A DNA stretch of 64,000 nucleotides from Nitrospirales bacterium (GTDB lineage Bacteria; Nitrospirota; Nitrospiria; Nitrospirales; UBA8639), in contig JAJDBM010000005.1 of NCBI GenBank assembly GCA_029261355.1, positions 62,001 through 126,000 of the forward strand. Reading direction: 5' to 3'. The number at the start of each line of letters is the position of its first letter. Position 1 is the first letter of the stretch. The notes under the pieces were generated by a model. The model was not told the DNA's origin, ran no database searches, and saw only the letters and a list, made by a program, of their open reading frames with translations. Positions 1 to 64,000 of this stretch are shown in pieces. The position numbers were made by a program, and so were the translations under genes.

Positions 1-1
1 C

Positions 2-304
2 TGGACGACCTACACACTTCAGGAGAACACATGGCGAGGGTTGACCTTAGGCGCGGGAGTCATCGCACGTAGCGAGCGTGAGGCAGACAACGCCAATACG
101 GTTCAAATGCCGGGGTACGCGCTCCTCCACTTGCTCAGTAGTTATTCGTGGAACTTTGGTCCCTCACGCATGACGGCCCAATTGAACGTAAACAATGTGC
201 TCAATAAAAAGTATTTTCCAAGCAGCCTCGACGGTCGAAACCGAATTGATGTCGGAGCCCCGCGTCTATTCATGGGCCTGTTGCGCGCAGAATTTGGCTC
301 GTAA
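2..304 (+). CDS. TonB-dependent siderophore receptor, C-terminal end (partial)
   Basis: The frame is open from the first complete codon (base 2), so the gene starts upstream of the window. The visible 100 residues are the last strands of an outer-membrane beta-barrel. They align closely with the C-terminus of the complete receptor at 1930-4434: both share WTTY, then a G-rich strand, LPGY/MPGY, NVNN/NVRN and YFPSS, and both end in a terminal barrel strand (here ending AEFGS). By family this is an importer of ferric siderophores powered by TonB-ExbB-ExbD. The PepSY gene begins 3 bases after the stop, so the two are very likely co-transcribed. The substrate cannot be told from this fragment. Confidence 0.93.
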   Translation, partial: WTTYTLQENTWRGLTLGAGVIARSEREADNANTVQMPGYALLHLLSSYSWNFGPSRMTAQLNVNNVLNKKYFPSSLDGRNRIDVGAPRLFMGLLRAEFGS

Positions 305-307
305 CAG

Positions 308-1678
308 TTGACTAGTATTCATAGTCAGTCGATAAAGAGACGCAGGACTCGAACCTTCTTGGTCTGGCTCCATCGTTGGGCTGGGCTGGTGATGGCGGGC
401 TTTTTAATCCTAGCTGGCCTCACCGGCAGCCTGATGGCGTTTTATCCAGAACTCGAACAGGCCCTCAACCCACAATACTATCCCACCTCGCAAGACGGCC
501 CACCGCTCGATCTGGCCACACTCATCGAACGGGGCGAATCACTCGCCCCCGACGCGCAGGTCGAAGGCATCGCCCTCCAGAGTTTTATGGGCAACACCTT
601 GGTCTGGGTCAGCCCAAAGAACCCGGATCACCCGCTCACCTTCAATCATCTCATGCTCGATCCTAGAACCGGCCAAGAGTTGGGCCGCCGCCAATATGGT
701 GTCTTGTCCGACGGACTGCATAACCTGATGGCGTTCATCTACGAATTTCACTTCTTACTCGGCATGAACTCGTACGGAATGTGGGCCTTAGGTATCTGCG
801 CGTTGATTTGGACCATTGATTGCTTTGTCGGCCTGTACCTGACGTTTCCTGTGAGGCGGAAGCTCAAACAACTATCCCCCCCCCTCAGCTCCTCTGCTCT
901 CTTTTCTCAGGATCCGCTTATGACGAAAGAATCTAGAATGACAAGGGCCCGTCGCTCCTGGTGGACTCGTTGGAAACCGGCCTGGAAGATTCGGAGGAAC
1001 ACAAGCCGATACCGACTCAGCTTTGACTTGCATCAAGCGGGCGGCTTGTGGCTGTGGATGGCATTTCTCGTCTTTGCCTGGTCCGGGGTCTATATGAATC
1101 TGTGGGATACAGTCTACACCTGGACCACACAGGCAATATTCGAGTACAAAACACCTTGGACTGAGTTGCCGGATCTAGACCACCCGGTCACTGAGCCCCC
1201 CTTGTCCTGGCGCGAAGCACAAGCACAAGGGGAACAATTCATGGCTGCACTCGCCACCGAGCATGACTTTACGATTGAGTCGGCTCATATGTTATTTCTG
1301 AATCGGGCAAAAGGGGTGTATGTCTATGCGGTCCGCAGCTCCCTGGACTTTGAAGGCCCGCGTCGCAGTTTCACGAAAATCTTTCTCGATGCGAACACCG
1401 GGGCACGTCGTCTGTGGTTACTCCCGTCTGGACAGCACACCGGCAACACCCTCACCAACTGGCTGGTCTCGCTTCATGAAGCCAACGTCTTCGGGTTGCC
1501 CTATCGAATTTTCGTTAGTGCGCTGGGACTCTTAACAGTCATGCTCTCGGTAACAGGCATCATCATTTGGGACAAAAAACGAAAAAGCCGGAAGGTGAGT
1601 AGAACTAGACTGAAGAGCCGTAACGCGAATCAAGACCCTTCAGCCCTTACGTTAAGGAGAATTGAAGAACCTCTATAA
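308..1678 (+). CDS. PepSY-domain inner-membrane protein (siderophore-iron reductase-like)
   Basis: 456 aa beginning at a TTG codon 3 bases after the receptor stop; no strong ribosome binding site is seen, so translation is probably coupled. The protein has the PepSY_TM layout: a first membrane segment around residues 22-45 after LHRWAG, a periplasmic domain, membrane segments near 150-180 (FHFLLG) and 245-270 (LHQAGGLWLW), a second periplasmic stretch, and a last membrane segment near 400-425 after LHEANVFG. The histidines at the membrane borders are typical of this family, several members of which reduce or release iron from imported siderophores. The position directly behind a TonB receptor supports that role. 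The exact reaction is inferred. Confidence 0.85.
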   Translation: MTSIHSQSIKRRRTRTFLVWLHRWAGLVMAGFLILAGLTGSLMAFYPELEQALNPQYYPTSQDGPPLDLATLIERGESLAPDAQVEGIALQSFMGNTLVWVSPKNPDHPLTFNHLMLDPRTGQELGRRQYGVLSDGLHNLMAFIYEFHFLLGMNSYGMWALGICALIWTIDCFVGLYLTFPVRRKLKQLSPPLSSSALFSQDPLMTKESRMTRARRSWWTRWKPAWKIRRNTSRYRLSFDLHQAGGLWLWMAFLVFAWSGVYMNLWDTVYTWTTQAIFEYKTPWTELPDLDHPVTEPPLSWREAQAQGEQFMAALATEHDFTIESAHMLFLNRAKGVYVYAVRSSLDFEGPRRSFTKIFLDANTGARRLWLLPSGQHTGNTLTNWLVSLHEANVFGLPYRIFVSALGLLTVMLSVTGIIIWDKKRKSRKVSRTRLKSRNANQDPSALTLRRIEEPL

Positions 1679-1929
1679 CAGAAGGCCACATTCACACAAA
1701 TATTTCAAACCCTACTTAAATACACCTGAACATCCATTGTCCCCCTCCAACCTCGCTCTCGTTTTCCCTGTGCTCAAACCTTTCTTTCTTCACTGTTTTC
1801 ATATGAGTGATAAAAGTTGTCTGTAGCATTGAGGGAAAACCTCCTTCAACCCGTCTACATCTATTAGATGATCTCAACAAAGACGATTCATCATTCTCTC
1901 ATTCACTTGCAGCCATTATTAGGAGCGTC

Positions 1930-4434
1930 ATGTTATTTTCCACTGAACCACAGACCTCGGTCACATGGGGACGTCACACGATTGTCCTCTTGCTTATTCT
2001 CCTTGCCAGTATTGTCTGGCTGACCGCCGCCAACGCCAAAAACAGGGAAACACTCAAACATCCCGTCCCCATCGACTTTGACATTCCTGCTCAAGAACTC
2101 CCCTTTGCCCTCACACAGTTTGCGACACAATCACGATTGTTTTTGGTGTACAAAAGTGAACTGACCCATAATCACCACACCACCGCCATTAACGGGGCCT
2201 ATACTCCGGCACAAGCCCTGAAGCTACTCTTACATGATACCGATCTAGGATTCCAAATCGCACAGGACAACACCGTCACGATTCAACAAGGTCTCTCCCG
2301 ACCAGGAATCCTACCAATGGGGGCCACCAGGTCACTCAATGACACGAATACACATGGCCCAGCCATCTCAGACGACGATGTCCAAACTCTGCCAGAAGTG
2401 CTGGTACCAGGGTTCAAACTGACGCGAAACTCCTATAGCGCCCCCAATGCCACCACCGCGACGAAACTCAATACCCCAATCATGCAAACCCCACTGTCGA
2501 TCCAGGTCGTATCAAAATCGGTTCTTGAGGATCAACAGGCAACGACGGTGTTAGAATCGCTAGATAATGTGAGTGGGGTGTTCCCATCTTTCGGGTTTAA
2601 CGGGTTTGATACATTTATTGTCCGGGGATTCCGAACATTCGATCTCTTCCGTGACGGGTTTCGACTGCCAACTGGACTCTCGACTACCGGCGAGAGAGAA
2701 ATCGCAAACCTTTCGAAAATTGAAGTGGTGAAAGGCCCCGCTTCCATTTTATTCGGTCGGATAGAACCCGGTGGGCTAGTCAACGCAGTCACGAAAAACC
2801 CAGAGGCAAAGCCCTATTATTCGCTACAACAACAAATTGGTTCATTTGATCTCTATCGCACTACATTGGATGCGACAGGGGGGCTGAATCAATATAGTTC
2901 CCTGCTGTATCGTTTCAACTTCGCTTATGAAAATAGCGATTCGTTCCGCGATTTTGGCGATAGCGACCGGATCTTTGTTGCGCCGGTATTGCAATGGAAG
3001 ATTTCGGAACGCACACAAGTGACCGTTGAGATGGAATATAAAAATGGAGAAGCACCGCTAGATTATGGCGTGCCAGCCATCGGTAACCGCCCGGCCGACT
3101 TACCTATAAGACGCAACCTAGGTGAGGAATTTTCGAGAATAGAGTTTGAAGAAATTTTATCAGGATTTAATTGGTCGCATGCATTTAATGACAACTGGGA
3201 AATCAAGAATCGCTTCTATTACTACTATGCACTTGAAAACGATAATGCAATAAATAACGGGAGTCTACAAGCAGACAATCAAACACTGGACCGTTCGTAT
3301 TTTGGGCTCAGGGATAACGAAACCACGACCTACAGCACCGACCTGAATTTAACGGGAAAAATCGAAACATTTGGTATCCAGCATACCGTCTTAGTTGGCG
3401 GAGATTATTATTCCACAAATTCAGAAGGCCTATCTATTGGCAGCAGTTCAGCCATTCCTTCAATCAATATTTTTAATCCAACTCATTTTAATACCATACC
3501 CATTCAAGACCCAGCACTTGATTTTGGATTTGATTCGTCACAAGAATGGTTTGGTCTGTATGTTCAAGACCAAATAGAACTGCCTTACGATGTTCATATA
3601 CTAGCCGGTTTTCGTTACGATGATGCCAAGATCGAAAGCAAGGATACCTTCGCGAAGGTCACAACGATCACGAAAAGCAAAGATGATCAAATTTCACCGC
3701 GGTTTGGGTTACTCTGGCGGCCGATTCAAGAAGTTTCGTTTTATGGTAACTATGTAGAAAATCTCGGCCTACCAAACGCCTTTAATAGTCCGGCAAGAAA
3801 CGGGATCCCGCTACAAGCTGAAACCGCGCAGCAATGGGAAGCTGGAATCAAAACCGAATTATTAAATGGACGACTCAGTGCCACTGTGGCTTGGTTTCAG
3901 ATAACCAAACAAAATGTCGTGACTCCCGATCCGGATCCTGTGCTAGCGGCTCTCGGTGCTTTTAGGCAAACCGGCGAGGCGCAAAATGAAGGAATTGAGT
4001 TGGATGTGACAGGTGAATTGTTGCCTGGCTGGAAGGTGATTGCAAACTACGCGTATACAGATACAGATATCACGAAAGCGAATGACGGTACGTTAGGCAA
4101 TCGACTCCCAGGAGTGCCTAAGCATGCCGGTAATATTTGGACGACCTACGCAATCCAAAATACAGCCCTAAAAGGTTTAACACTCGGGGGTGGTGTGACC
4201 TTGAGAGGTGAACGAGAAGGAAACAATGACAATGACTTTCAGCTACCTGGTTATACCTTGTTTAATTTGATGACTCGCTATACCCTGCAAGTGAGTAAAA
4301 GCCAGGTCACGGCGCAATTCAATGTCAGAAATTTATTTGATATAGAATACTTTCCAAGTAGTACGAGCCGTTCGTTTATCGCAGTGGGTGCGCCCCGCAC
4401 CTTTCTCGGATCCTTGCGCATAGCATTCAATTAG
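1930..4434 (+). CDS. TonB-dependent siderophore receptor with STN signalling domain
   Basis: 834 aa from ATG 1930, chosen because AGGAG lies just upstream and a signal peptide follows (hydrophobic LLLILLASIVWLTAANA). The frame is open further upstream to GTG 1807, but that extension lacks a signal peptide. Residues about 40-125 form an STN (secretin/TonB N-terminal) domain with the usual LxFALTQFA and GxYTPAQALKLLL pattern, as in FecA/FpvA-type receptors that signal to an anti-sigma factor. A plug domain follows (TPLSIQVVSKSVLEDQQ, VRGF, GPASILFGRIEPGG), then the 22-strand barrel ending in a terminal strand of LRIAFN. No FecI/FecR pair is visible in the window. The C-terminal third closely resembles the partial receptor at 2-304, indicating tandem duplication. 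Confidence 0.95.
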   Translation: MLFSTEPQTSVTWGRHTIVLLLILLASIVWLTAANAKNRETLKHPVPIDFDIPAQELPFALTQFATQSRLFLVYKSELTHNHHTTAINGAYTPAQALKLLLHDTDLGFQIAQDNTVTIQQGLSRPGILPMGATRSLNDTNTHGPAISDDDVQTLPEVLVPGFKLTRNSYSAPNATTATKLNTPIMQTPLSIQVVSKSVLEDQQATTVLESLDNVSGVFPSFGFNGFDTFIVRGFRTFDLFRDGFRLPTGLSTTGEREIANLSKIEVVKGPASILFGRIEPGGLVNAVTKNPEAKPYYSLQQQIGSFDLYRTTLDATGGLNQYSSLLYRFNFAYENSDSFRDFGDSDRIFVAPVLQWKISERTQVTVEMEYKNGEAPLDYGVPAIGNRPADLPIRRNLGEEFSRIEFEEILSGFNWSHAFNDNWEIKNRFYYYYALENDNAINNGSLQADNQTLDRSYFGLRDNETTTYSTDLNLTGKIETFGIQHTVLVGGDYYSTNSEGLSIGSSSAIPSINIFNPTHFNTIPIQDPALDFGFDSSQEWFGLYVQDQIELPYDVHILAGFRYDDAKIESKDTFAKVTTITKSKDDQISPRFGLLWRPIQEVSFYGNYVENLGLPNAFNSPARNGIPLQAETAQQWEAGIKTELLNGRLSATVAWFQITKQNVVTPDPDPVLAALGAFRQTGEAQNEGIELDVTGELLPGWKVIANYAYTDTDITKANDGTLGNRLPGVPKHAGNIWTTYAIQNTALKGLTLGGGVTLRGEREGNNDNDFQLPGYTLFNLMTRYTLQVSKSQVTAQFNVRNLFDIEYFPSSTSRSFIAVGAPRTFLGSLRIAFN

Positions 4435-4462
4435 CCCGAGAAGTCAGGGAATCGAGGCGATC

Positions 4463-5086
4463 TTGACGAGAACCTTTTACGTCTATCTCCATCATTGGGC
4501 GGGACTGGTGATGGCTGGCTTTCTCATCTGCGCTGGCCTCACCGGTAACTTGCTAGCATTTTATCCCAAACTGGAACAGGCTCTGAATCCGCAGTATTAT
4601 CCGACGTCGCAAGACGGCAAACGGCTCGACTTGGCCTCGACTCCGTCTGGCAAGGCAGAAGCAATGGGATTTGATTGATCGGCTGCAATTACCAATGCGA
4701 CCTTTCCCGATGGACCGTTTCAATGGGTGTTTTTTCCACAGAGTGAGAATGGAGTCTATACAGTCGTGAAAAAGGCTCCTGATGAGCGTACCGATATCCT
4801 TCCAGCTCAAGCTCTTTGGATTGACCAATATAGCGGGGGTATTCTCCACCGCCTCGATCCGACACTATACACAGCGGGTGATGTGGTTAAGCTGTGGCTC
4901 TTCCCTCTACACAGCGGGGAAGCCTTTGGACTTCCTGGACGAATGATGATCCTGATTCTCGGCCTCATGCCCAGTGCGTTGTTCCTTACCGGCTTCATTC
5001 GTTGGAGACACACGTGTCGGTCACAAAATATGCCTCAAAGCAGGCAAGAGGCATCACGTGCGACGAAGGAAAGCCATTCACTTTAA
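4463..5086 (+). pseudogene. Decayed copy of the PepSY-domain gene
   Basis: The first 60 or so codons from TTG 4463 closely match the start of the intact PepSY gene at 308 (LHHWAGLVMAGF, LTGNLLAFYP, ALNPQYYPTSQDGKRLDLA). The sequence then jumps to the equivalent of the last quarter of that protein (FPLHSGEAFGLPGR, then a membrane segment), so roughly 220 residues are missing. An in-frame TGA at 4676-4678 interrupts the join, and the frame is otherwise open to 5086. A large internal deletion plus a stop makes this a pseudogene rather than a shorter functional protein. It sits behind its receptor exactly as the intact copy does, so the receptor-PepSY pair was duplicated as a unit. Confidence 0.88.
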
Positions 5087-5268
5087 GCAAAATGGCCGTT
5101 TCAAATATGAAACAATCCGAGTGCCCCTCAATTTGTTGCAACGGTTAGTGCTGGTGACTAGACGAATCTCGTGAACTTTCCGTATAACTAGATAGTCCGC
5201 TGGAATTCGAATGCACTCCTTCGGCCAACACGACGCAGAGCATACCCATCTTAGGGCACCGCTCTAAT

Positions 5269-5312
5269 AGGATGAAGGCCAATGGATATCCCCTTCCCGT
5301 GACCTTCATCCT
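5269..5312. repeat. Intergenic hairpin, TGAAGG family (copy A)
   Basis: A perfect 10-bp inverted repeat (AGGATGAAGG / CCTTCATCCT) encloses a 24-base loop, 45 bases before the ExbB-like start. Related hairpins lie at 11610, 12927 and 18598. There is no T-run on either side, so it is not an obvious terminator. It could instead be a dispersed palindromic element or a leader structure. Confidence 0.55.
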
Positions 5313-5356
5313 TGCCCTGCGTCGATAGACCATCGCAGAATTATGGAGATATGTGT

Positions 5357-5947
5357 ATGATTCAGATCTTGATCAATGGCGGGTGGATGATTATCCCCAT
5401 CGTGCTCTCCTTGTGTATCGGTGTAGGCATTATCTTTGAACGTGGTTGGTTTTTTCTGAATCGCCGGCCTGGCACGGCTCCTGAAACTATGCTTCAGTTG
5501 ATGGAACAAGGCAAGTATACCGATGCCTTGGCGATCACCGAACAGCATCAAAACCCTGCCTTAGAGGTCATGGCGTCAGGAATAATCAACCGGCAGAAAA
5601 ACCCTATCAAAGCCATGGAAAGTCAAGGATTGAGTGAAATCGGTAAAATGAAGCGTGGACTTCCGACCCTCGATACCATCATCACCCTTGGCCCTCTTCT
5701 AGGGTTACTTGGAACCATCATTGGCATGATTGACTCCTTTGGCATTATGGCAGCAGAAGGGATGGGACAGCCCCATGCCGTCACCGGAGGAGTCGCCGAA
5801 GCGCTCATCTGTACCGCGGCGGGTATTTTTGTCGCCGTCGCCGTCCTCATTCCCTATAATTATTTTCTCGCCAAAGTCGAAGGGGAAACCGAGCGTATCG
5901 AATTTTTCGCCACATGCGCCGAACCAATCTTCATCAAACATCACTAG
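5357..5947 (+). CDS. exbB: MotA/TolQ/ExbB proton-channel family protein
   Basis: 196 aa from ATG 5357, which has GGAG 8 bases upstream; the ATG at 5351 is too close to that site. Three membrane segments are visible: residues about 5-28, about 105-130 (LGPLLGLLGTIIGMI) and about 148-172 (ALICTAAGIFVAVAVLIPYNYF). The conserved family core TLGPLLGLLGTIxGMI and the EALxxTAAGxxVAI helix are present. Such proteins form the stator that passes proton-motive force to TonB, here plausibly for the receptors upstream. No exbD or tonB follows; the next 260 bases hold no gene. Assignment to ExbB rather than TolQ or MotA rests on context and length. Confidence 0.85.
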   Translation: MIQILINGGWMIIPIVLSLCIGVGIIFERGWFFLNRRPGTAPETMLQLMEQGKYTDALAITEQHQNPALEVMASGIINRQKNPIKAMESQGLSEIGKMKRGLPTLDTIITLGPLLGLLGTIIGMIDSFGIMAAEGMGQPHAVTGGVAEALICTAAGIFVAVAVLIPYNYFLAKVEGETERIEFFATCAEPIFIKHH

Positions 5948-6213
5948 CCCCATCAGACTTCAAGTAAATCACCCCCCAACCAATACAACTACTAATGGGG
6001 CATCCTGCTTTCCCTAACTCCATTCTGAAAAAAAATTAGATTTTCCTTAAACACCCCTTCTTCCGACAAAGCTTCCCACCATTTCCCTACATCATCAACA
6101 ATCACATAAATTTTGCTTGTTTCATAGAATCATCAAGCCAACACGAGTTTAAATAAATTACATAAAAATAGAATATATCCTATTTTTGAACAAAATACAT
6201 CTAGGCCAACAAG

Positions 6214-6702
6214 CTATCGTTTATACGCTCGATGACAAGCAACACAGACTTCTACGGTTTTCGCGAGAGCTGGAAGAATACGTGAAAGGTTCTTGGAAGG
6301 AATGGTTGTGGCTAATGCTTCAGCTGCATGATGATGAGCCATCGCGAGATCGTGGTATTGTGGCGGAAAATCTCTTGGCATTTGCCCTCTCATCGCGACA
6401 CGATGCTTAGCCATCCCCAATTCATTTTCCGTCACATCTTTCGCCTTTTGAAAATTGTTTTTCCCTAAGGCTTCGACAATCTGATGTACTGCTTCTAAAT
6501 GTTCCCGCATCACGGCATTCAGGGATTGTTGTGCATCGGCATCGAGTCCAAGAGAAAGACGGGAATCGGTTGCAGATGGTGACATGTCATGATTTGAAGT
6601 CACACGGCCCTCTGGTTGATGTTCATGATGGGAACAACCTGCCGTCATGATTGAGACGAAAACGAGACATACTGGAAGACTTTTTTTGAGTAGCATGTGC
6701 AT
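6214..6702 (-). CDS. Cytochrome c'-like lipoprotein
   Basis: 162 aa from ATG 6702 (a second ATG follows at 6696; no strong ribosome binding site). The frame is open further upstream but without a sensible signal. The N-terminus is a lipoprotein signal (LLKKSLPVCLVFVSIMTAGC, lipid-bearing Cys about residue 23). The mature part is alpha-helical and His-rich and ends in CVACHRAYKR, a CxxCH haem site at residues 153-157 only five residues from the C-terminus. That placement is typical of the four-helix-bundle cytochromes c', which bind NO and may buffer it. It would be anchored at the membrane in the periplasm. The gene stands alone, facing away from the operon at 7170. Confidence 0.78.
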   Translation of the reverse strand: MHMLLKKSLPVCLVFVSIMTAGCSHHEHQPEGRVTSNHDMSPSATDSRLSLGLDADAQQSLNAVMREHLEAVHQIVEALGKNNFQKAKDVTENELGMAKHRVAMRGQMPRDFPPQYHDLAMAHHHAAEALATTIPSKNLSRILPALAKTVEVCVACHRAYKR

Positions 6703-7169
6703 CCAATCTAAGGAAATGTAGAGTAAATACCCCCGCCCATTCCTGATATTATTAGAAACCTTAAAATTGCGGCAAGCCAACCTCTCTATTTGCCAGTCAA
6801 CTTGCTCATTAAATCTCGCCACCCTCGCTCGCCCCAACAGTCTGCCATTTATCGTAGACAGAAGAACATGCATTTTGGGCAGGCACTAAAAGTATGACGC
6901 ACTGTCAAGACAGACTTCACACCATGTAAAGGGGAAGAAAATCCTGAATGACCAGCCTGGTCCTTGCTGCATTAGATAGCCCCCTCGCGGCATGTATTCG
7001 TTATAGACCAGTATAGCTCGACTCTCAAGTCTTATAAAAACAGAATGTCCCCTTTTATACTGTTGCATCTGTATGCTTCTGGTGCATTGGCCAGTAGACG
7101 GCATGCCTGGTCCTTGGTATCAATCATCTGCACCTACAATTACACATCTATTGAGGTCTGGATCGTTGA
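6703..7169. other. Divergent intergenic region (467 bp)
   Basis: This stretch separates the minus-strand cytochrome c'-like gene from the plus-strand operon starting at 7170 and should hold both promoters. A near-repeat of GCCTGGTCCTTG occurs at about 6953 and 7104. No convincing gene, RNA motif or clear promoter could be picked out by eye. Confidence 0.5.
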
Positions 7170-8450
7170 ATGCCGTACTACGTTGTTATCCTTTTCATCT
7201 TCTCTTCCATTCTTGGCACGACCGCACAGACGATTGCCGAGACGAGTCTGTTGCCTCCATCAGCTCTGAGTCTTGGGGAGAAACGTATTCTCCAACACGG
7301 CGGGCGACACACCTCAGAGCCAGCCATACAATTTGACGAGAAAAATACGCTGCATTTGGCATGGATCGAAGCACACGACAAATCGCTCAATACCTACTAT
7401 CTCCAATCTGCCTCAAATCAAAAAGAATTCCCTCAGCCCGTACAAGTCAATCCGCCTTCTCTTACGACTGCATCTCTTCATACTGCGCCTGGCTTAGAAA
7501 TCGGTTCGAAAGGCGAGATCTATCTCACATGGACATCGCCCTACCCCAACGCCAAAGACAAGCCGTTTGCCAGTCTGCTCTATCTCAGTCATTCTCTCAA
7601 TCATGGTCAAACGTTTCTTCCTCCGGTTCGTGTGAATGACGATGATGTGGTGACGGGGCATTCGTTTGATCATCTTGCCGTCGCTCCTAATGGACGCATT
7701 CATATTTCGTGGCTCGACGCACGAGAGGGTAAAAAAAATCCAGCCACCTATACGGCTCAATCCTCCGACCACGGACGCACCATCACGAAAAACCTTAAAA
7801 TTGATGACGAAACTTGTGTCTGCTGCCGTTCCACCGTCACCACAGGATCAGACGGGACGATTTATATCGCATGGCGCAAGATCCTCACAGGTCAAATCCG
7901 AGAAACCGTGGTTTCTCGATCCACGGACGATGGGAAGACCTTCTCTTCCTCAGTGGTTGTTGGCAATGATCAATGGGTCTTCGCTGGATGTCCCCATCGG
8001 CCAGCCTCTCTAGGAGTCGATCAGAAAGGGCGTCTATATGTCGTCTGGTATACAGAAGGTCCTGACAATACCCCCGGTGTCTACCTTGCGATCTCCGATG
8101 ACCACGGCCAAACATTTAGCCCACGACGGCAGCTCAATCGGTCAAAAGGCACCTTTCCCGATCACCCTCAGATGACTGTGGACTCCTTAGGACGCGTCAT
8201 CGTGATTTGGGAAGAACAATCACCCGTACGAAAAGAAATCGTCGTCAGCCTCTCTGTTGACCGAGGCAACCACTTTAGTCCGCCTCATATTTTGAATGGC
8301 CGAAAGGCCAAACACCCTGCCGTCGCCATAAATAATCAGGGCGAAGCCATGCTAGCCTGGTCCGAACAAGTCAAGTTCCCTCATTGGAGCACCGTGATTC
8401 AGCCGCTTCATCTTCCCGCCCTGCTCACTGATGCCCATGCCATACCGTAA
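7170..8450 (+). CDS. Secreted Asp-box beta-propeller (sialidase-like fold) with CxCC motif
   Basis: 426 aa from ATG 7170 with GAGG 13 bases upstream. A signal peptide (VVILFIFSSILGTTAQTIAE) precedes a propeller made of repeated Asp-boxes: SLNHGQTF, SSDHGRT, STDDGKTFS, SDDHGQTFS, SVDRGNHFS. Such boxes mark sialidase-type propellers, but catalytic activity cannot be assumed. Two Cys sites stand out, CVCC near residue 213 and GCPHRP near 272. This pairing recurs in a family of bacterial propellers usually auto-annotated as sialidases, and may bind metal. The gene overlaps the following TlpA gene by 20 bases and is followed by a TonB receptor, so it is probably part of an uptake operon. Confidence 0.8.
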   Translation: MPYYVVILFIFSSILGTTAQTIAETSLLPPSALSLGEKRILQHGGRHTSEPAIQFDEKNTLHLAWIEAHDKSLNTYYLQSASNQKEFPQPVQVNPPSLTTASLHTAPGLEIGSKGEIYLTWTSPYPNAKDKPFASLLYLSHSLNHGQTFLPPVRVNDDDVVTGHSFDHLAVAPNGRIHISWLDAREGKKNPATYTAQSSDHGRTITKNLKIDDETCVCCRSTVTTGSDGTIYIAWRKILTGQIRETVVSRSTDDGKTFSSSVVVGNDQWVFAGCPHRPASLGVDQKGRLYVVWYTEGPDNTPGVYLAISDDHGQTFSPRRQLNRSKGTFPDHPQMTVDSLGRVIVIWEEQSPVRKEIVVSLSVDRGNHFSPPHILNGRKAKHPAVAINNQGEAMLAWSEQVKFPHWSTVIQPLHLPALLTDAHAIP

Positions 8451-8988
8451 TCCGCGCCTCCCGGCTCTCCAGATTCTTGCCATGAGCCTCATCAGTCTTT
8501 TTCTCTTAGGAACTGGCCCAGTCGATCCATTTGGTGCGCTCCAGATGAGCAAGCCTCCTCGAGAGTCTCAGATTCCGACATTTCAACTGTCAACGCTCGA
8601 TGGGACCGTCATCCACTCCAAAGATTTACAGGGCAAAGTCATTCTTCTCAACTTTTGGGCCACCTGGTGTGGACCCTGTAAAGAAGAAATGCCTGCACTC
8701 GACCAGCTGCGACAACAATTTGACCCCGAACAATTTCTCATGTTTGCCGTGACCGCTGACATACAACCTCATGCCATCAGACAGTTCTGGGAACATCTTA
8801 AGCTTTCCATTCCCGTGTTACTCGATGAAGACGAGGAGCTTTCGCAATACTTCATGGTACGCAATCTACCTACGACCATTCTCGTTGGACCGAAGGGCAT
8901 GATTCGGGGTCACGCCATGGGACCACGCGCCTGGAATAGCCCAGAAGCCATCTCGCTGATTCGGCAGATCCTGGTGCCATCGCAATAA
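8431..8988 (+). CDS. TlpA-like secreted thioredoxin
   Basis: 185 aa. The start at ATG 8431 overlaps the end of the propeller gene by 20 bases, implying translational coupling. A hydrophobic signal or anchor segment (residues about 11-28) is followed by an AhpC/TSA-thioredoxin fold with the active site WCGPC at residues 79-83 (FWATWCGPCKEEMPAL) and the cis-Pro region LPTTILVGPKG. Family members act in the periplasm as thiol reductases, for example keeping Cys-containing partners or haem/copper sites reduced. The natural partner here would be the Cys-rich propeller encoded just upstream; that link is an inference. Confidence 0.9.
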   Translation: MPMPYRNPRLPALQILAMSLISLFLLGTGPVDPFGALQMSKPPRESQIPTFQLSTLDGTVIHSKDLQGKVILLNFWATWCGPCKEEMPALDQLRQQFDPEQFLMFAVTADIQPHAIRQFWEHLKLSIPVLLDEDEELSQYFMVRNLPTTILVGPKGMIRGHAMGPRAWNSPEAISLIRQILVPSQ

Positions 8989-9081
8989 ACTGATGATATG
9001 ACCTGACTCCATTATGCTTCAGCACCTACTCAACCGTTCATTATTTCACTCTCATCTTTTTCATCTACAGGAGAGAACGTC

Positions 9082-11382
9082 GTGATTCACCCTACCCAAA
9101 CTCTGTCGCATTGGCCTATTCCAATCATCGTATTTGCGTTAGGCCTCGGTGGCCTATTCGGCCAGCCCCCAACGTCAGTTCAGGCGGCATCACCCACTAC
9201 CGTTTCAAGTCAAGATCGAGAAGCACTCGAGAATGAACTCGACTCACTCACCACGCGGCTAGAGGCCATCAAGGCCAAGCTCAAATCATTGAGTCAATCA
9301 TCACCGACACCCACGACCCCATCCAGTCAACAGACTGAAGCCAAACTGAATGAAGAAAAAATCCAAGTCTTAGATGAAATCAATATTGTCAGTACGAGGA
9401 TCGTACAAGCCCCACAAGGCATCACGCGATCAGTGGTTTCTCGCGATCACATTGACAATCAACCAGCCAAAGACTTTCGGGAATCGCTAGAGTCGATACC
9501 AGGTGTTGTCCTTCGACAGCGCAACGGCCCACGGGATTTCAGCATATCCATCCGCGGATTTGGGGCCAAACAAGCCTTTGGAGTTCGAAAGATCAAAATG
9601 TTTGAAGATGGGTTTTCTCTGACACAATCCGATGGGCTCTCACGACTCGATCTTCAGGACCCGTGGTTTATGGAGTCTATCACCGTAGAAAATGGTCCCT
9701 CATCTGCACTCAACGGCAATTTCGCGTTAGGTGGCACCGTTGATTTTCGGACACGACGAGGACGCGATATTGATGGGGTCGAAACCTTCGTCGTCGCAGG
9801 CAGCTATGGATACCAGAAGTACGCCACGGCCATCGGTAAAGAATACAAACACATGGATGCCGCCGTCTTTGTCAGTCATGAGCGAGGCGACGGGTTTCGC
9901 GACCACAGTGAATTTGACACCACAACCGTGAATGCCAACTTTCGCTTTAAGATTGATGACGATCAAACGGTGACGGTCAAAGCCTCCAACAATGATCTTG
10001 ATGTCAACACTCCACAGCGGCTCACTCTCCAGCAGTTTCAAGATCAACCGAAGCAAGCAGGAAATGGGGCCAAAGCTAATGATCGATCACGCCGAGATCA
10101 TCGCACCATTATTGGATTGCGATATACCAATCGTATTAACCCCAATACCGAAATCTCACTTCAAGGAGAATATGACAATAAAGATATCAACCAAAAATTT
10201 GGCATTATTTTAGACCAGGAGCAACCAAACTGGAAAACTCGTGCCGATGTCCATCATGACAATAGGTTCTTAGGACAACCGCTTCGCAGCCACGTCGGGA
10301 TCTTTTTTGATTATATGGAATCGGAGTCGACTAACTTCCGCAACCTGCGAGACTTTAATGCTGGCAGAGAAAATGCCATTAACAATTCTCGAGGATCCAT
10401 ACGGAATATCGGCTTTCGAATTCGAGAAGAATGGGACTTTCACTCGCAATGGACCTTCGCCGCTGGGCTAGGGTATGAGTATTCGCAAATTTCTATCGAT
10501 CAAGTCAATTTTGGATTTATGACTGGTACTGTGGATACACGTGCCAGTGCCAATCGTACGTATCATAATGTCGCACCTGATGTTTCCCTCACGTTTCACC
10601 CAACAGAGAATACCCAATATTGGGGACGCGTCTCGAGTGGGTATGGCACTCCCAGCCTTGGCAATCTCACAACAAACTCGCAAGGATTGCCTGGCGCCAA
10701 CAATGACTTGGATGACGAACGTAACATCAACATTGAGCTCGGGAGTAAAGTGCAACTCAATCAACAGTTGGCGTTTTCGTTAGTCGGATTTTGGACATTC
10801 TTTAAAGACGAGCTTATTTCACAGTCGGTGTTTGGTGGAACAGGCAACTTTACAGGCAATGCCGACTCATCAGAATATCGAGGTCTTGAGGTCGGGGTTG
10901 AATGGATTCCCATCGACGGCCTCACCTTGAGTGGAGCCTATACTCTGGTTGATGCAAAATTCATTAATTTTACTGACACATTTGTTGCCAATGGCGTAGA
11001 AGTCAATGCGAATCGAGATGGATCAACTGTGCCAGCGGTTGAACCCAATGTGCTGAACCTTCGTACCGCCTACGATCATTCTTCTGGATTAGGTGGGTGG
11101 GTTGAAGTCTCGTGGCTCGATGATTATTTCGTGAATAACGCGAACACGCTCAAAGCGCAGTCCGCCACGGTGGTGAACATTAATGCTCATTATGCCAAAG
11201 ACGTAAAGTGGGGCTGGGTTCGATTCATCAAAACCTTTGTCCAGGTTGATAATCTGTTCGATCAAACCTACATGGGAAGCGGTGCCATTGTCGCTGATAG
11301 TACTGCTGACGCGAGCAAACAAGCCTTTCTCCTGGCCCCACCCTTGTCCGTATTTGGAGGTATTACCATCGGCCTCTTTTAA
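9082..11382 (+). CDS. TonB-dependent receptor
   Basis: 766 aa from GTG 9082, preceded by AGGAGA with 7-base spacing. A signal peptide (residues 1-35) is followed by a short coiled-coil-like, charged stretch (about 46-72, ALENELDSLTTRLEAIKAKL), then a TonB-box-like region (INIVSTRIV), a plug domain (SVVSRDHIDNQPAKDFRESL, VLRQRNGPRDFSISIRGFG) and a barrel ending in a terminal strand of GITIGLF. There is no STN domain, unlike the receptor at 1930. The coiled-coil insertion before the plug is uncommon. It lies 93 bases after the TlpA gene on the same strand. The substrate is unknown; context with a Cys-rich propeller and a thioredoxin makes a metal complex plausible. Confidence 0.92.
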   Translation: MIHPTQTLSHWPIPIIVFALGLGGLFGQPPTSVQAASPTTVSSQDREALENELDSLTTRLEAIKAKLKSLSQSSPTPTTPSSQQTEAKLNEEKIQVLDEINIVSTRIVQAPQGITRSVVSRDHIDNQPAKDFRESLESIPGVVLRQRNGPRDFSISIRGFGAKQAFGVRKIKMFEDGFSLTQSDGLSRLDLQDPWFMESITVENGPSSALNGNFALGGTVDFRTRRGRDIDGVETFVVAGSYGYQKYATAIGKEYKHMDAAVFVSHERGDGFRDHSEFDTTTVNANFRFKIDDDQTVTVKASNNDLDVNTPQRLTLQQFQDQPKQAGNGAKANDRSRRDHRTIIGLRYTNRINPNTEISLQGEYDNKDINQKFGIILDQEQPNWKTRADVHHDNRFLGQPLRSHVGIFFDYMESESTNFRNLRDFNAGRENAINNSRGSIRNIGFRIREEWDFHSQWTFAAGLGYEYSQISIDQVNFGFMTGTVDTRASANRTYHNVAPDVSLTFHPTENTQYWGRVSSGYGTPSLGNLTTNSQGLPGANNDLDDERNINIELGSKVQLNQQLAFSLVGFWTFFKDELISQSVFGGTGNFTGNADSSEYRGLEVGVEWIPIDGLTLSGAYTLVDAKFINFTDTFVANGVEVNANRDGSTVPAVEPNVLNLRTAYDHSSGLGGWVEVSWLDDYFVNNANTLKAQSATVVNINAHYAKDVKWGWVRFIKTFVQVDNLFDQTYMGSGAIVADSTADASKQAFLLAPPLSVFGGITIGLF

Positions 11383-12257
11383 ACTGTAAAGATGAGAAAT
11401 CTCTGACCAGCAGGGAGTTACGGGGTGAGGATATAGGGATTTGAGTAGATCGAATCCGTATCTCCTCACGCACAGGCTCTAATATCTGGATCACGTTGAG
11501 AAGGTTTTCCTTTACTGTTATACGTGACGGGCCTAACTATATGGTAGAGATAGCATAAAAGCCTATTCATTTACCCCATCAGTTTCCGTCCCTACAGCTC
11601 TGTGCCCACAGGGTGAAGGCATTTGGACCTGTAACCTCGTTAGCCTTCACCCTGGCTCCTCCCTTCTTTACCTTCAAGATATTCTTTCAAAACAATCCCA
11701 ATTCGTTTTCTGATCTATGGTTATCGATCTAACCGATGAATACCCAGATCAAAGAGAACAGTTGATGAAGGACTCTTCCCCATAAACTTGTCGCCACACT
11801 CGAAATCTCACAAAACGATTCTCCATAAATACTTTTCCTCTTACCTAAAGACTCTGAACATCACCCAAGGCGTAGATTGCAGGACACCTCTATAAAACAG
11901 GGTTTTCGTGAGTGCAAGGAATCCCCGCCTACAAAGCTGCAAAGTATAGGCGCGCACATGAGAATTTAAGCACGAGGTTGAATTTTCAATCGCGGGAAAG
12001 GGCAGATTTCAGAGATGTCACGGAACTAAACAAGAAAAAATCGACCGTGTCTTGATTATTTTGAAGAAAAAGAAATCCAAATTACTCCCTCCCCTCGTAA
12101 AGCTAGATAAAGAATCAACCAAGGTCATGAGAGGTCATTATCGTTCCTTCTATTGGCATGAGATCGAACACCAAAGCAACATGACCGCTTTTACGAAACT
12201 CGCTTTGCAAATTTTATGGGAAGAATAACCAGTCAAACAAACAGGAGGATGAAAGTT
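11383..12257. other. Intergenic region (875 bp), no gene called
   Basis: Besides the hairpin at 11610-11653, this holds a smaller stem around CGCCTA / TAGGCG near 11925-11951. From about 11960 to 12228 one plus frame is open for roughly 85 codons and ends just before the P460-like gene, but it has no ATG until its last 33 codons and no ribosome binding site. It may be a decayed small gene or chance. Confidence 0.4.
11610..11653. repeat. Intergenic hairpin, TGAAGG family (copy B)
   Basis: A perfect 11-bp inverted repeat (AGGGTGAAGGC / GCCTTCACCCT) encloses a 22-base loop, 228 bases after the TonB receptor. The loop is similar in sequence and identical in length to that of copy C at 12927-12966, so the two are true relatives. 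It may end transcription, but there is no T-run. Confidence 0.65.
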
Positions 12258-12824
12258 ATGCGAAAACTTATTGCGATGAGTCTGTTGAGTCTGTTGAGTC
12301 TGATGTTACCAGTCCTTGGTTGCGGATCGATGTCGATGTCCCCATCCACACAAACTGACGCCATGCCAAAAGATGGCGAACTGATGTTCCCAAAAAACTA
12401 CAAAATGTTTTCAACATTTTTAAAGGGCATTCAAAAACCCAACGCTGTTCGGGATCTTCATATCAACAAAACCGGTGCCAAAGCTGAACAAGGGAAGCCT
12501 TTTGCCAATGGATCCATCCTAGTCATGGAAGTTTTCAAAGCTCAGAAAGATATGAATGACGAATTCGCCAAGGATACGCAAGGCAATCTGCTGAAAGGTG
12601 AACTGGCCAAAGTACTGGTGATGCAAAAAGGTGAAGGCTGGGAAAGTCAGGCGCCTGAAGGCATGAAAAATGGCGATTGGCTTTACTCAGCATTCAAACC
12701 CAATGGTGAACGATTAGATGTGGATTATTTGAAATGCCGAGGTTGCCATTTACCGTTAGGTGATGCCAAAGACTACGTCCATCGATACGATGAATATTTT
12801 GAAAAACATGGAAACGCCTATTAA
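12258..12824 (+). CDS. Cytochrome P460-like c-type lipoprotein
   Basis: 188 aa from ATG 12258, which has AGGAGG 9 bases upstream; the ATG at 12249 abuts that site. A lipoprotein signal ends at LPVLGC (Cys 22). The mature domain carries the P460 family pattern: GSILVMEVFKAQ, a WLYSAF motif, and a C-terminal haem site CRGCH at residues 161-165 followed by DYVHRYDEYF. Cytochromes P460 oxidise hydroxylamine or act in NO chemistry in the periplasm through a Lys-crosslinked haem; whether the crosslinking Lys is present cannot be judged here. A 9-base unit (GAGTCTGTT) is repeated in the signal-peptide coding region. The gene is monocistronic and flanked by related hairpins. Confidence 0.8.
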   Translation: MRKLIAMSLLSLLSLMLPVLGCGSMSMSPSTQTDAMPKDGELMFPKNYKMFSTFLKGIQKPNAVRDLHINKTGAKAEQGKPFANGSILVMEVFKAQKDMNDEFAKDTQGNLLKGELAKVLVMQKGEGWESQAPEGMKNGDWLYSAFKPNGERLDVDYLKCRGCHLPLGDAKDYVHRYDEYFEKHGNAY

Positions 12825-13251
12825 TCTGAAGAATTAATGGAACATCCACCTATCCAAAGACAAGTACGTTTTCTGGATTCTCAGGTTGAATGTTTCTATA
12901 AATCTAAAAACCAAAGACCTACGCAAGGTGAAGGCATGGGGACTTGTGATTTCCTAAGCCTTCACCCGAAATTTTCATGACGACACACATTCACTCACCT
13001 CTATAGTTTTCCCAAGCTATCTCTCCGTAGACTGCCCTACAGCTTCCCCTCCACCCACCAATTTGAAGCCGATGAAGCCAGTACTGAATAGCAATGGGAT
13101 TTTTTATCATTGCGGAATAGTCACAACCTCTCTATACTTTTCGCTGTTTACATACCCCGCTCCCCCAAAAACCAAATCTTTTTTACTTAAGATTTATCTA
13201 CAATCCTATACATCCACATTTGTACTATTATTTTTTGAGGTGGAATCAATT
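12825..13251. other. Intergenic region (427 bp)
   Basis: This contains the copy C hairpin and the leader of the FadL-like gene. The in-frame open stretch from 13063 to 13251 has an ATG but no signal peptide or ribosome binding site, so it is treated as non-coding leader. Nothing else was recognised. Confidence 0.5.
12927..12966. repeat. Intergenic hairpin, TGAAGG family (copy C)
   Basis: A 9-bp perfect stem (GGTGAAGGC / GCCTTCACC) encloses a 22-base loop, 100 bases after the P460-like gene. Its loop resembles that of copy B in both length and sequence. The two copies bracket the P460-like gene. Confidence 0.65.
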
Positions 13252-14622
13252 ATGGGTTATACACGTGTTGGCATCGCTCTCATTGTATTGTTGTGTTTCG
13301 TACCATCCTCGATCGTTTTCGCTGACGGTTTTCGCAATCCCTTTCACGATTCCGCCGCCATGGGACAAGGCAATGCCTTTCGCGCCCAAGCCGATAATCC
13401 TTCTGCGGTCTACTACAACCCCGCAGGGATGACGCAACTCTCAGGCATTCAACATTCCTTTGGTGTTCAATTCATTAATCCGAGCACGACCTTTCGGAGC
13501 ACCACAGGACAAAAAGTCAAAAATGATATCGGCGGTGCTGTTGGCTTCCCCCCTCCTGGACAGTTCTTTCTGACTGCCAACTTGGCTGATACGGGGGTTG
13601 GTTTCTTAGAACCATTTACCCTGGGATTTGGCTTGCTCAATCTCTTTGGCTTTGCCAATGAATATCCCAAAGATGGCCCATTTGCTGGCGCGATCACACG
13701 GGGGCAGCTTCCCCTTATTGCACTTAAGCCCACAATCGCCATGAAGATTAATGAGTTTATATCGATTGGTGCGGGAGCAGATATTTTTACGTTCGCCAGC
13801 TTTCTTGGCGAAGGACAATCAGAGCAACAATCCATCGCACTCGGCAACATTCCAGGGACGACGGCCGGTGATGAATTGGAATTGAATGGTAAGGGAACCA
13901 CGACTGGCATGAATGCGAGTCTGCTTGTGACCCCTCTTCGCCATGACAACGGCCAACCAATGGTCAATATTGGATTTATCTGGCGAAGCCAAGCCGTGCT
14001 GCCCTTAAAGGGAAAACTCCTTGCTAACGGTGCCGTCGTCGCGAACACGACAACATCCTTGCGTTTTCCAGAAAGTTATGAGTTGGCACTCGCAGTCTGG
14101 CCACTTCGCAATGACGAACGAGAATGGAAAGTAGAAGTGGATGTTGATCTGGTGCGATGGTCTTCCATTCGTAACTTTGACGTCTCGCTATCCAATGGTA
14201 TAACTCTCCAGAATCCCCAACAGTGGAGTGATGCGATGACCATCTACGCCGGGACGGAATATCGCTTGCTTGGGACGACGGAGCATCCCGATTGGGACTA
14301 CGCGTTCCGGATTGGCGGGAATCGTTCTGAAAGCCCGATTCCCGATAAAAACTTTAATCCAGCTTTTGCGGATGCAGTGGTGTACGGGTTTGCAACGGGA
14401 GTTGGCTTTTTTTGCGATGGACAGGGACAGTTCTTATGGATTATTAACTGTCAATCTGCGGAGCCAGGCTTTCTGAGCCGGAAAGGAATGGGAATTGACC
14501 TGATGTATTTTGGCTTACAATTTAATGAGCGTCGCGTCAGCGGACATGCCTTGCCCCCGGTCAATGGCCGGTACAAAACGATCACGCATTCTGGAGGATT
14601 CACGCTTCGTATCATCTTTTAA
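13252..14622 (+). CDS. OmpP1/FadL/TodX family outer-membrane porin
   Basis: 456 aa from ATG 13252 with GAGGTGG 8 bases upstream. A signal peptide (IALIVLLCFVPSSIVFA) is followed by the FadL N-terminal hatch signature (DGFRNPFHDSAAMGQGNA, then NPSAVYYNPAGM). A long barrel follows, ending in a typical terminal strand (GGFTLRIIF). FadL-type porins let hydrophobic compounds such as long-chain fatty acids or aromatics diffuse laterally into the outer membrane. No beta-oxidation or hydrocarbon genes are nearby, so the substrate is open. The stop lies 12 bases from the convergent stop of the next gene. Confidence 0.9.
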   Translation: MGYTRVGIALIVLLCFVPSSIVFADGFRNPFHDSAAMGQGNAFRAQADNPSAVYYNPAGMTQLSGIQHSFGVQFINPSTTFRSTTGQKVKNDIGGAVGFPPPGQFFLTANLADTGVGFLEPFTLGFGLLNLFGFANEYPKDGPFAGAITRGQLPLIALKPTIAMKINEFISIGAGADIFTFASFLGEGQSEQQSIALGNIPGTTAGDELELNGKGTTTGMNASLLVTPLRHDNGQPMVNIGFIWRSQAVLPLKGKLLANGAVVANTTTSLRFPESYELALAVWPLRNDEREWKVEVDVDLVRWSSIRNFDVSLSNGITLQNPQQWSDAMTIYAGTEYRLLGTTEHPDWDYAFRIGGNRSESPIPDKNFNPAFADAVVYGFATGVGFFCDGQGQFLWIINCQSAEPGFLSRKGMGIDLMYFGLQFNERRVSGHALPPVNGRYKTITHSGGFTLRIIF

Positions 14623-14634
14623 TGTCGATTCCGT

Positions 14635-15594
14635 TTACGTGGGAGGCTGAACGACCACTGACAAAGCATTGTGGTCGCTCAACACGTCTTTCAACGGGAG
14701 AGACTGTGGCTTTTCAGTTGTGATGTTCCTAACCGCGATGAGATCAGGACCGCTCTGACGCACGAGCGTTAATCCATTCGACTGAAGAAACTCTTGTAAA
14801 ATTTCACCATCTTGGGCTTCATGCTCTGGCCGTAAATTCGAATCCATGCCAATAAAGAGTGGATCATTTGATGGAACCAAACGTGCAACGGCAGCCGTGA
14901 TTTGTTGGAACTGAAGCGCACGAGCCTCAATGCTCTCCTGCCCACGTCCCGAATCCATGTGGCTATTGAGTACCCAATACTCTTTAAATTTCACGAGCTG
15001 AAATCCCTTCGAGAAAAAATCGTCAGCTTTATTCAGTTTCGTATTCCACCCCGCAAATGCTTCATACGGTTCTGCATGAACAAACTCAGGTTCTTCCTTG
15101 GCAAGCATGAGCAGGCCAGGAGTGAGACAAATTTCACAGAAGACTCGTAAGGGCCACCAATCACCCCCTCCCCCTTCTTTGAACATTGGGTGATCAGCCC
15201 AAGCATGACGTGTATAGCGAGCAATCTGTGCTGGACGAACAAACGCTTCTTGAAACAAGACCAAGTCAAACTGCTTAGCCAGGTCCCCGATACATGCGAC
15301 CTCTTCTTCTGTATGTCCCCCGTTCGAGGTATGAGCGTCGCCGAGAAGACGGTCATGGATATTCCAAATGAGCACATGTGTACCGTTGTCGGTAATGGAA
15401 CTCGGAAGCCTATTGGCCTTCAGACCAGCTCTCTGTTGCCACTCTGTTTGACAAGTCTCTGTGAGGACGTGCTTCGTTTCAAATTTTCCTGCACATGCAC
15501 TAAGGACGGTCAAGGCCATCAAAGACAGTACAATGGTCACACACCAGGGTTGAATGCGCCGCTCGTTTAAGAAGACGCGACACCAATTCATCAT
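14635..15594 (-). CDS. Endonuclease/exonuclease/phosphatase-fold lipoprotein
   Basis: 319 aa from ATG 15594, chosen because AAGGGG lies 6 bases upstream; an in-frame ATG at 15621 is the alternative. A lipoprotein signal (IVLSLMALTVLSAC) precedes an EEP-superfamily domain with the expected motifs in order: WNIHDR, LFQEAF (metal-binding Glu), SHMDSG, GMDSN and LSDHNAL (catalytic Asp-His pair). Members hydrolyse phosphodiesters in nucleic acids, phospholipids or inositol phosphates. Membrane anchoring outside the cytoplasm makes extracellular DNA or sphingomyelin-type lipids more likely than a DNA-repair role. The gene stands alone. Confidence 0.85.
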   Translation of the reverse strand: MMNWCRVFLNERRIQPWCVTIVLSLMALTVLSACAGKFETKHVLTETCQTEWQQRAGLKANRLPSSITDNGTHVLIWNIHDRLLGDAHTSNGGHTEEEVACIGDLAKQFDLVLFQEAFVRPAQIARYTRHAWADHPMFKEGGGGDWWPLRVFCEICLTPGLLMLAKEEPEFVHAEPYEAFAGWNTKLNKADDFFSKGFQLVKFKEYWVLNSHMDSGRGQESIEARALQFQQITAAVARLVPSNDPLFIGMDSNLRPEHEAQDGEILQEFLQSNGLTLVRQSGPDLIAVRNITTEKPQSLPLKDVLSDHNALSVVVQPPT

Positions 15595-16497
15595 TCCTTG
15601 CCCCTTCGTCAACATGTGCATGACCTCTATGGGTAAGTGGGAACACGACTCAGACTTATTTTTTAAGATTGCTTTAGATTCTAGAAATTTGATTCTGTCG
15701 TAGAGAGTCTTATTCTCAGTCTACCCCGTCACCGTCGAATCGACAACATGCGAAGCCATGCGAATCACTATGAGCCTAGATGTCTTGTGGCGAACCTGAC
15801 GTTGATCACACGGAACTCCGAGATAGTATAGGATTCCCACTCACAAACCCTTGCTTGGAGATATCGTAGATACATCATTCAACCTACGAGAGCATCTAGG
15901 TAATAGCTTATTATTGGGTGGCAGCCTTCAGAACTTTCTCACTATTTCACTCATCACATGAATATGCATCAAAGAAGAGAGTGATCACATATTTCAACAG
16001 TCCTGCCCCCCTCATTTCAATATGATGAGACAAAGGATTCAGATTCATTTGGGAAGTTTTTGAGGCTCTACTTCCCATATGCTTCATATAGAAAAGTATG
16101 TCAATAAACCGTAACCAATACAGATTTCCGTGAGGGTGAATCCAGCGGGTTCAGATTATACTTCATGATGGATTGATTCTTTCCTTCAGAGGGTTGTTCA
16201 TGAAGATATATGAGGCAACGTTACCACCTCCCATAATCATTGACTCAGGCAAATGCTGTGTAGAAAGTGATCAGCCTCTCTTATTGAGATGCAGGCATTC
16301 ACGAATTGATAAAAGCCATCGCATATAGAAAATACGGCCATGCTGAGCTCACCACCCATGCCAAAAGCACTTTGGAACGATACAAATATATCTACTAAGA
16401 TATAAAGTGAAAAGCGAATAGCGGGAAAACCAAAAACGCGGAGGAGCATGCTCCTCCGCGTTTTGATTTCGATACAGACTGGGAAAATAAAAAGCGG
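15595..16497. other. Long intergenic region (903 bp), no gene called
   Basis: Sparse, mostly AT-rich sequence between the EEP lipoprotein gene and the 55-aa gene. The only clear structure is the palindrome at 16433-16464. Short open frames near 16237 and 16349 have no ribosome binding site and unlikely composition. Confidence 0.5.
16433..16464 (-). terminator. 32-base perfect palindrome, terminator of the 55-aa gene
   Basis: The two 16-base halves, starting AAAACGCGGAGG and ending CCTCCGCGTTTT, are exactly complementary. On the minus strand the stem is followed by a T-rich run (TTTTTGGTTTT), as expected for an intrinsic terminator 33 bases after the stop of the gene at 16498. Confidence 0.75.
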
Positions 16498-16665
16498 TTA
16501 AACCGACTGTAAGGTTTTGGGGTCTAGAAACTGCCGATCCCAATCAGCCTTGACCAACCAGGCTGCGTCTACAGCATTTTGCATTTCTTTGCGAGAGAGG
16601 CCTGACTCAACGGCCACCTTACACATGGTCCGGAACGCATCGGAAATTTCCAAAGGATTTGTCAT
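16498..16665 (-). CDS. Small protein of unknown function (55 aa)
   Basis: ATG 16665 is preceded by an excellent ribosome binding site (AAGGAGGG, 8-base spacing), which decides this start over the longer open frame. The 55 residues are soluble, without a signal peptide, and rich in charged and Met residues (MTNPLEISDAFRTMCKV, DAAWLVKADWDRQF); one Cys. It is probably a single helical domain. It is isolated between two long gene-free stretches and ends at a perfect palindromic terminator, so it looks like an independently expressed small protein. I do not recognise the family. Confidence 0.7.
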   Translation of the reverse strand: MTNPLEISDAFRTMCKVAVESGLSRKEMQNAVDAAWLVKADWDRQFLDPKTLQSV

Positions 16666-17263
16666 ACACGCACCCTCCTTGTCTTGTGATTCCTCAACGC
16701 CACCTTCAATCTGGAAACAGACACCGTTATCATTTTTCTTGGCAGTGAAATTATCGTGATTGAGGATTGATAATTGCGAGAGATTGATTTTTTTGAGGAA
16801 GTATGACAATGAATGTAGAAGATTCTATATTTTCATACCTATTAAGAGCTCAGATTTGCAAGGTATATTCCATTTCATCTTCTTCTGTAATTTCCTCAAT
16901 GTAATCGAGAAGATAGGAAATTTCCAGGAATAGGTTTCAGCTCACTAGAGTCAATAAGAGTGGAGGGCAAACCATACAAAATGTTTATACGGTGTCAAAA
17001 ATCTTGCCACTGTACTATAATAACAAACGTCTATATCGATACTGAAATGGATCAGGACCATGTATTAATCATAGAACAGTGAAACTCGGAATCCTTCGAC
17101 AGACCATGTGTACTCAATGGAACAGTTGATTAAACACAGAATACCTAGATTCATTGCATTCAAGCACCTCATTTGCTAGCAGTGTAAAAAAGTAGGCTTA
17201 GTGACCATTGTCATTGAGGGCTCATGACAGTCATCATTCACGTTTGACCATTGGAAATCATAT
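16666..17263. other. Divergent intergenic region (598 bp)
   Basis: This lies between the minus-strand 55-aa gene and the plus-strand cytochrome c. It is AT-rich and presumably carries both promoters. No gene or structured RNA was seen. Confidence 0.45.
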
Positions 17264-17857
17264 ATGAAACTTTTGGGAACTCTGGGGATTCTGAGCATCG
17301 GCCTGGTACTTCTCACAATCTGGCTCTTACCTGGATCGTTTAGCGCAAAAGGCACACCATCTGACCTTGAAGTAACGCTCGCGCGATTCGCACGACATTG
17401 GGCCACACCAAGTGCCTTTCGAGATGCCAATAATCCTATTCCAGTCGAACCCAAGATCTTAGCAGATGCATTACATCATTTTGCCGATCATTGTGCTAAT
17501 TGTCATGGCAATGACGGCAGTGGAAAAACACCAATGGGTCCCAATTTTTATCCACCCGTTCCAGACCTCCGGGATCCGATGATTCAAGCCATGTCCGATG
17601 GCGAGCTCTTCTATGTTATCCACTACGGTGTGCGATTTACCGGGATGCCTGCTTGGGGAAATGGTGAACCTGAAAAAGATACAGAGAGCTGGAAGTTGGT
17701 GCATTTCATTCGACGTCTTCCTCACATTACGCCCGAAGAAGTCAGGATGATGAAAACAATGAACCCCTCGACTCAAGCTGAACGCGATGAACAAGAAGCT
17801 TTAGATAGATTTCTAGCCGGAGAAGACTTTGAACCAGCAGCCGGACACCATCATTAA
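17264..17857 (+). CDS. c-type cytochrome (monohaem)
   Basis: 197 aa. An N-terminal hydrophobic segment (LLGTLGILSIGLVLLTIWLL) acts as signal or anchor. The haem site is CANCH at residues 77-81 within a class I cytochrome c fold, with the distal Met in FTGMPAWG (Met 128). The pattern YVIHYGVRFTGMPAWG is typical of the cytochrome_CBB3-type domain. The C-terminus is acidic and ends in GHHH. It would shuttle electrons at the periplasmic face of the membrane. A DUF5666-like gene follows 47 bases later on the same strand. Confidence 0.88.
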   Translation: MKLLGTLGILSIGLVLLTIWLLPGSFSAKGTPSDLEVTLARFARHWATPSAFRDANNPIPVEPKILADALHHFADHCANCHGNDGSGKTPMGPNFYPPVPDLRDPMIQAMSDGELFYVIHYGVRFTGMPAWGNGEPEKDTESWKLVHFIRRLPHITPEEVRMMKTMNPSTQAERDEQEALDRFLAGEDFEPAAGHHH

Positions 17858-17904
17858 TTACTCACCTAACTTGATACGTTTAGGGCTACAAAAGGGAGAA
17901 ACAC

Positions 17905-18216
17905 ATGACACGTTGGCTTATTATTCTAATTGTCTGTTCGTTGCCACTGACCTCGGGCTCACTGTGGGCACATGGGAACAATGACCACATACTTGGAACC
18001 GTGACCGAAACGACCGATACGAACATTGTGGTGAAAACACCAAAAGGAAACTCGGTGTCCATTAGCATTGAATCAGAAACAGATTTTCAACATAACGGCA
18101 TTTCAACCAAGGATGCCCGCCCCCAAGTTGGCGATCGCCTGGCTGCTGACGTATCGAAACATGGAGACCACATCGTCGGAAAACTCATTCGATTTACCAC
18201 CTCAAAAACCAAATAA
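17905..18216 (+). CDS. Small secreted DUF5666-like protein
   Basis: 103 aa from ATG 17905, preceded by AAGGGAG. A signal peptide (LIILIVCSLPLTSGSLWA) is followed by an about 80-residue beta-rich domain (HILGTVTETTDTNIVVKTP, then VSIESETDF and VGDRLAADV). This resembles the small OB-like DUF5666 domain found in periplasmic proteins near metal or cytochrome genes. The mature part starts with HGNNDH, a possible metal ligand cluster. It is probably co-transcribed with the cytochrome c upstream. The function is not known. Confidence 0.7.
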   Translation: MTRWLIILIVCSLPLTSGSLWAHGNNDHILGTVTETTDTNIVVKTPKGNSVSISIESETDFQHNGISTKDARPQVGDRLAADVSKHGDHIVGKLIRFTTSKTK

Positions 18217-18765
18217 ACTCTCACCCATCAGCTCCTCATTCCTCACCATTCGAGATTGAGGAAGGGGAGCCTGATGGTTGCCTCATCCCCCAATGACTCA
18301 AAGGCTATTCTCACCTCACCCACACCACGTGACCAGAAGAAAAAATTAGACGAAAATGTAGTATATGTCGGCATTGACCAGTAGACCATTTCCCCCTCAC
18401 ACCCTATACTGACCCTCGTTTTGCTTAAAGATTAGGACGTATGTAGAGCCGAAGCTATTCAAGGTTCCAAACCCCCTGATTTTTACCAAAGTTGATCAAT
18501 CACATTCTATTCCACTGCTGGTTTTTGGGATGAGAGCAGCGAAGGGCCTTCCAAGATTTCTTTGCCACGCTCTTTCCCATTTCTGTGAGGGACCATAGGA
18601 ATGAAGGACGGTTCGCCTACCTCCCTTCATTCCGGTCCTTCATAAGAATCTGTAGTGACAGCCTGAGGGCATGTTCTCTGTCAGCGACAGTTCACGTTGA
18701 CTGGCACGTAATATTCGTCAATAGTTTTTCAATTTATTTTTTGTTTTCAACAAAGGAGGATCGTG
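18217..18765. other. Intergenic region (549 bp)
   Basis: This contains the copy D hairpin and, just downstream, a weaker stem CTGTAGTGACAG / CTGTCAGCGACAG near 18649-18690. A TGGCAC at 18703 resembles half of a sigma-54 promoter but lacks the -12 element. No gene was seen. Confidence 0.45.
18598..18633. repeat. Intergenic hairpin, TGAAGG family (copy D)
   Basis: A perfect 10-bp stem (GGAATGAAGG / CCTTCATTCC) encloses a 16-base loop and is extended by GGACC / GGTCC arms at 18590-18594 and 18634-18638. It lies 133 bases before the cupredoxin-like gene. It shares the TGAAGG core with copies A-C, but the loop is shorter and different. Confidence 0.5.
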
Positions 18766-19260
18766 ATGCGGACTTATTTCGTTGGCTTAGGATTAGGGCT
18801 CTTCCTTATCCTTGGGGGCGTCTCGTCAGCCCTCGCACTCCAATCCGGTGGCGTTGAAATTGGGGACCTGGCAACAGGGTCCGTCGTTGGCCAACCGTTT
18901 AAGGAATTAGATGTCGATTTAGCATTTACGGCTTCGCATGTTGCCGGAAGCGATGGGTGGTACCCACCAGTTTCTGTCCTGAATCTTGTGGCCCAAGGTA
19001 CGGGCGGACGAGCTGGCCGACCGGTCTTGCTCAAGGTCACCAACAAATTAGATAAAGAGTATACATTTCATCTATCTGCAGACTCATCCCATGCAGGTCC
19101 ATGGTCGATGGAAGCCAATACAACTCTTAAGCCTGGTGAGACAAAGTATATTGGGATTCCGACAAGCGATCTCACCTATGTGACGGCCAACAGCATGTTG
19201 ACCTACAACAACCCATCTTCCAAAGATGATCGAGCTGGGCAATTGATGATCATTCGTTAG
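18766..19260 (+). CDS. Secreted cupredoxin-fold-like protein
   Basis: 164 aa from ATG 18766 (a GTG at 18763 is in frame), with AAAGGAGG directly upstream. A signal peptide (FVGLGLGLFLILGGVSSALA) precedes a beta-sandwich-like domain with PVLLKVTNKLDKEYTFHL, a GETKYIGIP turn and a final strand QLMIIR, which resembles the plastocyanin/CusF-like cupredoxin layout. The canonical Cys ligand of type 1 copper sites is absent; candidate ligands are two His in HLSADSSH and a nearby Met. It may bind copper weakly or serve as an assembly factor. A strong terminator follows, so it is a single-gene unit. Confidence 0.55.
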   Translation: MRTYFVGLGLGLFLILGGVSSALALQSGGVEIGDLATGSVVGQPFKELDVDLAFTASHVAGSDGWYPPVSVLNLVAQGTGGRAGRPVLLKVTNKLDKEYTFHLSADSSHAGPWSMEANTTLKPGETKYIGIPTSDLTYVTANSMLTYNNPSSKDDRAGQLMIIR

Positions 19261-19301
19261 AGCCCATCAGCTCAGGACAACGCGTACGGTGTTCAGTATG
19301 A

Positions 19302-19331
19302 AGCCCTGGTCTCTCTACAGAGACCAGGGCT
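19302..19331 (+). terminator. Intrinsic terminator
   Basis: A 13-bp perfect stem (AGCCCTGGTCTCT / AGAGACCAGGGCT) with a CTAC loop is followed by CTTTCATTTTT, 41 bases after the cupredoxin-like stop. Confidence 0.9.
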
Positions 19332-19480
19332 CTTTCATTTTTCATACTTAAAGCCCCTTTATCATTCCCGACCTGTCCGATATCATACAGGCATGTTTAG
19401 CACTCACGTGTAATACTCAGCACATGATTATCGTATTATTATTCCCTACTATCCAGCATGCATACAGTAATGGAGTCACT

Positions 19481-20557
19481 ATGAAACCGTTGTATCCCAA
19501 TCATGCAGGCGCAGTCAGCTTAGCGATCATCATTCTCCCCATCATATTGATCGTCTCATTCTTTCTCTTCCCACAAGTGAGTGATGCTCATACCGCAAGA
19601 CATCTTTACAATAAGGCCGTAGACCTGGCCAAGGAAGGAAATATTGTTGAAGCACAACACACGTTAGAACAGGCCATTGCCGATTTCCCTCGATTCGCTG
19701 AAGCCCATCATCTATTGGGAATCCTCCAATTTCGTGAAGCCTCTCAATCCCAACAAGCCGTATCGTCGATTCAAAAAGCCATCACACTCAACCCTAACTT
19801 TGCTCAAGCTCATTACGACGTAGGACTGCTCCTTATTGCGCTTGAACAATTTGATCGAGCATCTGAAGCCCTTCGAAAAGCCTGCAGCCTGTACCCAAGG
19901 TATTGGGAAGCTCAACTAAGCTTGGCTAAACTCTATGAACACACCCAAGCCTATGATCACGCAAAGGATGGCTACCAAGCCGTCCTTGCGATAAACAAGA
20001 ATCAACCAGATGCTCTCTATAACCTCGCCTATTTAACAAACCAAGATGGCCAGGCAGACCAAGCACGTTCTCTGCTGTTACAACTCACACAGGAGCATGC
20101 TGACCATGCCGATGGATGGCACCTTTTGGGTCGTATTGCAGAACGTCAGCATCACATACCCGAAGCGATCGATGCCTATCAAAAGGCCATTACGTCCCAA
20201 CCCGATCATATCCCAGCACATTATGATCTCGGGGCGTTGTACCAATTTGACAATCAACCATTAAAAGCGATGAGTCATTATGGCGCGATTACTCGACTTG
20301 ACCCACGACAGGCCGAAGCCCAGCTCAGTCTTGGTGTATTGTTAGCAGGAAATGGTCAACTCGATGAAGCCGAGCAAGCCTATCTGAAAGCACTAGAGAT
20401 CAAGCCTCAACTCGTTGAGGCTCACTACAACCTTGGCACGTTCTATGAGTTTCAACGAAAAGATACGACTCGCGCGCTGACCTACTATCAAGAGTACCTG
20501 AAATTAGGCGGGAAAGATCAAAGGATTCAAAGACTTGTCACTCAAGTGGCATCATAA
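19481..20557 (+). CDS. TPR-repeat protein, membrane-anchored
   Basis: 358 aa from ATG 19481, which has GGAG 7 bases upstream; an earlier in-frame ATG at 19424 lacks one. A membrane or signal segment (LAIIILPIILIVSFFLF) is followed by about nine tetratricopeptide repeats with the usual A-H-x-x-L-G and Y-x-K-A-I patterns (for example AEAHHLLGILQF, AHYDVGLLLI, ADGWHLLGRIA, AHYNLGTFYEF). TPR arrays are protein-interaction scaffolds; this one faces the periplasm. The next gene, 104 bases on, encodes an Slp-type lipoprotein. No specific partner can be named. Confidence 0.85.
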   Translation: MKPLYPNHAGAVSLAIIILPIILIVSFFLFPQVSDAHTARHLYNKAVDLAKEGNIVEAQHTLEQAIADFPRFAEAHHLLGILQFREASQSQQAVSSIQKAITLNPNFAQAHYDVGLLLIALEQFDRASEALRKACSLYPRYWEAQLSLAKLYEHTQAYDHAKDGYQAVLAINKNQPDALYNLAYLTNQDGQADQARSLLLQLTQEHADHADGWHLLGRIAERQHHIPEAIDAYQKAITSQPDHIPAHYDLGALYQFDNQPLKAMSHYGAITRLDPRQAEAQLSLGVLLAGNGQLDEAEQAYLKALEIKPQLVEAHYNLGTFYEFQRKDTTRALTYYQEYLKLGGKDQRIQRLVTQVAS

Positions 20558-20661
20558 TTTCAGCTTGATCCCTTTTTAATAATTTGAAATGCTGCATGAG
20601 GAAGAGTATCGTATAAGAGAGCGCATGATTTACATTGGACTTCAAGTGCACAGGTACTACT

Positions 20662-21231
20662 ATGAAAACTTACCAACTCCTGATTCTCTGCCTCTTGACT
20701 GTTACCGCAGCCTGTACCTCCACACCACAGAGTATCGTGCCAGCAAACCTACAAGGCGAAATCAATCAAACCCTTTCATTTTCTCAAATTAAGGAGTCTC
20801 CAGATTCACATAAAGGAACATCTATCCTTGTTGGCGGTGAAATCCTTTCAGCTAAACGATTAAAAGAACATACGCGCATAACTATTTTACAGCTCCCTCT
20901 AGACGAAGACCAAGAACCCACCACTGACCGCACTCAATCAAAGGGACGTCTCATTGCCCTGCAGTCAGAGTTTTTAGACCCAGCCACGGTGCCAAAAGGT
21001 ACGCGAGTCACATTAGTTGGAAAAATGACTGGATCTCAGACTGAACTTCTCGACGAAATGGACTACACCTATCCCACCTTCACCATTCAACATCTTAAGG
21101 TTTGGGAAGAAACAGAGCAAAATGACTATAGATATCGTCGACGATTTAGAACGAACCGCTACCCGTATTGGGGCCCGCTCTGGGGAGGATACGCCGGATT
21201 TTACCGACCCTTCCCGTATTTGTGTCGGTAA
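20662..21231 (+). CDS. Slp-family outer-membrane lipoprotein
   Basis: 189 aa from ATG 20662 with AGGT nearby; the open frame extends upstream to 20635 without a signal. A lipoprotein signal (LLILCLLTVTAAC) is followed by the Slp pattern: VPANLQGEINQTLSFSQIKE, a GGEILSAKR strand, and a VGKMTGSQTELLDEMDYTYPTF motif. The tail is rich in Tyr, Arg and Trp (RRRFRTNRYPYWGPLWGG). Slp proteins are starvation-inducible outer-membrane lipoproteins of unclear mechanism, linked to acid or stress survival in other bacteria. Confidence 0.85.
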   Translation: MKTYQLLILCLLTVTAACTSTPQSIVPANLQGEINQTLSFSQIKESPDSHKGTSILVGGEILSAKRLKEHTRITILQLPLDEDQEPTTDRTQSKGRLIALQSEFLDPATVPKGTRVTLVGKMTGSQTELLDEMDYTYPTFTIQHLKVWEETEQNDYRYRRRFRTNRYPYWGPLWGGYAGFYRPFPYLCR

Positions 21232-21454
21232 GACCGCTCCAATTATCCAAGGCAACGGCGCTTACATCGAATCTCTGACAGACCTCTACCTTTGCCAGCA
21301 CATAATATCTCTGCATGAGACGTGGAAATAGTCGAGATACTGCCAAGACTAGATTCTGACATCGAGAATTGTACTGAGGAAGGTCTTGTCTCGGACAAAA
21401 AGAATTGAGAGAATCAACGCGAGACGTTATGTCTCCATTGAGACACTCAAAAGA

Positions 21455-22384
21455 TTAGAAGAGAACATCAGAAGAAGGAAGGGAGACAAGCTCTCTGGGT
21501 CGACTTAGATTCTTCGTCATAAATTCAGCCATTAATCCGACGGCCTCATCACCCCCATTGAGCACAAGCGTGATAGTCGTACCATCCACATCCCATTCGT
21601 CCACAAACGTGAGATGGCCCCGCATTAATGCTCGCCCCCAAAGCTCAGGGGCATAGCGATAGAGTTCATTCACCCACAGCGTTCCTTCAGCGTGAGGCGA
21701 ACCATAGGTTTGCATGATCCATGCTTTCACTGTTTTATAATGTGACAACGATTGCGCCTCATTCTCGGCATACCCCGTCTCAAATAAATACTTTGTACTC
21801 TTAAGATGATCGTGCTCAAACGTATAAGCGAGAAAGGTATCAATTCCCTCCACCTGCGTTTGATAGCCTAACCGATGCTCGCCAGCCAATAAGACTGGAG
21901 CATTTAACTCCCAGGAAAAATCAGCAGTTTCTTTAGTCTTCACTTCTGGAACACTCATGCCCCAATTTGCATGACCAAAGGCATACCTCTTAGCCGGATT
22001 CGGCATCGCCATTTTATGAATAACATCAGGTCGTTCATCGTTTGAATTCTCTCCAAGTTCCGAAGCCTGCGGCATTTCCATGTCATGCTGCGAATCTTGA
22101 GGGACTTCTCGTTCCTGGAATTCAGTTACAGGCGTCACATGGGAAACAGGTTGTGGGGTCATTGGAGTTTGGGACGTTGCCTGGCTCGATGTCGTGGACT
22201 CTACGTCTGGCACGAAGTCCATCTGGGAAGATTTCTGCCCTTGTGGCACAACCAGGTTTCCATTGGCATCACGATGATTCACAAAATAGATCAGGTCGTC
22301 GTATTGACCCGCAAAACTGTATGGGCACATCGTCAATACGAATACCAACACAAGATACTGATTCAAGATCGATGGGTTCATCAT
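21455..22384 (-). CDS. Secreted protein of unknown function
   Basis: 309 aa from ATG 22384; the neighbouring ATG at 22405 is an alternative, and no clear ribosome binding site separates them. A signal peptide (ILNQYLVLVFVLTMCPYSFA) is followed by a low-complexity linker (about residues 45-110, rich in Ser, Thr, Pro, Gln) and a C-terminal domain opening with FGHANWGMSVPEVKTKE. The WGMSxxEVK phrase is shared by small periplasmic domains in other bacteria that have no assigned function. Length is about 200 residues for that domain. No operon partner. Confidence 0.7.
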   Translation of the reverse strand: MMNPSILNQYLVLVFVLTMCPYSFAGQYDDLIYFVNHRDANGNLVVPQGQKSSQMDFVPDVESTTSSQATSQTPMTPQPVSHVTPVTEFQEREVPQDSQHDMEMPQASELGENSNDERPDVIHKMAMPNPAKRYAFGHANWGMSVPEVKTKETADFSWELNAPVLLAGEHRLGYQTQVEGIDTFLAYTFEHDHLKSTKYLFETGYAENEAQSLSHYKTVKAWIMQTYGSPHAEGTLWVNELYRYAPELWGRALMRGHLTFVDEWDVDGTTITLVLNGGDEAVGLMAEFMTKNLSRPRELVSLPSSDVLF

Positions 22385-22693
22385 GTTTGTGCTCTTTTGT
22401 GTCATATTATGAAAGGGGGACGAAGATAAAGAGGGCTTTGCCAAAATGGCATAACCCCTGAATTTTACAAACATATTCTCAGTACCTCTTCGGCTATACT
22501 CAGAGTAATCTTTACAGAATACCAGTAATTATACGTATAAATAATTTAGCAACCTTTCATGGGATTCATGAAATTGCAAGAAGGTAGTATTGGGAAAGAC
22601 TGAAGAAAAGAGAAATACCTAAAAAGGAAGAGCGAGAAAATTGACTCTGAATAATTCGGTCAGGAGGGACACACGAGCAAGAACCTTGAAGGA

Positions 22694-23500
22694 TTAAGGC
22701 GACACCTGAAAGGTACGATTGTCTTTATGTTTCAGGTTTTTCACATATTTAGCTATACCATGATCCTTCAGACCATCAGTCCCAATTTTCCCTAAATCAT
22801 CAACATGGCCCTTGAAACGATCCAGAAATTGATTCCACCAATGGATGTCATCATGTAACAATCCAACTGAATCAAAATACATCACCTGACCTACATGCCG
22901 ATAGCCAAGGGCACGTCCGGGAACACGCGTCACGATGTCATTATTATTCACAAAGCGAAAAGTTTGGGCTTTGAAATCTAAGTTAAAGTTTCTGGCAAAA
23001 GTTTTCCCTCCCACTCGAGGCTGTCCGAATGTATACAATCCGTGGACAGCCTTAGCATCCTCCCCCATCTTGGCGACTGCCAATGTTGCTAACGCCGCAC
23101 CCAAACTATGTCCGGTAAACCAAAGAGATTGTCCCTTATCTTGAAACGACATGATGGCATTCTGAATATCATCCCACACCATGTTTACTGACTTCAAAAA
23201 CCCTCGATGCACTTTACCGTATGGTCCACGCCTTCGGATGATCTGTTTATCGGTCATCCAGTCTTTCAATGAGCGTGGCTCAGTGCCACGAAAGGCGACA
23301 ACTATAAAATCATCGTTACCCAAAACAAAGGCTTGAGTGCCTTGTCGATCAAAAAAAGCAACATGTGGAATTCCCCATTTCATGACTTGCGTATGTATCG
23401 CCTCTGGAGATTGATAGGCGAGCTGAGCACACTTGGCAAGAAAGTGAGCATTCGTATATCTATATTTCGTTGTATGTGGAAAGAAAGCAGGGGTAGGCAT
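22694..23500 (-). CDS. Class 3 lipase (alpha/beta-hydrolase)
   Basis: 268 aa from ATG 23500, preferred because GGAG lies 7 bases upstream; ATG 23512 is in frame. The lipase_3 signature is complete: NAHFLAKCAQLAY near the start, VVAFRGTEP, the nucleophile elbow GHSLGAALA, FGQPRVG, the catalytic Asp in NNNDIVTRVP, and a His in KDHGIAKYV. There is no signal peptide, so the enzyme would act inside the cell, or be exported by an unrecognised route. Substrates in the family are triacylglycerols or phospholipids. The gene stands alone. Confidence 0.9.
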   Translation of the reverse strand: MPTPAFFPHTTKYRYTNAHFLAKCAQLAYQSPEAIHTQVMKWGIPHVAFFDRQGTQAFVLGNDDFIVVAFRGTEPRSLKDWMTDKQIIRRRGPYGKVHRGFLKSVNMVWDDIQNAIMSFQDKGQSLWFTGHSLGAALATLAVAKMGEDAKAVHGLYTFGQPRVGGKTFARNFNLDFKAQTFRFVNNNDIVTRVPGRALGYRHVGQVMYFDSVGLLHDDIHWWNQFLDRFKGHVDDLGKIGTDGLKDHGIAKYVKNLKHKDNRTFQVSP

Positions 23501-23729
23501 GAGATTCTCCATCGTCGCGATGATACATAGAAGAGGAATCCGTCAATAATTGACTCAACTATACCCAAGTCGACAGATGAAAGCTACGCCTCGAGATTTC
23601 GCAGCGAGAAACCATGACGCATTGGCGTATCGAGAAATACAAAGCATGAGGAGAATATCAATGAAAGGCAATAGGAAGGAATCGTGAAGCAAAATCAACG
23701 TGCTTAGAGCACAACTGGTTCGTCTCCGA

Positions 23730-24251
23730 TTAGCAGAGGGCCGTTTTCCCAAGCCAGTCACTTGGGCCAGGTCCTTGAGGGCCAAACGGAAGCTCAACCA
23801 TTTCAGACCAATTACTGACAAGGTTTTTCATCATCTCGATGTATCCTGAGAATGTGTCTGGTTTTGTGATATAGCCATTGACGCCTAAGGTCGCCATTTT
23901 CAATATATCCGGCCCGGCCTTCGATGTGGTGAGTATGATGATAGGGATACGAGACAGAGCTGGATCAGTCTTAATTTCAACTAATGCCTCATCTCCTCTT
24001 AATTGCGGCATATTGAGATCTAAGAGAATGACACCAGGACGCGGTGCCGTTTCGGCAGCAGTAAAGTGACCTCGATTATATAAATAATCAAGGAGCTCTT
24101 TTCCGTCATACACAAATCGAAGTTCATGACCCAATTGTGCCTCTTTCCAAGCTTCTTCCGTTAGTCGCCGATCATCTGGGTTATCCTCAGCAACAAGTAC
24201 GGTCCAGGGTAAAGCTTGTAAATGGGAACTGAGAACGGTATCTAAAGCCAT
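23730..24251 (-). CDS. Response regulator, receiver domain only
   Basis: 173 aa from ATG 24251 with GAGGGAG upstream. A single receiver domain shows the acidic pocket (VLVAEDNPDD), the phospho-acceptor Asp in VILLDLNMP, the conserved Thr (ILTTS) and Lys (YITKPDTF). No output domain follows; the last 25 residues are a short Pro/Gly tail. This layout matches Rcp1/CheY-like regulators that act by protein contact, often downstream of phytochrome-type kinases. No kinase is adjacent. Confidence 0.92.
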   Translation of the reverse strand: MALDTVLSSHLQALPWTVLVAEDNPDDRRLTEEAWKEAQLGHELRFVYDGKELLDYLYNRGHFTAAETAPRPGVILLDLNMPQLRGDEALVEIKTDPALSRIPIIILTTSKAGPDILKMATLGVNGYITKPDTFSGYIEMMKNLVSNWSEMVELPFGPQGPGPSDWLGKTALC

Positions 24252-24534
24252 GGAGACTCCCTCATGAAGCGTCAAGAGTTATTGATGGGTGTGAGATGAC
24301 ACACCTTGAGTAATTTCAATGCCTTTATCGGAAGTCCTGAAAAAAACTTTCGAGGCGAGTCAAAGAATTCTCAATCAGAGAAGACCAACATGTGAAAACC
24401 AGTGTAAAAAAAAATCAACGGATAGCACTATTCCCTCGCTCCATTTGAAGGCAACATTCAATAACTATCAGAAGAATGCATAAGGCATGTCTAAAACCAG
24501 GACTTTTTCGTGAGGCCAAGAAAGCCACCCACGG

Positions 24535-24568
24535 AAACCCTCATGGATAGGCCCATCCATGAGGGTTT
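24535..24568. terminator. Long hairpin, probable terminator of the nucleotidase gene
   Basis: A perfect 14-bp stem (AAACCCTCATGGAT / ATCCATGAGGGTTT) with a 6-base loop lies 58 bases beyond the minus-strand stop at 24627. No long T-run follows, so termination is likely but not certain. Confidence 0.6.
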
Positions 24569-24626
24569 GAGAACAAGGGTGACGTTGCAATCATGGAAAA
24601 AGACGGTTTGTAGAAGTGCCAAAAAG

Positions 24627-25304
24627 TTAAGTGGCTTCGATGGCAGGACGGACGAATTGGGAAGTCGCGAGTTGCAGAAGAGATTTGACCGGGGGCGATT
24701 CGATGAAATGAAAGGACCAGGTTTCACGGTTTCCGTAATCAAGCTGAGAGAGAAGATCGTCCCACCCAAATACCCGAGTGAGTAATGGGTGTACCACTTC
24801 TTTGTTCCACGGTTGGTCCATTAAAAAGACACGCACTCCGCGTTCACAGTAGGCCAAGGCGTGATCTGGGTGATCGTCCACAGCCAAGGTGATATTTTCT
24901 GGAACATCTGTTTTCTCTTCAGTGTGATATAACTCATCAAATGGAAGGTGGTGGCTCCGAAGCCATTCCAATGTTTGGGCTCGAGAAGTCGGTCGCCGAG
25001 CGGTAATGATCACAATACGATATCGGCATTGTAGCTGCTCTAACCCCATTCTCGCGCTTGGCAATAAAGGAAGACGAGGAATGGAATATTCATGAAAACG
25101 GACGAAAATTTTCTCCACAACCTCTCTTGTCAATCCATCATTATCTAACCCTCCCGCACTTCCATATATCCCTCGTGGCCAAGGGGTTCCAGTCAGTTCG
25201 ACATAGAGTCGCTGAACTTCTCGTTCAGCACCTGCTAAGACATTATCAATGTCGACGGCAAAGCACGGTAGATTTGATATTTGTTGATTCTGTTCCTGGT
25301 CCAT
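24627..25304 (-). CDS. 5'(3')-deoxyribonucleotidase-like HAD phosphatase
   Basis: 225 aa from ATG 25304 with AAGGTG upstream. The HAD catalytic motifs are visible: motif I VDIDNV near residue 18, motif II IITARRP, and motif IV LAVDDHPDHA. The insertion between motif I and II and the WLRSHHLPFDELYHTEEK stretch match the NT5C type, which dephosphorylates deoxyribonucleoside monophosphates. The enzyme is cytoplasmic and would trim nucleotide pools. No neighbours in nucleotide metabolism are seen. Confidence 0.8.
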   Translation of the reverse strand: MDQEQNQQISNLPCFAVDIDNVLAGAEREVQRLYVELTGTPWPRGIYGSAGGLDNDGLTREVVEKIFVRFHEYSIPRLPLLPSARMGLEQLQCRYRIVIITARRPTSRAQTLEWLRSHHLPFDELYHTEEKTDVPENITLAVDDHPDHALAYCERGVRVFLMDQPWNKEVVHPLLTRVFGWDDLLSQLDYGNRETWSFHFIESPPVKSLLQLATSQFVRPAIEAT

Positions 25305-25551
25305 TTATTCACCTTATTCAGAAATACCGACGTCCGACTCCTTCCACCAGACGCAATTCATTTCTATTGCAAAATCCAATGACCATAAAAAAACCGAGGG
25401 TTCGTGGAACGTAAAGAGGATCTATTCTTAACGACCATTGATGAATTACACTGTTAGACTGAACAATTTTGTGATCATCCATATTAGAAGATATCAAACA
25501 TCTCAATCATCATATCAGAAGTGACGACTGAGGTCAGATTAAATACTCCCA

Positions 25552-26343
25552 CTAGCGAACAAGACTCACATTCAACGGTTGATCACCATGCAGAGACTTC
25601 AAGGGATGATCGGTGAGAGCCAAATATGCTCTATCGACAGATTTTACTGGAGAGACATGCATCAAAAAAGGTGTCTCCCAGTCGCTATCCGCCACATCTA
25701 ATTCCTCAGGAATGAGTACGCGACGAAAATGCTCTTCATAGGCTGCGACGATTTTCAGCGGAATCCCTCCAACTGTACCAATGGTCCCTTCAGAAGTCAC
25801 GGTACCCGTCATGACCATATCTTCGTGAATCATCTCGCCTTTGGCCATCGCCACAACACTCATTGCAGCCATAGCAGACAAACTTTCTCCATACAATGTG
25901 ACCCCTGCATAGGGAAGCGTAAATCGAATAGTCCATGAATCAGTATTCAGGTTGGCTACTCGAGAAACTAGCATAATAGCCTCTTGCACTGAACTCTGTG
26001 CTAAAGAAGAAAATCTCCCAGGGGTACTTGAGAAATCAATGTGAAGTCCATCATGGTCCTGACGTTGCACAAACTCTAACTCAACATCAGCGACAATCCC
26101 TACTTGCTCCCATTGATCATCATAGGTCGTACCAAGAATAGGAATGACTGATCGTTGGCCTTGCGAGGGGTTGAAGGAACCCTGGGCATTCGCCAAATGA
26201 GCGGAGCCCACGATAGAAAAAACTACCAACGCCATGACCAATATATCACGCCAGAGTACTCTACCTTGTCCTTCATTCTTGACGTTCTCAAGACCTAGAT
26301 AATCGAAAAAAAATGATCTGGAAGATTTTTGAGGATAGAGCAT
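25552..26343 (-). CDS. Exported Lon-like (S16) serine protease domain
   Basis: 263 aa from ATG 26343 with AGGAGA 9 bases upstream. A hydrophobic segment at residues about 33-50 ends in ANAQG, a plausible signal cleavage, preceded by an unusually long 30-residue N-region. Residues 150-215 match the Lon proteolytic domain with its Ser-Lys dyad: Ser 156 in ESLSAMAAM and Lys 197 in VGGIPLK, separated by nearly the same distance as in E. coli Lon, with the conserved MTGTV between them. There is no ATPase or LAN domain. It is thus an ATP-independent Lon-type protease predicted outside the cytoplasm. It stands alone. Confidence 0.8.
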   Translation of the reverse strand: MLYPQKSSRSFFFDYLGLENVKNEGQGRVLWRDILVMALVVFSIVGSAHLANAQGSFNPSQGQRSVIPILGTTYDDQWEQVGIVADVELEFVQRQDHDGLHIDFSSTPGRFSSLAQSSVQEAIMLVSRVANLNTDSWTIRFTLPYAGVTLYGESLSAMAAMSVVAMAKGEMIHEDMVMTGTVTSEGTIGTVGGIPLKIVAAYEEHFRRVLIPEELDVADSDWETPFLMHVSPVKSVDRAYLALTDHPLKSLHGDQPLNVSLVR

Positions 26344-26926
26344 ATTCGTTCTCCTTTTCTGGCTTTACTTTCACTTCTCTATAGGGCTACTCGGATGCCA
26401 GATAAGCAAACTTGAGCAAGGGACATACCACATCCCTGCACTCCTCAAAGAGAGACTGTAGATCCCCATGAATCCTCACCCCCAACGCACTCATGAGACA
26501 GAACATGCCATTTCATATTCTCAAAATCTTGTCTCCAGGCTGGGCCAGATAGTCCTAACGCTATGTCAGAGTTGCCGACCGTCAAATATTTGTCATAATT
26601 AAAATCCATTTTTTCTAGAGAATTGAAACATCTAGCCCCAAATGATCAGAAAAATATTCACACAATGAAATCGATATGAATTATGGAACGAAAATACCTA
26701 GCCGACCACAAGAATCTAGCTTAGATAAAAAAGGAAAGGAGGTGAAAACTAAACACAGACAAGAATACTTAGAGAATCACTTCCATGACCCAACCTGATC
26801 AATGACATCCCCTTATATGTCCTGAGGCCTTCAAAAAACCCATGCCCCTGTCAAGATGCTTCATGATTCGTCCGAATAATAATTCAATACTGACGACTGA
26901 CACGTATTCTTTCAAAGTTATCTGAC
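26344..26926. other. Divergent intergenic region (583 bp)
   Basis: This separates the Lon-like gene (minus) from the HD-GYP gene (plus). It holds AAAGGAGGTGA at 26735-26745, a full-length ribosome-binding consensus with no start codon at usable distance. No gene or RNA was recognised. Confidence 0.5.
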
Positions 26927-28210
26927 ATGCCACTAAAAAATATTCCACTCGAAGCCGTAACAACAGGGATGTATCTCTGTGGCATTGATCGCCCTTGGAT
27001 GGCGACTCCGTTTTTACGGAATCGATTCTTGATCAAAACACCTCTTCAAATTGAAAAGCTTAAAAAAGCGGGAGTCAAAAATATCACGATTGATCCAAGT
27101 CGAGGAGTCGATGTTGCAACGGTCATCGACAATGAGAAACCCTCAGAAAGTCTCACGGTTGATATTCAATCCAAAGAAGTACCAGTGGACTCGGAAAGTG
27201 AGCCAACAGCCGAAACACTCATTGCTCAGCTACCAAAAGAAGTTCTCGGCAAATCTTTATCGAATGAACTCTCATTGACACGAGACGTTCGTCATGAAAT
27301 GCTGGAATCAGTTCAAGATATCCTCAGCAGTATTTCAACATCAGGGGTCGTCCAGGCAAGACAGGTCGAAGAAGTCACCCAATCTATTATTGCTCAAACG
27401 CTCGAACATGAAGATGCGTCTATCGCGATAATATGCTTGCGCGAATGCTCCCCAGACTTACATGAACATTCACTATCAGTGAGCACACTTGCGGTTCTTT
27501 TGGGACGTTTGGTTGGCTACGATGACTCCCAATTGCACAGTCTTGGGACTGCAGCTCTTCTACATGATGTTGGACTTTCCCAGATTCCACCAGCATTGTG
27601 GTCTCCTAAAAATCGACAATCAGCAACAGAGAACACCTTGTATCAGTCTCATGCACAACTCAGTGTCGACATGTTGTTAGAGAGTACCGGGATTTCCGAC
27701 GAAGTTCGAACGATTGTCAAAGAGCATCATGTGTTGCTCGATGGAACGGGATACCCCAAACACATTGACCCAAACTCAATCAGCAGAATGAGCCAACTGC
27801 TACGAATTGTCGATGAATATGATGAATTGCTGACAGGTCAGGAGGGACTTCCTCCCATGTCAGGAAAAGAAGCACTTGGGGAATTACTGCAACGGAGTAA
27901 AAAGAACAAACTCAATCTACAACTTGTTTCCCAATTCATTTCACAAATTGGTATCTACCCCATCTATAGCCTCGTTGAACTCAATACGGGAGAGCGAGGT
28001 ATCGTCACTGGACATTCAAAAGAAAACATCTTACAACCCACCATTCTGCTCATTCAAGATGCAGCCAAACATCCATTCCAGGATCCCTTTCCCATTAATT
28101 TCGCGACCATGCACGACAGTCCATCGATTCCGGAAATTGTGAAAGTTTTGAACCCTGAACAGGAAGGCATCCAGGTGGAAAATTTCCTTGCTGATTGGAT
28201 CACGGTCTAA
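26927..28210 (+). CDS. HD-GYP c-di-GMP phosphodiesterase with DUF3391 domain
   Basis: 427 aa from ATG 26927. The first 130 residues form a DUF3391-like N-terminal domain (GMYLCGIDRPWMATPFLRNRF). The catalytic domain has the metal His at LHEHS (181), the HD pair at 213-214 (LLHDVG), His 267-268 and the GTGYP signature at 273-277, followed by IVDEYDELL. HD-GYP enzymes hydrolyse c-di-GMP to GMP via pGpG. The Lys that normally follows HDxG is Leu 217 here, which could affect activity. A c-di-GMP riboswitch in the same window (52464-52557) makes this enzyme a candidate member of that control circuit. The 3' end overlaps the convergent ATPase gene by 11 bases. Confidence 0.9.
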   Translation: MPLKNIPLEAVTTGMYLCGIDRPWMATPFLRNRFLIKTPLQIEKLKKAGVKNITIDPSRGVDVATVIDNEKPSESLTVDIQSKEVPVDSESEPTAETLIAQLPKEVLGKSLSNELSLTRDVRHEMLESVQDILSSISTSGVVQARQVEEVTQSIIAQTLEHEDASIAIICLRECSPDLHEHSLSVSTLAVLLGRLVGYDDSQLHSLGTAALLHDVGLSQIPPALWSPKNRQSATENTLYQSHAQLSVDMLLESTGISDEVRTIVKEHHVLLDGTGYPKHIDPNSISRMSQLLRIVDEYDELLTGQEGLPPMSGKEALGELLQRSKKNKLNLQLVSQFISQIGIYPIYSLVELNTGERGIVTGHSKENILQPTILLIQDAAKHPFQDPFPINFATMHDSPSIPEIVKVLNPEQEGIQVENFLADWITV

Positions 28211-29960
28211 GGTGATGACAACGTACGGTTCGTAGCCGATTAAGCGCCGCTACGACTTCATACACACGAGGACGTGCAAAATTCCCTGGATGCTGACCAG
28301 ATCGTACATAAGGGCTCAAAGCATCCAATCCTTCCTGATTGAGATAGTCTTCCCACCTACGACAGAGCTCCAGAAGTGAGATCCCTTCATTCATAAATTC
28401 CCGTTCGATCAGAAGCAGTGCATATCCCACCGCGCGGGTTTGACTCGTCTCTACCAGTTGCTCAATCGCATCCAGGTTAATAGATTCTGTCCCATAGCCA
28501 ATTGCATCAACCACACGCGCAGTAATTTTCACATCTGCTCTACCACGTGAAGGGTTTAGACTTTCGGCAACGGGAACTCGCGTAGCCAATGATAGAACAT
28601 CTGAAGATACTTCCCTGCGACGTACCGTTGGGTGAGTACGGGTAATTTCCTTTGCTCGGCTCGTCACATCAACAGGTTGAAAGTCCTTCATCAAAATCAC
28701 TCTATCCGCAACATCAAAGTAATCACCACATCCCCCCATAACCATCACTGTGGACATTCCAAATTGTTCATGCAGGTCACGAACGCGATCCAGAAAAGGA
28801 GTAATGGGCTCATCATCCTTATTCACAAGAGCCTGCATACGAGCATCTTGCAGGAGAAAATTCGTAGCACTCGTATCTTCATCCATCAGCAAGACGCTTG
28901 TCTCAATCTCCAACGCCTCAACAATCGAAGCTGCCTGACTAGTGCTTCCGCTCGCATTATCAGTTGAAAAACATGTGGTCGATTGCTGTTGAGGAAGATT
29001 GTTGATAAACCCACTAATGTCGACATTCATAATTCGACGTCCATCCTCCGCTCGGACCTTGACGGCATCAGGAGATGTCACCACATATTCTCTACCATCT
29101 CCAGGAATATGCGGATAGACCCCATATTGCAACGCTTGGAGCAACGTCGATTTCCCATGATACCCGCCTCCAACAATTAACGTCATGCCTTGGGGAATTC
29201 CGAGACCCGTTATCGAAGAGGCCCACTCACCTACCTGCAACACAGGATGAGGAACATCGACTATGACTTGGAGTGCACCTGAACTTTGAAAAGATTTTGC
29301 TTGCACCTGAGACAACGGACGAGCAGATGCACCACTGGTTCTTGGCAAGATTGATCCATCAGCCACAAAAGCTACGAATCCACGAGCAGCGAGTTGCTGT
29401 CGAATGCAATCATAATTTTCAGCATAGTTCACGTGTTCTTGACATGCCTCTTGTGTTAATTGGGCCCAGTGCAAACTGTGCAGAATAATTTTCGGTATCT
29501 CCTGACACAGCATGGCCTCGGCCTGTCCGGCAAGAATAGTGCGACCAGATGCAGGCAATCCAACTTCAAGTCGCGCTTCAACCCAATGTTCGTTCAATAC
29601 CACAGCCGTTCGCTCAAGAATTTCCTGTCCACCAACATCAATCGAAATAAGACCGCTTTTGCCAATACCTCGATGTCCATGTGCATATTGCTGGATATGG
29701 CGATGAATGACGCGAGCCAAGAAATCACAAAGAGCGATGCGACGAACGCGCGTTTCCCAAAGGTTTGTGGGAAGCCTCGCAATATCCTGCTTTACACGTG
29801 CTCGAATCTTAGAAGGCCCGGCAAATGGATCGCCCTGAACATGATCTATGGAAAGTATGAAATTCTCACAGTCATACTCCCCAGTGATGTCCTTGTAAGA
29901 TTTATATCCACGCCCATCAATATGCAAGAGTTTTTGTCTAAGATCATGAAGAGAGTTCAT
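28200..29960 (-). CDS. Predicted ATPase of the ABC class
   Basis: 586 aa from ATG 29960; the frame is open to a GTG at 29987. It matches the PF09818-type 'ABC class ATPase' family in length and order. The N-terminal domain begins LRQKLLHIDGRGYKSYKDI; the Walker A is GGGYHGKSTLLQALQYG, and the Walker B region is SVLLMDEDTSATNF. A C-terminal domain follows, with RAVGYALLLI and LDALSPYVRSGQHPGNFARPR. These cytosolic proteins are related to SMC/Rad50-like ATPases; their role is not established. The gene is convergent with HD-GYP and not in an obvious operon. Confidence 0.88.
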   Translation of the reverse strand: MNSLHDLRQKLLHIDGRGYKSYKDITGEYDCENFILSIDHVQGDPFAGPSKIRARVKQDIARLPTNLWETRVRRIALCDFLARVIHRHIQQYAHGHRGIGKSGLISIDVGGQEILERTAVVLNEHWVEARLEVGLPASGRTILAGQAEAMLCQEIPKIILHSLHWAQLTQEACQEHVNYAENYDCIRQQLAARGFVAFVADGSILPRTSGASARPLSQVQAKSFQSSGALQVIVDVPHPVLQVGEWASSITGLGIPQGMTLIVGGGYHGKSTLLQALQYGVYPHIPGDGREYVVTSPDAVKVRAEDGRRIMNVDISGFINNLPQQQSTTCFSTDNASGSTSQAASIVEALEIETSVLLMDEDTSATNFLLQDARMQALVNKDDEPITPFLDRVRDLHEQFGMSTVMVMGGCGDYFDVADRVILMKDFQPVDVTSRAKEITRTHPTVRRREVSSDVLSLATRVPVAESLNPSRGRADVKITARVVDAIGYGTESINLDAIEQLVETSQTRAVGYALLLIEREFMNEGISLLELCRRWEDYLNQEGLDALSPYVRSGQHPGNFARPRVYEVVAALNRLRTVRCHHLRP

Positions 29961-30114
29961 AGCTATTCCGTCATGAAAAAACGTCACTCGTCTTTTTCTG
30001 AAAGTCGGTCGTTACACGTGAAAAAAAAACTCTGAAGCTGAACATATTCGAATAGTACAATACGATGAGACGCTTTAGGCGAGTGACGAGATACGAGTAC
30101 CACGATACAAATTA

Positions 30115-31041
30115 TCATGTTTTAAGTTGTACGTCGGAGAGATGCTCAAGTCCAAGAAGGAGAGCCTGTGTACCCAATTGTCCATGCCCATGGGCTTGCA
30201 CAGCCAGATAGAGTTGCTGAACAAGAGCAAGGCCAGGTAAATGAAGTCCCATTCGTTTGGCCTCATCAAGAGCAATCCCCATGTCTTTGATAAAATGATC
30301 CACAAAAAACCCAGGATCAAAATCTCGATTAAGTATACGAGGCGCCAAGTTATCCAACGTCCAGCAGGCCGCCGCACCACCTTGAATCGAGCTGAGCATC
30401 ATATTCAGATTGAGACCAGCTTTGTATCCATAGATCAATGACTCACACACACCAATCATAGTTCCCGCAATGACCATTTGATTACAGAGTTTCGTATGTT
30501 GCCCACTTCCTGATTCACCCTGATGAACCACAGATTTACCCAACACATTCAATAATGGCCGGAGTGCATCAACAATATGTACATCGCCGCCAACCATAAT
30601 AGACAATGCCGCATTTTTCGCACCGACATCCCCTCCCGAAACCGGAGCATCAAGAACATAGGCTCCTTTGGCCATGGCAGCTTGTGAAATTTCTTTGGCT
30701 AAAGAAGGTTGTGATGTAGTCATATCCACAAAGACGTGTTTAGCTCTCACCCCTGCCAACAACCCTTGGTCACCCAAATAGACATCTCGAACGTCATTCG
30801 GAAATCCAACAATCGTAAACACCACATCACTGCTCAAGGCCACGTCGTTTGGAGATTCAGCCCACTCAGCGCCTTGCTCAAGTAAGCCTTCAGCCTTTTC
30901 ACGTGATCGAGTGAATACAGTCACGTTGTAACCCTGGCGAATAAAGTGTCCGCACATAGACACCCCCATCACACCAGTCCCAATCCACCCAATTCTTAGT
31001 GGTGAAGGGAGTTTAAAAGATCTTAAAGGTTCCACATTCAT
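30115..31041 (-). CDS. NAD(P)-dependent beta-hydroxyacid dehydrogenase
   Basis: 308 aa from ATG 31041. An N-terminal Rossmann fold has [12 protein letters not shown] (residues about 18-29), followed by the substrate-binding signature [11 protein letters not shown] and the catalytic Lys in GQHTKLCNQ; the C-terminal helical domain includes [13 protein letters not shown]. This fits the 3-hydroxyisobutyrate / tartronate semialdehyde reductase group, which oxidises or reduces small beta-hydroxyacids in the cytoplasm. The exact substrate cannot be fixed from sequence alone. Confidence 0.9.
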
Positions 31042-31365
31042 TATTCACTCTTTCAAAATTCTCCTCATTTGTACGTAGAGGAATGGGCAAGTTGAAGTTT
31101 ACTAAGTCTACTCGAAAAATTGTCGATACTGACAAGACTTGACCCTACCTTATCGCCGTGCCAATAATTTTCCTAATATGATATCTCGGATTGCGCTGTG
31201 ATAGTGAGAGAGGCTTGGCTACAATAATTCAGGTTTCGAGATAATCCTCCCCTTATAAAATAGAGGAACCAATGGTCTATACTATTCGCACAAAAAAAAT
31301 GTGTGCATACCTACAGAATATCCTAACACTCAGATACTTTTTAGTTTTCTTCTACGAGATACGAT
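31042..31365. other. Intergenic region (324 bp)
   Basis: AT-rich sequence downstream of aguA and upstream of the dehydrogenase, both on the minus strand. It should hold the dehydrogenase promoter. Nothing specific was recognised. Confidence 0.4.
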
Positions 31366-32439
31366 TTATGAGCGAGTAGGCAAAGCCGGTTGTTGTTGTG
31401 TCAGGCAATGAATAGTCCCAAATCCCCATACCAAATCAACGGCATGAATACCAACCACAGACCGGTCAGGGAACAATTCACTGAGAATCCCAAGGGCGAT
31501 CCGATCATTGGGATCGTTAAAAGTTGGAACGAGTACGGCCGCATTGGAAATGTAAAAATTGGCATAACTGGCTGGAAGTCGACGACCTTCAAAAAACAAA
31601 GGTGCAGGCATTGGTAAATCGACGACTTGAATCGACGTCCCCCCCTCCGTTTTCATAGATTCAAGACGCTCTCGGTTTTCATTCAACACATGATAGTTTT
31701 CATCCTGCACATTCGTTTCCTCGCACAAAACGACTGTATTTCGATTCACAAACCGGCACAGATCATCTACATGCCCATGCGTATCATCCCCGGCAATTCC
31801 TTTACCTAGCCACAATACGTTCGAAATCCCCAATTCATCACGAAACACATCTTCATAGTTCCGTTTGGAAAATCCAGGGTTTCGCACCTGAATCTCTTCA
31901 TCCAAGAGGCATTCTTCTGTGGTGAGGAGCGTACCTGCTCCATTGACATCAATACTTCCGCCTTCTAGAACAACACCTCGGCTAGAAGATTCCACCGTTG
32001 ATATCGGAAGCTTCAATATAGAGGCAAGGCGTTCGGGAACTCGATTATCCTTTTGCCAGTCTGGATATCTCGCCCAGGCATTAAATTGAAATCGTGCAAT
32101 TCTGATGTCTGTTCTTGTCTTAGAATATGTGACGAAAATTGGACCGAAGTCACGCGTCCAACCTCGATTCGTAGGAATCCGAAAAAACTCCACTTGTGAA
32201 AGCTCAATACCTACTCGCTCTAAGACTCGTTTGGCTTTTACTTCATGAGATTTCTCTTTCACTAAAATCCGAACAATCTCACCAACACTCAGCTTTCTCA
32301 CAATTTCCCCATACACCAAATGAATGGCAGACATCTTGCCAGGCCAATCAGTGATGTTGTGTGGCCAACTAATCCACGTGGCCTCATGGAGTTCCCATTC
32401 CGCTGGCATATGAAAATGTTGTAATGAAGAAATAGACAT
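31366..32439 (-). CDS. aguA: Agmatine deiminase
   Basis: 357 aa from ATG 32439; ATG 32454 is also in frame. The protein has the peptidyl-arginine/agmatine deiminase fold: MPAEWELHEATWISWPHN at the start, TRDFGPIF, the GGSIDVNGAGTLLTTEECLL block, GDDTHGHVDD, and the catalytic Cys 345 in WGFGTIHCLTQQ. It converts agmatine to N-carbamoylputrescine plus ammonia. The next enzyme of the pathway, AguB, is encoded 410 bases upstream on the same strand, giving a route from agmatine to putrescine. Confidence 0.95.
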   Translation of the reverse strand: MSISSLQHFHMPAEWELHEATWISWPHNITDWPGKMSAIHLVYGEIVRKLSVGEIVRILVKEKSHEVKAKRVLERVGIELSQVEFFRIPTNRGWTRDFGPIFVTYSKTRTDIRIARFQFNAWARYPDWQKDNRVPERLASILKLPISTVESSSRGVVLEGGSIDVNGAGTLLTTEECLLDEEIQVRNPGFSKRNYEDVFRDELGISNVLWLGKGIAGDDTHGHVDDLCRFVNRNTVVLCEETNVQDENYHVLNENRERLESMKTEGGTSIQVVDLPMPAPLFFEGRRLPASYANFYISNAAVLVPTFNDPNDRIALGILSELFPDRSVVGIHAVDLVWGFGTIHCLTQQQPALPTRS

Positions 32440-32849
32440 AAAATTAAAAATCATTGAGTAATGCGAAAAGATTGGAGGTGTTTAGCCTGACTACTCGTGT
32501 AGATGTCTATTAAGAAACTGAGCGTCAATCTGAATTCTTGCATCCAAAGAAATGACAATGAAGAATGTTTCTACCAAATTCTTCAAGCATATCGCATCTT
32601 CTTCCGAACGGCCGGCCTGGAAGTTTCTTCCCCTTTATAAAGGGAGGAGTAAGGTGGGATAGAATCTAATGAGGAAAGACCTGAACATTAATCACTAACG
32701 ATCATCCTTCTGCATCTCTACCTCCCCTATCCCCTCCTTACAATGGAGGGGTACCTAGTACACAATATTTCTATGGGCCAATCGTACTTGATATCTTGCC
32801 ATTTTTCGATGTTTGAAATTCGATATTGAACGTTAGGATTACAGGTCTA
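32440..32849. other. Intergenic region (410 bp) with imperfect inverted repeats
   Basis: Between aguB and aguA. Two imperfectly complementary arms, 32630-32662 and 32727-32751, share a GTAAGG..GGGATAG-like core and enclose about 65 bases; the right arm also forms its own hairpin CCCCTCC / GGAGGGG. This could be a small MITE-like element or a leader structure. Confidence 0.45.
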
Positions 32850-33737
32850 CTAGTCAATCAACCTTTTGGTTATTCCCCCGTACGCGTCAATTCGACGATC
32901 GCGGAGAAAGGGCCAATGACGGCGAGTCTCTTCAATACGTGATAAGTCAATATCGACCAGCAATACTTCCTCTTTTTCTACAGATGCCTGAGAGAGAATG
33001 ACACCAAACGGATCACAGACGAACGAACTGCCCCAAAACTCAATACCATCCCCGCCTTCTGATGAAACTTCGTGCCCAACGCGATTAACCGAAACCACAA
33101 AAACGCCATTCGCAATCGCATGGCTTCGTTGAATAGTGATCCATGCATCACGTTGGGCTGTACCTTCTTGAGCCTTTTCTGCAGGATGCCATCCAATGGC
33201 CGTGGGATAGACCAGGACCTCAGCGCCTTGCAGGGCTGTTAGTCGGGCCGCTTCCGGATACCATTGATCCCAACAAATTAAAGGACCAATGGTGGCATGC
33301 GATGTCTTAATAGATTGGAACCCTTTGTCCCCCGGTGTAAAATAGAACTTTTCGTAATAGGCTGGATCATCAGGAATATGCATCTTCCGATACAGGCCAG
33401 CGATATGACCTCCCTCATCAATCACAACAAGCGAATTGTGATAGACCCCTGCCGCACGTCGTTCGAATAGCGGCACAACGATAATCACATTCGTACTTTT
33501 CGCTACCTTGCTCAAAGTTTCAGTCGTCGGTCCAGGAATCGCTTCAGCCAAATCGAACAACGCCGCATCTTCACGTTGGCAAAAATATTGAGACCGAAAT
33601 AGCTCCGGCAAACAAATAAGCTGCGCACCACCATGCGCCGCCTCCTCGACTTTAGACACCGCTCGATCCATATTCTCCAAAGAATTCGGAGAGCAGGGTA
33701 TTTGAATTAAGCCAACTTTTATTCTCTGAGAAGTCAT
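32850..33737 (-). CDS. aguB: N-carbamoylputrescine amidase
   Basis: 295 aa from ATG 33737, one of two adjacent ATGs behind GAGGG. This is a nitrilase-superfamily enzyme with the Glu-Lys-Cys triad: Glu 45 in CLPELFRSQYF, Lys 118 in YRKMHIPDDP and Cys 155 in ICWDQWYPE. The phrases SQYFCQ, YYEKFYFTPGD and GWHPAEK are characteristic of the plant/bacterial N-carbamoylputrescine amidase branch. It releases putrescine, CO2 and ammonia and pairs with aguA downstream. Cytoplasmic. Confidence 0.95.
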   Translation of the reverse strand: MTSQRIKVGLIQIPCSPNSLENMDRAVSKVEEAAHGGAQLICLPELFRSQYFCQREDAALFDLAEAIPGPTTETLSKVAKSTNVIIVVPLFERRAAGVYHNSLVVIDEGGHIAGLYRKMHIPDDPAYYEKFYFTPGDKGFQSIKTSHATIGPLICWDQWYPEAARLTALQGAEVLVYPTAIGWHPAEKAQEGTAQRDAWITIQRSHAIANGVFVVSVNRVGHEVSSEGGDGIEFWGSSFVCDPFGVILSQASVEKEEVLLVDIDLSRIEETRRHWPFLRDRRIDAYGGITKRLID

Positions 33738-34161
33738 CATGCCCTCAAGACTACCCAATTATCCTTGCGAGAACAACTGGATGAGTAATTTATTATAGAC
33801 AAAGTCCTCCTAATTTTTCGTAAACTGGCGTCAAAAGGATGGCTTGTACGGATAACATTCACGTCCATTGACATTCAATTTATTTCTCCCATAACCAGGT
33901 CCATCAAAATTCCATATAAATATTCAACAAATCAACTAGATACGACGAAAATATATCCTAATTCTTTATAGGAATATATAGGTAAAAAGGATTAAGAGTA
34001 CGAAAAGGAATATATTAAAGACAACTTGTTCGATGACAAAAAAAACTCTCAAATACCTTCTCCCTCATCTAACGTATGCCATCGCCAGAATGCTTCAAGA
34101 TGCAAGTCCTTCTGGGTAAGGGAGAAAATAGATATTCAAAGAAGAGAGAGATTAAAATATT
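33738..34161. other. Intergenic region (424 bp) with nested hairpin
   Basis: Downstream of the BrkB-type gene and upstream of aguB. At 34061-34127, arms TTCTCCCT and AGGGAGAA enclose an inner stem of CCAGAA / TTCTGG. This may act as a terminator or be a dispersed palindromic repeat. The rest is AT-rich with no gene. Confidence 0.4.
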
Positions 34162-35553
34162 TCATTCTTGAATGGCAGGAGTAATCGCTGAAGCAGGCTG
34201 ATTGGAATGTACTAAACGTGGAATTGTCAGGGCTGAATCACTTTGTTCCCCGAGGGCTAAAGATCGAAGTGTAACATCCTCGAGAGCTTGTTCTACGGCT
34301 TCATCTCGCCGCCGCAACACCTTTCCGACCTCCCTCATCTCATCATTCGTAAAGAGTAAACCTGACTGCTCTTCGGTTCGAAGCAAATCAATGACTTCAA
34401 AGAGAGGGACTTGTTCAGGCGGTCGACCAAGTGAGACCCCCAAAGGCTCCGCAGTCCTGACGACAATACCACATTCAATAAGATGCTTAATCGCACTCTC
34501 AACCACCGAAAGAGGTACATTTAAAGATTGAGCAAGTTGCGATTCTGCTAACGGTGGGGAGCCGCCATAATACCGTCTCGTCATTTGCAGTAAAATAGCT
34601 AACGTGACATGTTCACGAAACGCATGAGTATCTTGCCTCCACCGCAATTGCATGAGATAGGCTGAAGGATGCTGATGATAATAGGCTACTTGCGCTCCAG
34701 CTAAAACGATGAGCCATCCAACATAAAGCCATATGAGAAAAAGAACGAGAACCGCAAAACTCGAATAGATAGCACTGTAGTTTGCAGAATTCGCTACTGT
34801 TTTTGCGAACACCAACCCTGCCAATTGCCATAGGGTCCCCGCTGTGATTCCTCCGACTAATGCCGATTTAAAACTCACCACTGTATAGGGCACAAATTTG
34901 TAGAGAAACGTGAAGACAAAACAAATAAACACAAATGGCAAGAGCTTAGTTGCCCATACCATGATATAGCCAAATGGCTGAATCGAAATAACTTGCTGAA
35001 CAAGCCAATGGTTTTGGGCTGAGGCCGTCAACGCAAAAGCGGTAAAGACCATGAGTGGCCCAACCAATAGTACGCTTAAATAATCGGTAAACTGTCGAGC
35101 CAAAGGGCGACCCTGTTGAACTCGCCAGACTGAATTCAAAGCCTCTTCAATTTTTGCGATCAGAGAATAGGTCGTATAGAAAAGACCAGCTACTCCCACC
35201 GCTCCCAAAACCCCAACCTTGAGATTATCGACAAATCCAATAATACTTTTGGTAATCTCGACACCTTTGGCGCCCAAGGGTTCGAGAGCATGACCGAGCA
35301 GTGGTTCAATCTCTTGATGAATGCCAAAAGCTTTTAGAACGGAGAACGTGACAGCTAAAAATGGCACCAACGACAATAGCGTCGTATAGACCAGACTTGT
35401 CGCACGAATGCTGAGGACACTTTCCTTGAACTCCCACACGGCAACAAACACGAGACGTAGAAAACTAATAAAAAAACGTTTCCCTGTCTCTAAGGATTCA
35501 AGATCGGTCTCCCACAGGTCGTGCTGGCAATAATCTATCGCTCGTTGAAACAT
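34162..35553 (-). CDS. YihY/BrkB family membrane protein with C-terminal winged helix
   Basis: 463 aa from ATG 35553. Residues 30-300 form the BrkB/YihY membrane domain with six segments and the signatures SIRATSLVYTTLLSLVPFLAV, LFYTTYSLIAKIEEALNSVWRV and FVPYTVVSFKSALVGG. The C-terminal 150 residues are soluble and contain a winged-helix-like stretch (AESQLAQSLNVPLSVVESAIKHLIECGIVV). The family was once called RNase BN, but that activity belongs to another protein; its true role, perhaps transport, is unsettled. The soluble extension is common in environmental members. Confidence 0.88.
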   Translation of the reverse strand: MFQRAIDYCQHDLWETDLESLETGKRFFISFLRLVFVAVWEFKESVLSIRATSLVYTTLLSLVPFLAVTFSVLKAFGIHQEIEPLLGHALEPLGAKGVEITKSIIGFVDNLKVGVLGAVGVAGLFYTTYSLIAKIEEALNSVWRVQQGRPLARQFTDYLSVLLVGPLMVFTAFALTASAQNHWLVQQVISIQPFGYIMVWATKLLPFVFICFVFTFLYKFVPYTVVSFKSALVGGITAGTLWQLAGLVFAKTVANSANYSAIYSSFAVLVLFLIWLYVGWLIVLAGAQVAYYHQHPSAYLMQLRWRQDTHAFREHVTLAILLQMTRRYYGGSPPLAESQLAQSLNVPLSVVESAIKHLIECGIVVRTAEPLGVSLGRPPEQVPLFEVIDLLRTEEQSGLLFTNDEMREVGKVLRRRDEAVEQALEDVTLRSLALGEQSDSALTIPRLVHSNQPASAITPAIQE

Positions 35554-36285
35554 TATCCTCCATTCTCTTTCTTCAATGGCGTAGACTACATTGCCTTTAG
35601 CAAATTGTCTAGACAGGAAAACCTGAAGATCCGTTCATCTAAAGGAACAGTTTACACACAGGAGTGAAGGCATCATCGGTATATTACACAAACATTCATC
35701 CGGCCTTAGGTGAGATAATCCGGATTCGACTCGATTCTTATCACCTTGTAACGACCACCCTCTCTTGTTGATTTTCTTCTTCCCCATGCCGCAACATTTA
35801 CTATCAGAAAAGATGACACAGAGCACTTTCAGTCTCATCATATAGCAGTTCAAGTCTCCCCAATGAGGAGTAACTTTCATAATTCTCCATCACCTGCTTG
35901 TCGTGGGAGGGTTCGTAGCAAGGCACCATCTTTCACAGATGATGCTCCCAACTACACTGAATCAATCATAACCCAAGTGAGGTCTACCGATTTCGCAGCA
36001 ATCATCATTGGGAATTTCTCTGGCAAATTCCCAACATTCTCATTTCCTATTTTTTTGCACATTCGCTCTTTCGACTAATTGGCAAAAATAAACAGCCGCC
36101 TCATTCCAAAAGATTGAGACGGCTGGCAATAGGAGGGGGGGCTCCTACTGCTGGGAGTTCTCAAGAACCTAGAATTCGGTTCCCGGCTTCGACTATCAAC
36201 ACATCTATAAAAACGTACATACTCTCACTCGTGAATGTACGAAAAACGATCACCATTTCAACAATAACTGCCCGAACTTGGCCGA
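35554..36285. other. Intergenic region (732 bp) at the Tad locus boundary
   Basis: Between the BrkB-type gene and the last Flp gene. It contains the terminator at 36093-36125 and another perfect 10-bp stem, TTGGGAATTT / AAATTCCCAA, at 36008-36034. An 81-codon minus frame at 35635 has a GGAG before its ATG, but its composition is unlike a protein and it is not called. Confidence 0.5.
36093..36125 (-). terminator. Intrinsic terminator after the sigma-54-linked flp pair
   Basis: On the minus strand CAGCCGTCTCA pairs imperfectly with TGAGGCGGCTG and is followed by TTTATTTTTG. It lies 161 bases after the stop of the Flp gene at 36286 and resembles the hairpin at 37219-37255. Confidence 0.75.
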
Positions 36286-36456
36286 TTAGCTCACGGCCGT
36301 CATATTTGTAGAGATGGTGTTAAAAGTCGTGATAATCGTAGTACCCATCGTTTGAACCGCACCCATGATCACCGCCGCAATGAGCGCAGCTAACAATCCG
36401 TATTCCAAAGCCGTCGCACCCGTTTCGTCATTGATGAATATCCTGAGCATGTTCAT
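36286..36456 (-). CDS. flp: Flp/Fap-type pilin
   Basis: 56 aa from ATG 36456 (a second ATG at 36450). The sequence has the Flp prepilin pattern: a short charged leader, the peptidase recognition G-ATALEYG, then a hydrophobic helix LLAALIAAVIMGAVQ and a tail ending NMTAVS. The Tad prepilin peptidase would cut after the Gly preceding ATALEYG. The copy directly upstream (36515) is its closest relative here: both share INDETGATA and MGAVQTMGTTI. The pair forms a short unit separate from the five Flp genes at 50.5-51.9 kb. Confidence 0.92.
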   Translation of the reverse strand: MNMLRIFINDETGATALEYGLLAALIAAVIMGAVQTMGTTIITTFNTISTNMTAVS

Positions 36457-36514
36457 AGTCAATCCCGCATATTGAATATCAGGTATCCCAATCGTTTTCC
36501 GTTGAGCTCTATTC

Positions 36515-36685
36515 CTAACTAGCGGCAGTCATATTGCTCGAGATGGAGTTGAATGTTGTGCTGATCGTAGTACCCATCGTTTGAACCGCACCCATGATCA
36601 CTGCCGCAATGAGAGCGGTAAATAATCCATATTCCATGGCTGTGGCCCCAGTTTCGTCATTGATGAATGTTGTTACCTTAGTCAT
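36515..36685 (-). CDS. flp: Flp/Fap-type pilin
   Basis: 56 aa from ATG 36685, preceded by a long G-rich ribosome binding site (AAAGGGGGGG). The open frame extends upstream, but the Flp-type leader MTKVTTFINDETG fits this start. Motifs: GATAMEYG cleavage/recognition, hydrophobic helix LFTALIAAVIMGAVQ, tail SSNMTAAS. A sigma-54 promoter lies about 70 bases upstream (36754-36768), so this is the first gene of the two-pilin unit. Confidence 0.92.
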   Translation of the reverse strand: MTKVTTFINDETGATAMEYGLFTALIAAVIMGAVQTMGTTISTTFNSISSNMTAAS

Positions 36686-36753
36686 GATACGTCCCCCCCT
36701 TTGATGTCTCAGTTGTCTAATCTTTGTCTCCTCATCCATGAACTAATAATAGA

Positions 36754-36768
36754 GCAAGGGAGGTGCCA
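36754..36768 (-). promoter_or_regulatory. Sigma-54 (RpoN) promoter of the flp pair
   Basis: On the minus strand the sequence reads TGGCAC-CTCCC-TTGC, matching the -24/-12 consensus exactly in both boxes and in the 5-base spacer. It sits 69 bases before the ATG at 36685. Such promoters require an AAA+ enhancer-binding activator; none is encoded in the window. Confidence 0.8.
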
Positions 36769-37218
36769 TATCGGCCTCAACCAGGTTCTCGAACTATTTC
36801 CCAACAGTTCTATGTAATTGTTTTTCGTCTAATTTCGTTTCTACATCTCACGTCACACCACGTATAAATAATAATCTGTTAAGGAAAGTGACAGGGCCAC
36901 GCCACGTAAGTGTCGTTTCTCTAGGAAACTAAGGAGAGACTTTAATAACAGACATTATCCAAATCCAATGCTCAAACCGATCACTGATGGAGTCAAGCAA
37001 CGGTATGCCGATCAGGCTCAGAACAATTGCTTTGAACTTCAAACAACCTTCACATGCACCGCAAATCTGACGGTGACCATCATTGATAACTTTACTGACA
37101 GGGGTAATAAGACATTTCTCAATATCGTCAATAAATCCCCAAAGATGTCAATTCAAATGAAATACGCACATTCAAGAGTACGGATTTACACCACAGCAAG
37201 GCGGACCTCCACAAAAGC

Positions 37219-37255
37219 AATCGCCGCCTCCATCACAAAGATAGAGACGGCGATT
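37219..37255 (-). terminator. Hairpin after the TadE relic
   Basis: On the minus strand AATCGCCGTCTC pairs with GAGGCGGCGATT with one bulge, then GCTTTTG follows. It is related to the terminator at 36093-36125, with the same CCGTCTC / GAGGCGG core. Confidence 0.55.
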
Positions 37256-37401
37256 ACAAAATATGGAAGCTTCTACCTAAGGGTTATACTCAGGTGGGAT
37301 CTCGATAGATTCTACATTGTATGATTCAATTTCATATTATGAATTGAGGATTGAGGGAAATATCCCTAATATTCTAAACTTCATCACCATTTATAAATAT
37401 T

Positions 37402-37632
37402 TCAGAATAATTCATTTCGATATGTGTCCTCAGCTTCCATTGCTACCCTTTGGTTAGGAGGAAATAATCCACCAATAAAATAAATATATAAACCATACCT
37501 ATATTGAACATGAACTCTCATATAATCTGCAGGATTTCCCGCATTTTCTGCTGCCATTTGCCAATCACTTGGAGCACTATAGTTGTCTCTTACTTGAAAA
37601 ACCCAAACCTTTTCAAACTCAATCTTCACCAC
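37402..37632 (-). pseudogene. Truncated TadE-like pseudopilin relic
   Basis: 76 codons from ATG 37632. The sequence aligns only with the C-terminal part of the TadE-like protein at 49762-50292: VRDNYSAPSDWQMAAENAGNPADYMRVHVQY against VGDNYQNPEGWETAAPNVGNPADYLRVVVEY, both ending TYRNELF. The N-terminal membrane helix and peptidase site are missing, and no matching N-terminal sequence is found upstream in other frames. It therefore looks like the remnant of a second TadE copy, lying next to the second Flp group. Confidence 0.8.
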
Positions 37633-38074
37633 CCATTCCTTGCTTCGAATGTATTACCCTTCACGGGTATTTCATCACTCTCCAGTTCACTCTTTTCGAG
37701 ATCTATAATTCATCTCAGTAACACTTCATGCGCTGGAGATGAGTGAATCTCTCCGCCCAAAGAACGAGGCTTCTAAAAAGAATGTAAGAGAGTTTGGTGG
37801 AATCGGTCCCTCCCCCTAAATCAAATGCCAATCACCCCCGTTCAAAATACGGGGATTTCTGGCATGGGGAAGCAAGAGCAGACGCACGTTTAGTTCATGG
37901 TCAGGAAAATAGAATCCAACTGAGTATTCCACTTATTAATGGAGGGTAATATTGCAAAGGCTGGTAAAAATGACTTCTGGCCCAACACCGAATATCACAA
38001 CTCAAAAGTAAACCTTGAGTAACTTCTTCCCCAGGAGTACGTAGTGCCGATGAATGAAAAAGGAAAAAGTAAGG
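37633..38074. other. Intergenic region (442 bp)
   Basis: Between TadD and the TadE relic. It holds a nested hairpin at about 37826-37866 (ATGCCA / TGGCAT outside, CCCCGT / ACGGGG inside), possibly ending the main assembly operon. No gene is seen. Confidence 0.4.
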
Positions 38075-39181
38075 TTAAATACAGGTACCCTGTCGTAGTT
38101 CTAAAGCCCTGCGTTGGAAACGGGGAAGTTTTAAAAGATCACGCTTGGCCAACTCAAGATTATTATTCGCTTTTTCATAATATGTCGGTTGGGCTTCGAT
38201 CGCCTCTTCAAAACATTTTATTGCTCGAGCTGATTTCCCTTCCTCTAGAAAAACAATGCCCAAGTTGTTATACGCTCTTGCGGCATCCATCCCTCCTTGA
38301 AACGCATCAAACGCCTCATCATATTGCCCCAACTTTGTATGCGCCAAACCAAGATTATTCCAGACTTTTGGATTGCTTGCCCCTGCCATTGCGGCCTGCT
38401 GAAATACCTGTACAGCCTTTTTAAAATCTTTGTTTAATAAATAGGCCATCCCTAAATTATTAAGCATGTTCGGATTATCTGGTTGAAACTCTAAAGCTTT
38501 TTGATAATGAACCATCGCTGTGGTGTGGTGATACCGACGATCAGAGATGATTCCAAGGAAATTATGTGCACTCCAAAGATTCGGATCAAATGCTAAGGCT
38601 TGAGAAAACTCAAGCTCGGCCTCCTTATCTTTTCCCATACGCAACAAAGCTCGTCCCATTCCTTCATAGGCTGGGGCATATTCAAAATCATAATCCAAAA
38701 TTTCGTGAAATCGCTCATAGGCCTTTTCAGATTTTCCATGTTCAAGATAGAGCCACGCAACTTTGTAACGAGCAGGAATTTTTTCAGGAACCATTTCCAA
38801 AGTCTTTTCATATTGCATGGCAGCCTGAACAATATGGCCCTGAGAAGCATGGGAGTCACCAAGTCGCTCATACTCTTCATCTGAAAATTCTGGAGTTTTT
38901 GTTGCAATCGGCATATTTTCAAGCAACATTCCAGCTTTTTGACGTTCGAGAATTTTCTGATAATGCTCATCTTCTGTCTGAAAGAGGGGTCCATCTGAGG
39001 CACAGCCTGCCAACAACCCAAGGCACACCATTATCATTAGAAAATAGTGGAAATCGTGAGAAAACTTGAATCGTAAGCTAATCGAATAGATTGCGCGTTG
39101 ACTGCCCCTTGCCTGGACATTCCCTTTGGATGGCATCAACTCGCTACCCTTATATTCTTGTGCACGAATTGTGTCTATCAT
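38075..39181 (-). CDS. tadD: Tad pilus assembly TPR lipoprotein
   Basis: 368 aa from ATG 39181, which has GGGAGGT 7 bases upstream. A hydrophobic segment ending LLAGC (a lipobox) appears only after about 60 residues, so the leader is unusually long; an internal start near that segment cannot be excluded. The mature part contains about seven TPR motifs (YERLGDSHASQG, ARYKVAWLYLEHG, AHNFLGIISD, MLNNLGMAYLLN, VWNNLGLAHTKLG, AYNNLGIVFLEEG). TadD is a pilotin-like TPR protein needed for secretin and pilus assembly. It is last in the assembly operon, 63 bases after TadC. Confidence 0.85.
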   Translation of the reverse strand: MIDTIRAQEYKGSELMPSKGNVQARGSQRAIYSISLRFKFSHDFHYFLMIMVCLGLLAGCASDGPLFQTEDEHYQKILERQKAGMLLENMPIATKTPEFSDEEYERLGDSHASQGHIVQAAMQYEKTLEMVPEKIPARYKVAWLYLEHGKSEKAYERFHEILDYDFEYAPAYEGMGRALLRMGKDKEAELEFSQALAFDPNLWSAHNFLGIISDRRYHHTTAMVHYQKALEFQPDNPNMLNNLGMAYLLNKDFKKAVQVFQQAAMAGASNPKVWNNLGLAHTKLGQYDEAFDAFQGGMDAARAYNNLGIVFLEEGKSARAIKCFEEAIEAQPTYYEKANNNLELAKRDLLKLPRFQRRALELRQGTCI

Positions 39182-39243
39182 TGCCTTACCTCCCACCTTT
39201 CTCCCCCATGTATGCATTGGGATTCTGCCATCTCTTATTCAAC

Positions 39244-40215
39244 TCAGCTTCCAGCCATAGCTGGAAAGACCTTACTCATCAGCAAAATGACTCCTGGCCC
39301 CATAATGACAATGAGGAGTGCAGGAAAAATACACAAGATAAGGGGGCCCATAAGTTTCACTGGAAGTTTTGCCGCCATTTCCTCAGCTTTCAATCGACGA
39401 TTCATCCGCATCGAATCAGAATGGACTCGCAAAGCCTGTCCAATACTTGTTCCAAAACGATCAGTCTGAATCAGCAAGGCGACTAGACTTCGAATGTCAT
39501 CCACATCAGTGCGTTCATTCAAGTTACGTAAGGCCTGTTCTCGCGTCAGTCCAGCCCGAAGCTCTAAACTCAGAATCTTGAATTCTTCTCCAAGATCTTT
39601 ATGTCCAATGCTAATTTCATCTCCAACTCTCGCAATGGCCTGATCGAGCCCAAGACCAGCCTCCACACACACCACCATCAGATCAAGCGCGTCGGGGAAT
39701 CCGTCAATGATTCGTTCCTTGCGACCACTCACTGCAGAACTGAGCCACAATTGAGGGGTATAGAAACCAATCATCGCACACAAGACCGTCCCACCAATAA
39801 AATACGAAACAGGCTTCCCTTTTGTGAGTTCGCCTCCAAACACAAAGAATACCCCGAGCAAAACTAATCCAAGAAAAATTTTAGTCCCCATAAATGTCAC
39901 AGGTGCCCGCGAACTCCGATACCCGGCCGTGACCAACATTTTCCGCAATCGAGATGTTTCCTCTTGATCTTTTGGTTTGTTGGCCTGGCCTAATCGTTCT
40001 AAGACTTGGAGGAAATTCGTTTTTAAATATCCCACCCCTTTCGCTTTTTGAGCTTCTCCCAGTGCCCCCTCTTTCTTACCTTTAATCCGCGCTCCCCATT
40101 CTTTCGCTCGACTTTTCGACTGGAGTAAAGAAAAGATGCTGACCAAACCAACTAAGATCAGCACAAACACTAAACCACTAATCAATATGGGAGTAAATTC
40201 CATTGATAAAGCCAT
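39244..40215 (-). CDS. tadC: Tad pilus inner-membrane platform protein
   Basis: 323 aa; the ATG at 40215 overlaps the TadB stop by one base. A T2SSF domain covers about residues 165-300 (FPDALDLMVVCVEAGLGLDQAI, RAGLTREQALRNLNERTDVDDIRSLVALLIQTDRFGTSIGQALR). Four membrane segments are visible (near 10-30, 105-125, 135-155 and the C-terminus). Together with TadB it forms the platform on which the TadA ATPase works. Confidence 0.93.
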   Translation of the reverse strand: MALSMEFTPILISGLVFVLILVGLVSIFSLLQSKSRAKEWGARIKGKKEGALGEAQKAKGVGYLKTNFLQVLERLGQANKPKDQEETSRLRKMLVTAGYRSSRAPVTFMGTKIFLGLVLLGVFFVFGGELTKGKPVSYFIGGTVLCAMIGFYTPQLWLSSAVSGRKERIIDGFPDALDLMVVCVEAGLGLDQAIARVGDEISIGHKDLGEEFKILSLELRAGLTREQALRNLNERTDVDDIRSLVALLIQTDRFGTSIGQALRVHSDSMRMNRRLKAEEMAAKLPVKLMGPLILCIFPALLIVIMGPGVILLMSKVFPAMAGS

Positions 40216-41192
40216 TAAATTTTGATGTTAATCATTTTCTTCACAACCACACCACCGATCGCCATCCATACCAAAGCCGTCCCTAACATGAGTTGCCCCG
40301 TTGGATCATTATAGAGGGGATCCATATATTCAGGATTAATCCACGACAAACCCACGAGTAGGAGTATCGGCATCGCCATAAGGACTATGGCTGACCATTT
40401 CCCTTCCGCGGATAATGCTTGAACCCGGCCTAACAGTTCGAAACGAAGACGAATAAGCCGACTAATGGCCTCGATGATCTCAGCTAAATTTCCCCCGGTT
40501 TCTCGTTGCACAATAAGGGCAGTCACAAAAAACTTTAAATCGACACATTCAATTCGCTTGGATAAACTTTTTAACGCCTCAGGAATATCAATTCCATAGG
40601 AAATTTCCTCAACTGCTCGTCCTATTTCCGGTCCAACCGGGTCTGGAAACTCATCACCCACCATCTTCATTCCAACAGAAAACGCATGTCCAGCCCGTAA
40701 GGCTCTGGCCATTAAATCCAAGGCATCAGGTAATTGCTTTTGAAATAACAAAAATCGTTTTTTTCGCTTCCACCGCATATACCCATATGGCAAAAAACTC
40801 CCAGCAACTGCGCCGCCCAACATCGCCAAAATACCAAGGTTGTACAAAGCGGCTGCGAGAGCCGCGAAACTCGCACAGACGACGGATATCAACACAAAAA
40901 TGCTCATGGGCATTTGACTATTCGCCTGCACCAATGTGAGCTCAACCGAAGATAGTTTGGTGATTTTTGACAGCAGAACATTGAGCCACTCCATATCACC
41001 CGTCGCACGCTGACGGACGATATTCAGCTGTTGTTCTTGAGCCTTCGGAGTCAATGCTCCAGCTGCTTGCCCTCGAAGCCGCCGCTTCACTTGTTTGTTT
41101 TGAGGACTTAGATAGGTGTGATACCCATAAAATATTCCTTCAATCAACAGAATGATACTCACGAACACGCCAATGCTAATGAGAATTTCCAT
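40215..41192 (-). CDS. tadB: Tad pilus inner-membrane platform protein
   Basis: 325 aa from ATG 41192, 42 bases after TadA. Hydrophobic N-terminal segment, two segments around residues 95-130, a T2SSF domain (LPDALDLMARALRAGHAFSVGMKMVGDEF, LKFFVTALIVQRETGGNLAEIIEAIS) and a C-terminal segment. The family's standard partner of TadC. Gene order tadZ-tadA-tadB-tadC-tadD is conserved in Tad loci. Confidence 0.94.
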   Translation of the reverse strand: MEILISIGVFVSIILLIEGIFYGYHTYLSPQNKQVKRRLRGQAAGALTPKAQEQQLNIVRQRATGDMEWLNVLLSKITKLSSVELTLVQANSQMPMSIFVLISVVCASFAALAAALYNLGILAMLGGAVAGSFLPYGYMRWKRKKRFLLFQKQLPDALDLMARALRAGHAFSVGMKMVGDEFPDPVGPEIGRAVEEISYGIDIPEALKSLSKRIECVDLKFFVTALIVQRETGGNLAEIIEAISRLIRLRFELLGRVQALSAEGKWSAIVLMAMPILLLVGLSWINPEYMDPLYNDPTGQLMLGTALVWMAIGGVVVKKMINIKI

Positions 41193-41234
41193 TATGCCGA
41201 TCGTTGTTTAAAATAAATAATCTACCCACGTCGA

Positions 41235-42548
41235 TTAAACATCATAGATTTTCGATGGGTCAAATACTTCTGGATCAATATCAATTCCCAACGCTTTAAA
41301 TCGCTCAACAAATTTTGGGCGAACACCAGTCATACTAAATCTTCCCTTCACCATTCGATTTTCATCCAATGCTGTCTGGTGAAATGAAAAGATCTCCTGA
41401 AGAGTTACAATTTCCCCTTCCATCCCGGTGATTTCCTGTAGGCTCGTCATTTTCCTTGTTCCGTCTGACAAACGAGTCATTTGCACAACAACATCAAGCG
41501 CTGAACTGATGTAGTGACGCAAGGCTTTCGTGGCAAGATTCAACCCTGCCATTGCCACCAGTGTTTCGACGCGAGTTAACGCATCACGCGGCGTGTTGGC
41601 ATGAATTGTTGTTAATGAACCATCATGACCTGTGTTCATGGCCTGAAGCATGTCTAAACATTCTCCTGACCGAACCTCTCCAAGCACGATACGATCTGGG
41701 CGCATTCGGAGTGTATTCTTGACCAACTCACGTTGACTCACTTCTCCACGGCCTTCAACATTCGGAGGACGAGTTTCCAGTCGAACAACATGGTCTTGCC
41801 GCAATTGAAGCTCAGCAGAATCCTCAATCGTAATGATGCGTTCATCTGATGGAATAAAGCTTGACAAAATGTTCAGAATAGTCGTTTTGCCACAACCCGT
41901 CCCTCCTGAAATCAAGATATTAAGTCTGGCTTCGACAATGCCTTTCAACAACGTGGCAATCTCTGGAGTGAGAGATCGTTTGGCCACTAAGTCTTCAATC
42001 TGTAACTTATCTTTGGAAAACTTCCGGATGGAAATTGAAGAACCATCTAAAGCAAGGGGAGGAATGATCGCATTGACCCGTGAGCCATCAGACAATCGCG
42101 CATCGACCATTGGTGACGACTCATCAACTCGTCGACCAATCGCAGAAACGATTTTTTCAATAATCTTTCGTAAATGCGTCTCGTCACGAAACTTAATATC
42201 TGTGGGCTGGAGCTTTCCTGCACGTTCAACGTAGATCCGGTCAGAGCGGTTGACGAGAATATCGTTCACCGTTGGATCTTGAAGTAATGGCTCCAACGGT
42301 CCAAGGCCCATCACTTCCCACTGTATTTCAGTGATCAGTTGTTCTCGTTCTTTGGCATTGAGGGGGACAGGTTCTTGCTCGAGAAATTTTTCAACCAGGT
42401 TGCTCAACTCGGTCTTTAAGAGCTCCTGGTCGAGCTTCGCAACGACCGACAGGTCAAGTGCTTCAATAACTTGACGATGCAGTCGTCCTTTCAGGTCTTC
42501 GAAGTTAGTCGCACCGGATCCGACTTGCTCCCAATCAGTTGCAATCAT
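41235..42548 (-). CDS. cpaF: Tad pilus assembly ATPase CpaF/TadA
   Basis: 437 aa from ATG 42548, with AAGGAGAG upstream. This is a type II/IV secretion ATPase. The N-terminal domain (residues 1-190) includes WEVMGLGPLEPLLQDPTVNDILVN; the Walker A is GGTGCGKT at about 215-222. The Asp box follows (TIEDSAELQL), then the Walker B/His box (RPDRIVLGEVRSGE and the TGHDGSLTTIHANTP motif). It powers Flp pilin extrusion and retraction from the cytoplasmic face. Confidence 0.96.
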   Translation of the reverse strand: MIATDWEQVGSGATNFEDLKGRLHRQVIEALDLSVVAKLDQELLKTELSNLVEKFLEQEPVPLNAKEREQLITEIQWEVMGLGPLEPLLQDPTVNDILVNRSDRIYVERAGKLQPTDIKFRDETHLRKIIEKIVSAIGRRVDESSPMVDARLSDGSRVNAIIPPLALDGSSISIRKFSKDKLQIEDLVAKRSLTPEIATLLKGIVEARLNILISGGTGCGKTTILNILSSFIPSDERIITIEDSAELQLRQDHVVRLETRPPNVEGRGEVSQRELVKNTLRMRPDRIVLGEVRSGECLDMLQAMNTGHDGSLTTIHANTPRDALTRVETLVAMAGLNLATKALRHYISSALDVVVQMTRLSDGTRKMTSLQEITGMEGEIVTLQEIFSFHQTALDENRMVKGRFSMTGVRPKFVERFKALGIDIDPEVFDPSKIYDV

Positions 42549-42583
42549 GGTTATCTTCGACTCTCCTTAAAGGGTAAATACCG

Positions 42584-43831
42584 TTAGGCTGGAGCCACAC
42601 TTGGCTGACTCCGCTTACCTTTGACTGAATTCATCAAATTCCCCCAAAACGAACTTCCCTGAGAAATTGGTGAATCTTCGCGAAAGGATTGGGCCAACCG
42701 TTGATAGGTCTTCGTCAAAGGCGACCGAGGAGAAATCATCACAACTGGCTTGCCACTATTAATCGCATTACTCGAAGAAACATAATCATTCGGCAGAAGC
42801 CAATTGGCTTCTTGTTTTAATATTTCTTTGGTTTCGCTCAAGACATCTTTCTCATGTGGGAGATACCGGGTCACGACTAATTCAATTTTATCTTGAGGCA
42901 CTCCAGAGCCTCGTAACAATTCAAGAATACGTTTAGTCCGATGCACCACAGGGACCATAAGACTCGAGACCACCATGATACTCGAAGATAGTTCCAAGGC
43001 TTTTTTCGTCGTTAAATCTAAGACATGTCCACAGTCAATTACGACAAACTGAAACATGGCTTGAAGAAGCTTAATCGTGGGTTCGATACACTCAGGATTG
43101 AGACGTCCCGCACTCAAATCATCATAACCTGACGGCAATACATACACCCCAGACTCATGCTTAGTGAGCACACTCGTGAGAAAAGCCAAATCCACTCTCG
43201 TGAGATCAGCAGCAATATCCCGAAAACTATGCGTGGTGGGTAAATCCAAGTAGAGTGGAATATCACCGCCATGTTGATTCACATCAACTAAAACGACTGA
43301 CGGCTTACTTGTCCCCATATGAAGGCTCGCGGCCAAATTAACAGCAACACTAGTGGTCCCAGTCCCACCTTTACCTCCAAATAACGCTATCACCTTCCCG
43401 GAAGAGGCGTTCCCTTCTAGAGTGGTGGAACTATTTCGTGTCTGGAATCGTTCCAGTGATGCTTTCACCTCTTCAGGTTGAAGAGGCTGCGGAAGAAATT
43501 CCTTCATCCCTGAACGGAGCGCTTCTAATAAAATCGCCGAATCAGTTTTTGCTGAAGTCAAGAATACTTCAGTTCCTTTCGCAGAGCCTAAGACTGTTTT
43601 CACTAAAGAAAACGTTTTTTCAGGTTCTTCGTCTATCTCCAGTATCAACAGTTGAGGGATAACTGAATCTGCCGACTGTTTTAATGAGAACCCTCCATCT
43701 GCTCTTATAATCTCCTCTAATTTCTGTTTTACATCAGTAGAGGTAATCGCCAGTTCGACAATTGTGGATTGACTCGCCCCATCTGGTTTTCCTGCACCAA
43801 GACGAGATGGTCTCCAACTGGTGTCACTCAT
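42584..43831 (-). CDS. cpaE: Tad pilus localisation ATPase CpaE/TadZ
   Basis: 415 aa; the start overlaps the preceding lipoprotein gene by 4 bases. The N-terminal 130 residues form an atypical receiver-like domain (LLILEIDEEPEKT, LRSGMKEFLPQPLQPEEVKASL). Residues 150-400 are a MinD/ParA ATPase with the deviant Walker A GGKGGTGTTS, in which the usual Lys before Thr is replaced, as is common in CpaE. It positions the Tad machine at the pole or a membrane site. Confidence 0.93.
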   Translation of the reverse strand: MSDTSWRPSRLGAGKPDGASQSTIVELAITSTDVKQKLEEIIRADGGFSLKQSADSVIPQLLILEIDEEPEKTFSLVKTVLGSAKGTEVFLTSAKTDSAILLEALRSGMKEFLPQPLQPEEVKASLERFQTRNSSTTLEGNASSGKVIALFGGKGGTGTTSVAVNLAASLHMGTSKPSVVLVDVNQHGGDIPLYLDLPTTHSFRDIAADLTRVDLAFLTSVLTKHESGVYVLPSGYDDLSAGRLNPECIEPTIKLLQAMFQFVVIDCGHVLDLTTKKALELSSSIMVVSSLMVPVVHRTKRILELLRGSGVPQDKIELVVTRYLPHEKDVLSETKEILKQEANWLLPNDYVSSSNAINSGKPVVMISPRSPLTKTYQRLAQSFREDSPISQGSSFWGNLMNSVKGKRSQPSVAPA

Positions 43832-44202
43832 TTCTTACCTCCGGACTTCTCGGTTACTTTCACTTCATAAGGAGGTTTATCAAAATGTTTCCGATACCGT
43901 TCCATGGCTTTTCCGACAGCCGGTCCGTCCAGCGAAGGAACCGGATTCAGGTTCCTCGACGCCTCAGGATGCAAAATTTGATTATCTCGAGCTGTTCGAA
44001 ACGCCTTTCCAAAATCTTCGCTCAAATATCGAGGAGCAGGCGCATAGGGATACCACACCTGATCACTCTTACCCATGGCAACAGGTCTTCGACCATCGGA
44101 ATCAGTCATCACCGGCCAAACATGACACCCAGCTAGGACAAATGATAGGAATACACCTAGCCCGATTCGAAGACTCATGTTTAATGAATTCCTCATCATC
44201 AT
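43828..44202 (-). CDS. Tad-locus lipoprotein of unknown family
   Basis: 124 aa from ATG 44202, the first of three consecutive ATGs behind AAGGAGAG. A lipoprotein signal (IGLGVFLSFVLAGC) is followed by about 95 residues with no recognised domain (DQVWYPYAPAPRYLSEDFGKAFR, HPEASRNLNPVPSLDGPAVGKAM, ending KVTEKSGGKK). Position between the secretin and CpaE genes matches CpaD, and the phrase LNPxPxxDGxA and a GxAxxxxMExYR-like element are consistent with that. It is shorter than usual CpaD proteins. It probably supports the secretin in the outer membrane. Confidence 0.72.
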   Translation of the reverse strand: MMMRNSLNMSLRIGLGVFLSFVLAGCHVWPVMTDSDGRRPVAMGKSDQVWYPYAPAPRYLSEDFGKAFRTARDNQILHPEASRNLNPVPSLDGPAVGKAMERYRKHFDKPPYEVKVTEKSGGKK

Positions 44203-44218
44203 AGGCTCTCCTTTCAAT

Positions 44219-45679
44219 CTATGGAGCCACATGCCCAAACGTTCCATCTAACCCTCGTTGCTCCCAAGCCAATGTGCCAGACCGCGTTCCTTGCTTCATA
44301 CTCATCGATGATGGGACCCTTGATTGATGTGGAACACCTTCCACGTAACCGAGAAGCATTTGTTCAAAATCATTCGGTTCTAAATAAAAATCAGTCGGCA
44401 ATGGTTGCTTCGCCAAATCAAGAGGTTTGACCAAGCGAGGCGTAACAATAATCACCAACTCTGTTTCATTCTTCTGAAATTGAGAACTCCTGAACAGGGC
44501 ACCAAGAATAGGAATATCACCAAGAATAGGATACTTAGCGACGGTTTCTCTCACGTTTTCCTGTATTAGCCCTGCAATCGCAAAACTTTGCCCATCTCCC
44601 AATTCCAAGATAGTCGACGTCCTCCGTACAACTAAGGCAGGAATCGTAAACCCACCAAAATTCACTCCACTCGAAAAATCTAATTCTGAGACTTCAGGAG
44701 AAATTTTCAGCGAAATTTTGTCGTCACTTAACACAGTCGGATTGAATCCTAAGCGAACTCCATATTCTTTAAACTCAATCGTAGTCCGACCAAACGTCCC
44801 CGGCACCGGAATAGGAAACTCTCCACCAGCTAAGAAAGATGCTTCCTGCCCACTGATTGCAACAAGCGTTGGTTCAGCTAAGATTTTGGTAAGATTATTT
44901 TGCTTGAGAAAATCTAAAACAATATTCCAAAAAGTATCACCGATTGGGAAACCCAATAACGTTGAGGCTAGTGCTGATGGAAATAACGTCAAGTTGCCAC
45001 TTTGATCTTCTGTAAACGTCAATGTGTCGTTAAGAAGGCCAAATGAAAAATGAGTACCATCCGTTTCATGCCAACCGACCCCTAAGTTTCGTGTCAAACC
45101 ACGACTCATTTCAGCAATCTTGACCTCAAGCATCACTTGCTGCACGCCTCCGACATGAAGAAGATTCGAAACTTTTCCAGGGGCATAGGGTTCGGCCATC
45201 TCCATAATTCGAGTCATATTCTTGGCACTGCCTACCTGACCTGACACCGCGATACCATCATGTCCCCCAGTCACACGAATATTCTTCTCTTTGGGGAATA
45301 GTTGATGGAGTTGTGCTTTGAGTTTGGTCAAATCTGGAGACACCAATATATTAAACACATTCGATACTTGCTTATTTCTTCCCCATAAGGTCAATGTCGT
45401 TACTCCCAATTTCTTGCCAGTCAAGTAGACTTGTTTGGGAGAAAGAATTAACGGATCAGCTACTTCTGGATTGGCTATTGAAGCTCGTGCAAATGGATTG
45501 GGACTATCAATAATAATTGACGTCCCAACACCAATTTGAATGGTCTCAGGAACATTGGTTTTAACGGCTTGATGTGTCAACCCTTCTGCATGGACAAAAG
45601 ATGTGCAGAGGAAGACCAGAACAGCGACCAACATCACCACCTGATTCCATGTGAATCGGTAAATAAGTGGACGCCTCAT
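44219..45679 (-). CDS. cpaC: Tad pilus secretin CpaC/RcpA
   Basis: 486 aa from ATG 45679, which has AGAGGAG just upstream and a clear signal peptide (VVMLVAVLVFLCTSFVHAEG); the open frame continues to ATG 45742 without those features. The N-terminal pilus-assembly domain (TIQIGVGTSIIIDSPNPFARASIANPEVAD) and a BON-like segment (VTGGHDGIAVSGQV) are followed by the secretin core (ILAEPTLVAISGQEASFLAGGEFPIPV, VGFNPTV-type strand, LGDGQSFAIAGLIQ, PILGDIPILGALFRSSQFQKNETELVIIVTP). It forms the outer-membrane channel for the pilus. Confidence 0.95.
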   Translation of the reverse strand: MRRPLIYRFTWNQVVMLVAVLVFLCTSFVHAEGLTHQAVKTNVPETIQIGVGTSIIIDSPNPFARASIANPEVADPLILSPKQVYLTGKKLGVTTLTLWGRNKQVSNVFNILVSPDLTKLKAQLHQLFPKEKNIRVTGGHDGIAVSGQVGSAKNMTRIMEMAEPYAPGKVSNLLHVGGVQQVMLEVKIAEMSRGLTRNLGVGWHETDGTHFSFGLLNDTLTFTEDQSGNLTLFPSALASTLLGFPIGDTFWNIVLDFLKQNNLTKILAEPTLVAISGQEASFLAGGEFPIPVPGTFGRTTIEFKEYGVRLGFNPTVLSDDKISLKISPEVSELDFSSGVNFGGFTIPALVVRRTSTILELGDGQSFAIAGLIQENVRETVAKYPILGDIPILGALFRSSQFQKNETELVIIVTPRLVKPLDLAKQPLPTDFYLEPNDFEQMLLGYVEGVPHQSRVPSSMSMKQGTRSGTLAWEQRGLDGTFGHVAP

Positions 45680-45763
45680 TCCGACTCCTCTCTCGACCAT
45701 CTGATGCTGAGTACTTCGTGTATCAATCATGTTAGGAATCATACCTCGTGGAGCGATTTGCCA

Positions 45764-46588
45764 TTAAAATTTCAAGACACTCGTGGCGCTGCCTTTAATC
45801 ACTTCCACTCGTTCACGCAGTTTCTTCTTTGCCTTTTTGGGTGGTGCGGCCTGATAAGAAGCTTGAAGATCATTAAACGTCGCACCCCGTGTTTTCTTGA
45901 CTGCAATATTTAGAGGGCTTCTAAGAGCCAAGCGAATTTGCCCACCATTTGAAGCCATCGCAAGTTTTTCAGCTTCAATGAGTGTGACTTCAAACGTAAT
46001 AATTTTAACTGGGACCGGTTTTTCGCTTTCAACGACACGTTCCATCTGTGTACCGATAGCCAAGACCTTCATGTTTTCCAACGCCGTTTTCGTAATTTGT
46101 CCTTTTTTCCCATTGGCAAATGTCACCATAATATCGACTCGATCGCCAGGTTTTATAAAGCCCGGAAGTGCCACAACCTCATTAACCTTCACAGCCATGG
46201 CTCGTTTTGAAGGATCCAGAACTGCCGTAACTCCACCAGTTTTAATATCAATTGGTGCTAATTTCGATTCGAGGATCGGTTCGTTTCGTTTGACATGTGA
46301 CAATAAGACCCGTCCCTTCAAATCCTCCAATTTTTTAAAGTAACCGACAGGAAGACTTTCTTCGGGAAAGGGAACTTCACGAATCATTTCCTTCGTGATC
46401 GGAGTGCCCCAGGCCATATCCGTGCTTGCCACAGCAATAGTCACACCCTCAAAGGTCATGACCTGCTGTTCAACAACTTGAGGGGCTTGTTGCCGTTGTT
46501 TTTGAAACCAATTATACGCAAGGATAGCCGTCACAAGGGCAATCCCCACGGCTAAGCCTAAAAATACACCTGGCCGATTTTGGAACAT
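45764..46588 (-). CDS. cpaB: Flp pilus assembly protein CpaB/RcpC
   Basis: 274 aa from ATG 46588. A single membrane segment near the N-terminus (PGVFLGLAVGIALVTAILAYNWF) is followed by an SAF domain (VAVASTDMAWGTPITKEMIREVPFPEESLPVGYF, RVLLSHVKRNEPILESKLAP) and the CpaB-specific C-terminal half (VDIMVTFANGKKG, TLIEAEKLAMASNGGQIRLALRSP). Members bind peptidoglycan or align the secretin with the inner-membrane machine. Located between the peptidase and secretin genes as usual. Confidence 0.94.
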   Translation of the reverse strand: MFQNRPGVFLGLAVGIALVTAILAYNWFQKQRQQAPQVVEQQVMTFEGVTIAVASTDMAWGTPITKEMIREVPFPEESLPVGYFKKLEDLKGRVLLSHVKRNEPILESKLAPIDIKTGGVTAVLDPSKRAMAVKVNEVVALPGFIKPGDRVDIMVTFANGKKGQITKTALENMKVLAIGTQMERVVESEKPVPVKIITFEVTLIEAEKLAMASNGGQIRLALRSPLNIAVKKTRGATFNDLQASYQAAPPKKAKKKLRERVEVIKGSATSVLKF

Positions 46589-46747
46589 TCCTGCTACCTC
46601 TTCACAATCACAATATGGTGAACAATCTATATCTACATGGTTTCAGCTATCGCTATCGTTGCTTTCGTTATCGGAAAACCTAAGGATTTCTTTACCCTCA
46701 GCCCTCTAAACCTACGTTCCTCAATACCCCGACCAACCAGAAATTGA

Positions 46748-47281
46748 TTATAGATTCGTCGCGTCTAACCACCGCCAAGCTTGGGAACCCAATGCCCCTA
46801 ACCCAATCACGAGTCCATACCGCAACTTAGGTTGATTGCTTTCTGCACTGGATGGCGTCGCCACAACCCTCGTCACCAACCAAGTTGTCAAGATTACCTT
46901 CACTCGCTCAGCAGTACTAGGTAATCCCCAGGTCAACACCATGAGTCCAACGGCATAAAGACCTCCCAAACAGGACGTCATAAGAAAGGCGATAAAGACA
47001 TCGTAGGGGCCAATGATGGCACCAACGGCACTCAATAATTTGACATCCCCCGCCCCCATACCGCCTAACATGTAAAAGATAAGGAGCAACCCGAACCCAA
47101 GCGCTAAACCTTCGAGACTAAAGAGCACTCCCTCAACACCGTCAGATATGCCGTGAATGATCAAACCGATACTGGCCAATGGAAACGTAATAATGTTTGG
47201 GATTTTACTTGAACGAACATCCGTAACGGCTGCTCCAATTAAGGCAAATGACAAAATGGAAATTAAAAAGATATACGTCAT
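46748..47281 (-). CDS. cpaA: Prepilin peptidase CpaA/TadV (A24A)
   Basis: 177 aa from ATG 47281. A multi-pass membrane aspartic protease with the two catalytic Asp residues in TDVRSSKIPN (Asp 21) and GGMGAGDVKL (Asp 79), the GxGD form of type 4 prepilin peptidases. The short length without an N-methylase domain is typical of Tad loci. It processes the seven Flp prepilins and the TadE-like pseudopilins encoded in this locus. First gene of the assembly operon that runs to tadD. Confidence 0.95.
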   Translation of the reverse strand: MTYIFLISILSFALIGAAVTDVRSSKIPNIITFPLASIGLIIHGISDGVEGVLFSLEGLALGFGLLLIFYMLGGMGAGDVKLLSAVGAIIGPYDVFIAFLMTSCLGGLYAVGLMVLTWGLPSTAERVKVILTTWLVTRVVATPSSAESNQPKLRYGLVIGLGALGSQAWRWLDATNL

Positions 47282-47468
47282 ATATCAATCAGAAACACAA
47301 TGGATAATGCGGCAATGTTCGCCAAAGATTTGAAATAAGCCCAAACCATTCAGGTTCTCATACATCCTGACCGAAAATCCATACAGACCCAGTAATCTAA
47401 GATCGCCTACCTCTGTCGACTTCATCGGAATGATACATAGGAATCTATAGTTTCCCTTTTCCAACGAA

Positions 47469-47499
47469 AAGGCCACGTGTGACGCTCACACGTGGCCTT
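47469..47499 (-). terminator. Strong hairpin terminator between structural and assembly units
   Basis: A perfect 13-bp stem (AAGGCCACGTGTG / CACACGTGGCCTT) with a 5-base loop lies 41 bases after the stop of the TadG-like gene. On the minus strand it runs into TTTTCG. It separates the pilin/minor-pilin genes from cpaA onward, so the assembly genes need their own promoter in 47282-47468. Confidence 0.85.
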
Positions 47500-47539
47500 A
47501 CCCGGACCCAAAGGACCAGTCTGGAGACTAATCTTCAGG

Positions 47540-48967
47540 TTACACTTGAATTAATCGTAACTTAATATTTTTGGCGATTTTTTGAAACAACTCTTGTAGT
47601 TCGCCAGACGTCGGAGCAAGGTAGGTAAAAGCCTCGCCACTCGACATGTCGGCCAGAAGCTCTTCGTCCAAACTACTCCCTAACCCAATCGTGTAGACCT
47701 TTATTCCACTGCCCTTGAGCTCTTGAGCATGATCCAAAGCCATTTGCTTAGCCTGATCATTCACATATTTGACCATACTATTAATCGGAGTCGAACAATG
47801 CTCGTCCCCATACCCTGAAATCGGTGAACCAGAGTAATTCTTCCCATAATCTGGATCCTGAATAATCCACCATTTCATAGTATAGTACCCACATGCTGAA
47901 GAAGAATCGGGAAGTCCATCACCTGTTCCATATTGCTTCGCATAACTACCTGAAATATTCGGAAGCTGTGAGCCATCATAAGGGTCGTACAGGCGAGCAT
48001 CCGAACTGGAACTCCCTGCAACAACAACATCCGGCTCGTGCGTCGTTTCGTTCACTTTATTGATTCCGCCCCGTGTAAAGAGACGATAAGGTGTAGAGTT
48101 TGGATCATAGGTGGCACGAAATGCGGTTGGCTTCCCATCAGTAAAAAATACCAGAAATTGTTGAACTCGTTGATCACCTGGAACATTAGATTGATCGGTG
48201 AACCCTGATGGACCGTCAGCTTGATCGATGGCATCTTCCATATTCGTCCACCCTGATGCCGACATTAAATTAATTTTTATTTTCATATCATCAACGAAAT
48301 TATGCGCTAAAGGCTCATCAACTTTTACCGCAGTCGAATAACTAATTAACCCAAGCTTATCCTCACTTTGAGAATCCTCAAAATAATCCACAAAACTTTT
48401 GGCCGCCTCTCGAAGATCCCCTATTTCTTGGGACATGGATCCCGATCGATCTAACACAAGCATGATTTCTACATCCCGCTTTTGGGCTCCACCCAGAGAG
48501 CCCACATGGGTACTCGCATATTGTCCAGGGTTCGAGCTGGATTCAAGTGTTCTCGCGGCATAGTTCGCCACATCCGTATCGCCAGAGACAATAACTTTCC
48601 CATCAACGACTTGACCTGTCATGGCAATCACCGGAGCATCAGCGCCAAAGAACCCAGGGACAAAATTGGCTTCACCAACAGCCTTCACTAACTCATTTAA
48701 CCCCTCACCAGCGCCAACCCCAAAAAAGTCATCAAGATAAGGGTTCGAAATATTTCGTGCCCCTAATAATGAAGCCGCATCAACCGCCTTAGAGAGTTCA
48801 GCACGTACGATATACCATCGCCCCGCTTCAACGCCCAAAGCAATAAACCCAAACAACGCCGCGAGGGAGAGTGCCGTTGTCACGGCAAACATCCCATGCT
48901 CATTGCGAACAGACTTTCCCGTCTTGCACCGGAACCATCGTGTTATTGTTGAAAAATCAAATTTCAT
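47540..48967 (-). CDS. tadG: TadG-like protein with von Willebrand factor A domain
   Basis: 475 aa from ATG 48967, which has AGAGG 7 bases upstream. The N-terminal TadG-type pseudopilin segment (HGMFAVTTALSLAALFGFIALGVEAGRWYIVRAEL) is followed by a vWA domain with a complete MIDAS: DRSGSMS, a Thr in SASGWTNMEDAI, and FFTDGKPTAF. A long Gly/Ser/Tyr-rich insertion sits between the strands, and the domain ends LKGSGIKVYTIGLGSSLDEELLADM. It may sit at the pilus tip and act in adhesion or metal-dependent binding. Confidence 0.88.
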   Translation of the reverse strand: MKFDFSTITRWFRCKTGKSVRNEHGMFAVTTALSLAALFGFIALGVEAGRWYIVRAELSKAVDAASLLGARNISNPYLDDFFGVGAGEGLNELVKAVGEANFVPGFFGADAPVIAMTGQVVDGKVIVSGDTDVANYAARTLESSSNPGQYASTHVGSLGGAQKRDVEIMLVLDRSGSMSQEIGDLREAAKSFVDYFEDSQSEDKLGLISYSTAVKVDEPLAHNFVDDMKIKINLMSASGWTNMEDAIDQADGPSGFTDQSNVPGDQRVQQFLVFFTDGKPTAFRATYDPNSTPYRLFTRGGINKVNETTHEPDVVVAGSSSSDARLYDPYDGSQLPNISGSYAKQYGTGDGLPDSSSACGYYTMKWWIIQDPDYGKNYSGSPISGYGDEHCSTPINSMVKYVNDQAKQMALDHAQELKGSGIKVYTIGLGSSLDEELLADMSSGEAFTYLAPTSGELQELFQKIAKNIKLRLIQV

Positions 48968-49086
48968 AATGATCCTCTTGTTTCTATTCTCAGCCATTCA
49001 GGTTCTTGTCCCACGGATTCCATTGCCTCGACAACCCATCCGAGCCAGTACAATTAGCTACGTCGTTGCTTCTGACAATACACCTC

Positions 49087-49761
49087 TTAAAATATGGCCT
49101 TGCTACTAACTAAAAATGAATCATATGTAGGAAGTTCTGGAGGAATCGGGTTCAAACCAGAGCTATCAAAATTCAGAATCGTCACATCCCCATTCCCAAA
49201 ATACGGAGCTGTTTTTAACAGACTAGACAATGGCGTTAGTGGGTCATGTCGATAGTAGATTTTGACAATTGTTAACTGCGTGAGGAGTGTAGTTTCAATG
49301 CTCGCATCATACTTCAACATATTCCATAACGTCTGAGTCAAACCACAATTGTCATCTTCAAGAGGCGTGGTGATGCCAATGCCACTCAAATTACCACTTT
49401 CCTGATACGAACAAGTCGGCTCTATATCTCCACTGTCTCCAGCATCAACTTTAGTGATATAAATTTTAAATCGTAAATCCTGCACCGATTGAATACAATT
49501 GGCATCATCACTCGGACAAGTAAAATTCAATGGCCAAGTTGAAGCCTCTAACAAATTTAACAAGTCACTGCCATTCTTAAGATCCCGAGATGCTAAACTC
49601 CCACCTTCTCGCGTCACATTCGAGACCACAGCCTGGGCCTGAATGATTGAACCAAATTCCACGATACCAAAGGCCAATACCATGATGACCCCTGCGATAC
49701 TCATAAACTCCATACTTGCCATGCCGTGTTGTGATCGTATGGTTGTTGTTCTTATGTTCAT
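49087..49761 (-). CDS. TadE-like pseudopilin
   Basis: 224 aa. ATG 49761 follows the previous stop without a gap (TAG-ATG). A short basic leader is followed by the TadE signature GMASMEFMSIAGVIMVLAFGIVEFGSIIQAQAVVSNVTREGGSLA, with the peptidase Glu at position +5 after the Gly. The rest is a Cys-containing domain of about 180 residues (CPSDDANCIQS, CSYQESG, DDNCGL). It probably forms part of the pilus tip or base with the other TadE and TadG. Confidence 0.88.
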   Translation of the reverse strand: MNIRTTTIRSQHGMASMEFMSIAGVIMVLAFGIVEFGSIIQAQAVVSNVTREGGSLASRDLKNGSDLLNLLEASTWPLNFTCPSDDANCIQSVQDLRFKIYITKVDAGDSGDIEPTCSYQESGNLSGIGITTPLEDDNCGLTQTLWNMLKYDASIETTLLTQLTIVKIYYRHDPLTPLSSLLKTAPYFGNGDVTILNFDSSGLNPIPPELPTYDSFLVSSKAIF

Positions 49762-50292
49762 CTAAGCCTCCGTCGATGTGTCAAAGAGTTCGTTGCGGTA
49801 CGTACCCTGAGCCCGCATATTGATCGTCCCGCCATCCGAGAGAATTGGTCCAATCAAAGGGGTCAAAAATGTATGTTCGTACTCCACAACGACTCGCAGA
49901 TAATCTGCAGGATTGCCTACATTTGGAGCAGCTGTTTCCCACCCCTCTGGGTTTTGGTAATTATCTCCTACAACAAAGATCGAAATATCATCGGTATCAA
50001 TGTCCATCGCCCATGCAGCATTTTCTTGAATCGTTTTCACGATAGAGGCTTCCCGGCTCAGGGGGTCACCATTTTCATCATTCACAACACCACCGACTAA
50101 GGCCATCCTCATTCCCTCACGAGTGGCATATTGCAGAGTATGTTCATGAAAGAAGTACCAACCAAATTCAAACACTGAGAACAAGAGGAGTAAAAACGGG
50201 AGCAGTAACGCACCCATTTCGATCATGGTACTCCCTCGAGAATTCTTTAAATCTTTACCCCATGAGCTCGTCTTTGGATCTGTATTTTCCAT
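49762..50292 (-). CDS. tadE: TadE-like pseudopilin
   Basis: 176 aa from ATG 50292. The N-terminal part has the TadE pattern RGSTMIEMGALLLPFLLLLFSVFEFGWYFFHEHTLQYATREGMR: cleavage after Gly, Glu at +5, then the hydrophobic helix. The C-terminal domain (VVGDNYQNPEGWETAAPNVGNPADYLRVVVEY, TYRNELF) is also found as the relic at 37402-37632. Directly coupled to the next TadE-like gene. Confidence 0.9.
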   Translation of the reverse strand: MENTDPKTSSWGKDLKNSRGSTMIEMGALLLPFLLLLFSVFEFGWYFFHEHTLQYATREGMRMALVGGVVNDENGDPLSREASIVKTIQENAAWAMDIDTDDISIFVVGDNYQNPEGWETAAPNVGNPADYLRVVVEYEHTFLTPLIGPILSDGGTINMRAQGTYRNELFDTSTEA

Positions 50293-50560
50293 ATCTCTCC
50301 CCCCGGTAGTCTATGTTCGCCTACACCGAGCATCCTGGATTTACCAGTCATTCTAATCATTGAAATTCACATGTATATGTTGTGATAAAAAAGACGTGTC
50401 TGCCCATCCTCCGCCTTCCGCCAACAATTCACTGTTTGCGGATGAAGGGGAAGTTCCTTTTACAAGGTAACAGCCACTCTGTGAAGCGCAACGAAGAACT
50501 CTTTCAGTTCCTCACTCATCAATTACGTAGTTCACCACGATCCCAGTTCCACACACTGAC

Positions 50561-50746
50561 CTAACTAGCTGCGCTCATATTTCCGGAAATGGTATTGAAG
50601 GTTGTCCCAATACTATTCCCCATTACTTGCACGGCACTGATAATCACGGCTGCAATAAGGGCGGTTAATAGTCCATACTCCAAGGCCGTAGCCCCATCTT
50701 CGTTTACCAGAAGTGTCAGGATCTGCACAGTCATGTTGTTGCTCAC
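50561..50746 (-). CDS. flp: Flp/Fap-type pilin
   Basis: 61 aa from GTG 50746, chosen because AGGAGG lies 10 bases upstream; ATG 50734 is an alternative start 22 bases from that site. Flp pattern NEDGATALEYGLLTALIAAVIISAVQ, tail ISGNMSAAS. It is the most diverged of the five tandem copies (VMGNSIGTT instead of TLGNVVSTT). A 30-base near-perfect inverted repeat sits just before its ribosome binding site. Confidence 0.9.
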   Translation of the reverse strand: MSNNMTVQILTLLVNEDGATALEYGLLTALIAAVIISAVQVMGNSIGTTFNTISGNMSAAS

Positions 50747-50765
50747 GAATGAACTACCTCCTCTA

Positions 50766-50795
50766 TTAGGTGAAAACAAGATTGTTTTCACCTAA
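50766..50795. promoter_or_regulatory. Inverted repeat before the last tandem flp gene
   Basis: Two 14-base arms (TTAGGTGAAAACAA / TTGTTTTCACCTAA) with a 2-base centre, starting 3 bases upstream of the AGGAGG of the Flp gene at 50561-50746. The symmetry suits either an operator for a dimeric regulator or a hairpin that influences translation or mRNA stability. Confidence 0.6.
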
Positions 50796-50983
50796 GGTTT
50801 CGATCATCAAAATACTACTATGACACTTCATCCAAATGAGTTGACTATCGGAGCAGCTCCATCGCCGCAGCCTCACCAATCATGTAAGAAATCAAACTGC
50901 ATCATCGTTCAATACATTCGTATGCAAGTGCGTACGAAGACCTGCATTCAGCAACACATTACGTCGTTTCGTCAATACTGATG

Positions 50984-51160
50984 CTAACTCGCGGAGGTCA
51001 TATTGGCTGCAATCGTATTGAAGGTTGTGCTGACGACATTTCCCAGAGCTTGTACTGCTCCAATAATGACAGCTGCAATAAGAGCGGCCAACAAACCATA
51101 CTCCAAGGCCGTAGCCCCTTCTTCATCACAAAGAAATATTCGCATGTGATTACCCATCAT
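50984..51160 (-). CDS. flp: Flp/Fap-type pilin
   Basis: 58 aa from ATG 51160 (a second ATG at 51157), with AGGAG 4 to 7 bases upstream. Reads as a leader MMGNHMRIFLCDEEG, then ATALEYGLLAALIAAVIIGAVQ and a tail ending TIAANMTSAS. It carries a Cys in the leader, which the other copies lack. Confidence 0.92.
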   Translation of the reverse strand: MMGNHMRIFLCDEEGATALEYGLLAALIAAVIIGAVQALGNVVSTTFNTIAANMTSAS

Positions 51161-51245
51161 GCCACTCCTGTTATGTATGATGAATCATCAAAGAGGATCG
51201 ATGAACCACGCATCACCCCCTTCACTTCTTTTCATATTTATTCCG

Positions 51246-51419
51246 TTAACTCGCGGCCGTCATATTAGCGGCAATGGTATTAAAGGTCGTACTCACCACG
51301 GTTCCAAGCGTTTGCACCGCCCCAATGATCACCGCTGCGATAAGAGCGGCTAACAATCCATACTCCAACGCCGTAGCTCCATCTTCATTCGACATAAATG
51401 CTTGGATATTATTCATCAT
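51246..51419 (-). CDS. flp: Flp/Fap-type pilin
   Basis: 57 aa from ATG 51419 behind AGGAG. Leader MMNNIQAFMSNEDG, recognition ATALEYG, helix LLAALIAAVIIGAVQ, tail TIAANMTAAS. Nearly identical in the mature part to the two copies upstream (TLGTVVSTT against TLGNVVSTT). Confidence 0.93.
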   Translation of the reverse strand: MMNNIQAFMSNEDGATALEYGLLAALIAAVIIGAVQTLGTVVSTTFNTIAANMTAAS

Positions 51420-51493
51420 GTCACTCCTGTTCTCAGTTGGTAATTCCAATAAATTGACTGCCACACATTAATCCCCACGTACAATCTTGGGTC

Positions 51494-51667
51494 TTAGCTC
51501 GCGGCCGTCATATTGGCGGCAATGGTATTAAAGGTCGTACTCACCACGTTTCCAAGCGTTTGCACTGCCCCGATGATCACTGCTGCGATGAGAGCGGCCA
51601 ACAGTCCATATTCCAAGGCCGTTGCACCGTCTTCTTCAGTGAGAAATGCTTGAATGTAGTTCATCAT
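51494..51667 (-). CDS. flp: Flp/Fap-type pilin
   Basis: 57 aa from ATG 51667 behind AGGAG. Leader MMNYIQAFLTEEDG, then ATALEYG and the shared helix and tail. From the ATALEYG motif to the C-terminus the protein is identical to the copy at 51745-51918. An intrinsic terminator lies between the two. Confidence 0.93.
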   Translation of the reverse strand: MMNYIQAFLTEEDGATALEYGLLAALIAAVIIGAVQTLGNVVSTTFNTIAANMTAAS

Positions 51668-51697
51668 GTCACTCCTGTTATTTGATATAATTCAAAA

Positions 51698-51728
51698 AGG
51701 AAATCGAGGAAGCAAACTTCGATTTCCT
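51698..51728 (-). terminator. Intergenic terminator/attenuator between the first two flp genes
   Basis: A 10-bp stem (AGGAAATCGA / TCGATTTCCT) followed on the minus strand by TTTTTGAA, 17 bases after the first tandem Flp stop. It would limit read-through so that the first Flp gene is made in excess of the downstream genes. Confidence 0.78.
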
Positions 51729-51744
51729 CCCTTCTTATTTTTCT

Positions 51745-51918
51745 TTAGCTCGCGGCCGTCATATTGGCGGCAATGGTGTTAAAAGTTGTACTCACCACGT
51801 TTCCAAGCGTTTGCACTGCTCCGATGATCACCGCTGCGATGAGAGCGGCCAACAATCCATATTCCAAGGCCGTTGCGCCTTCCTCATCACGGACGAATGT
51901 AGAAATTTGTGTGATCAT
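51745..51918 (-). CDS. flp: Flp/Fap-type pilin, first of the tandem array
   Basis: 57 aa from ATG 51918 with GGAGAG upstream. Leader MITQISTFVRDEEG, recognition ATALEYG, helix LLAALIAAVIIGAVQ, tail TLGNVVSTTFNTIAANMTAAS. As the promoter-proximal copy with a terminator directly behind, it is the best candidate for the major pilin. It lies 129 bases downstream of the 121-aa ORF and about 550 bases from the c-di-GMP riboswitch. Confidence 0.93.
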   Translation of the reverse strand: MITQISTFVRDEEGATALEYGLLAALIAAVIIGAVQTLGNVVSTTFNTIAANMTAAS

Positions 51919-52047
51919 ATGAACTCTCCAATCATTAATAATAAATAAAACTACACTTGGTGAGGGTAGGATTCACCTTCCAAGCCCCTGTCAACGTCTA
52001 TGTGAACGTGTAGTACATACATCATCATGTCAAACTTAAATGTTCTT

Positions 52048-52413
52048 CTAAGCCTGGACTCTTTGATGAGCCCATTGACGTATCGTCACAGACTCACACT
52101 TTCGTTCAAGCTCAGGCATCTTCTCAGGCTGAGCTGACATACTCTCATCAGTCTTCTCTGCAAAACATTGAAAATCTCGCAAGAATTTTCTCGTCAGCCG
52201 CTCATGCTCCTCAGCCCAATGGAGACTTGCTCTTTGTTTATTTCCGGAAATACAGAAAGATGAGCACGTAAGAAGAACCGACTCGTCCCGGGTATAAGCC
52301 CTCTGCTGACAAGAAACGTGAGAATATTGAAGATGGCGCTTGCGGGACATACCGTTCCATCGGTATGCCTGAAGAGACGTGACGTGAAACCTCAACCAGA
52401 ATCTTGTGGGCAT
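52048..52413 (-). CDS. Unknown 121-aa basic, Cys-containing protein under the c-di-GMP riboswitch
   Basis: ATG 52413 has an excellent ribosome binding site (GGAGGA, 7-base spacing) and is the first start after the riboswitch aptamer. The product has no signal peptide or membrane segment. It is basic in its first half (RKRHLQYSHVSCQQRAYTR), contains five Cys, and has a charged, probably helical second half (WAEEHERLTRKFLRDF, PEKMPELERKCES). I recognise no family. It could be a regulator or accessory factor of the Tad locus, or the frame could be an untranslated leader that happens to be open. The strong start signal favours translation. Confidence 0.55.
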   Translation of the reverse strand: MPTRFWLRFHVTSLQAYRWNGMSRKRHLQYSHVSCQQRAYTRDESVLLTCSSFCISGNKQRASLHWAEEHERLTRKFLRDFQCFAEKTDESMSAQPEKMPELERKCESVTIRQWAHQRVQA

Positions 52414-52833
52414 GATTTGTTCCTCCAAATACTTATGGAACTCATCCCGGAAAGATTCTTCGCTAACTCCTTCGGTAACCCGGCTATCAGGTTGTATCCT
52501 GATCCGTGGTTTTGCGCCCCTGCTTCACAGCAGGTATGCCGTTTCGGGAGAGAGTTCTATTCAGTTGTGCTCTGGTTATCGGACGTCCGATTGAAAACTT
52601 GACCAATAATTAGATAAAAAAATTTCATATGTGAATATTGATTTCCATTACAAACCATTGGAGTTAACTAATACAGGTAAAAGAACTTCACAGCCACTCA
52701 ATCCCACAACCTTCAGGTTGCTTCGCCCTCATGGCATCACTCAAGATGCATCAATTTCGACCGACCATGTAATCAAGAACTATTTTCAATCGACTCAAAT
52801 CGATCACTTCACCTCACCCAAGTAATACCAGTT
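52414..52833. other. Divergent regulatory region (420 bp)
   Basis: This holds the riboswitch and a 14-base palindrome (ATCGGACGTCCGAT, 52578-52591). On the minus strand there is a possible -35/-10 pair (TTCACA, 17 bases, TAATTA) around 52601-52629. On the plus strand it leads into the glycosyltransferase gene at 52834. A 64-codon plus frame at 52631 lacks a ribosome binding site and is not called. Confidence 0.5.
52464..52557 (-). ncRNA. c-di-GMP-I (GEMM) riboswitch
   Basis: Read on the minus strand, the aptamer core is unmistakable. GGCATACC leads into a stem capped by the GNRA tetraloop GTGA (TGCT-GTGA-AGCA), then GGGGCGCAAAACCACGG, a second hairpin ATCAGG / CCTGAT, and the closing AGCCGGGTTACCG. 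These are the conserved GEMM-I blocks in the right order. The base equivalent to G20 of the Vibrio Vc2 aptamer is G, which favours c-di-GMP over cGAMP. P1 can form from AACTC and GAGTT. Downstream, GTTCC (52441-52437) can pair with GGAAC inside the ribosome binding site of the 121-aa ORF. A second GAGTTC (52443-52438) could compete for the 5' P1 strand. This suggests translational control. Confidence 0.93.
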
Positions 52834-54057
52834 ATGTTGCTCAAATCCATTGATACTCAATCTTCTGATCTTCCGATCACTCTTGTTCCTCCAAATGCCA
52901 GCCAACCTGAAGTTTCAATTATCTTGCCCTGCCTGAATGAGGCCAGAACCCTTGAATCATGCCTACGCAAAGCGAATCTAGCGCTCGCCACTGACCATCT
53001 ACATGGAGAAATTATCGTAGCGGACAACGGGAGCCAAGATGGATCACAATCTATTGCTCTTAGATGCGGTGCCCGTGTGGTACCCGTGGAGGAGCGAGGG
53101 TATGGTGCCGCACTCATTGCAGGTATTGGTCAAGCCAATGGACAATTCATCATCATAGGTGATGCCGATGACAGTTATGATTTTTCAGTAATTTCCCCTT
53201 TTATTGTAAAACTTCGAGACGGCCATGATCTGGTCATGGGGTGTCGTTTGCCAAAAGCTGGAGGGACTATCGCCCCCGGTGCCATGCCGTGGCTTCACCG
53301 ATGGCTCGGCAATCCAATGTTGAGTGGTATTGGAAGGGCCTTTTTTCACTGCCCTGTCACAGACTTCCATTGCGGCATGCGCGCCTTTCGTCGAGACACC
53401 TATCTCTCAATGAATCTTCGGTCGACAGGAATGGAATTCGCCTCGGAAATGGTCATTAAGGCCACTCTGATGAACGCTAGGATTACTGAAATCCCTATCA
53501 CGCTTCATAAAGACGGACGTGATAGAGACCCTCATTTGAGAACATGGAGAGATGGGTGGCGTCACCTTCGCTTCATGCTCCTCTACTGTCCACGTTGGCT
53601 GTTTATTGTCCCAGGGCTCAGTCTCTTTTCAGTAGGAATGGTGATCGGCACATTCCTCCTACCTGGCCCAATCGCCATCAATGACGTCACCTTTGACACC
53701 AATACCCTACTACTCGCAAGTATGTCCGTTTTGATTGGATTTAATCTCATAACCTTTGGCGTTTTTTCGAAAGTCTTCGCCACATCCGTAGGACTTCTTC
53801 CAAGAGATCACTTGTTCGAAAAAACAATTGCAGGAAGTTCGCTTGAAATGGGAATCGTAATTGGAGCAGTCGTATCGCTTCTGGGAACTGGGCTTTTAGC
53901 CCTTGGGATGTGGCATTGGCATCTCCAGGAATATGGACCACTTTCTTACCCTAGTAGTCTTCGTCTCATTATTCCCGGCACCACTGCGTTAACGCTCGGC
54001 ATTGAAATTATTTTTTCAAGTTTTTTAATGAGTTTATTGTTGATGTCTCGTAAATAG
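52834..54057 (+). CDS. Family 2 glycosyltransferase with C-terminal membrane helices
   Basis: 407 aa from ATG 52834. The N-terminal 240 residues are a GT-A fold like dolichyl-phosphate sugar synthases: VSIILPCLNEARTLESCL, EIIVADNGSQDGS, the metal-binding GDADDSYDF, and the acceptor-site region TDFHCGMRAFRRDTY with SEMVIKA. Four C-terminal membrane segments (LFIVPGLSLFSVGMVIGTFLL onward) anchor it. It would transfer a sugar to a polyprenyl phosphate at the cytoplasmic face, feeding the GT-C enzyme encoded at 54884. The methyltransferase gene follows on the same strand. Confidence 0.9.
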   Translation: MLLKSIDTQSSDLPITLVPPNASQPEVSIILPCLNEARTLESCLRKANLALATDHLHGEIIVADNGSQDGSQSIALRCGARVVPVEERGYGAALIAGIGQANGQFIIIGDADDSYDFSVISPFIVKLRDGHDLVMGCRLPKAGGTIAPGAMPWLHRWLGNPMLSGIGRAFFHCPVTDFHCGMRAFRRDTYLSMNLRSTGMEFASEMVIKATLMNARITEIPITLHKDGRDRDPHLRTWRDGWRHLRFMLLYCPRWLFIVPGLSLFSVGMVIGTFLLPGPIAINDVTFDTNTLLLASMSVLIGFNLITFGVFSKVFATSVGLLPRDHLFEKTIAGSSLEMGIVIGAVVSLLGTGLLALGMWHWHLQEYGPLSYPSSLRLIIPGTTALTLGIEIIFSSFLMSLLLMSRK

Positions 54058-54138
54058 AGACACCAAACACTTGAAGATTACCTGAGATGCGGTCTGAGCA
54101 AGGGCATCTCATCTTAGCCTGGAAAGAAAGACAGTATC

Positions 54139-54864
54139 ATGCCCATCGATAGCTTAGAACGTCTTGTCCCCGAACAGCTTGAAGCCAACGAAATGACAGG
54201 GGCACTCACACTTCAATTACATCTTGAGCGATACGAGTTTGCGGCAACCCAAGCCCGTCCCGGACGCCTCCTAGATATTGCCTGTGGGGTTGGGTATGGA
54301 ACCGAAATACTCTACAATGGTAACGGCCAGAACACCGAAGCCATTGGAGTTGATTGCTCAGATGAAAGCGTGAGATATGCGAAGGAACGATATGCTCAAC
54401 CAGGAGTACGCTTTCTTTGTACTGATGCGTTGAATTTTCATGATGATTTAGGATTTGACACGATCGTCTCCCTTGAAACCATTGAACATGTCCCTGACCC
54501 TCACGGACTCATCGCTCATCTCTTACAGTTCTTAAGACCCGGTGGGATCTTTATCGGATCTGTACCGACCACGCCCACGGTTGATGCCAACCCACATCAT
54601 CTACATGACTTCACCCCTCGAAGTTATCGAAAAATGCTTAGTGAGCAACATTTGACTGAAATCACTCATCTCAAACAAATTCAGCCGTTCAATCCTCTGA
54701 CGGTCTTGGCTCGAAAAGAAAAGCGTCTTTCAGATCTACGCTCCAATCTTGGGCACTATTACCTCACTCACCCGCAAGCCTTGCTCCAACGCTGTTGGGC
54801 AACGCTCCGTTATGGGTTTGTCAATCACTACCTTACCAGCGTCTGGCGTAAGCCTCGCGCCTAG
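54139..54864 (+). CDS. Class I SAM-dependent methyltransferase
   Basis: 241 aa from ATG 54139. Motif I is LLDIACGVGYGTEIL (residues about 44-58), with the acidic residue at the end of strand 2 in IGVDCSDES and motif IV FDTIVSLETIEHVPDP. This is the UbiE/Coq5-like methyltransferase 11 group. Position between two glycan genes suggests methylation of a sugar or lipid-linked glycan. The convergent GT-C gene ends 19 bases beyond its stop. Confidence 0.88.
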   Translation: MPIDSLERLVPEQLEANEMTGALTLQLHLERYEFAATQARPGRLLDIACGVGYGTEILYNGNGQNTEAIGVDCSDESVRYAKERYAQPGVRFLCTDALNFHDDLGFDTIVSLETIEHVPDPHGLIAHLLQFLRPGGIFIGSVPTTPTVDANPHHLHDFTPRSYRKMLSEQHLTEITHLKQIQPFNPLTVLARKEKRLSDLRSNLGHYYLTHPQALLQRCWATLRYGFVNHYLTSVWRKPRA

Positions 54865-54883
54865 CTCAACTTCATACCGATGC

Positions 54884-56764
54884 TTAAAAATTGTCAATTT
54901 TTTCTTGACGGAGCTGAACCTGAAATAGCTTAAAGTTATCTGCTAATAAAGCAGGAAGCGTCACTTCACGAATCCACTGAGGAATCTTTCCATGGTCAAG
55001 TTGCTTATAAAATGAGTCAGCCCCATTCAAGGCTTCAAAAAATGAAGGTTCAGTTGGAGAAGAAGGGCAAGTCACAATCAAATCAACGTTTCGGGCCTTC
55101 AGTAAATTTTTCGCTGTCTTGCCTGTTGGATCAGACAAAATCCTATGGGCATCAAGAATACCATCAGTATTTCGATGATACGGCGTCATGATAACACGAT
55201 GCGATGTTCGGTAGAGTAACTCTGGACCAAAATCGACAAATGCCAGAATCGTCTGCTCTTGTTTACCCCAGCCATTGGGGTCATTCAAATACTTCGAAAG
55301 GGGAATGAGAGGACAATCTTTCGGTGTCGTTCCGGTAATTCCACTCTGCTCGGCCTCTAACACCTTCGCTCCAATAAGCAAAAACCACATGGCACAGACC
55401 AAAACAAGGCACATCTTCACAGCCCCGTTCCAGGGTGAAGGCAAAGGATCGGCAAACCGCTGAAATATTCTCCCCATTAAATGCGTATAAGGCACCAGGA
55501 TTAACAACTCTGCGTAAGGAAGCCAACGAATTTCGTAGAATGCCAAAGGAAGAAATACCAGCACTCCAAGACCAATCATGATCCAAAAAAACTGATAATC
55601 GACATCGGCTTCTTTCCAGATTAACCACAACAAATAAGGAATCGTAGGTAAGGCTATGCCAAGGTTAAAAATGAATCGTCCAAACTGCCAGGGATTCGTC
55701 GAGACTAATGGTTGAGTCTCGGCAACGCGATTCCAGAGTAATGTCATTAATTGCGGATCAACATCCACAAGTGGGCCATGAAAAAATTTTGGAAAGAGAG
55801 CCCATTGCACGCAAATGACTAAAGCGATACCTCCGACTCCATAACCAAGACGTTGCCATGGAGACCAGCCCCCGTTTCTGGTTCTCTCATGTATCCCGAT
55901 CACAATCCAAAAACAAGCAACGAGAGAGAGCACACTCCAATGAACAAAAGAAAATCTGTCATATTCCACTTGGAACACTTGCGCCACCCCATGTTCCAGG
56001 AATAGAGCAAGAAATGTCAGTCCACATAAGGCGCTCGTCACCACAAGATTACACCGACCCCAGGCTCTTCCATGCACGACCCATCCTAATGCCAATACAG
56101 ATAAACACACTGAGATAACTATCAGCGATTCTACACTTGTCCATATGGCAATCGTGGCCAACGCACCTGCAGTCATACCCAATCGTAAATGAAGCGGGTT
56201 CATCATGATTCGAAATGTCAGTCCAAGAAGCAAGATACAGCACACCATAAGGAAACTGTGATGATCTGGACGACCAGCCAAAAAATTATGGGTTAAAGCC
56301 GGCTGAAGTAGAAACACTCCACCTGCGAGTAGCTGATGGTCACGATCGAAAATCGGTCTAACCATCCAAACCAAGGAAATTACAGCAATGACCTGCAACA
56401 CAGGACTAAACAGAACACCCCACCAATGTAAGGCTATCTCAAACGGAACAAACACCGAAGCCAATCCAGCCCCACCGAGCAACAGGAGATCAATCAATCG
56501 CGTCCAGTGCTGAACATCCCCATAAGGAGCATTGCTTCGAGGATAGACAGAACTAAACCATTCCCCAGATTCAACAAGGTGTACCACCCGATTGAGATGC
56601 ATATAGCCATCTGAATCAACAATACCACCTTCGGCTAAGGGGATCGGGCCTTTCATCACCCACAAGAGTTGAATAAGAAGGAGCAAGAATATGAGGAAAT
56701 AGACAGCAGGCTGCTGTTCTGTCTCAAGGTCGTCAGAGATATTCTGAGGATTGAGGGAGGCCAT
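54884..56764 (-). CDS. STT3-like GT-C membrane glycosyltransferase
   Basis: 626 aa with about 12 membrane segments in the first 470 residues and a C-terminal soluble domain of about 140 residues. The first external loop contains DSDGYMHLNRV, the Asp-x-Asp element of oligosaccharyltransferase-type GT-C enzymes, and a later loop has AGRPDHHSF, resembling the DHH motif of STT3/AglB. The soluble domain (LAFVDFGPELLYRTSHRVIMTPYHR, VDLIVTCPSS) lacks a recognisable WWDYG motif. By family it transfers a sugar from a polyprenyl-linked donor outside the cytoplasm; whether the acceptor is protein or lipid is open. Confidence 0.75.
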   Translation of the reverse strand: MASLNPQNISDDLETEQQPAVYFLIFLLLLIQLLWVMKGPIPLAEGGIVDSDGYMHLNRVVHLVESGEWFSSVYPRSNAPYGDVQHWTRLIDLLLLGGAGLASVFVPFEIALHWWGVLFSPVLQVIAVISLVWMVRPIFDRDHQLLAGGVFLLQPALTHNFLAGRPDHHSFLMVCCILLLGLTFRIMMNPLHLRLGMTAGALATIAIWTSVESLIVISVCLSVLALGWVVHGRAWGRCNLVVTSALCGLTFLALFLEHGVAQVFQVEYDRFSFVHWSVLSLVACFWIVIGIHERTRNGGWSPWQRLGYGVGGIALVICVQWALFPKFFHGPLVDVDPQLMTLLWNRVAETQPLVSTNPWQFGRFIFNLGIALPTIPYLLWLIWKEADVDYQFFWIMIGLGVLVFLPLAFYEIRWLPYAELLILVPYTHLMGRIFQRFADPLPSPWNGAVKMCLVLVCAMWFLLIGAKVLEAEQSGITGTTPKDCPLIPLSKYLNDPNGWGKQEQTILAFVDFGPELLYRTSHRVIMTPYHRNTDGILDAHRILSDPTGKTAKNLLKARNVDLIVTCPSSPTEPSFFEALNGADSFYKQLDHGKIPQWIREVTLPALLADNFKLFQVQLRQEKIDNF

Positions 56765-57092
56765 TGAATTCTAAGGGTCCTTTTCGTGTCACAGGAGTGC
56801 AGAACGCACGAGGAGAAATATGAAATTGATCGGATAACCCGCGCAAGAACTTAAACAAAAGAGACATATCATGAGGGTTCCGCTTGCAGACACCGATAAA
56901 GTCCAATCGTCAAGAGAACGGATGATAAAACCGATAGAGCCAATAAATGGGTTAGCGCGTAACAGATAGCCAACCTTAACCATATCTGAAAGACCTCACT
57001 TCAAGAGAGGGAATCTCTCAAAGTAGATCTTGTCAAATGGGTCCACCCAAGATCCAGACCAAACTCAAAACTGCAACATTTCAGGATTCTTA
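56765..57092. other. Divergent intergenic region (328 bp)
   Basis: Between the GT-C gene (minus) and the terpene-cyclase-like gene (plus). A 64-codon hydrophobic minus frame at 56789-56983 has no ribosome binding site and is not called. The in-frame extension 57030-57092 of the next gene starts with TTG and is likewise unsupported. Confidence 0.4.
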
Positions 57093-58007
57093 ATGAACAA
57101 ATATTATTGGGACCCATACATCACACGGATTCTTGCGTTGAAGCTAGAAGATGGGGGCTTTGTAAATCACTGCATCAGAAAGTATCGACCAGATGTAACG
57201 GCATGGGCGATTCTGCTGCTCAACTCCCTTTCGTCCACATCCCACACTACGGTCATCCAACAAGCTCGCACCAGATTGGCGCAGGACCAACAACCTGACG
57301 GTTCCATATCCATATCCCCTGATCAACCTCAAGCCATCTGGCCTACCCCCTTAAGTATCTTCGCCTGGCATGGCTCTTCCTCGCATCGTCAATATGAAGA
57401 GCAGGCCATTCAATTTCTTCTTGAACATACGGGGCTCCATATGGAAAAGAAGGATGGAAATGCCGTTGTCGGACATGATACATCAATTCCAGGTTGGCCA
57501 TGGATTATGCACACGCATTCCTGGGTGCAACCCACTGCAATGAGTATGATTGCACTTTCGATGAATGGCCACGATACACATGAGCGCGTCTTACAAGGTG
57601 AGCAGATGTTGTTGGATCGACAACTACCTCAAGGTGGATGGAATTATGGAAATACCACTATTTTGGGTCAAGAATTACAACCATTTCCTGAAAGTACCGG
57701 AATCGCCCTCAGTGCACTATCGGGACGAGTTCCCCAAACTACTGTGCAACAAAGCCTAAACTACCTGTTAGAGGAACTCCCTCGACTCCGTACTCCCATC
57801 TCATTGTGCTGGGGAGTGCTCGGACTTCAAGCCTGGAACATGGCTCCGCTATCAACAGAAAATTGGCTGCGGGATTGTCTAAAAAATGAATCCCGATATG
57901 GTGAGTATGATCCGGCTTCCCTCTGTCTCTTACTCGGAACCATGATGCCTCACGGAGGAATTAAAAGTCTTATGGTTTCCCCAGAAAGCATATACTCAAT
58001 CGCATAG
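57093..58007 (+). CDS. Prenyltransferase/squalene-cyclase repeat-like protein
   Basis: 304 aa from ATG 57093 with AGGA upstream. Several QW-type repeats of the alpha-alpha toroid fold are visible (QDQQPDGSISIS, RQLPQGGWNYGN, and WPTPLSIFAWHG, TAWAILLLNSL as barrel helices). It is half the size of a squalene-hopene cyclase and has no DxDD catalytic motif, so a terpene cyclase reaction is unlikely. Such single-domain toroids can bind prenyl lipids. It is followed 29 bases later by a Tat-exported DUF362 gene, probably in one operon. Confidence 0.7.
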   Translation: MNKYYWDPYITRILALKLEDGGFVNHCIRKYRPDVTAWAILLLNSLSSTSHTTVIQQARTRLAQDQQPDGSISISPDQPQAIWPTPLSIFAWHGSSSHRQYEEQAIQFLLEHTGLHMEKKDGNAVVGHDTSIPGWPWIMHTHSWVQPTAMSMIALSMNGHDTHERVLQGEQMLLDRQLPQGGWNYGNTTILGQELQPFPESTGIALSALSGRVPQTTVQQSLNYLLEELPRLRTPISLCWGVLGLQAWNMAPLSTENWLRDCLKNESRYGEYDPASLCLLLGTMMPHGGIKSLMVSPESIYSIA

Positions 58008-58036
58008 AGAGTTACTCACAACACAAATGTGTATTT

Positions 58037-59062
58037 ATGGCTTCGCAACTACCACATTCTCGTGAATCAGAACTGACTCGTCGCCAATTACTGAAAATCA
58101 CGTTGGCAGGCTCAGCCCTAGCCACATCAGGAATAGTCTTCGCCAATTGGGTCAAGCCCCCAGCCTTACAGGCACGCACATTTATTGGAAAAGCGAATTC
58201 TTACGAGAGCGACTTGGTCCCGACCCTGCTCGGCGGGTTTCAAGAACTTAGCGTGACACCTCAAGAAATCAAAGGCAAACGGATTCTCTTAAAGCCCAAC
58301 CTTGTCGAAACCCGTCCTGACGCCCTCCACATCAACACCCACCCACGTGTCATCCAGGCAGCAGTTGAAGCCTTTCTTCACTTAGGAGCGAAATCCGTTG
58401 TGGTGGGTGAGGGCCCAGGGCATCGTCGGGATGCATTGCAGATTTTAGAAGAAGCAGGATTGGCCGATGTGCTCTATGAAGATCGTATTCAATTTGTGAG
58501 TCTCAATGATATGACAGGATATTCACAACCTAATATCGGCCGACAAACAGATCTTACATCCCTCATATTTCCAGACATTTTTCAAGAGATTGACTGGATA
58601 GTCTCAATGGCAAAACTAAAAACTCACCATTGGGCTGGGGTGACTCTTTCAATGAAAAATCTCTTCGGTACACTTCCAGGCCTCTACTATGGATGGCCTA
58701 AAAATGTCCTCCATCACGCTGGTATTCATGAATCAATTCTGGATATCACGGCCACACTCCGTCCTCAATTTTCAATTATTGATGGTATCATTGGCATGGA
58801 AGGCGATGGCCCAATCATGGGGACTCCCAAACCTACCGGCGTGATCGTGATGGGACGTGACCTCCCAGCTGTCGATGCCACAGGAGCTCGGCTTATGGGA
58901 ATTAATCCTTACAAAATCCCCTATTTGAGCCGTGCCTCAAATTGGTTAGGAGCAGTCAATGAAACAACAATCAAACAGGTAGGAGAATCAATCATTTCTG
59001 TCCAACAAAACTTTGAATTATTAGACCATATTGAAGCTCACCAAGGCATTCGACTGTCCTAA
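58037..59062 (+). CDS. DUF362-family protein with Tat signal
   Basis: 341 aa from ATG 58037. A twin-arginine signal (TRRQLLKITLAGSALATSG) implies export as a folded protein, often with a cofactor. The body is the DUF362 domain: KGKRILLKPNLVETRPD, HINTHPRVIQAAVEAF, VVGEGPGHRRDALQIL, VSMAKLKTHHWAGVTLSMKNLFG and IIDGIIGMEGDGPIMG. No ferredoxin-type Cys cluster is present. The family is uncharacterised; it is frequent beside anaerobic or surface-polymer genes. Confidence 0.85.
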   Translation: MASQLPHSRESELTRRQLLKITLAGSALATSGIVFANWVKPPALQARTFIGKANSYESDLVPTLLGGFQELSVTPQEIKGKRILLKPNLVETRPDALHINTHPRVIQAAVEAFLHLGAKSVVVGEGPGHRRDALQILEEAGLADVLYEDRIQFVSLNDMTGYSQPNIGRQTDLTSLIFPDIFQEIDWIVSMAKLKTHHWAGVTLSMKNLFGTLPGLYYGWPKNVLHHAGIHESILDITATLRPQFSIIDGIIGMEGDGPIMGTPKPTGVIVMGRDLPAVDATGARLMGINPYKIPYLSRASNWLGAVNETTIKQVGESIISVQQNFELLDHIEAHQGIRLS

Positions 59063-59133
59063 GCCTATTCTTGAATCACATCCATTTCCTAGTCAAGGCT
59101 AGCAAGCCTCCTCTATTTGCTCCAGCACGCCCC

Positions 59134-60774
59134 TTACTGGTAAGTAAGGTTTTGAAAGAATTGTGCCTTTTCACCCCAATCCTCTTCCTCAATCATTTCC
59201 GTTACGCGAATAAAATCATAGGGCCGACTCATCGTCGAAAAATAGCTTTCATCCTCGAGCAACGGCAACGACATATCAAAATACCGATTCAGAATAAGTC
59301 GAAATGAATTCACAGGACTGATGTCTTCGTACAGTCCAATATTTTCCTCATTCGGGATATAATAAGCATTGAGAATGGACATCCGTTCTTTCATGACTGT
59401 TCGCTTAGGATCTTGCCAATCAAGATACGCTCCAGGGCCATGGTCGGATTGAACAATAATGACCGAAGGCCTTTCAGAGTCGGAGAGAATTCCATGAATC
59501 GCTTCTTCAATCATTCCGTTCAGTACATCCAATTGCTCACGATACCGGACAATATACTCATGACTGCTAATCTTATAATGATAGCGATAGCGACTCCCAT
59601 CCCGAAATGCAAAGGCATGTCTTTTTTGCCAAAGACGATCTTGTTTCCCGAGCACAAATGGGGGATGGGGAGCCACAAAATGAGCAAACACAAACTGCGG
59701 CGATTCTGGAATCTCAAGCATGGGCAATTGATGCACAATTTGCGTTAAACGATTCTTGTGGACATCGTAGATAGAGTAGCCGAAGATCTCCTCAACCACA
59801 GTTGGAAAAGGCGTTCGCATCAGGAAAAAACTCTCCCACTCCGTTAATGTCCCATCCGGAACGATGTACCTATCCGCCCCACGCATCTCCGTAAATGATA
59901 TACCCGAAGAAAATGCTAAGGTTTGATACCCTCGGCTTTTCAAAAAGGACATAAGCTCATTCTCATGAATGAGCGTTCTCAAGAGGCTTCTATTCCCTGA
60001 GTCTTTTCCAATCTTTTCAGTCAACTCATCTAGATATTGAAAATTCAGTGAAGAGGATAAGGACAACACTGTTTGTGCGTAATTAGATCGACTCTTTCTT
60101 GCAATATAAAATCCGTTCTTTTCTAAATTTTGTAGGAATGGAGCATTATCATAGTCATACATTTCTTTTAATACATCGTCCCGTCCATAACCATCAAGAA
60201 GGATGTAATAAATATTGGGATAAACTTCGTGCACATCAATGACGTTTGACTCATCAGAGGGGATGGTCTGAGTAAACGTAGGATCATGTGCCTCATGAAC
60301 CGACGCATGACTCTCTGTAGTCGAGACCTGAAGGCCCATCATCTGAATACCCAGAAAACTTGCCAATTGAACGCCTAAGAGGCACCAACAAGCAATATTT
60401 AAAATTTTGGTTGTTTGTTCTAGGGAATTTTTAAAATAATAGGCCATCAGGCAAGCCCCTACCCACACAAATATTGGCAATAGTATGTTAAGAGGCAGCC
60501 CTCCAGAGGGAAGCATATTCCAGAGATGATCATTCTGTGCTTGATATGTAAAAAATAATCCAACCGTCACCCACCCTAATAATGCACCCAGCTTCCTATT
60601 CTTGAAAACCAAGCCAAACATGAACCACAGAACGATCGTCAGGAGTTGAGTAAGAAGAAGGGCTCGTAGAATATCACCAAATTCCACTTCACCCATTTTG
60701 ATATGAGGCAGGTAAGAAGCAAGGACGATCCACAACGCAAAGGTTATGGGATAGAATATAAGTTGGTGTGTCAC
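59134..60774 (-). CDS. Membrane-bound sulfatase-like hydrolase (alkaline phosphatase superfamily)
   Basis: 546 aa. Five N-terminal membrane segments (residues 1-160) are followed by an exported catalytic domain. This opens with IYYILLDGYGRDDVLKEMYDYDNAPFLQNLEKNGFYI, contains VFAHFVAPHPPFV, and has the metal-binding VIVQSDHGPGAYLDW. The layout resembles membrane-anchored phosphoglycerol or phosphoethanolamine transferases and sulfatases. The nucleophile would be the Ser/Thr of SNYAQTVLSLSSSLN. It may modify a surface glycan. It is 6 bases behind the methyltransferase gene, so both belong to one operon. Confidence 0.83.
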   Translation of the reverse strand: MTHQLIFYPITFALWIVLASYLPHIKMGEVEFGDILRALLLTQLLTIVLWFMFGLVFKNRKLGALLGWVTVGLFFTYQAQNDHLWNMLPSGGLPLNILLPIFVWVGACLMAYYFKNSLEQTTKILNIACWCLLGVQLASFLGIQMMGLQVSTTESHASVHEAHDPTFTQTIPSDESNVIDVHEVYPNIYYILLDGYGRDDVLKEMYDYDNAPFLQNLEKNGFYIARKSRSNYAQTVLSLSSSLNFQYLDELTEKIGKDSGNRSLLRTLIHENELMSFLKSRGYQTLAFSSGISFTEMRGADRYIVPDGTLTEWESFFLMRTPFPTVVEEIFGYSIYDVHKNRLTQIVHQLPMLEIPESPQFVFAHFVAPHPPFVLGKQDRLWQKRHAFAFRDGSRYRYHYKISSHEYIVRYREQLDVLNGMIEEAIHGILSDSERPSVIIVQSDHGPGAYLDWQDPKRTVMKERMSILNAYYIPNEENIGLYEDISPVNSFRLILNRYFDMSLPLLEDESYFSTMSRPYDFIRVTEMIEEEDWGEKAQFFQNLTYQ

Positions 60775-60780
60775 CGGCAG

Positions 60781-62160
60781 TTATTCACTATACATGATAT
60801 ATAGTATACGCTGAGAATCCCCAATGGCGATGGATTGATCGATACGAAAAAACGTCTCAAACGCGCGCTCAAATAAACTCTGCGTATAGTCATGAAAATT
60901 ATCTTCACGACTAGAAAGTAATCGTTTCACTTGTGAATCATCTTTAGGAACAAATTCAATGATGAGCGTCTCACAGAGACTACTTAAAAATTCAGCAATT
61001 TTCTCAAACGGCACATTATTAGCTATCGCTAAATGATGAATGAGAGCCAAAGCTAAAACCACATCGACAGGGCCACGCGCAACCAAGGATTGTCTTTCTT
61101 GATGAGCCCACCCAATACCGGCACTAGGATTGGCTAAATCCATTATCAACGGTAGTACATTTTTTTCTTTACTCTCGTCACAGGTTAGATAATGCTTCTC
61201 TGAACTCACAGGGTCGCCCTCAAACGAAACCGTCTTAATTCCCCTTTCTGCTGCTAATTGACTAAAGCGTCCCGTATTAGCCCCTAAGTCCCACATAGTT
61301 TCAGGTTGAATTTCATCTAACACACGACCAACTAACACCACTTTTTCAGTCATGTCCTCATCTGAATAGGTATTATCAGTATAATAGGAAGACCAGAGAG
61401 ACTCCCGATGTTTGTATTGCAATTGATCGATCGTCGTTTTCAAACTATCAATAAGACCAAGCATGGCATTGTTGTTGACTGACCCGGAAGTCGAAGAAAT
61501 TGTTGCTGAAGAAAAACGTTTTTGGCATTTCCCATGAAGATAAATATGTGAGAGCACTCCAAACCGAAGGAATGAACTCCAAGGGAGCAACGAACTTGTT
61601 AAATCCAAGGGAATACCATCTAGATAGATTTCCATCAATTGGTTCAAACGAATATCGCAATAACTCATTAGGACAAGAGGGGCGAGAAAGTGTTGACAGA
61701 ACTGTCGATAGGCAACCCAGGGATGCCCATTGCTATACCGCTCAAACGAAAGGCTATCAATGAAAATCGGTCTTCCCAGATGATACTGAACATTGAACGC
61801 ACTGGCATCTTTCAGAATCATTCCATGAGCAAGTGCACGTCCTTGAATCTCGAGCGTCGTAAGAGCTGCCTGTTTCAGTTGGGAAAAACACCACTCGTAC
61901 GGGTAGGAAATAAAGGGAATCGCTTCCGGTTTCAGGATTTTATACACATCTGCATTCGAAGGAAATTCATCGAGCACTTCCTGATGAGGAATGAGCAAGC
62001 GATCTTGGATGAGAGAATCATACAGGCCAGATTTGATCAGATGGCAATAGTGTTCTTGATAAACCTTGTTTACCTGACGATAGAGTATCTCCTCACTGAC
62101 AAACAAGAATCCGCTTGGGTCTCGAAAGGAACTTGCAAGAACTTGGTCACTCGTTTTCAT
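60781..62160 (-). CDS. NoeA-like SAM-dependent methyltransferase
   Basis: 459 aa from ATG 62160 (GTG 62175 is an in-frame alternative; both sites are weak). The N-terminal 270 residues contain the NoeA-type domain (YEWCFSQLKQAALTTLEIQGRALAHGMILKDASAFNVQY, GRPIFIDSLSFERY). The C-terminal half is a class I methyltransferase with motif I MWDLGANTGRFSQLAAERG and VDVVLALALIHHLAIANN. NoeA-like proteins modify glycolipid signals in rhizobia; here a role in surface glycan methylation is more likely. It overlaps the small membrane-protein gene upstream by 14 bases. Confidence 0.85.
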   Translation of the reverse strand: MKTSDQVLASSFRDPSGFLFVSEEILYRQVNKVYQEHYCHLIKSGLYDSLIQDRLLIPHQEVLDEFPSNADVYKILKPEAIPFISYPYEWCFSQLKQAALTTLEIQGRALAHGMILKDASAFNVQYHLGRPIFIDSLSFERYSNGHPWVAYRQFCQHFLAPLVLMSYCDIRLNQLMEIYLDGIPLDLTSSLLPWSSFLRFGVLSHIYLHGKCQKRFSSATISSTSGSVNNNAMLGLIDSLKTTIDQLQYKHRESLWSSYYTDNTYSDEDMTEKVVLVGRVLDEIQPETMWDLGANTGRFSQLAAERGIKTVSFEGDPVSSEKHYLTCDESKEKNVLPLIMDLANPSAGIGWAHQERQSLVARGPVDVVLALALIHHLAIANNVPFEKIAEFLSSLCETLIIEFVPKDDSQVKRLLSSREDNFHDYTQSLFERAFETFFRIDQSIAIGDSQRILYIMYSE

Positions 62161-62386
62161 GGCCTTGAGAATCACTCTGAGAAAAAAATCGTGAGAAATA
62201 CACTCGAATATTTCGCCAAAATATTTTCACAGCAAACATAGAGCTTAATAGACCAGCCATCAACATTTGAAAAAGATAACTCCCAGTACCCGGATCAATA
62301 TATGCCAAGGCAGGGCCAGACATGATGAATTGCCATGACAGAATCAAGCTCAATAAGTTGAGGGATCGTTTACATTTCTTCTTCAT
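62147..62386 (-). CDS. Small membrane protein of the surface-glycan operon
   Basis: 79 aa from ATG 62386. A signal peptide (LLSLILSWQFIMSGPALA) is followed by YIDPGTGSYLFQMLMAGLLSSMFAVKIFW, a second membrane helix with the characteristic YIDPGTGS phrase, and a basic, then acidic tail. This phrase recurs in small proteins beside NoeA-like methyltransferase and sulfatase-like genes in other bacteria, as here. The function is unknown. First gene of the three-gene minus-strand operon ending at 59134. Confidence 0.78.
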   Translation of the reverse strand: MKKKCKRSLNLLSLILSWQFIMSGPALAYIDPGTGSYLFQMLMAGLLSSMFAVKIFWRNIRVYFSRFFSQSDSQGHENE

Positions 62387-62915
62387 CGCATTCGTCCCTT
62401 CTTCTTGATATAGGCAGTTCGCAATAACCATTCTTAACTTCTCACAAACTCCAATAACCAAGAGAACTCTCTTACCCGGAAATACATCGAACCATAACAT
62501 GGTCCTGACTTCCCTTTAGGACCATTGACCTTTGTCTTCAATCTCCTTTCGGCAAATAATGTCGGTCCTTGAACTTACCAAAAAATTATTGAGTAAGGAG
62601 TACCAAAGGGTTAATTCCACGCAATCATAACCCATCAGGCTGCAAGAACAGCACCCTTAAATTCTTCTACATTATCGGATAATGAACTCGATTAGGTTTG
62701 CTTCACAGATCTTGATGATGCGGCACAACCGGAATACGTTCTCTGAAAAGATCTGATTGTTATCGTGAAGTCAGAAGGAAACACATGAGAGGCGAGAGCT
62801 ACTGTTTATAACATTCCAATCAACAAAGGACATATCGATCTAGAAGAAGGAAAATATTTACTGAATATATATATATAAAGGAATGGCGGGGACACAGAAG
62901 GAAAAAGGCCTGAGG
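62387..62915. other. Intergenic region (529 bp)
   Basis: Between the small membrane-protein gene and the CpoB-like gene, both on the minus strand. It should hold the promoter of the glycan operon. No gene or clear motif was recognised apart from the terminator at its right edge. Confidence 0.45.
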
Positions 62916-62934
62916 TCAGGAAGCCTCTTTTCTG
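62902..62934 (-). terminator. Possible terminator overlapping the end of the CpoB-like gene
   Basis: On the minus strand AAAAGAGGC pairs with GCCTTTTT (one bulge) around an inner CCTG / CAGG stem. It overlaps the last codons and runs into TTTTTCC. Confidence 0.5.
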
Positions 62935-64000
62935 GATTGATCGACTTCAGTCAATCGTGTATAGGCCTTTGCAGCCGCTCGACTTTTTGGGTAGGATCGG
63001 AGAAGTTGTCGAAACATCAATCGTGCAGCTTTCGGATCTTGTAAGCCTAAATGGGAATAGCCAATTTTCAGTAATGCTGCCGGAACCTTTCGACTATTTG
63101 GGTGATAGGTCAACACTTGCTCAAATTCTCGGATCGCCTGAGAATACTGGCGCTGCCCATAATAACATTCCCCTAACCAGTACTGCGCATTTGAGGCTAA
63201 CGCTGACCGCGGATGCTGTTGAAGAAATTGGCGAAACCCTTGAAATGCACCACGGAAATCACCCGTTTGTAACATTTCATAATTTTGCCGATAAAAAGCC
63301 AACTCTTGATCGCTTGGCTTTGTTTGCGTAGGTGATCGCGGCTTCGATGGTGAGACATTCGTCTGTTCAATAATCTTCGAACGATCTAATTTTTCAAGAG
63401 AACCCCGAGCCATTTGATGCTTAAGTAATGCCCCCTGCCTTGGAATAGAAACAGAAGTGTTCGTCACAGGCACCGTGCCTTGCGATGGAGCAAGTTGTCT
63501 CATTGACTCTTGAAGTTCATGAAGCGGAGCCTTTTGTATGGTGGTCTGTCCGACAGAACGACTGATATCTGAAGCAGAACGAGAAACTCCTCCCTTCTGA
63601 ACAACTTGCGATAATTGCCGCTCATGTTTGTCCAGTCGATCCGCCAGCGTTTGGCTCACCTGTTCAAAGGCGGACACAACACTGGCCACACTCCGCTTCA
63701 TCTCTTCCCAATTCCCTTGAGCGACCTCATTGTTTCCTACCTGTACGTTTGACACATTCATCAGCTGGGTGTTCACAGCCACCCACTTGGCTTCTTGAGC
63801 ACCGAGAGCATCACGAACAGTATCCAGCGCTTCTCGAAAACTTACAAAAGATGCTTGAAATTCAGAAAGTTTCTTGGCTTGGGAGGTAACCACTTCATTT
63901 TGCTGCATCAGCTGTTGCTGGACTTGTTCTATAACAGGCTGAATTTTCTTTTCACGTATCGCCGCTTCCTCCCTCGTTCGTTTCACCACTTCACCAAGTT
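62916..64000 (-). CDS. cpoB: CpoB/YbgF-like cell-division coordinator, TPR protein (partial)
   Basis: The frame is open to the right edge of the window, so the 5' end is missing. The visible 360 residues contain a coiled-coil N-terminal half (IQPVIEQVQQQLMQQNEVV, QTLADRLDKHERQLSQVVQ) and a C-terminal trio of TPR-like repeats with the YbgF pattern (FYRQNYEMLQTGDFRGAFQGFRQFLQQHPRS, ASNAQYWLGECYYGQRQYSQAIREFEQVLTYHP, VPAALLKIGYSHLGLQDPKAARLMFRQLL). CpoB works with the Tol-Pal system to coordinate outer-membrane constriction with peptidoglycan synthesis. Tol-Pal genes would be expected just beyond the window. Confidence 0.88.
   Translation of the reverse strand, partial: LGEVVKRTREEAAIREKKIQPVIEQVQQQLMQQNEVVTSQAKKLSEFQASFVSFREALDTVRDALGAQEAKWVAVNTQLMNVSNVQVGNNEVAQGNWEEMKRSVASVVSAFEQVSQTLADRLDKHERQLSQVVQKGGVSRSASDISRSVGQTTIQKAPLHELQESMRQLAPSQGTVPVTNTSVSIPRQGALLKHQMARGSLEKLDRSKIIEQTNVSPSKPRSPTQTKPSDQELAFYRQNYEMLQTGDFRGAFQGFRQFLQQHPRSALASNAQYWLGECYYGQRQYSQAIREFEQVLTYHPNSRKVPAALLKIGYSHLGLQDPKAARLMFRQLLRSYPKSRAAAKAYTRLTEVDQSRKEAS

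Follow-up and report, generated by a model that had tools for sequence, protein, structure and literature searches.

Gene content of the locus and identity of the aptamer

The window, i.e. the whole stretch of 64,000 nucleotides analysed here, harbours a 16-kb Tad pilus locus with a complete gene set, downstream of a c-di-GMP-I (GEMM-I) aptamer and on the same (minus) strand. The aptamer (52470..52550) is followed by a 121-residue orphan open reading frame (ORF; MPTRFW..., 52051..52413), which is the first frame after it, and then by five Flp pilin genes. Pilin 1 (51745..51918) matches PF04964, and pilin 2 (51494..51667) has the same motif; pilins 3, 4 and 5 are encoded at 51246..51464, 50984..51160 and 50561..50791. 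The next genes code for a TadE-like minor pilin (49762..50292; PF07811), a second TadE-like protein (49087..49761; PF07811), a TadG-like protein with a VWA domain (47540..48997; PF13400, PF00092), the prepilin peptidase TadV/CpaA (46748..47281; PF01478), RcpC/CpaB (45764..46588; PF16976) and the secretin RcpA/CpaC (44219..45742; PF00263, PF13629). They are followed by genes for a TadZ/CpaE-like ATPase (42584..43831; PF13614), the TadA/CpaF ATPase (41235..42548; PF00437), TadB (40215..41192) and TadC (39244..40215), the latter two being both T2SSF proteins (PF00482) told apart by gene order only, and a TadD-like protein with matches to TPR families (38075..39217). Thus, Flp, TadE, prepilin peptidase, RcpC, secretin, CpaF and TadB/TadC are all encoded on one strand, with Pfam scores above the cut-offs. 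The earlier note, made from the sequence alone, had described a 16-kb Tad locus with five tandem pilins. The present analysis bears this out and adds two Flp genes past the TPR gene, pilin 6 (36515..36739; PF04964) and pilin 7 (36286..36462; PF04964), which close the locus at its far end. It resembles Tad/Flp type IVc pilus loci in its complete gene set and differs from them by its seven Flp genes, its orphan leader ORF and its riboswitch leader. Genes for a glycosyltransferase, a methyltransferase and a weakly STT3-like membrane protein adjoin the Tad locus (52834-56764), and glycosylation of the pilins by their products is possible.

A scan of the whole window with the Rfam models kept one match, a lower-ranked match of the same clan having been dropped. 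It is a full-length match (model positions 1-80) to the c-di-GMP-I-GGC family RF03167 at 52549-52470 on the minus strand, with 62.4 bits (E 2.4e-12) for a gathering cut-off of 59 bits. The general model RF01051 matches the same site (G000:C5:114471-114550, i.e. 52471-52550 of the window) with 67.6 bits (E 7e-13), for a gathering cut-off of 35 bits, and has no match in any of 14 control genomes. The conserved blocks GGCATACC, GCGCAAAACCACGG and AGCCGGGTTACCG and a GUGA loop of the GNRA type are all present, and the leader folds better than shuffled sequences (z -2.96). In this class, a G at the site of guanine contact makes for specificity to c-di-GMP rather than cGAMP. This residue, the G before the C in GGC, which we take to be G20 in Vc2 numbering, is a G in the window aptamer and in all 120 readable members of the family. 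The aptamer also has the surroundings of a 5' leader element, with a promoter-like site upstream and a ribosome-site hairpin downstream.

It is quite improbable that we are dealing with a degenerate representative of the class, or one with an altered ligand, that is blind to c-di-GMP. The ranking of RF03167 above RF01051 by E-value in cmscan points that way, but RF01051 gives the higher bit score, the ligand-contact G is retained, and in the Rfam alignment the window has GCAAAA, with an A at a consensus G, where the RF03167 consensus reads GCGAAg. Because GCAAAA replaces the GCGAA stretch of the RF03167 consensus, we assigned the aptamer to the general c-di-GMP-I class. Judged by its sequence, the segment 52550-52470 is a genuine class-I c-di-GMP riboswitch that is expected to bind c-di-GMP. 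The earlier note had recognized such a riboswitch on the minus strand by its conserved GEMM-I blocks and by the G that selects c-di-GMP, and had named the lack of a covariance-model match as an outcome that would speak against it. Instead, two models match above their gathering cut-offs, the blocks are all there, and the selecting G is in place and kept among the relatives.

The FliA-type promoter and the conservation of the leader

The sequence TCAAGTTT-TCAATCGGACG-TCCGATAA (52576..52602, minus strand), about 25 nt upstream of the aptamer, has the form of a promoter for a sigma28 factor of the FliA type. This TCAAGTTT-N11-TCCGATAA arrangement consists of a -35 box of the TAAAG type and a -10 box of the GCCGATAA type, 11 bases apart. 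It predicts a transcript start upstream of the aptamer. The assignment as a FliA-type promoter is based on exact searches, likeness to flagellin promoters and conservation. The exact motif AAGTTT-N12-CCGATAA occurs at three sites in the 4.63-Mb genome, vs ~0.14 expected by chance (9.3 Mb on both strands divided by 4^13), and two of the three are located directly upstream of GEMM-I aptamers, in the Tad leader and on contig C24 (53 nt upstream). The third site lies in the window at 24349-24325 (minus strand) and precedes the ATG start codon of a response regulator gene (ORF 24275-23730) by ~75 nt. The flagellin promoter of the same genome, TCAAGTCC-N11-TCCGATAA, has the same form as the Tad leader site, as do those of the flagellin genes of relatives.

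To score such sites, the motif TMAAG-N15-CCGATAA (maximum 12) was searched up to 130 nt upstream of each GEMM-I aptamer. The window promoter scores 12 of 12 and is conserved in four relatives of the same genus. Of the 123 GEMM-I loci, 59 score at least 10; the reverse strands of the 123 loci gave no such site, and a set of 829 control windows gave one in ~1% of cases. The match is perfect upstream of 24 loci. Therefore, the GEMM-I loci of this family in general, and not those of Tad alone, tend to follow FliA-type promoters. All 23 Tad-linked GEMM-I aptamers have such a site upstream, with scores of 10 to 12 and spacers of 11 or 12. In Nitrospira-like genomes, the -10 form GTCGATA is common to flagellin and Tad promoters, with GACGATA in its place in one of the four flagellin genes. 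A weak sigma70-like site at 52635-52606 might suggest that sigma70 transcribes the operon and that the FliA-type site is coincidental. This is very unlikely given the three exact sites for ~0.14 expected, two of them adjoining GEMM-I, the enrichment across the family with identical spacing, and the GTCGATA form common to Nitrospira-like flagellin and Tad promoters.

The Tad-linked aptamers were found by crossing the positions of GEMM-I with those of RcpC/CpaB and then reading the loci. The 23 loci, a count that takes in those on broken contigs with the same leader, belong to 20 genomes of one family of Nitrospirales, whose nearest named record is NPIRA02. In 14 relatives, a distance of 2-6 kb separates the aptamer from CpaB, which is downstream of it on the same strand, with Flp genes shown in between. 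This co-linearity across the family makes chance adjacency unlikely. Three layouts are found: the aptamer precedes the leader ORF in the genus of the window and in G008; it overlaps the end of the ORF, ~95 nt before flp, in the Nitrospira-like genus g9 and in G011; or there is an aptamer at both places, as in G006, G009 and G015. In three leaders (L054, L055 and L056), two GEMM-I aptamers are ~540 nt apart, one before the ORF and the other over its end.

The leader ORF and the predicted switch

The earlier note had placed the riboswitch ahead of the lead gene of the Tad locus. It does head the locus, but the first ORF is the 121-residue orphan and not a pilin gene. The orphan has no Pfam match, and plain sequence searches of 60 relatives returned no credible homologue. 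Behind aptamers of the first layout, positional counterparts of 96-183 residues are present in eight other genomes, and a position-guided comparison of these proteins revealed almost nothing in common beyond the motif WxxEHxxxTxK (W codon at 52218-52216 in the window). Of the 23 Tad-linked leaders, 19 retain the motif, and since its codons vary synonymously among them, the ORF looks translated. A leader ORF is present in every layout. In leaders L042-L056, it is a fast-evolving frame between the promoter and the flp genes, and in the Nitrospira-like genomes it extends across the aptamer itself.

We also considered that the riboswitch might act only on the product of the orphan ORF and be merely a neighbour of the pilin genes, which would use a promoter of their own. 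The ORF directly follows the switch and has a good ribosome site, it carries the conserved WxxEHxxxTxK motif, and pilin 1 starts ~130 nt past its end. However, 11 Nitrospira-like loci have their aptamer ~95 nt before flp, overlapping the end of the ORF, a sigma70-like scan of the minus strand returned no promoter between the aptamer and pilin 1, and the protein sequence is hardly conserved. We therefore regard this explanation as improbable and favour control of the pilin genes through the leader.

How the aptamer might act on the leader is suggested by the sequences that flank it. The element GAACUC (52552..52557), on its 5' side, is complementary to GAGUUC (52443-52438) and forms the 5' strand of a helix that we call P0; it can also pair with GGAGUU just after the aptamer. 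GAGUUC is part of a strand, GAGUUCC (52437..52443), characterized by folding, by constrained energies in 10 leaders and by a covariation test. This strand is a pivot, with either GAACUC or the GGAAC of the ribosome-binding site as alternative partners. In the predicted OFF fold, it covers the Shine-Dalgarno region GGAGGAAC (52419..52426), identified by sequence and folding. An outer helix would close this hairpin; its 5' strand is GAAUCUU (52452..52458) in the minimum-free-energy fold, and its predicted 3' strand, AAGAUUC (52399..52405), is just within the leader ORF.

P0 is a covarying helix. Over 60 loci, the mean complementarity score is 18.2 for true partners vs 14.0 for swapped partners, and its locus-specific versions include GAACTC/GAGTTC, GAAGGCTCC/GGGGCCTTC, TGCCCCTT/AAGGGGCA and GCCGAGGACC/GGTCTTCGGC. 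The complementarity of the pivot to the ribosome site is only modestly locus-specific (14.4 for cognate pairs vs 12.1). State-constrained folding of the window leader gave a near balance of the two states in the absence of the native aptamer (B-A -0.5 kcal/mol). With the native aptamer imposed, the covered ribosome site has an advantage of 8.1 kcal/mol, as the extended P1 takes up the 5' element GAACUC. The coupling exceeds +1.5 in seven of 10 leaders and has the opposite sign in two (G002 and G015). The equilibrium accessibility of the ribosome site was unchanged in 51 leaders between P1 forced and P1 forbidden; that computation therefore cannot give the direction of the switch, and our call is based on the constrained state energies, which are suggestive only.

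No terminator-like site was found on the minus strand between the aptamer and pilin 1, and we therefore rejected an intrinsic-terminator mechanism for this leader; terminator-like hairpins are present at other GEMM-I loci of this genome. An effect on the pilins would thus need polarity or coupling. The Nitrospira-like genomes, with their aptamer ~95 nt from flp, have a platform different from that of the window leader.

We consider it likely that the Tad leader combines a c-di-GMP-I riboswitch, a FliA-type promoter and a three-strand OFF platform. FliA would transcribe the leader in motile cells. The transcript would then choose between P0 (GAACUC:GAGUUC), which leaves the ribosome site free, and the hairpin in which GAGUUCC covers the Shine-Dalgarno sequence of the leader ORF. 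GAACUC is taken up by the extended P1 of the aptamer once it is folded and ready for its ligand, so that c-di-GMP is expected to shift the leader towards the covered state. At low c-di-GMP, the leader ORF would be translated and expression of the pilin genes would follow; as c-di-GMP rises, the aptamer would close and translation of the ORF would drop, and expression of the pilins with it. The link from ORF to pilins could be translational coupling in L045, where the stop codon of the ORF overlaps the flp start, and polarity at the other loci. The net result would be Tad pili in flagellated cells with low c-di-GMP and their shut-off at high c-di-GMP. The conservation of the arrangement suggests that this family links its swimming to c-di-GMP and to the assembly of pili.

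As to direction, the modelling tips the balance slightly towards translational OFF control with c-di-GMP. In the converse arrangement, a P1 helix stabilized by c-di-GMP would stack with P0, hold GAGUUC upstream and free the ribosome site. Such an ON switch would raise Tad expression with c-di-GMP, as expected for an adhesin. The strands of P0 and of the P1 core are next to one another, and on paper both can form at once (B+N structures). The coupling is negative in G002 and G015, where P0 is favoured with the native aptamer, and some relatives possess a 5' hairpin in competition with P1 that would free the 5' element upon binding. In the window leader, however, combining P0 with the native aptamer costs 8 kcal/mol relative to the covered state, and seven of 10 leaders have the opposite coupling. 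An ON switch thus appears rather unlikely, and we retain the OFF direction.

Known systems, a second FliA-family sigma factor and other GEMM-I loci

The window aptamer shares with GEMM-I riboswitches (RF01051 and its variant RF03167) the sequence, the three-helix architecture, the GNRA loop and the ligand-contact G, as well as a position in the leader of a gene for a surface structure. In contrast with known GEMM-I riboswitches, it has P0 and a predicted three-strand translational platform, with a FliA-type promoter just upstream. In Bdellovibrio, the tad operon is under FliA control, as shown with an Escherichia coli reporter, and the Tad pilins have a promoter of the TTAAG-N16-CCGATA type in common with flagellin (PMC5430801). 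The FliA-type promoter is thus as in our window; unlike for the window leader, no riboswitch is mentioned in that work (PMC5430801). Bdellovibrio FliA is an attack-phase, global regulator (PMC3627812). This bacterium has its c-di-GMP riboswitch in a distinct RNA, the merRNA, which Table 2 of the same report (PMC3627812) does not mark as driven by FliA. Each component is thus already known: the class of riboswitch, the Tad pilus and, from Bdellovibrio, tad genes driven by FliA. A search of the open literature, which includes a minority of subscription papers, for c-di-GMP riboswitches together with sigma factors, Tad pili or Nitrospira returned no report of this combination. We conclude that the finding is genuine and conserved; as a riboswitch class it is ordinary, and its wiring is unusual.

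Nitrite oxidizers of the Nitrospira type live in biofilms and flocs. In the literature searched, we found nothing on how they change over from swimming to attachment and back. A c-di-GMP riboswitch and a flagellin-type promoter on a Tad pilus locus make this decision directly testable.

Six GEMM-I loci are present in the 4.63 Mb of the window genome, along with two FliA-family genes above the family cut-off. The second FliA copy, on contig C61, scores 199.5 bits with TIGR02479 (cut-off 189.6). This paralogue (G000:C61:193226-192129; leader L079) is 127 nt downstream of a GEMM-I aptamer, in a leader with a terminator-like hairpin. The same arrangement, at 127-220 nt, is found in 20 of 22 genomes, and the flagellar FliA gene follows GEMM-I in none of 21; in G008, a GEMM-I aptamer was searched for before the paralogue and not found. 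The paralogue is present in 22 of 23 genomes of the family with GEMM-I, vs none of 14 genomes without GEMM-I at that similarity. In Streptomyces, the FliA-family sigma factor WhiG is held by the anti-sigma factor RsiG bound to c-di-GMP. Both WhiG and the C61 paralogue would thus be FliA-family sigma factors under c-di-GMP, through a protein anti-sigma route in Streptomyces and through a riboswitch in the leader of the sigma factor gene here. If active, the riboswitch-controlled paralogue would give c-di-GMP a riboswitch route to the control of sigma factor levels.

The Tad promoter could be a target of either sigma factor. In G010 (99% complete), flagellin and the flagellar FliA were not found, and the paralogue is kept along with GEMM-I loci behind CCGATA sites, which favours the paralogue as the reader of at least the CCGATA sites of that genome. 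The GTCGATA form common to flagellin and Tad in the Nitrospira-like genomes points rather to the flagellar sigma factor reading Tad. As a tentative proposal, c-di-GMP riboswitches might form a two-layer circuit, acting both on the FliA paralogue and on the many riboswitch leaders that FliA-type promoters would drive, including that of Tad. Such a circuit, for which we hold just as guarded a view, could be read as a feed-forward loop of riboswitches joined to flagellar assembly via the classical FliA.

At other loci of the same genome, GEMM-I aptamers with terminator-like hairpins precede response-regulator/histidine-kinase operons (G000:C10:222812 and G000:C24:125270; L076 and L078), such that c-di-GMP may feed into two-component signalling. 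Yet another aptamer (G000:C52:78862-78941; L075), with a FliA-type promoter and a near-perfect ribosome-site hairpin, precedes the gene of a large repeat protein that is secreted and may be an adhesin.
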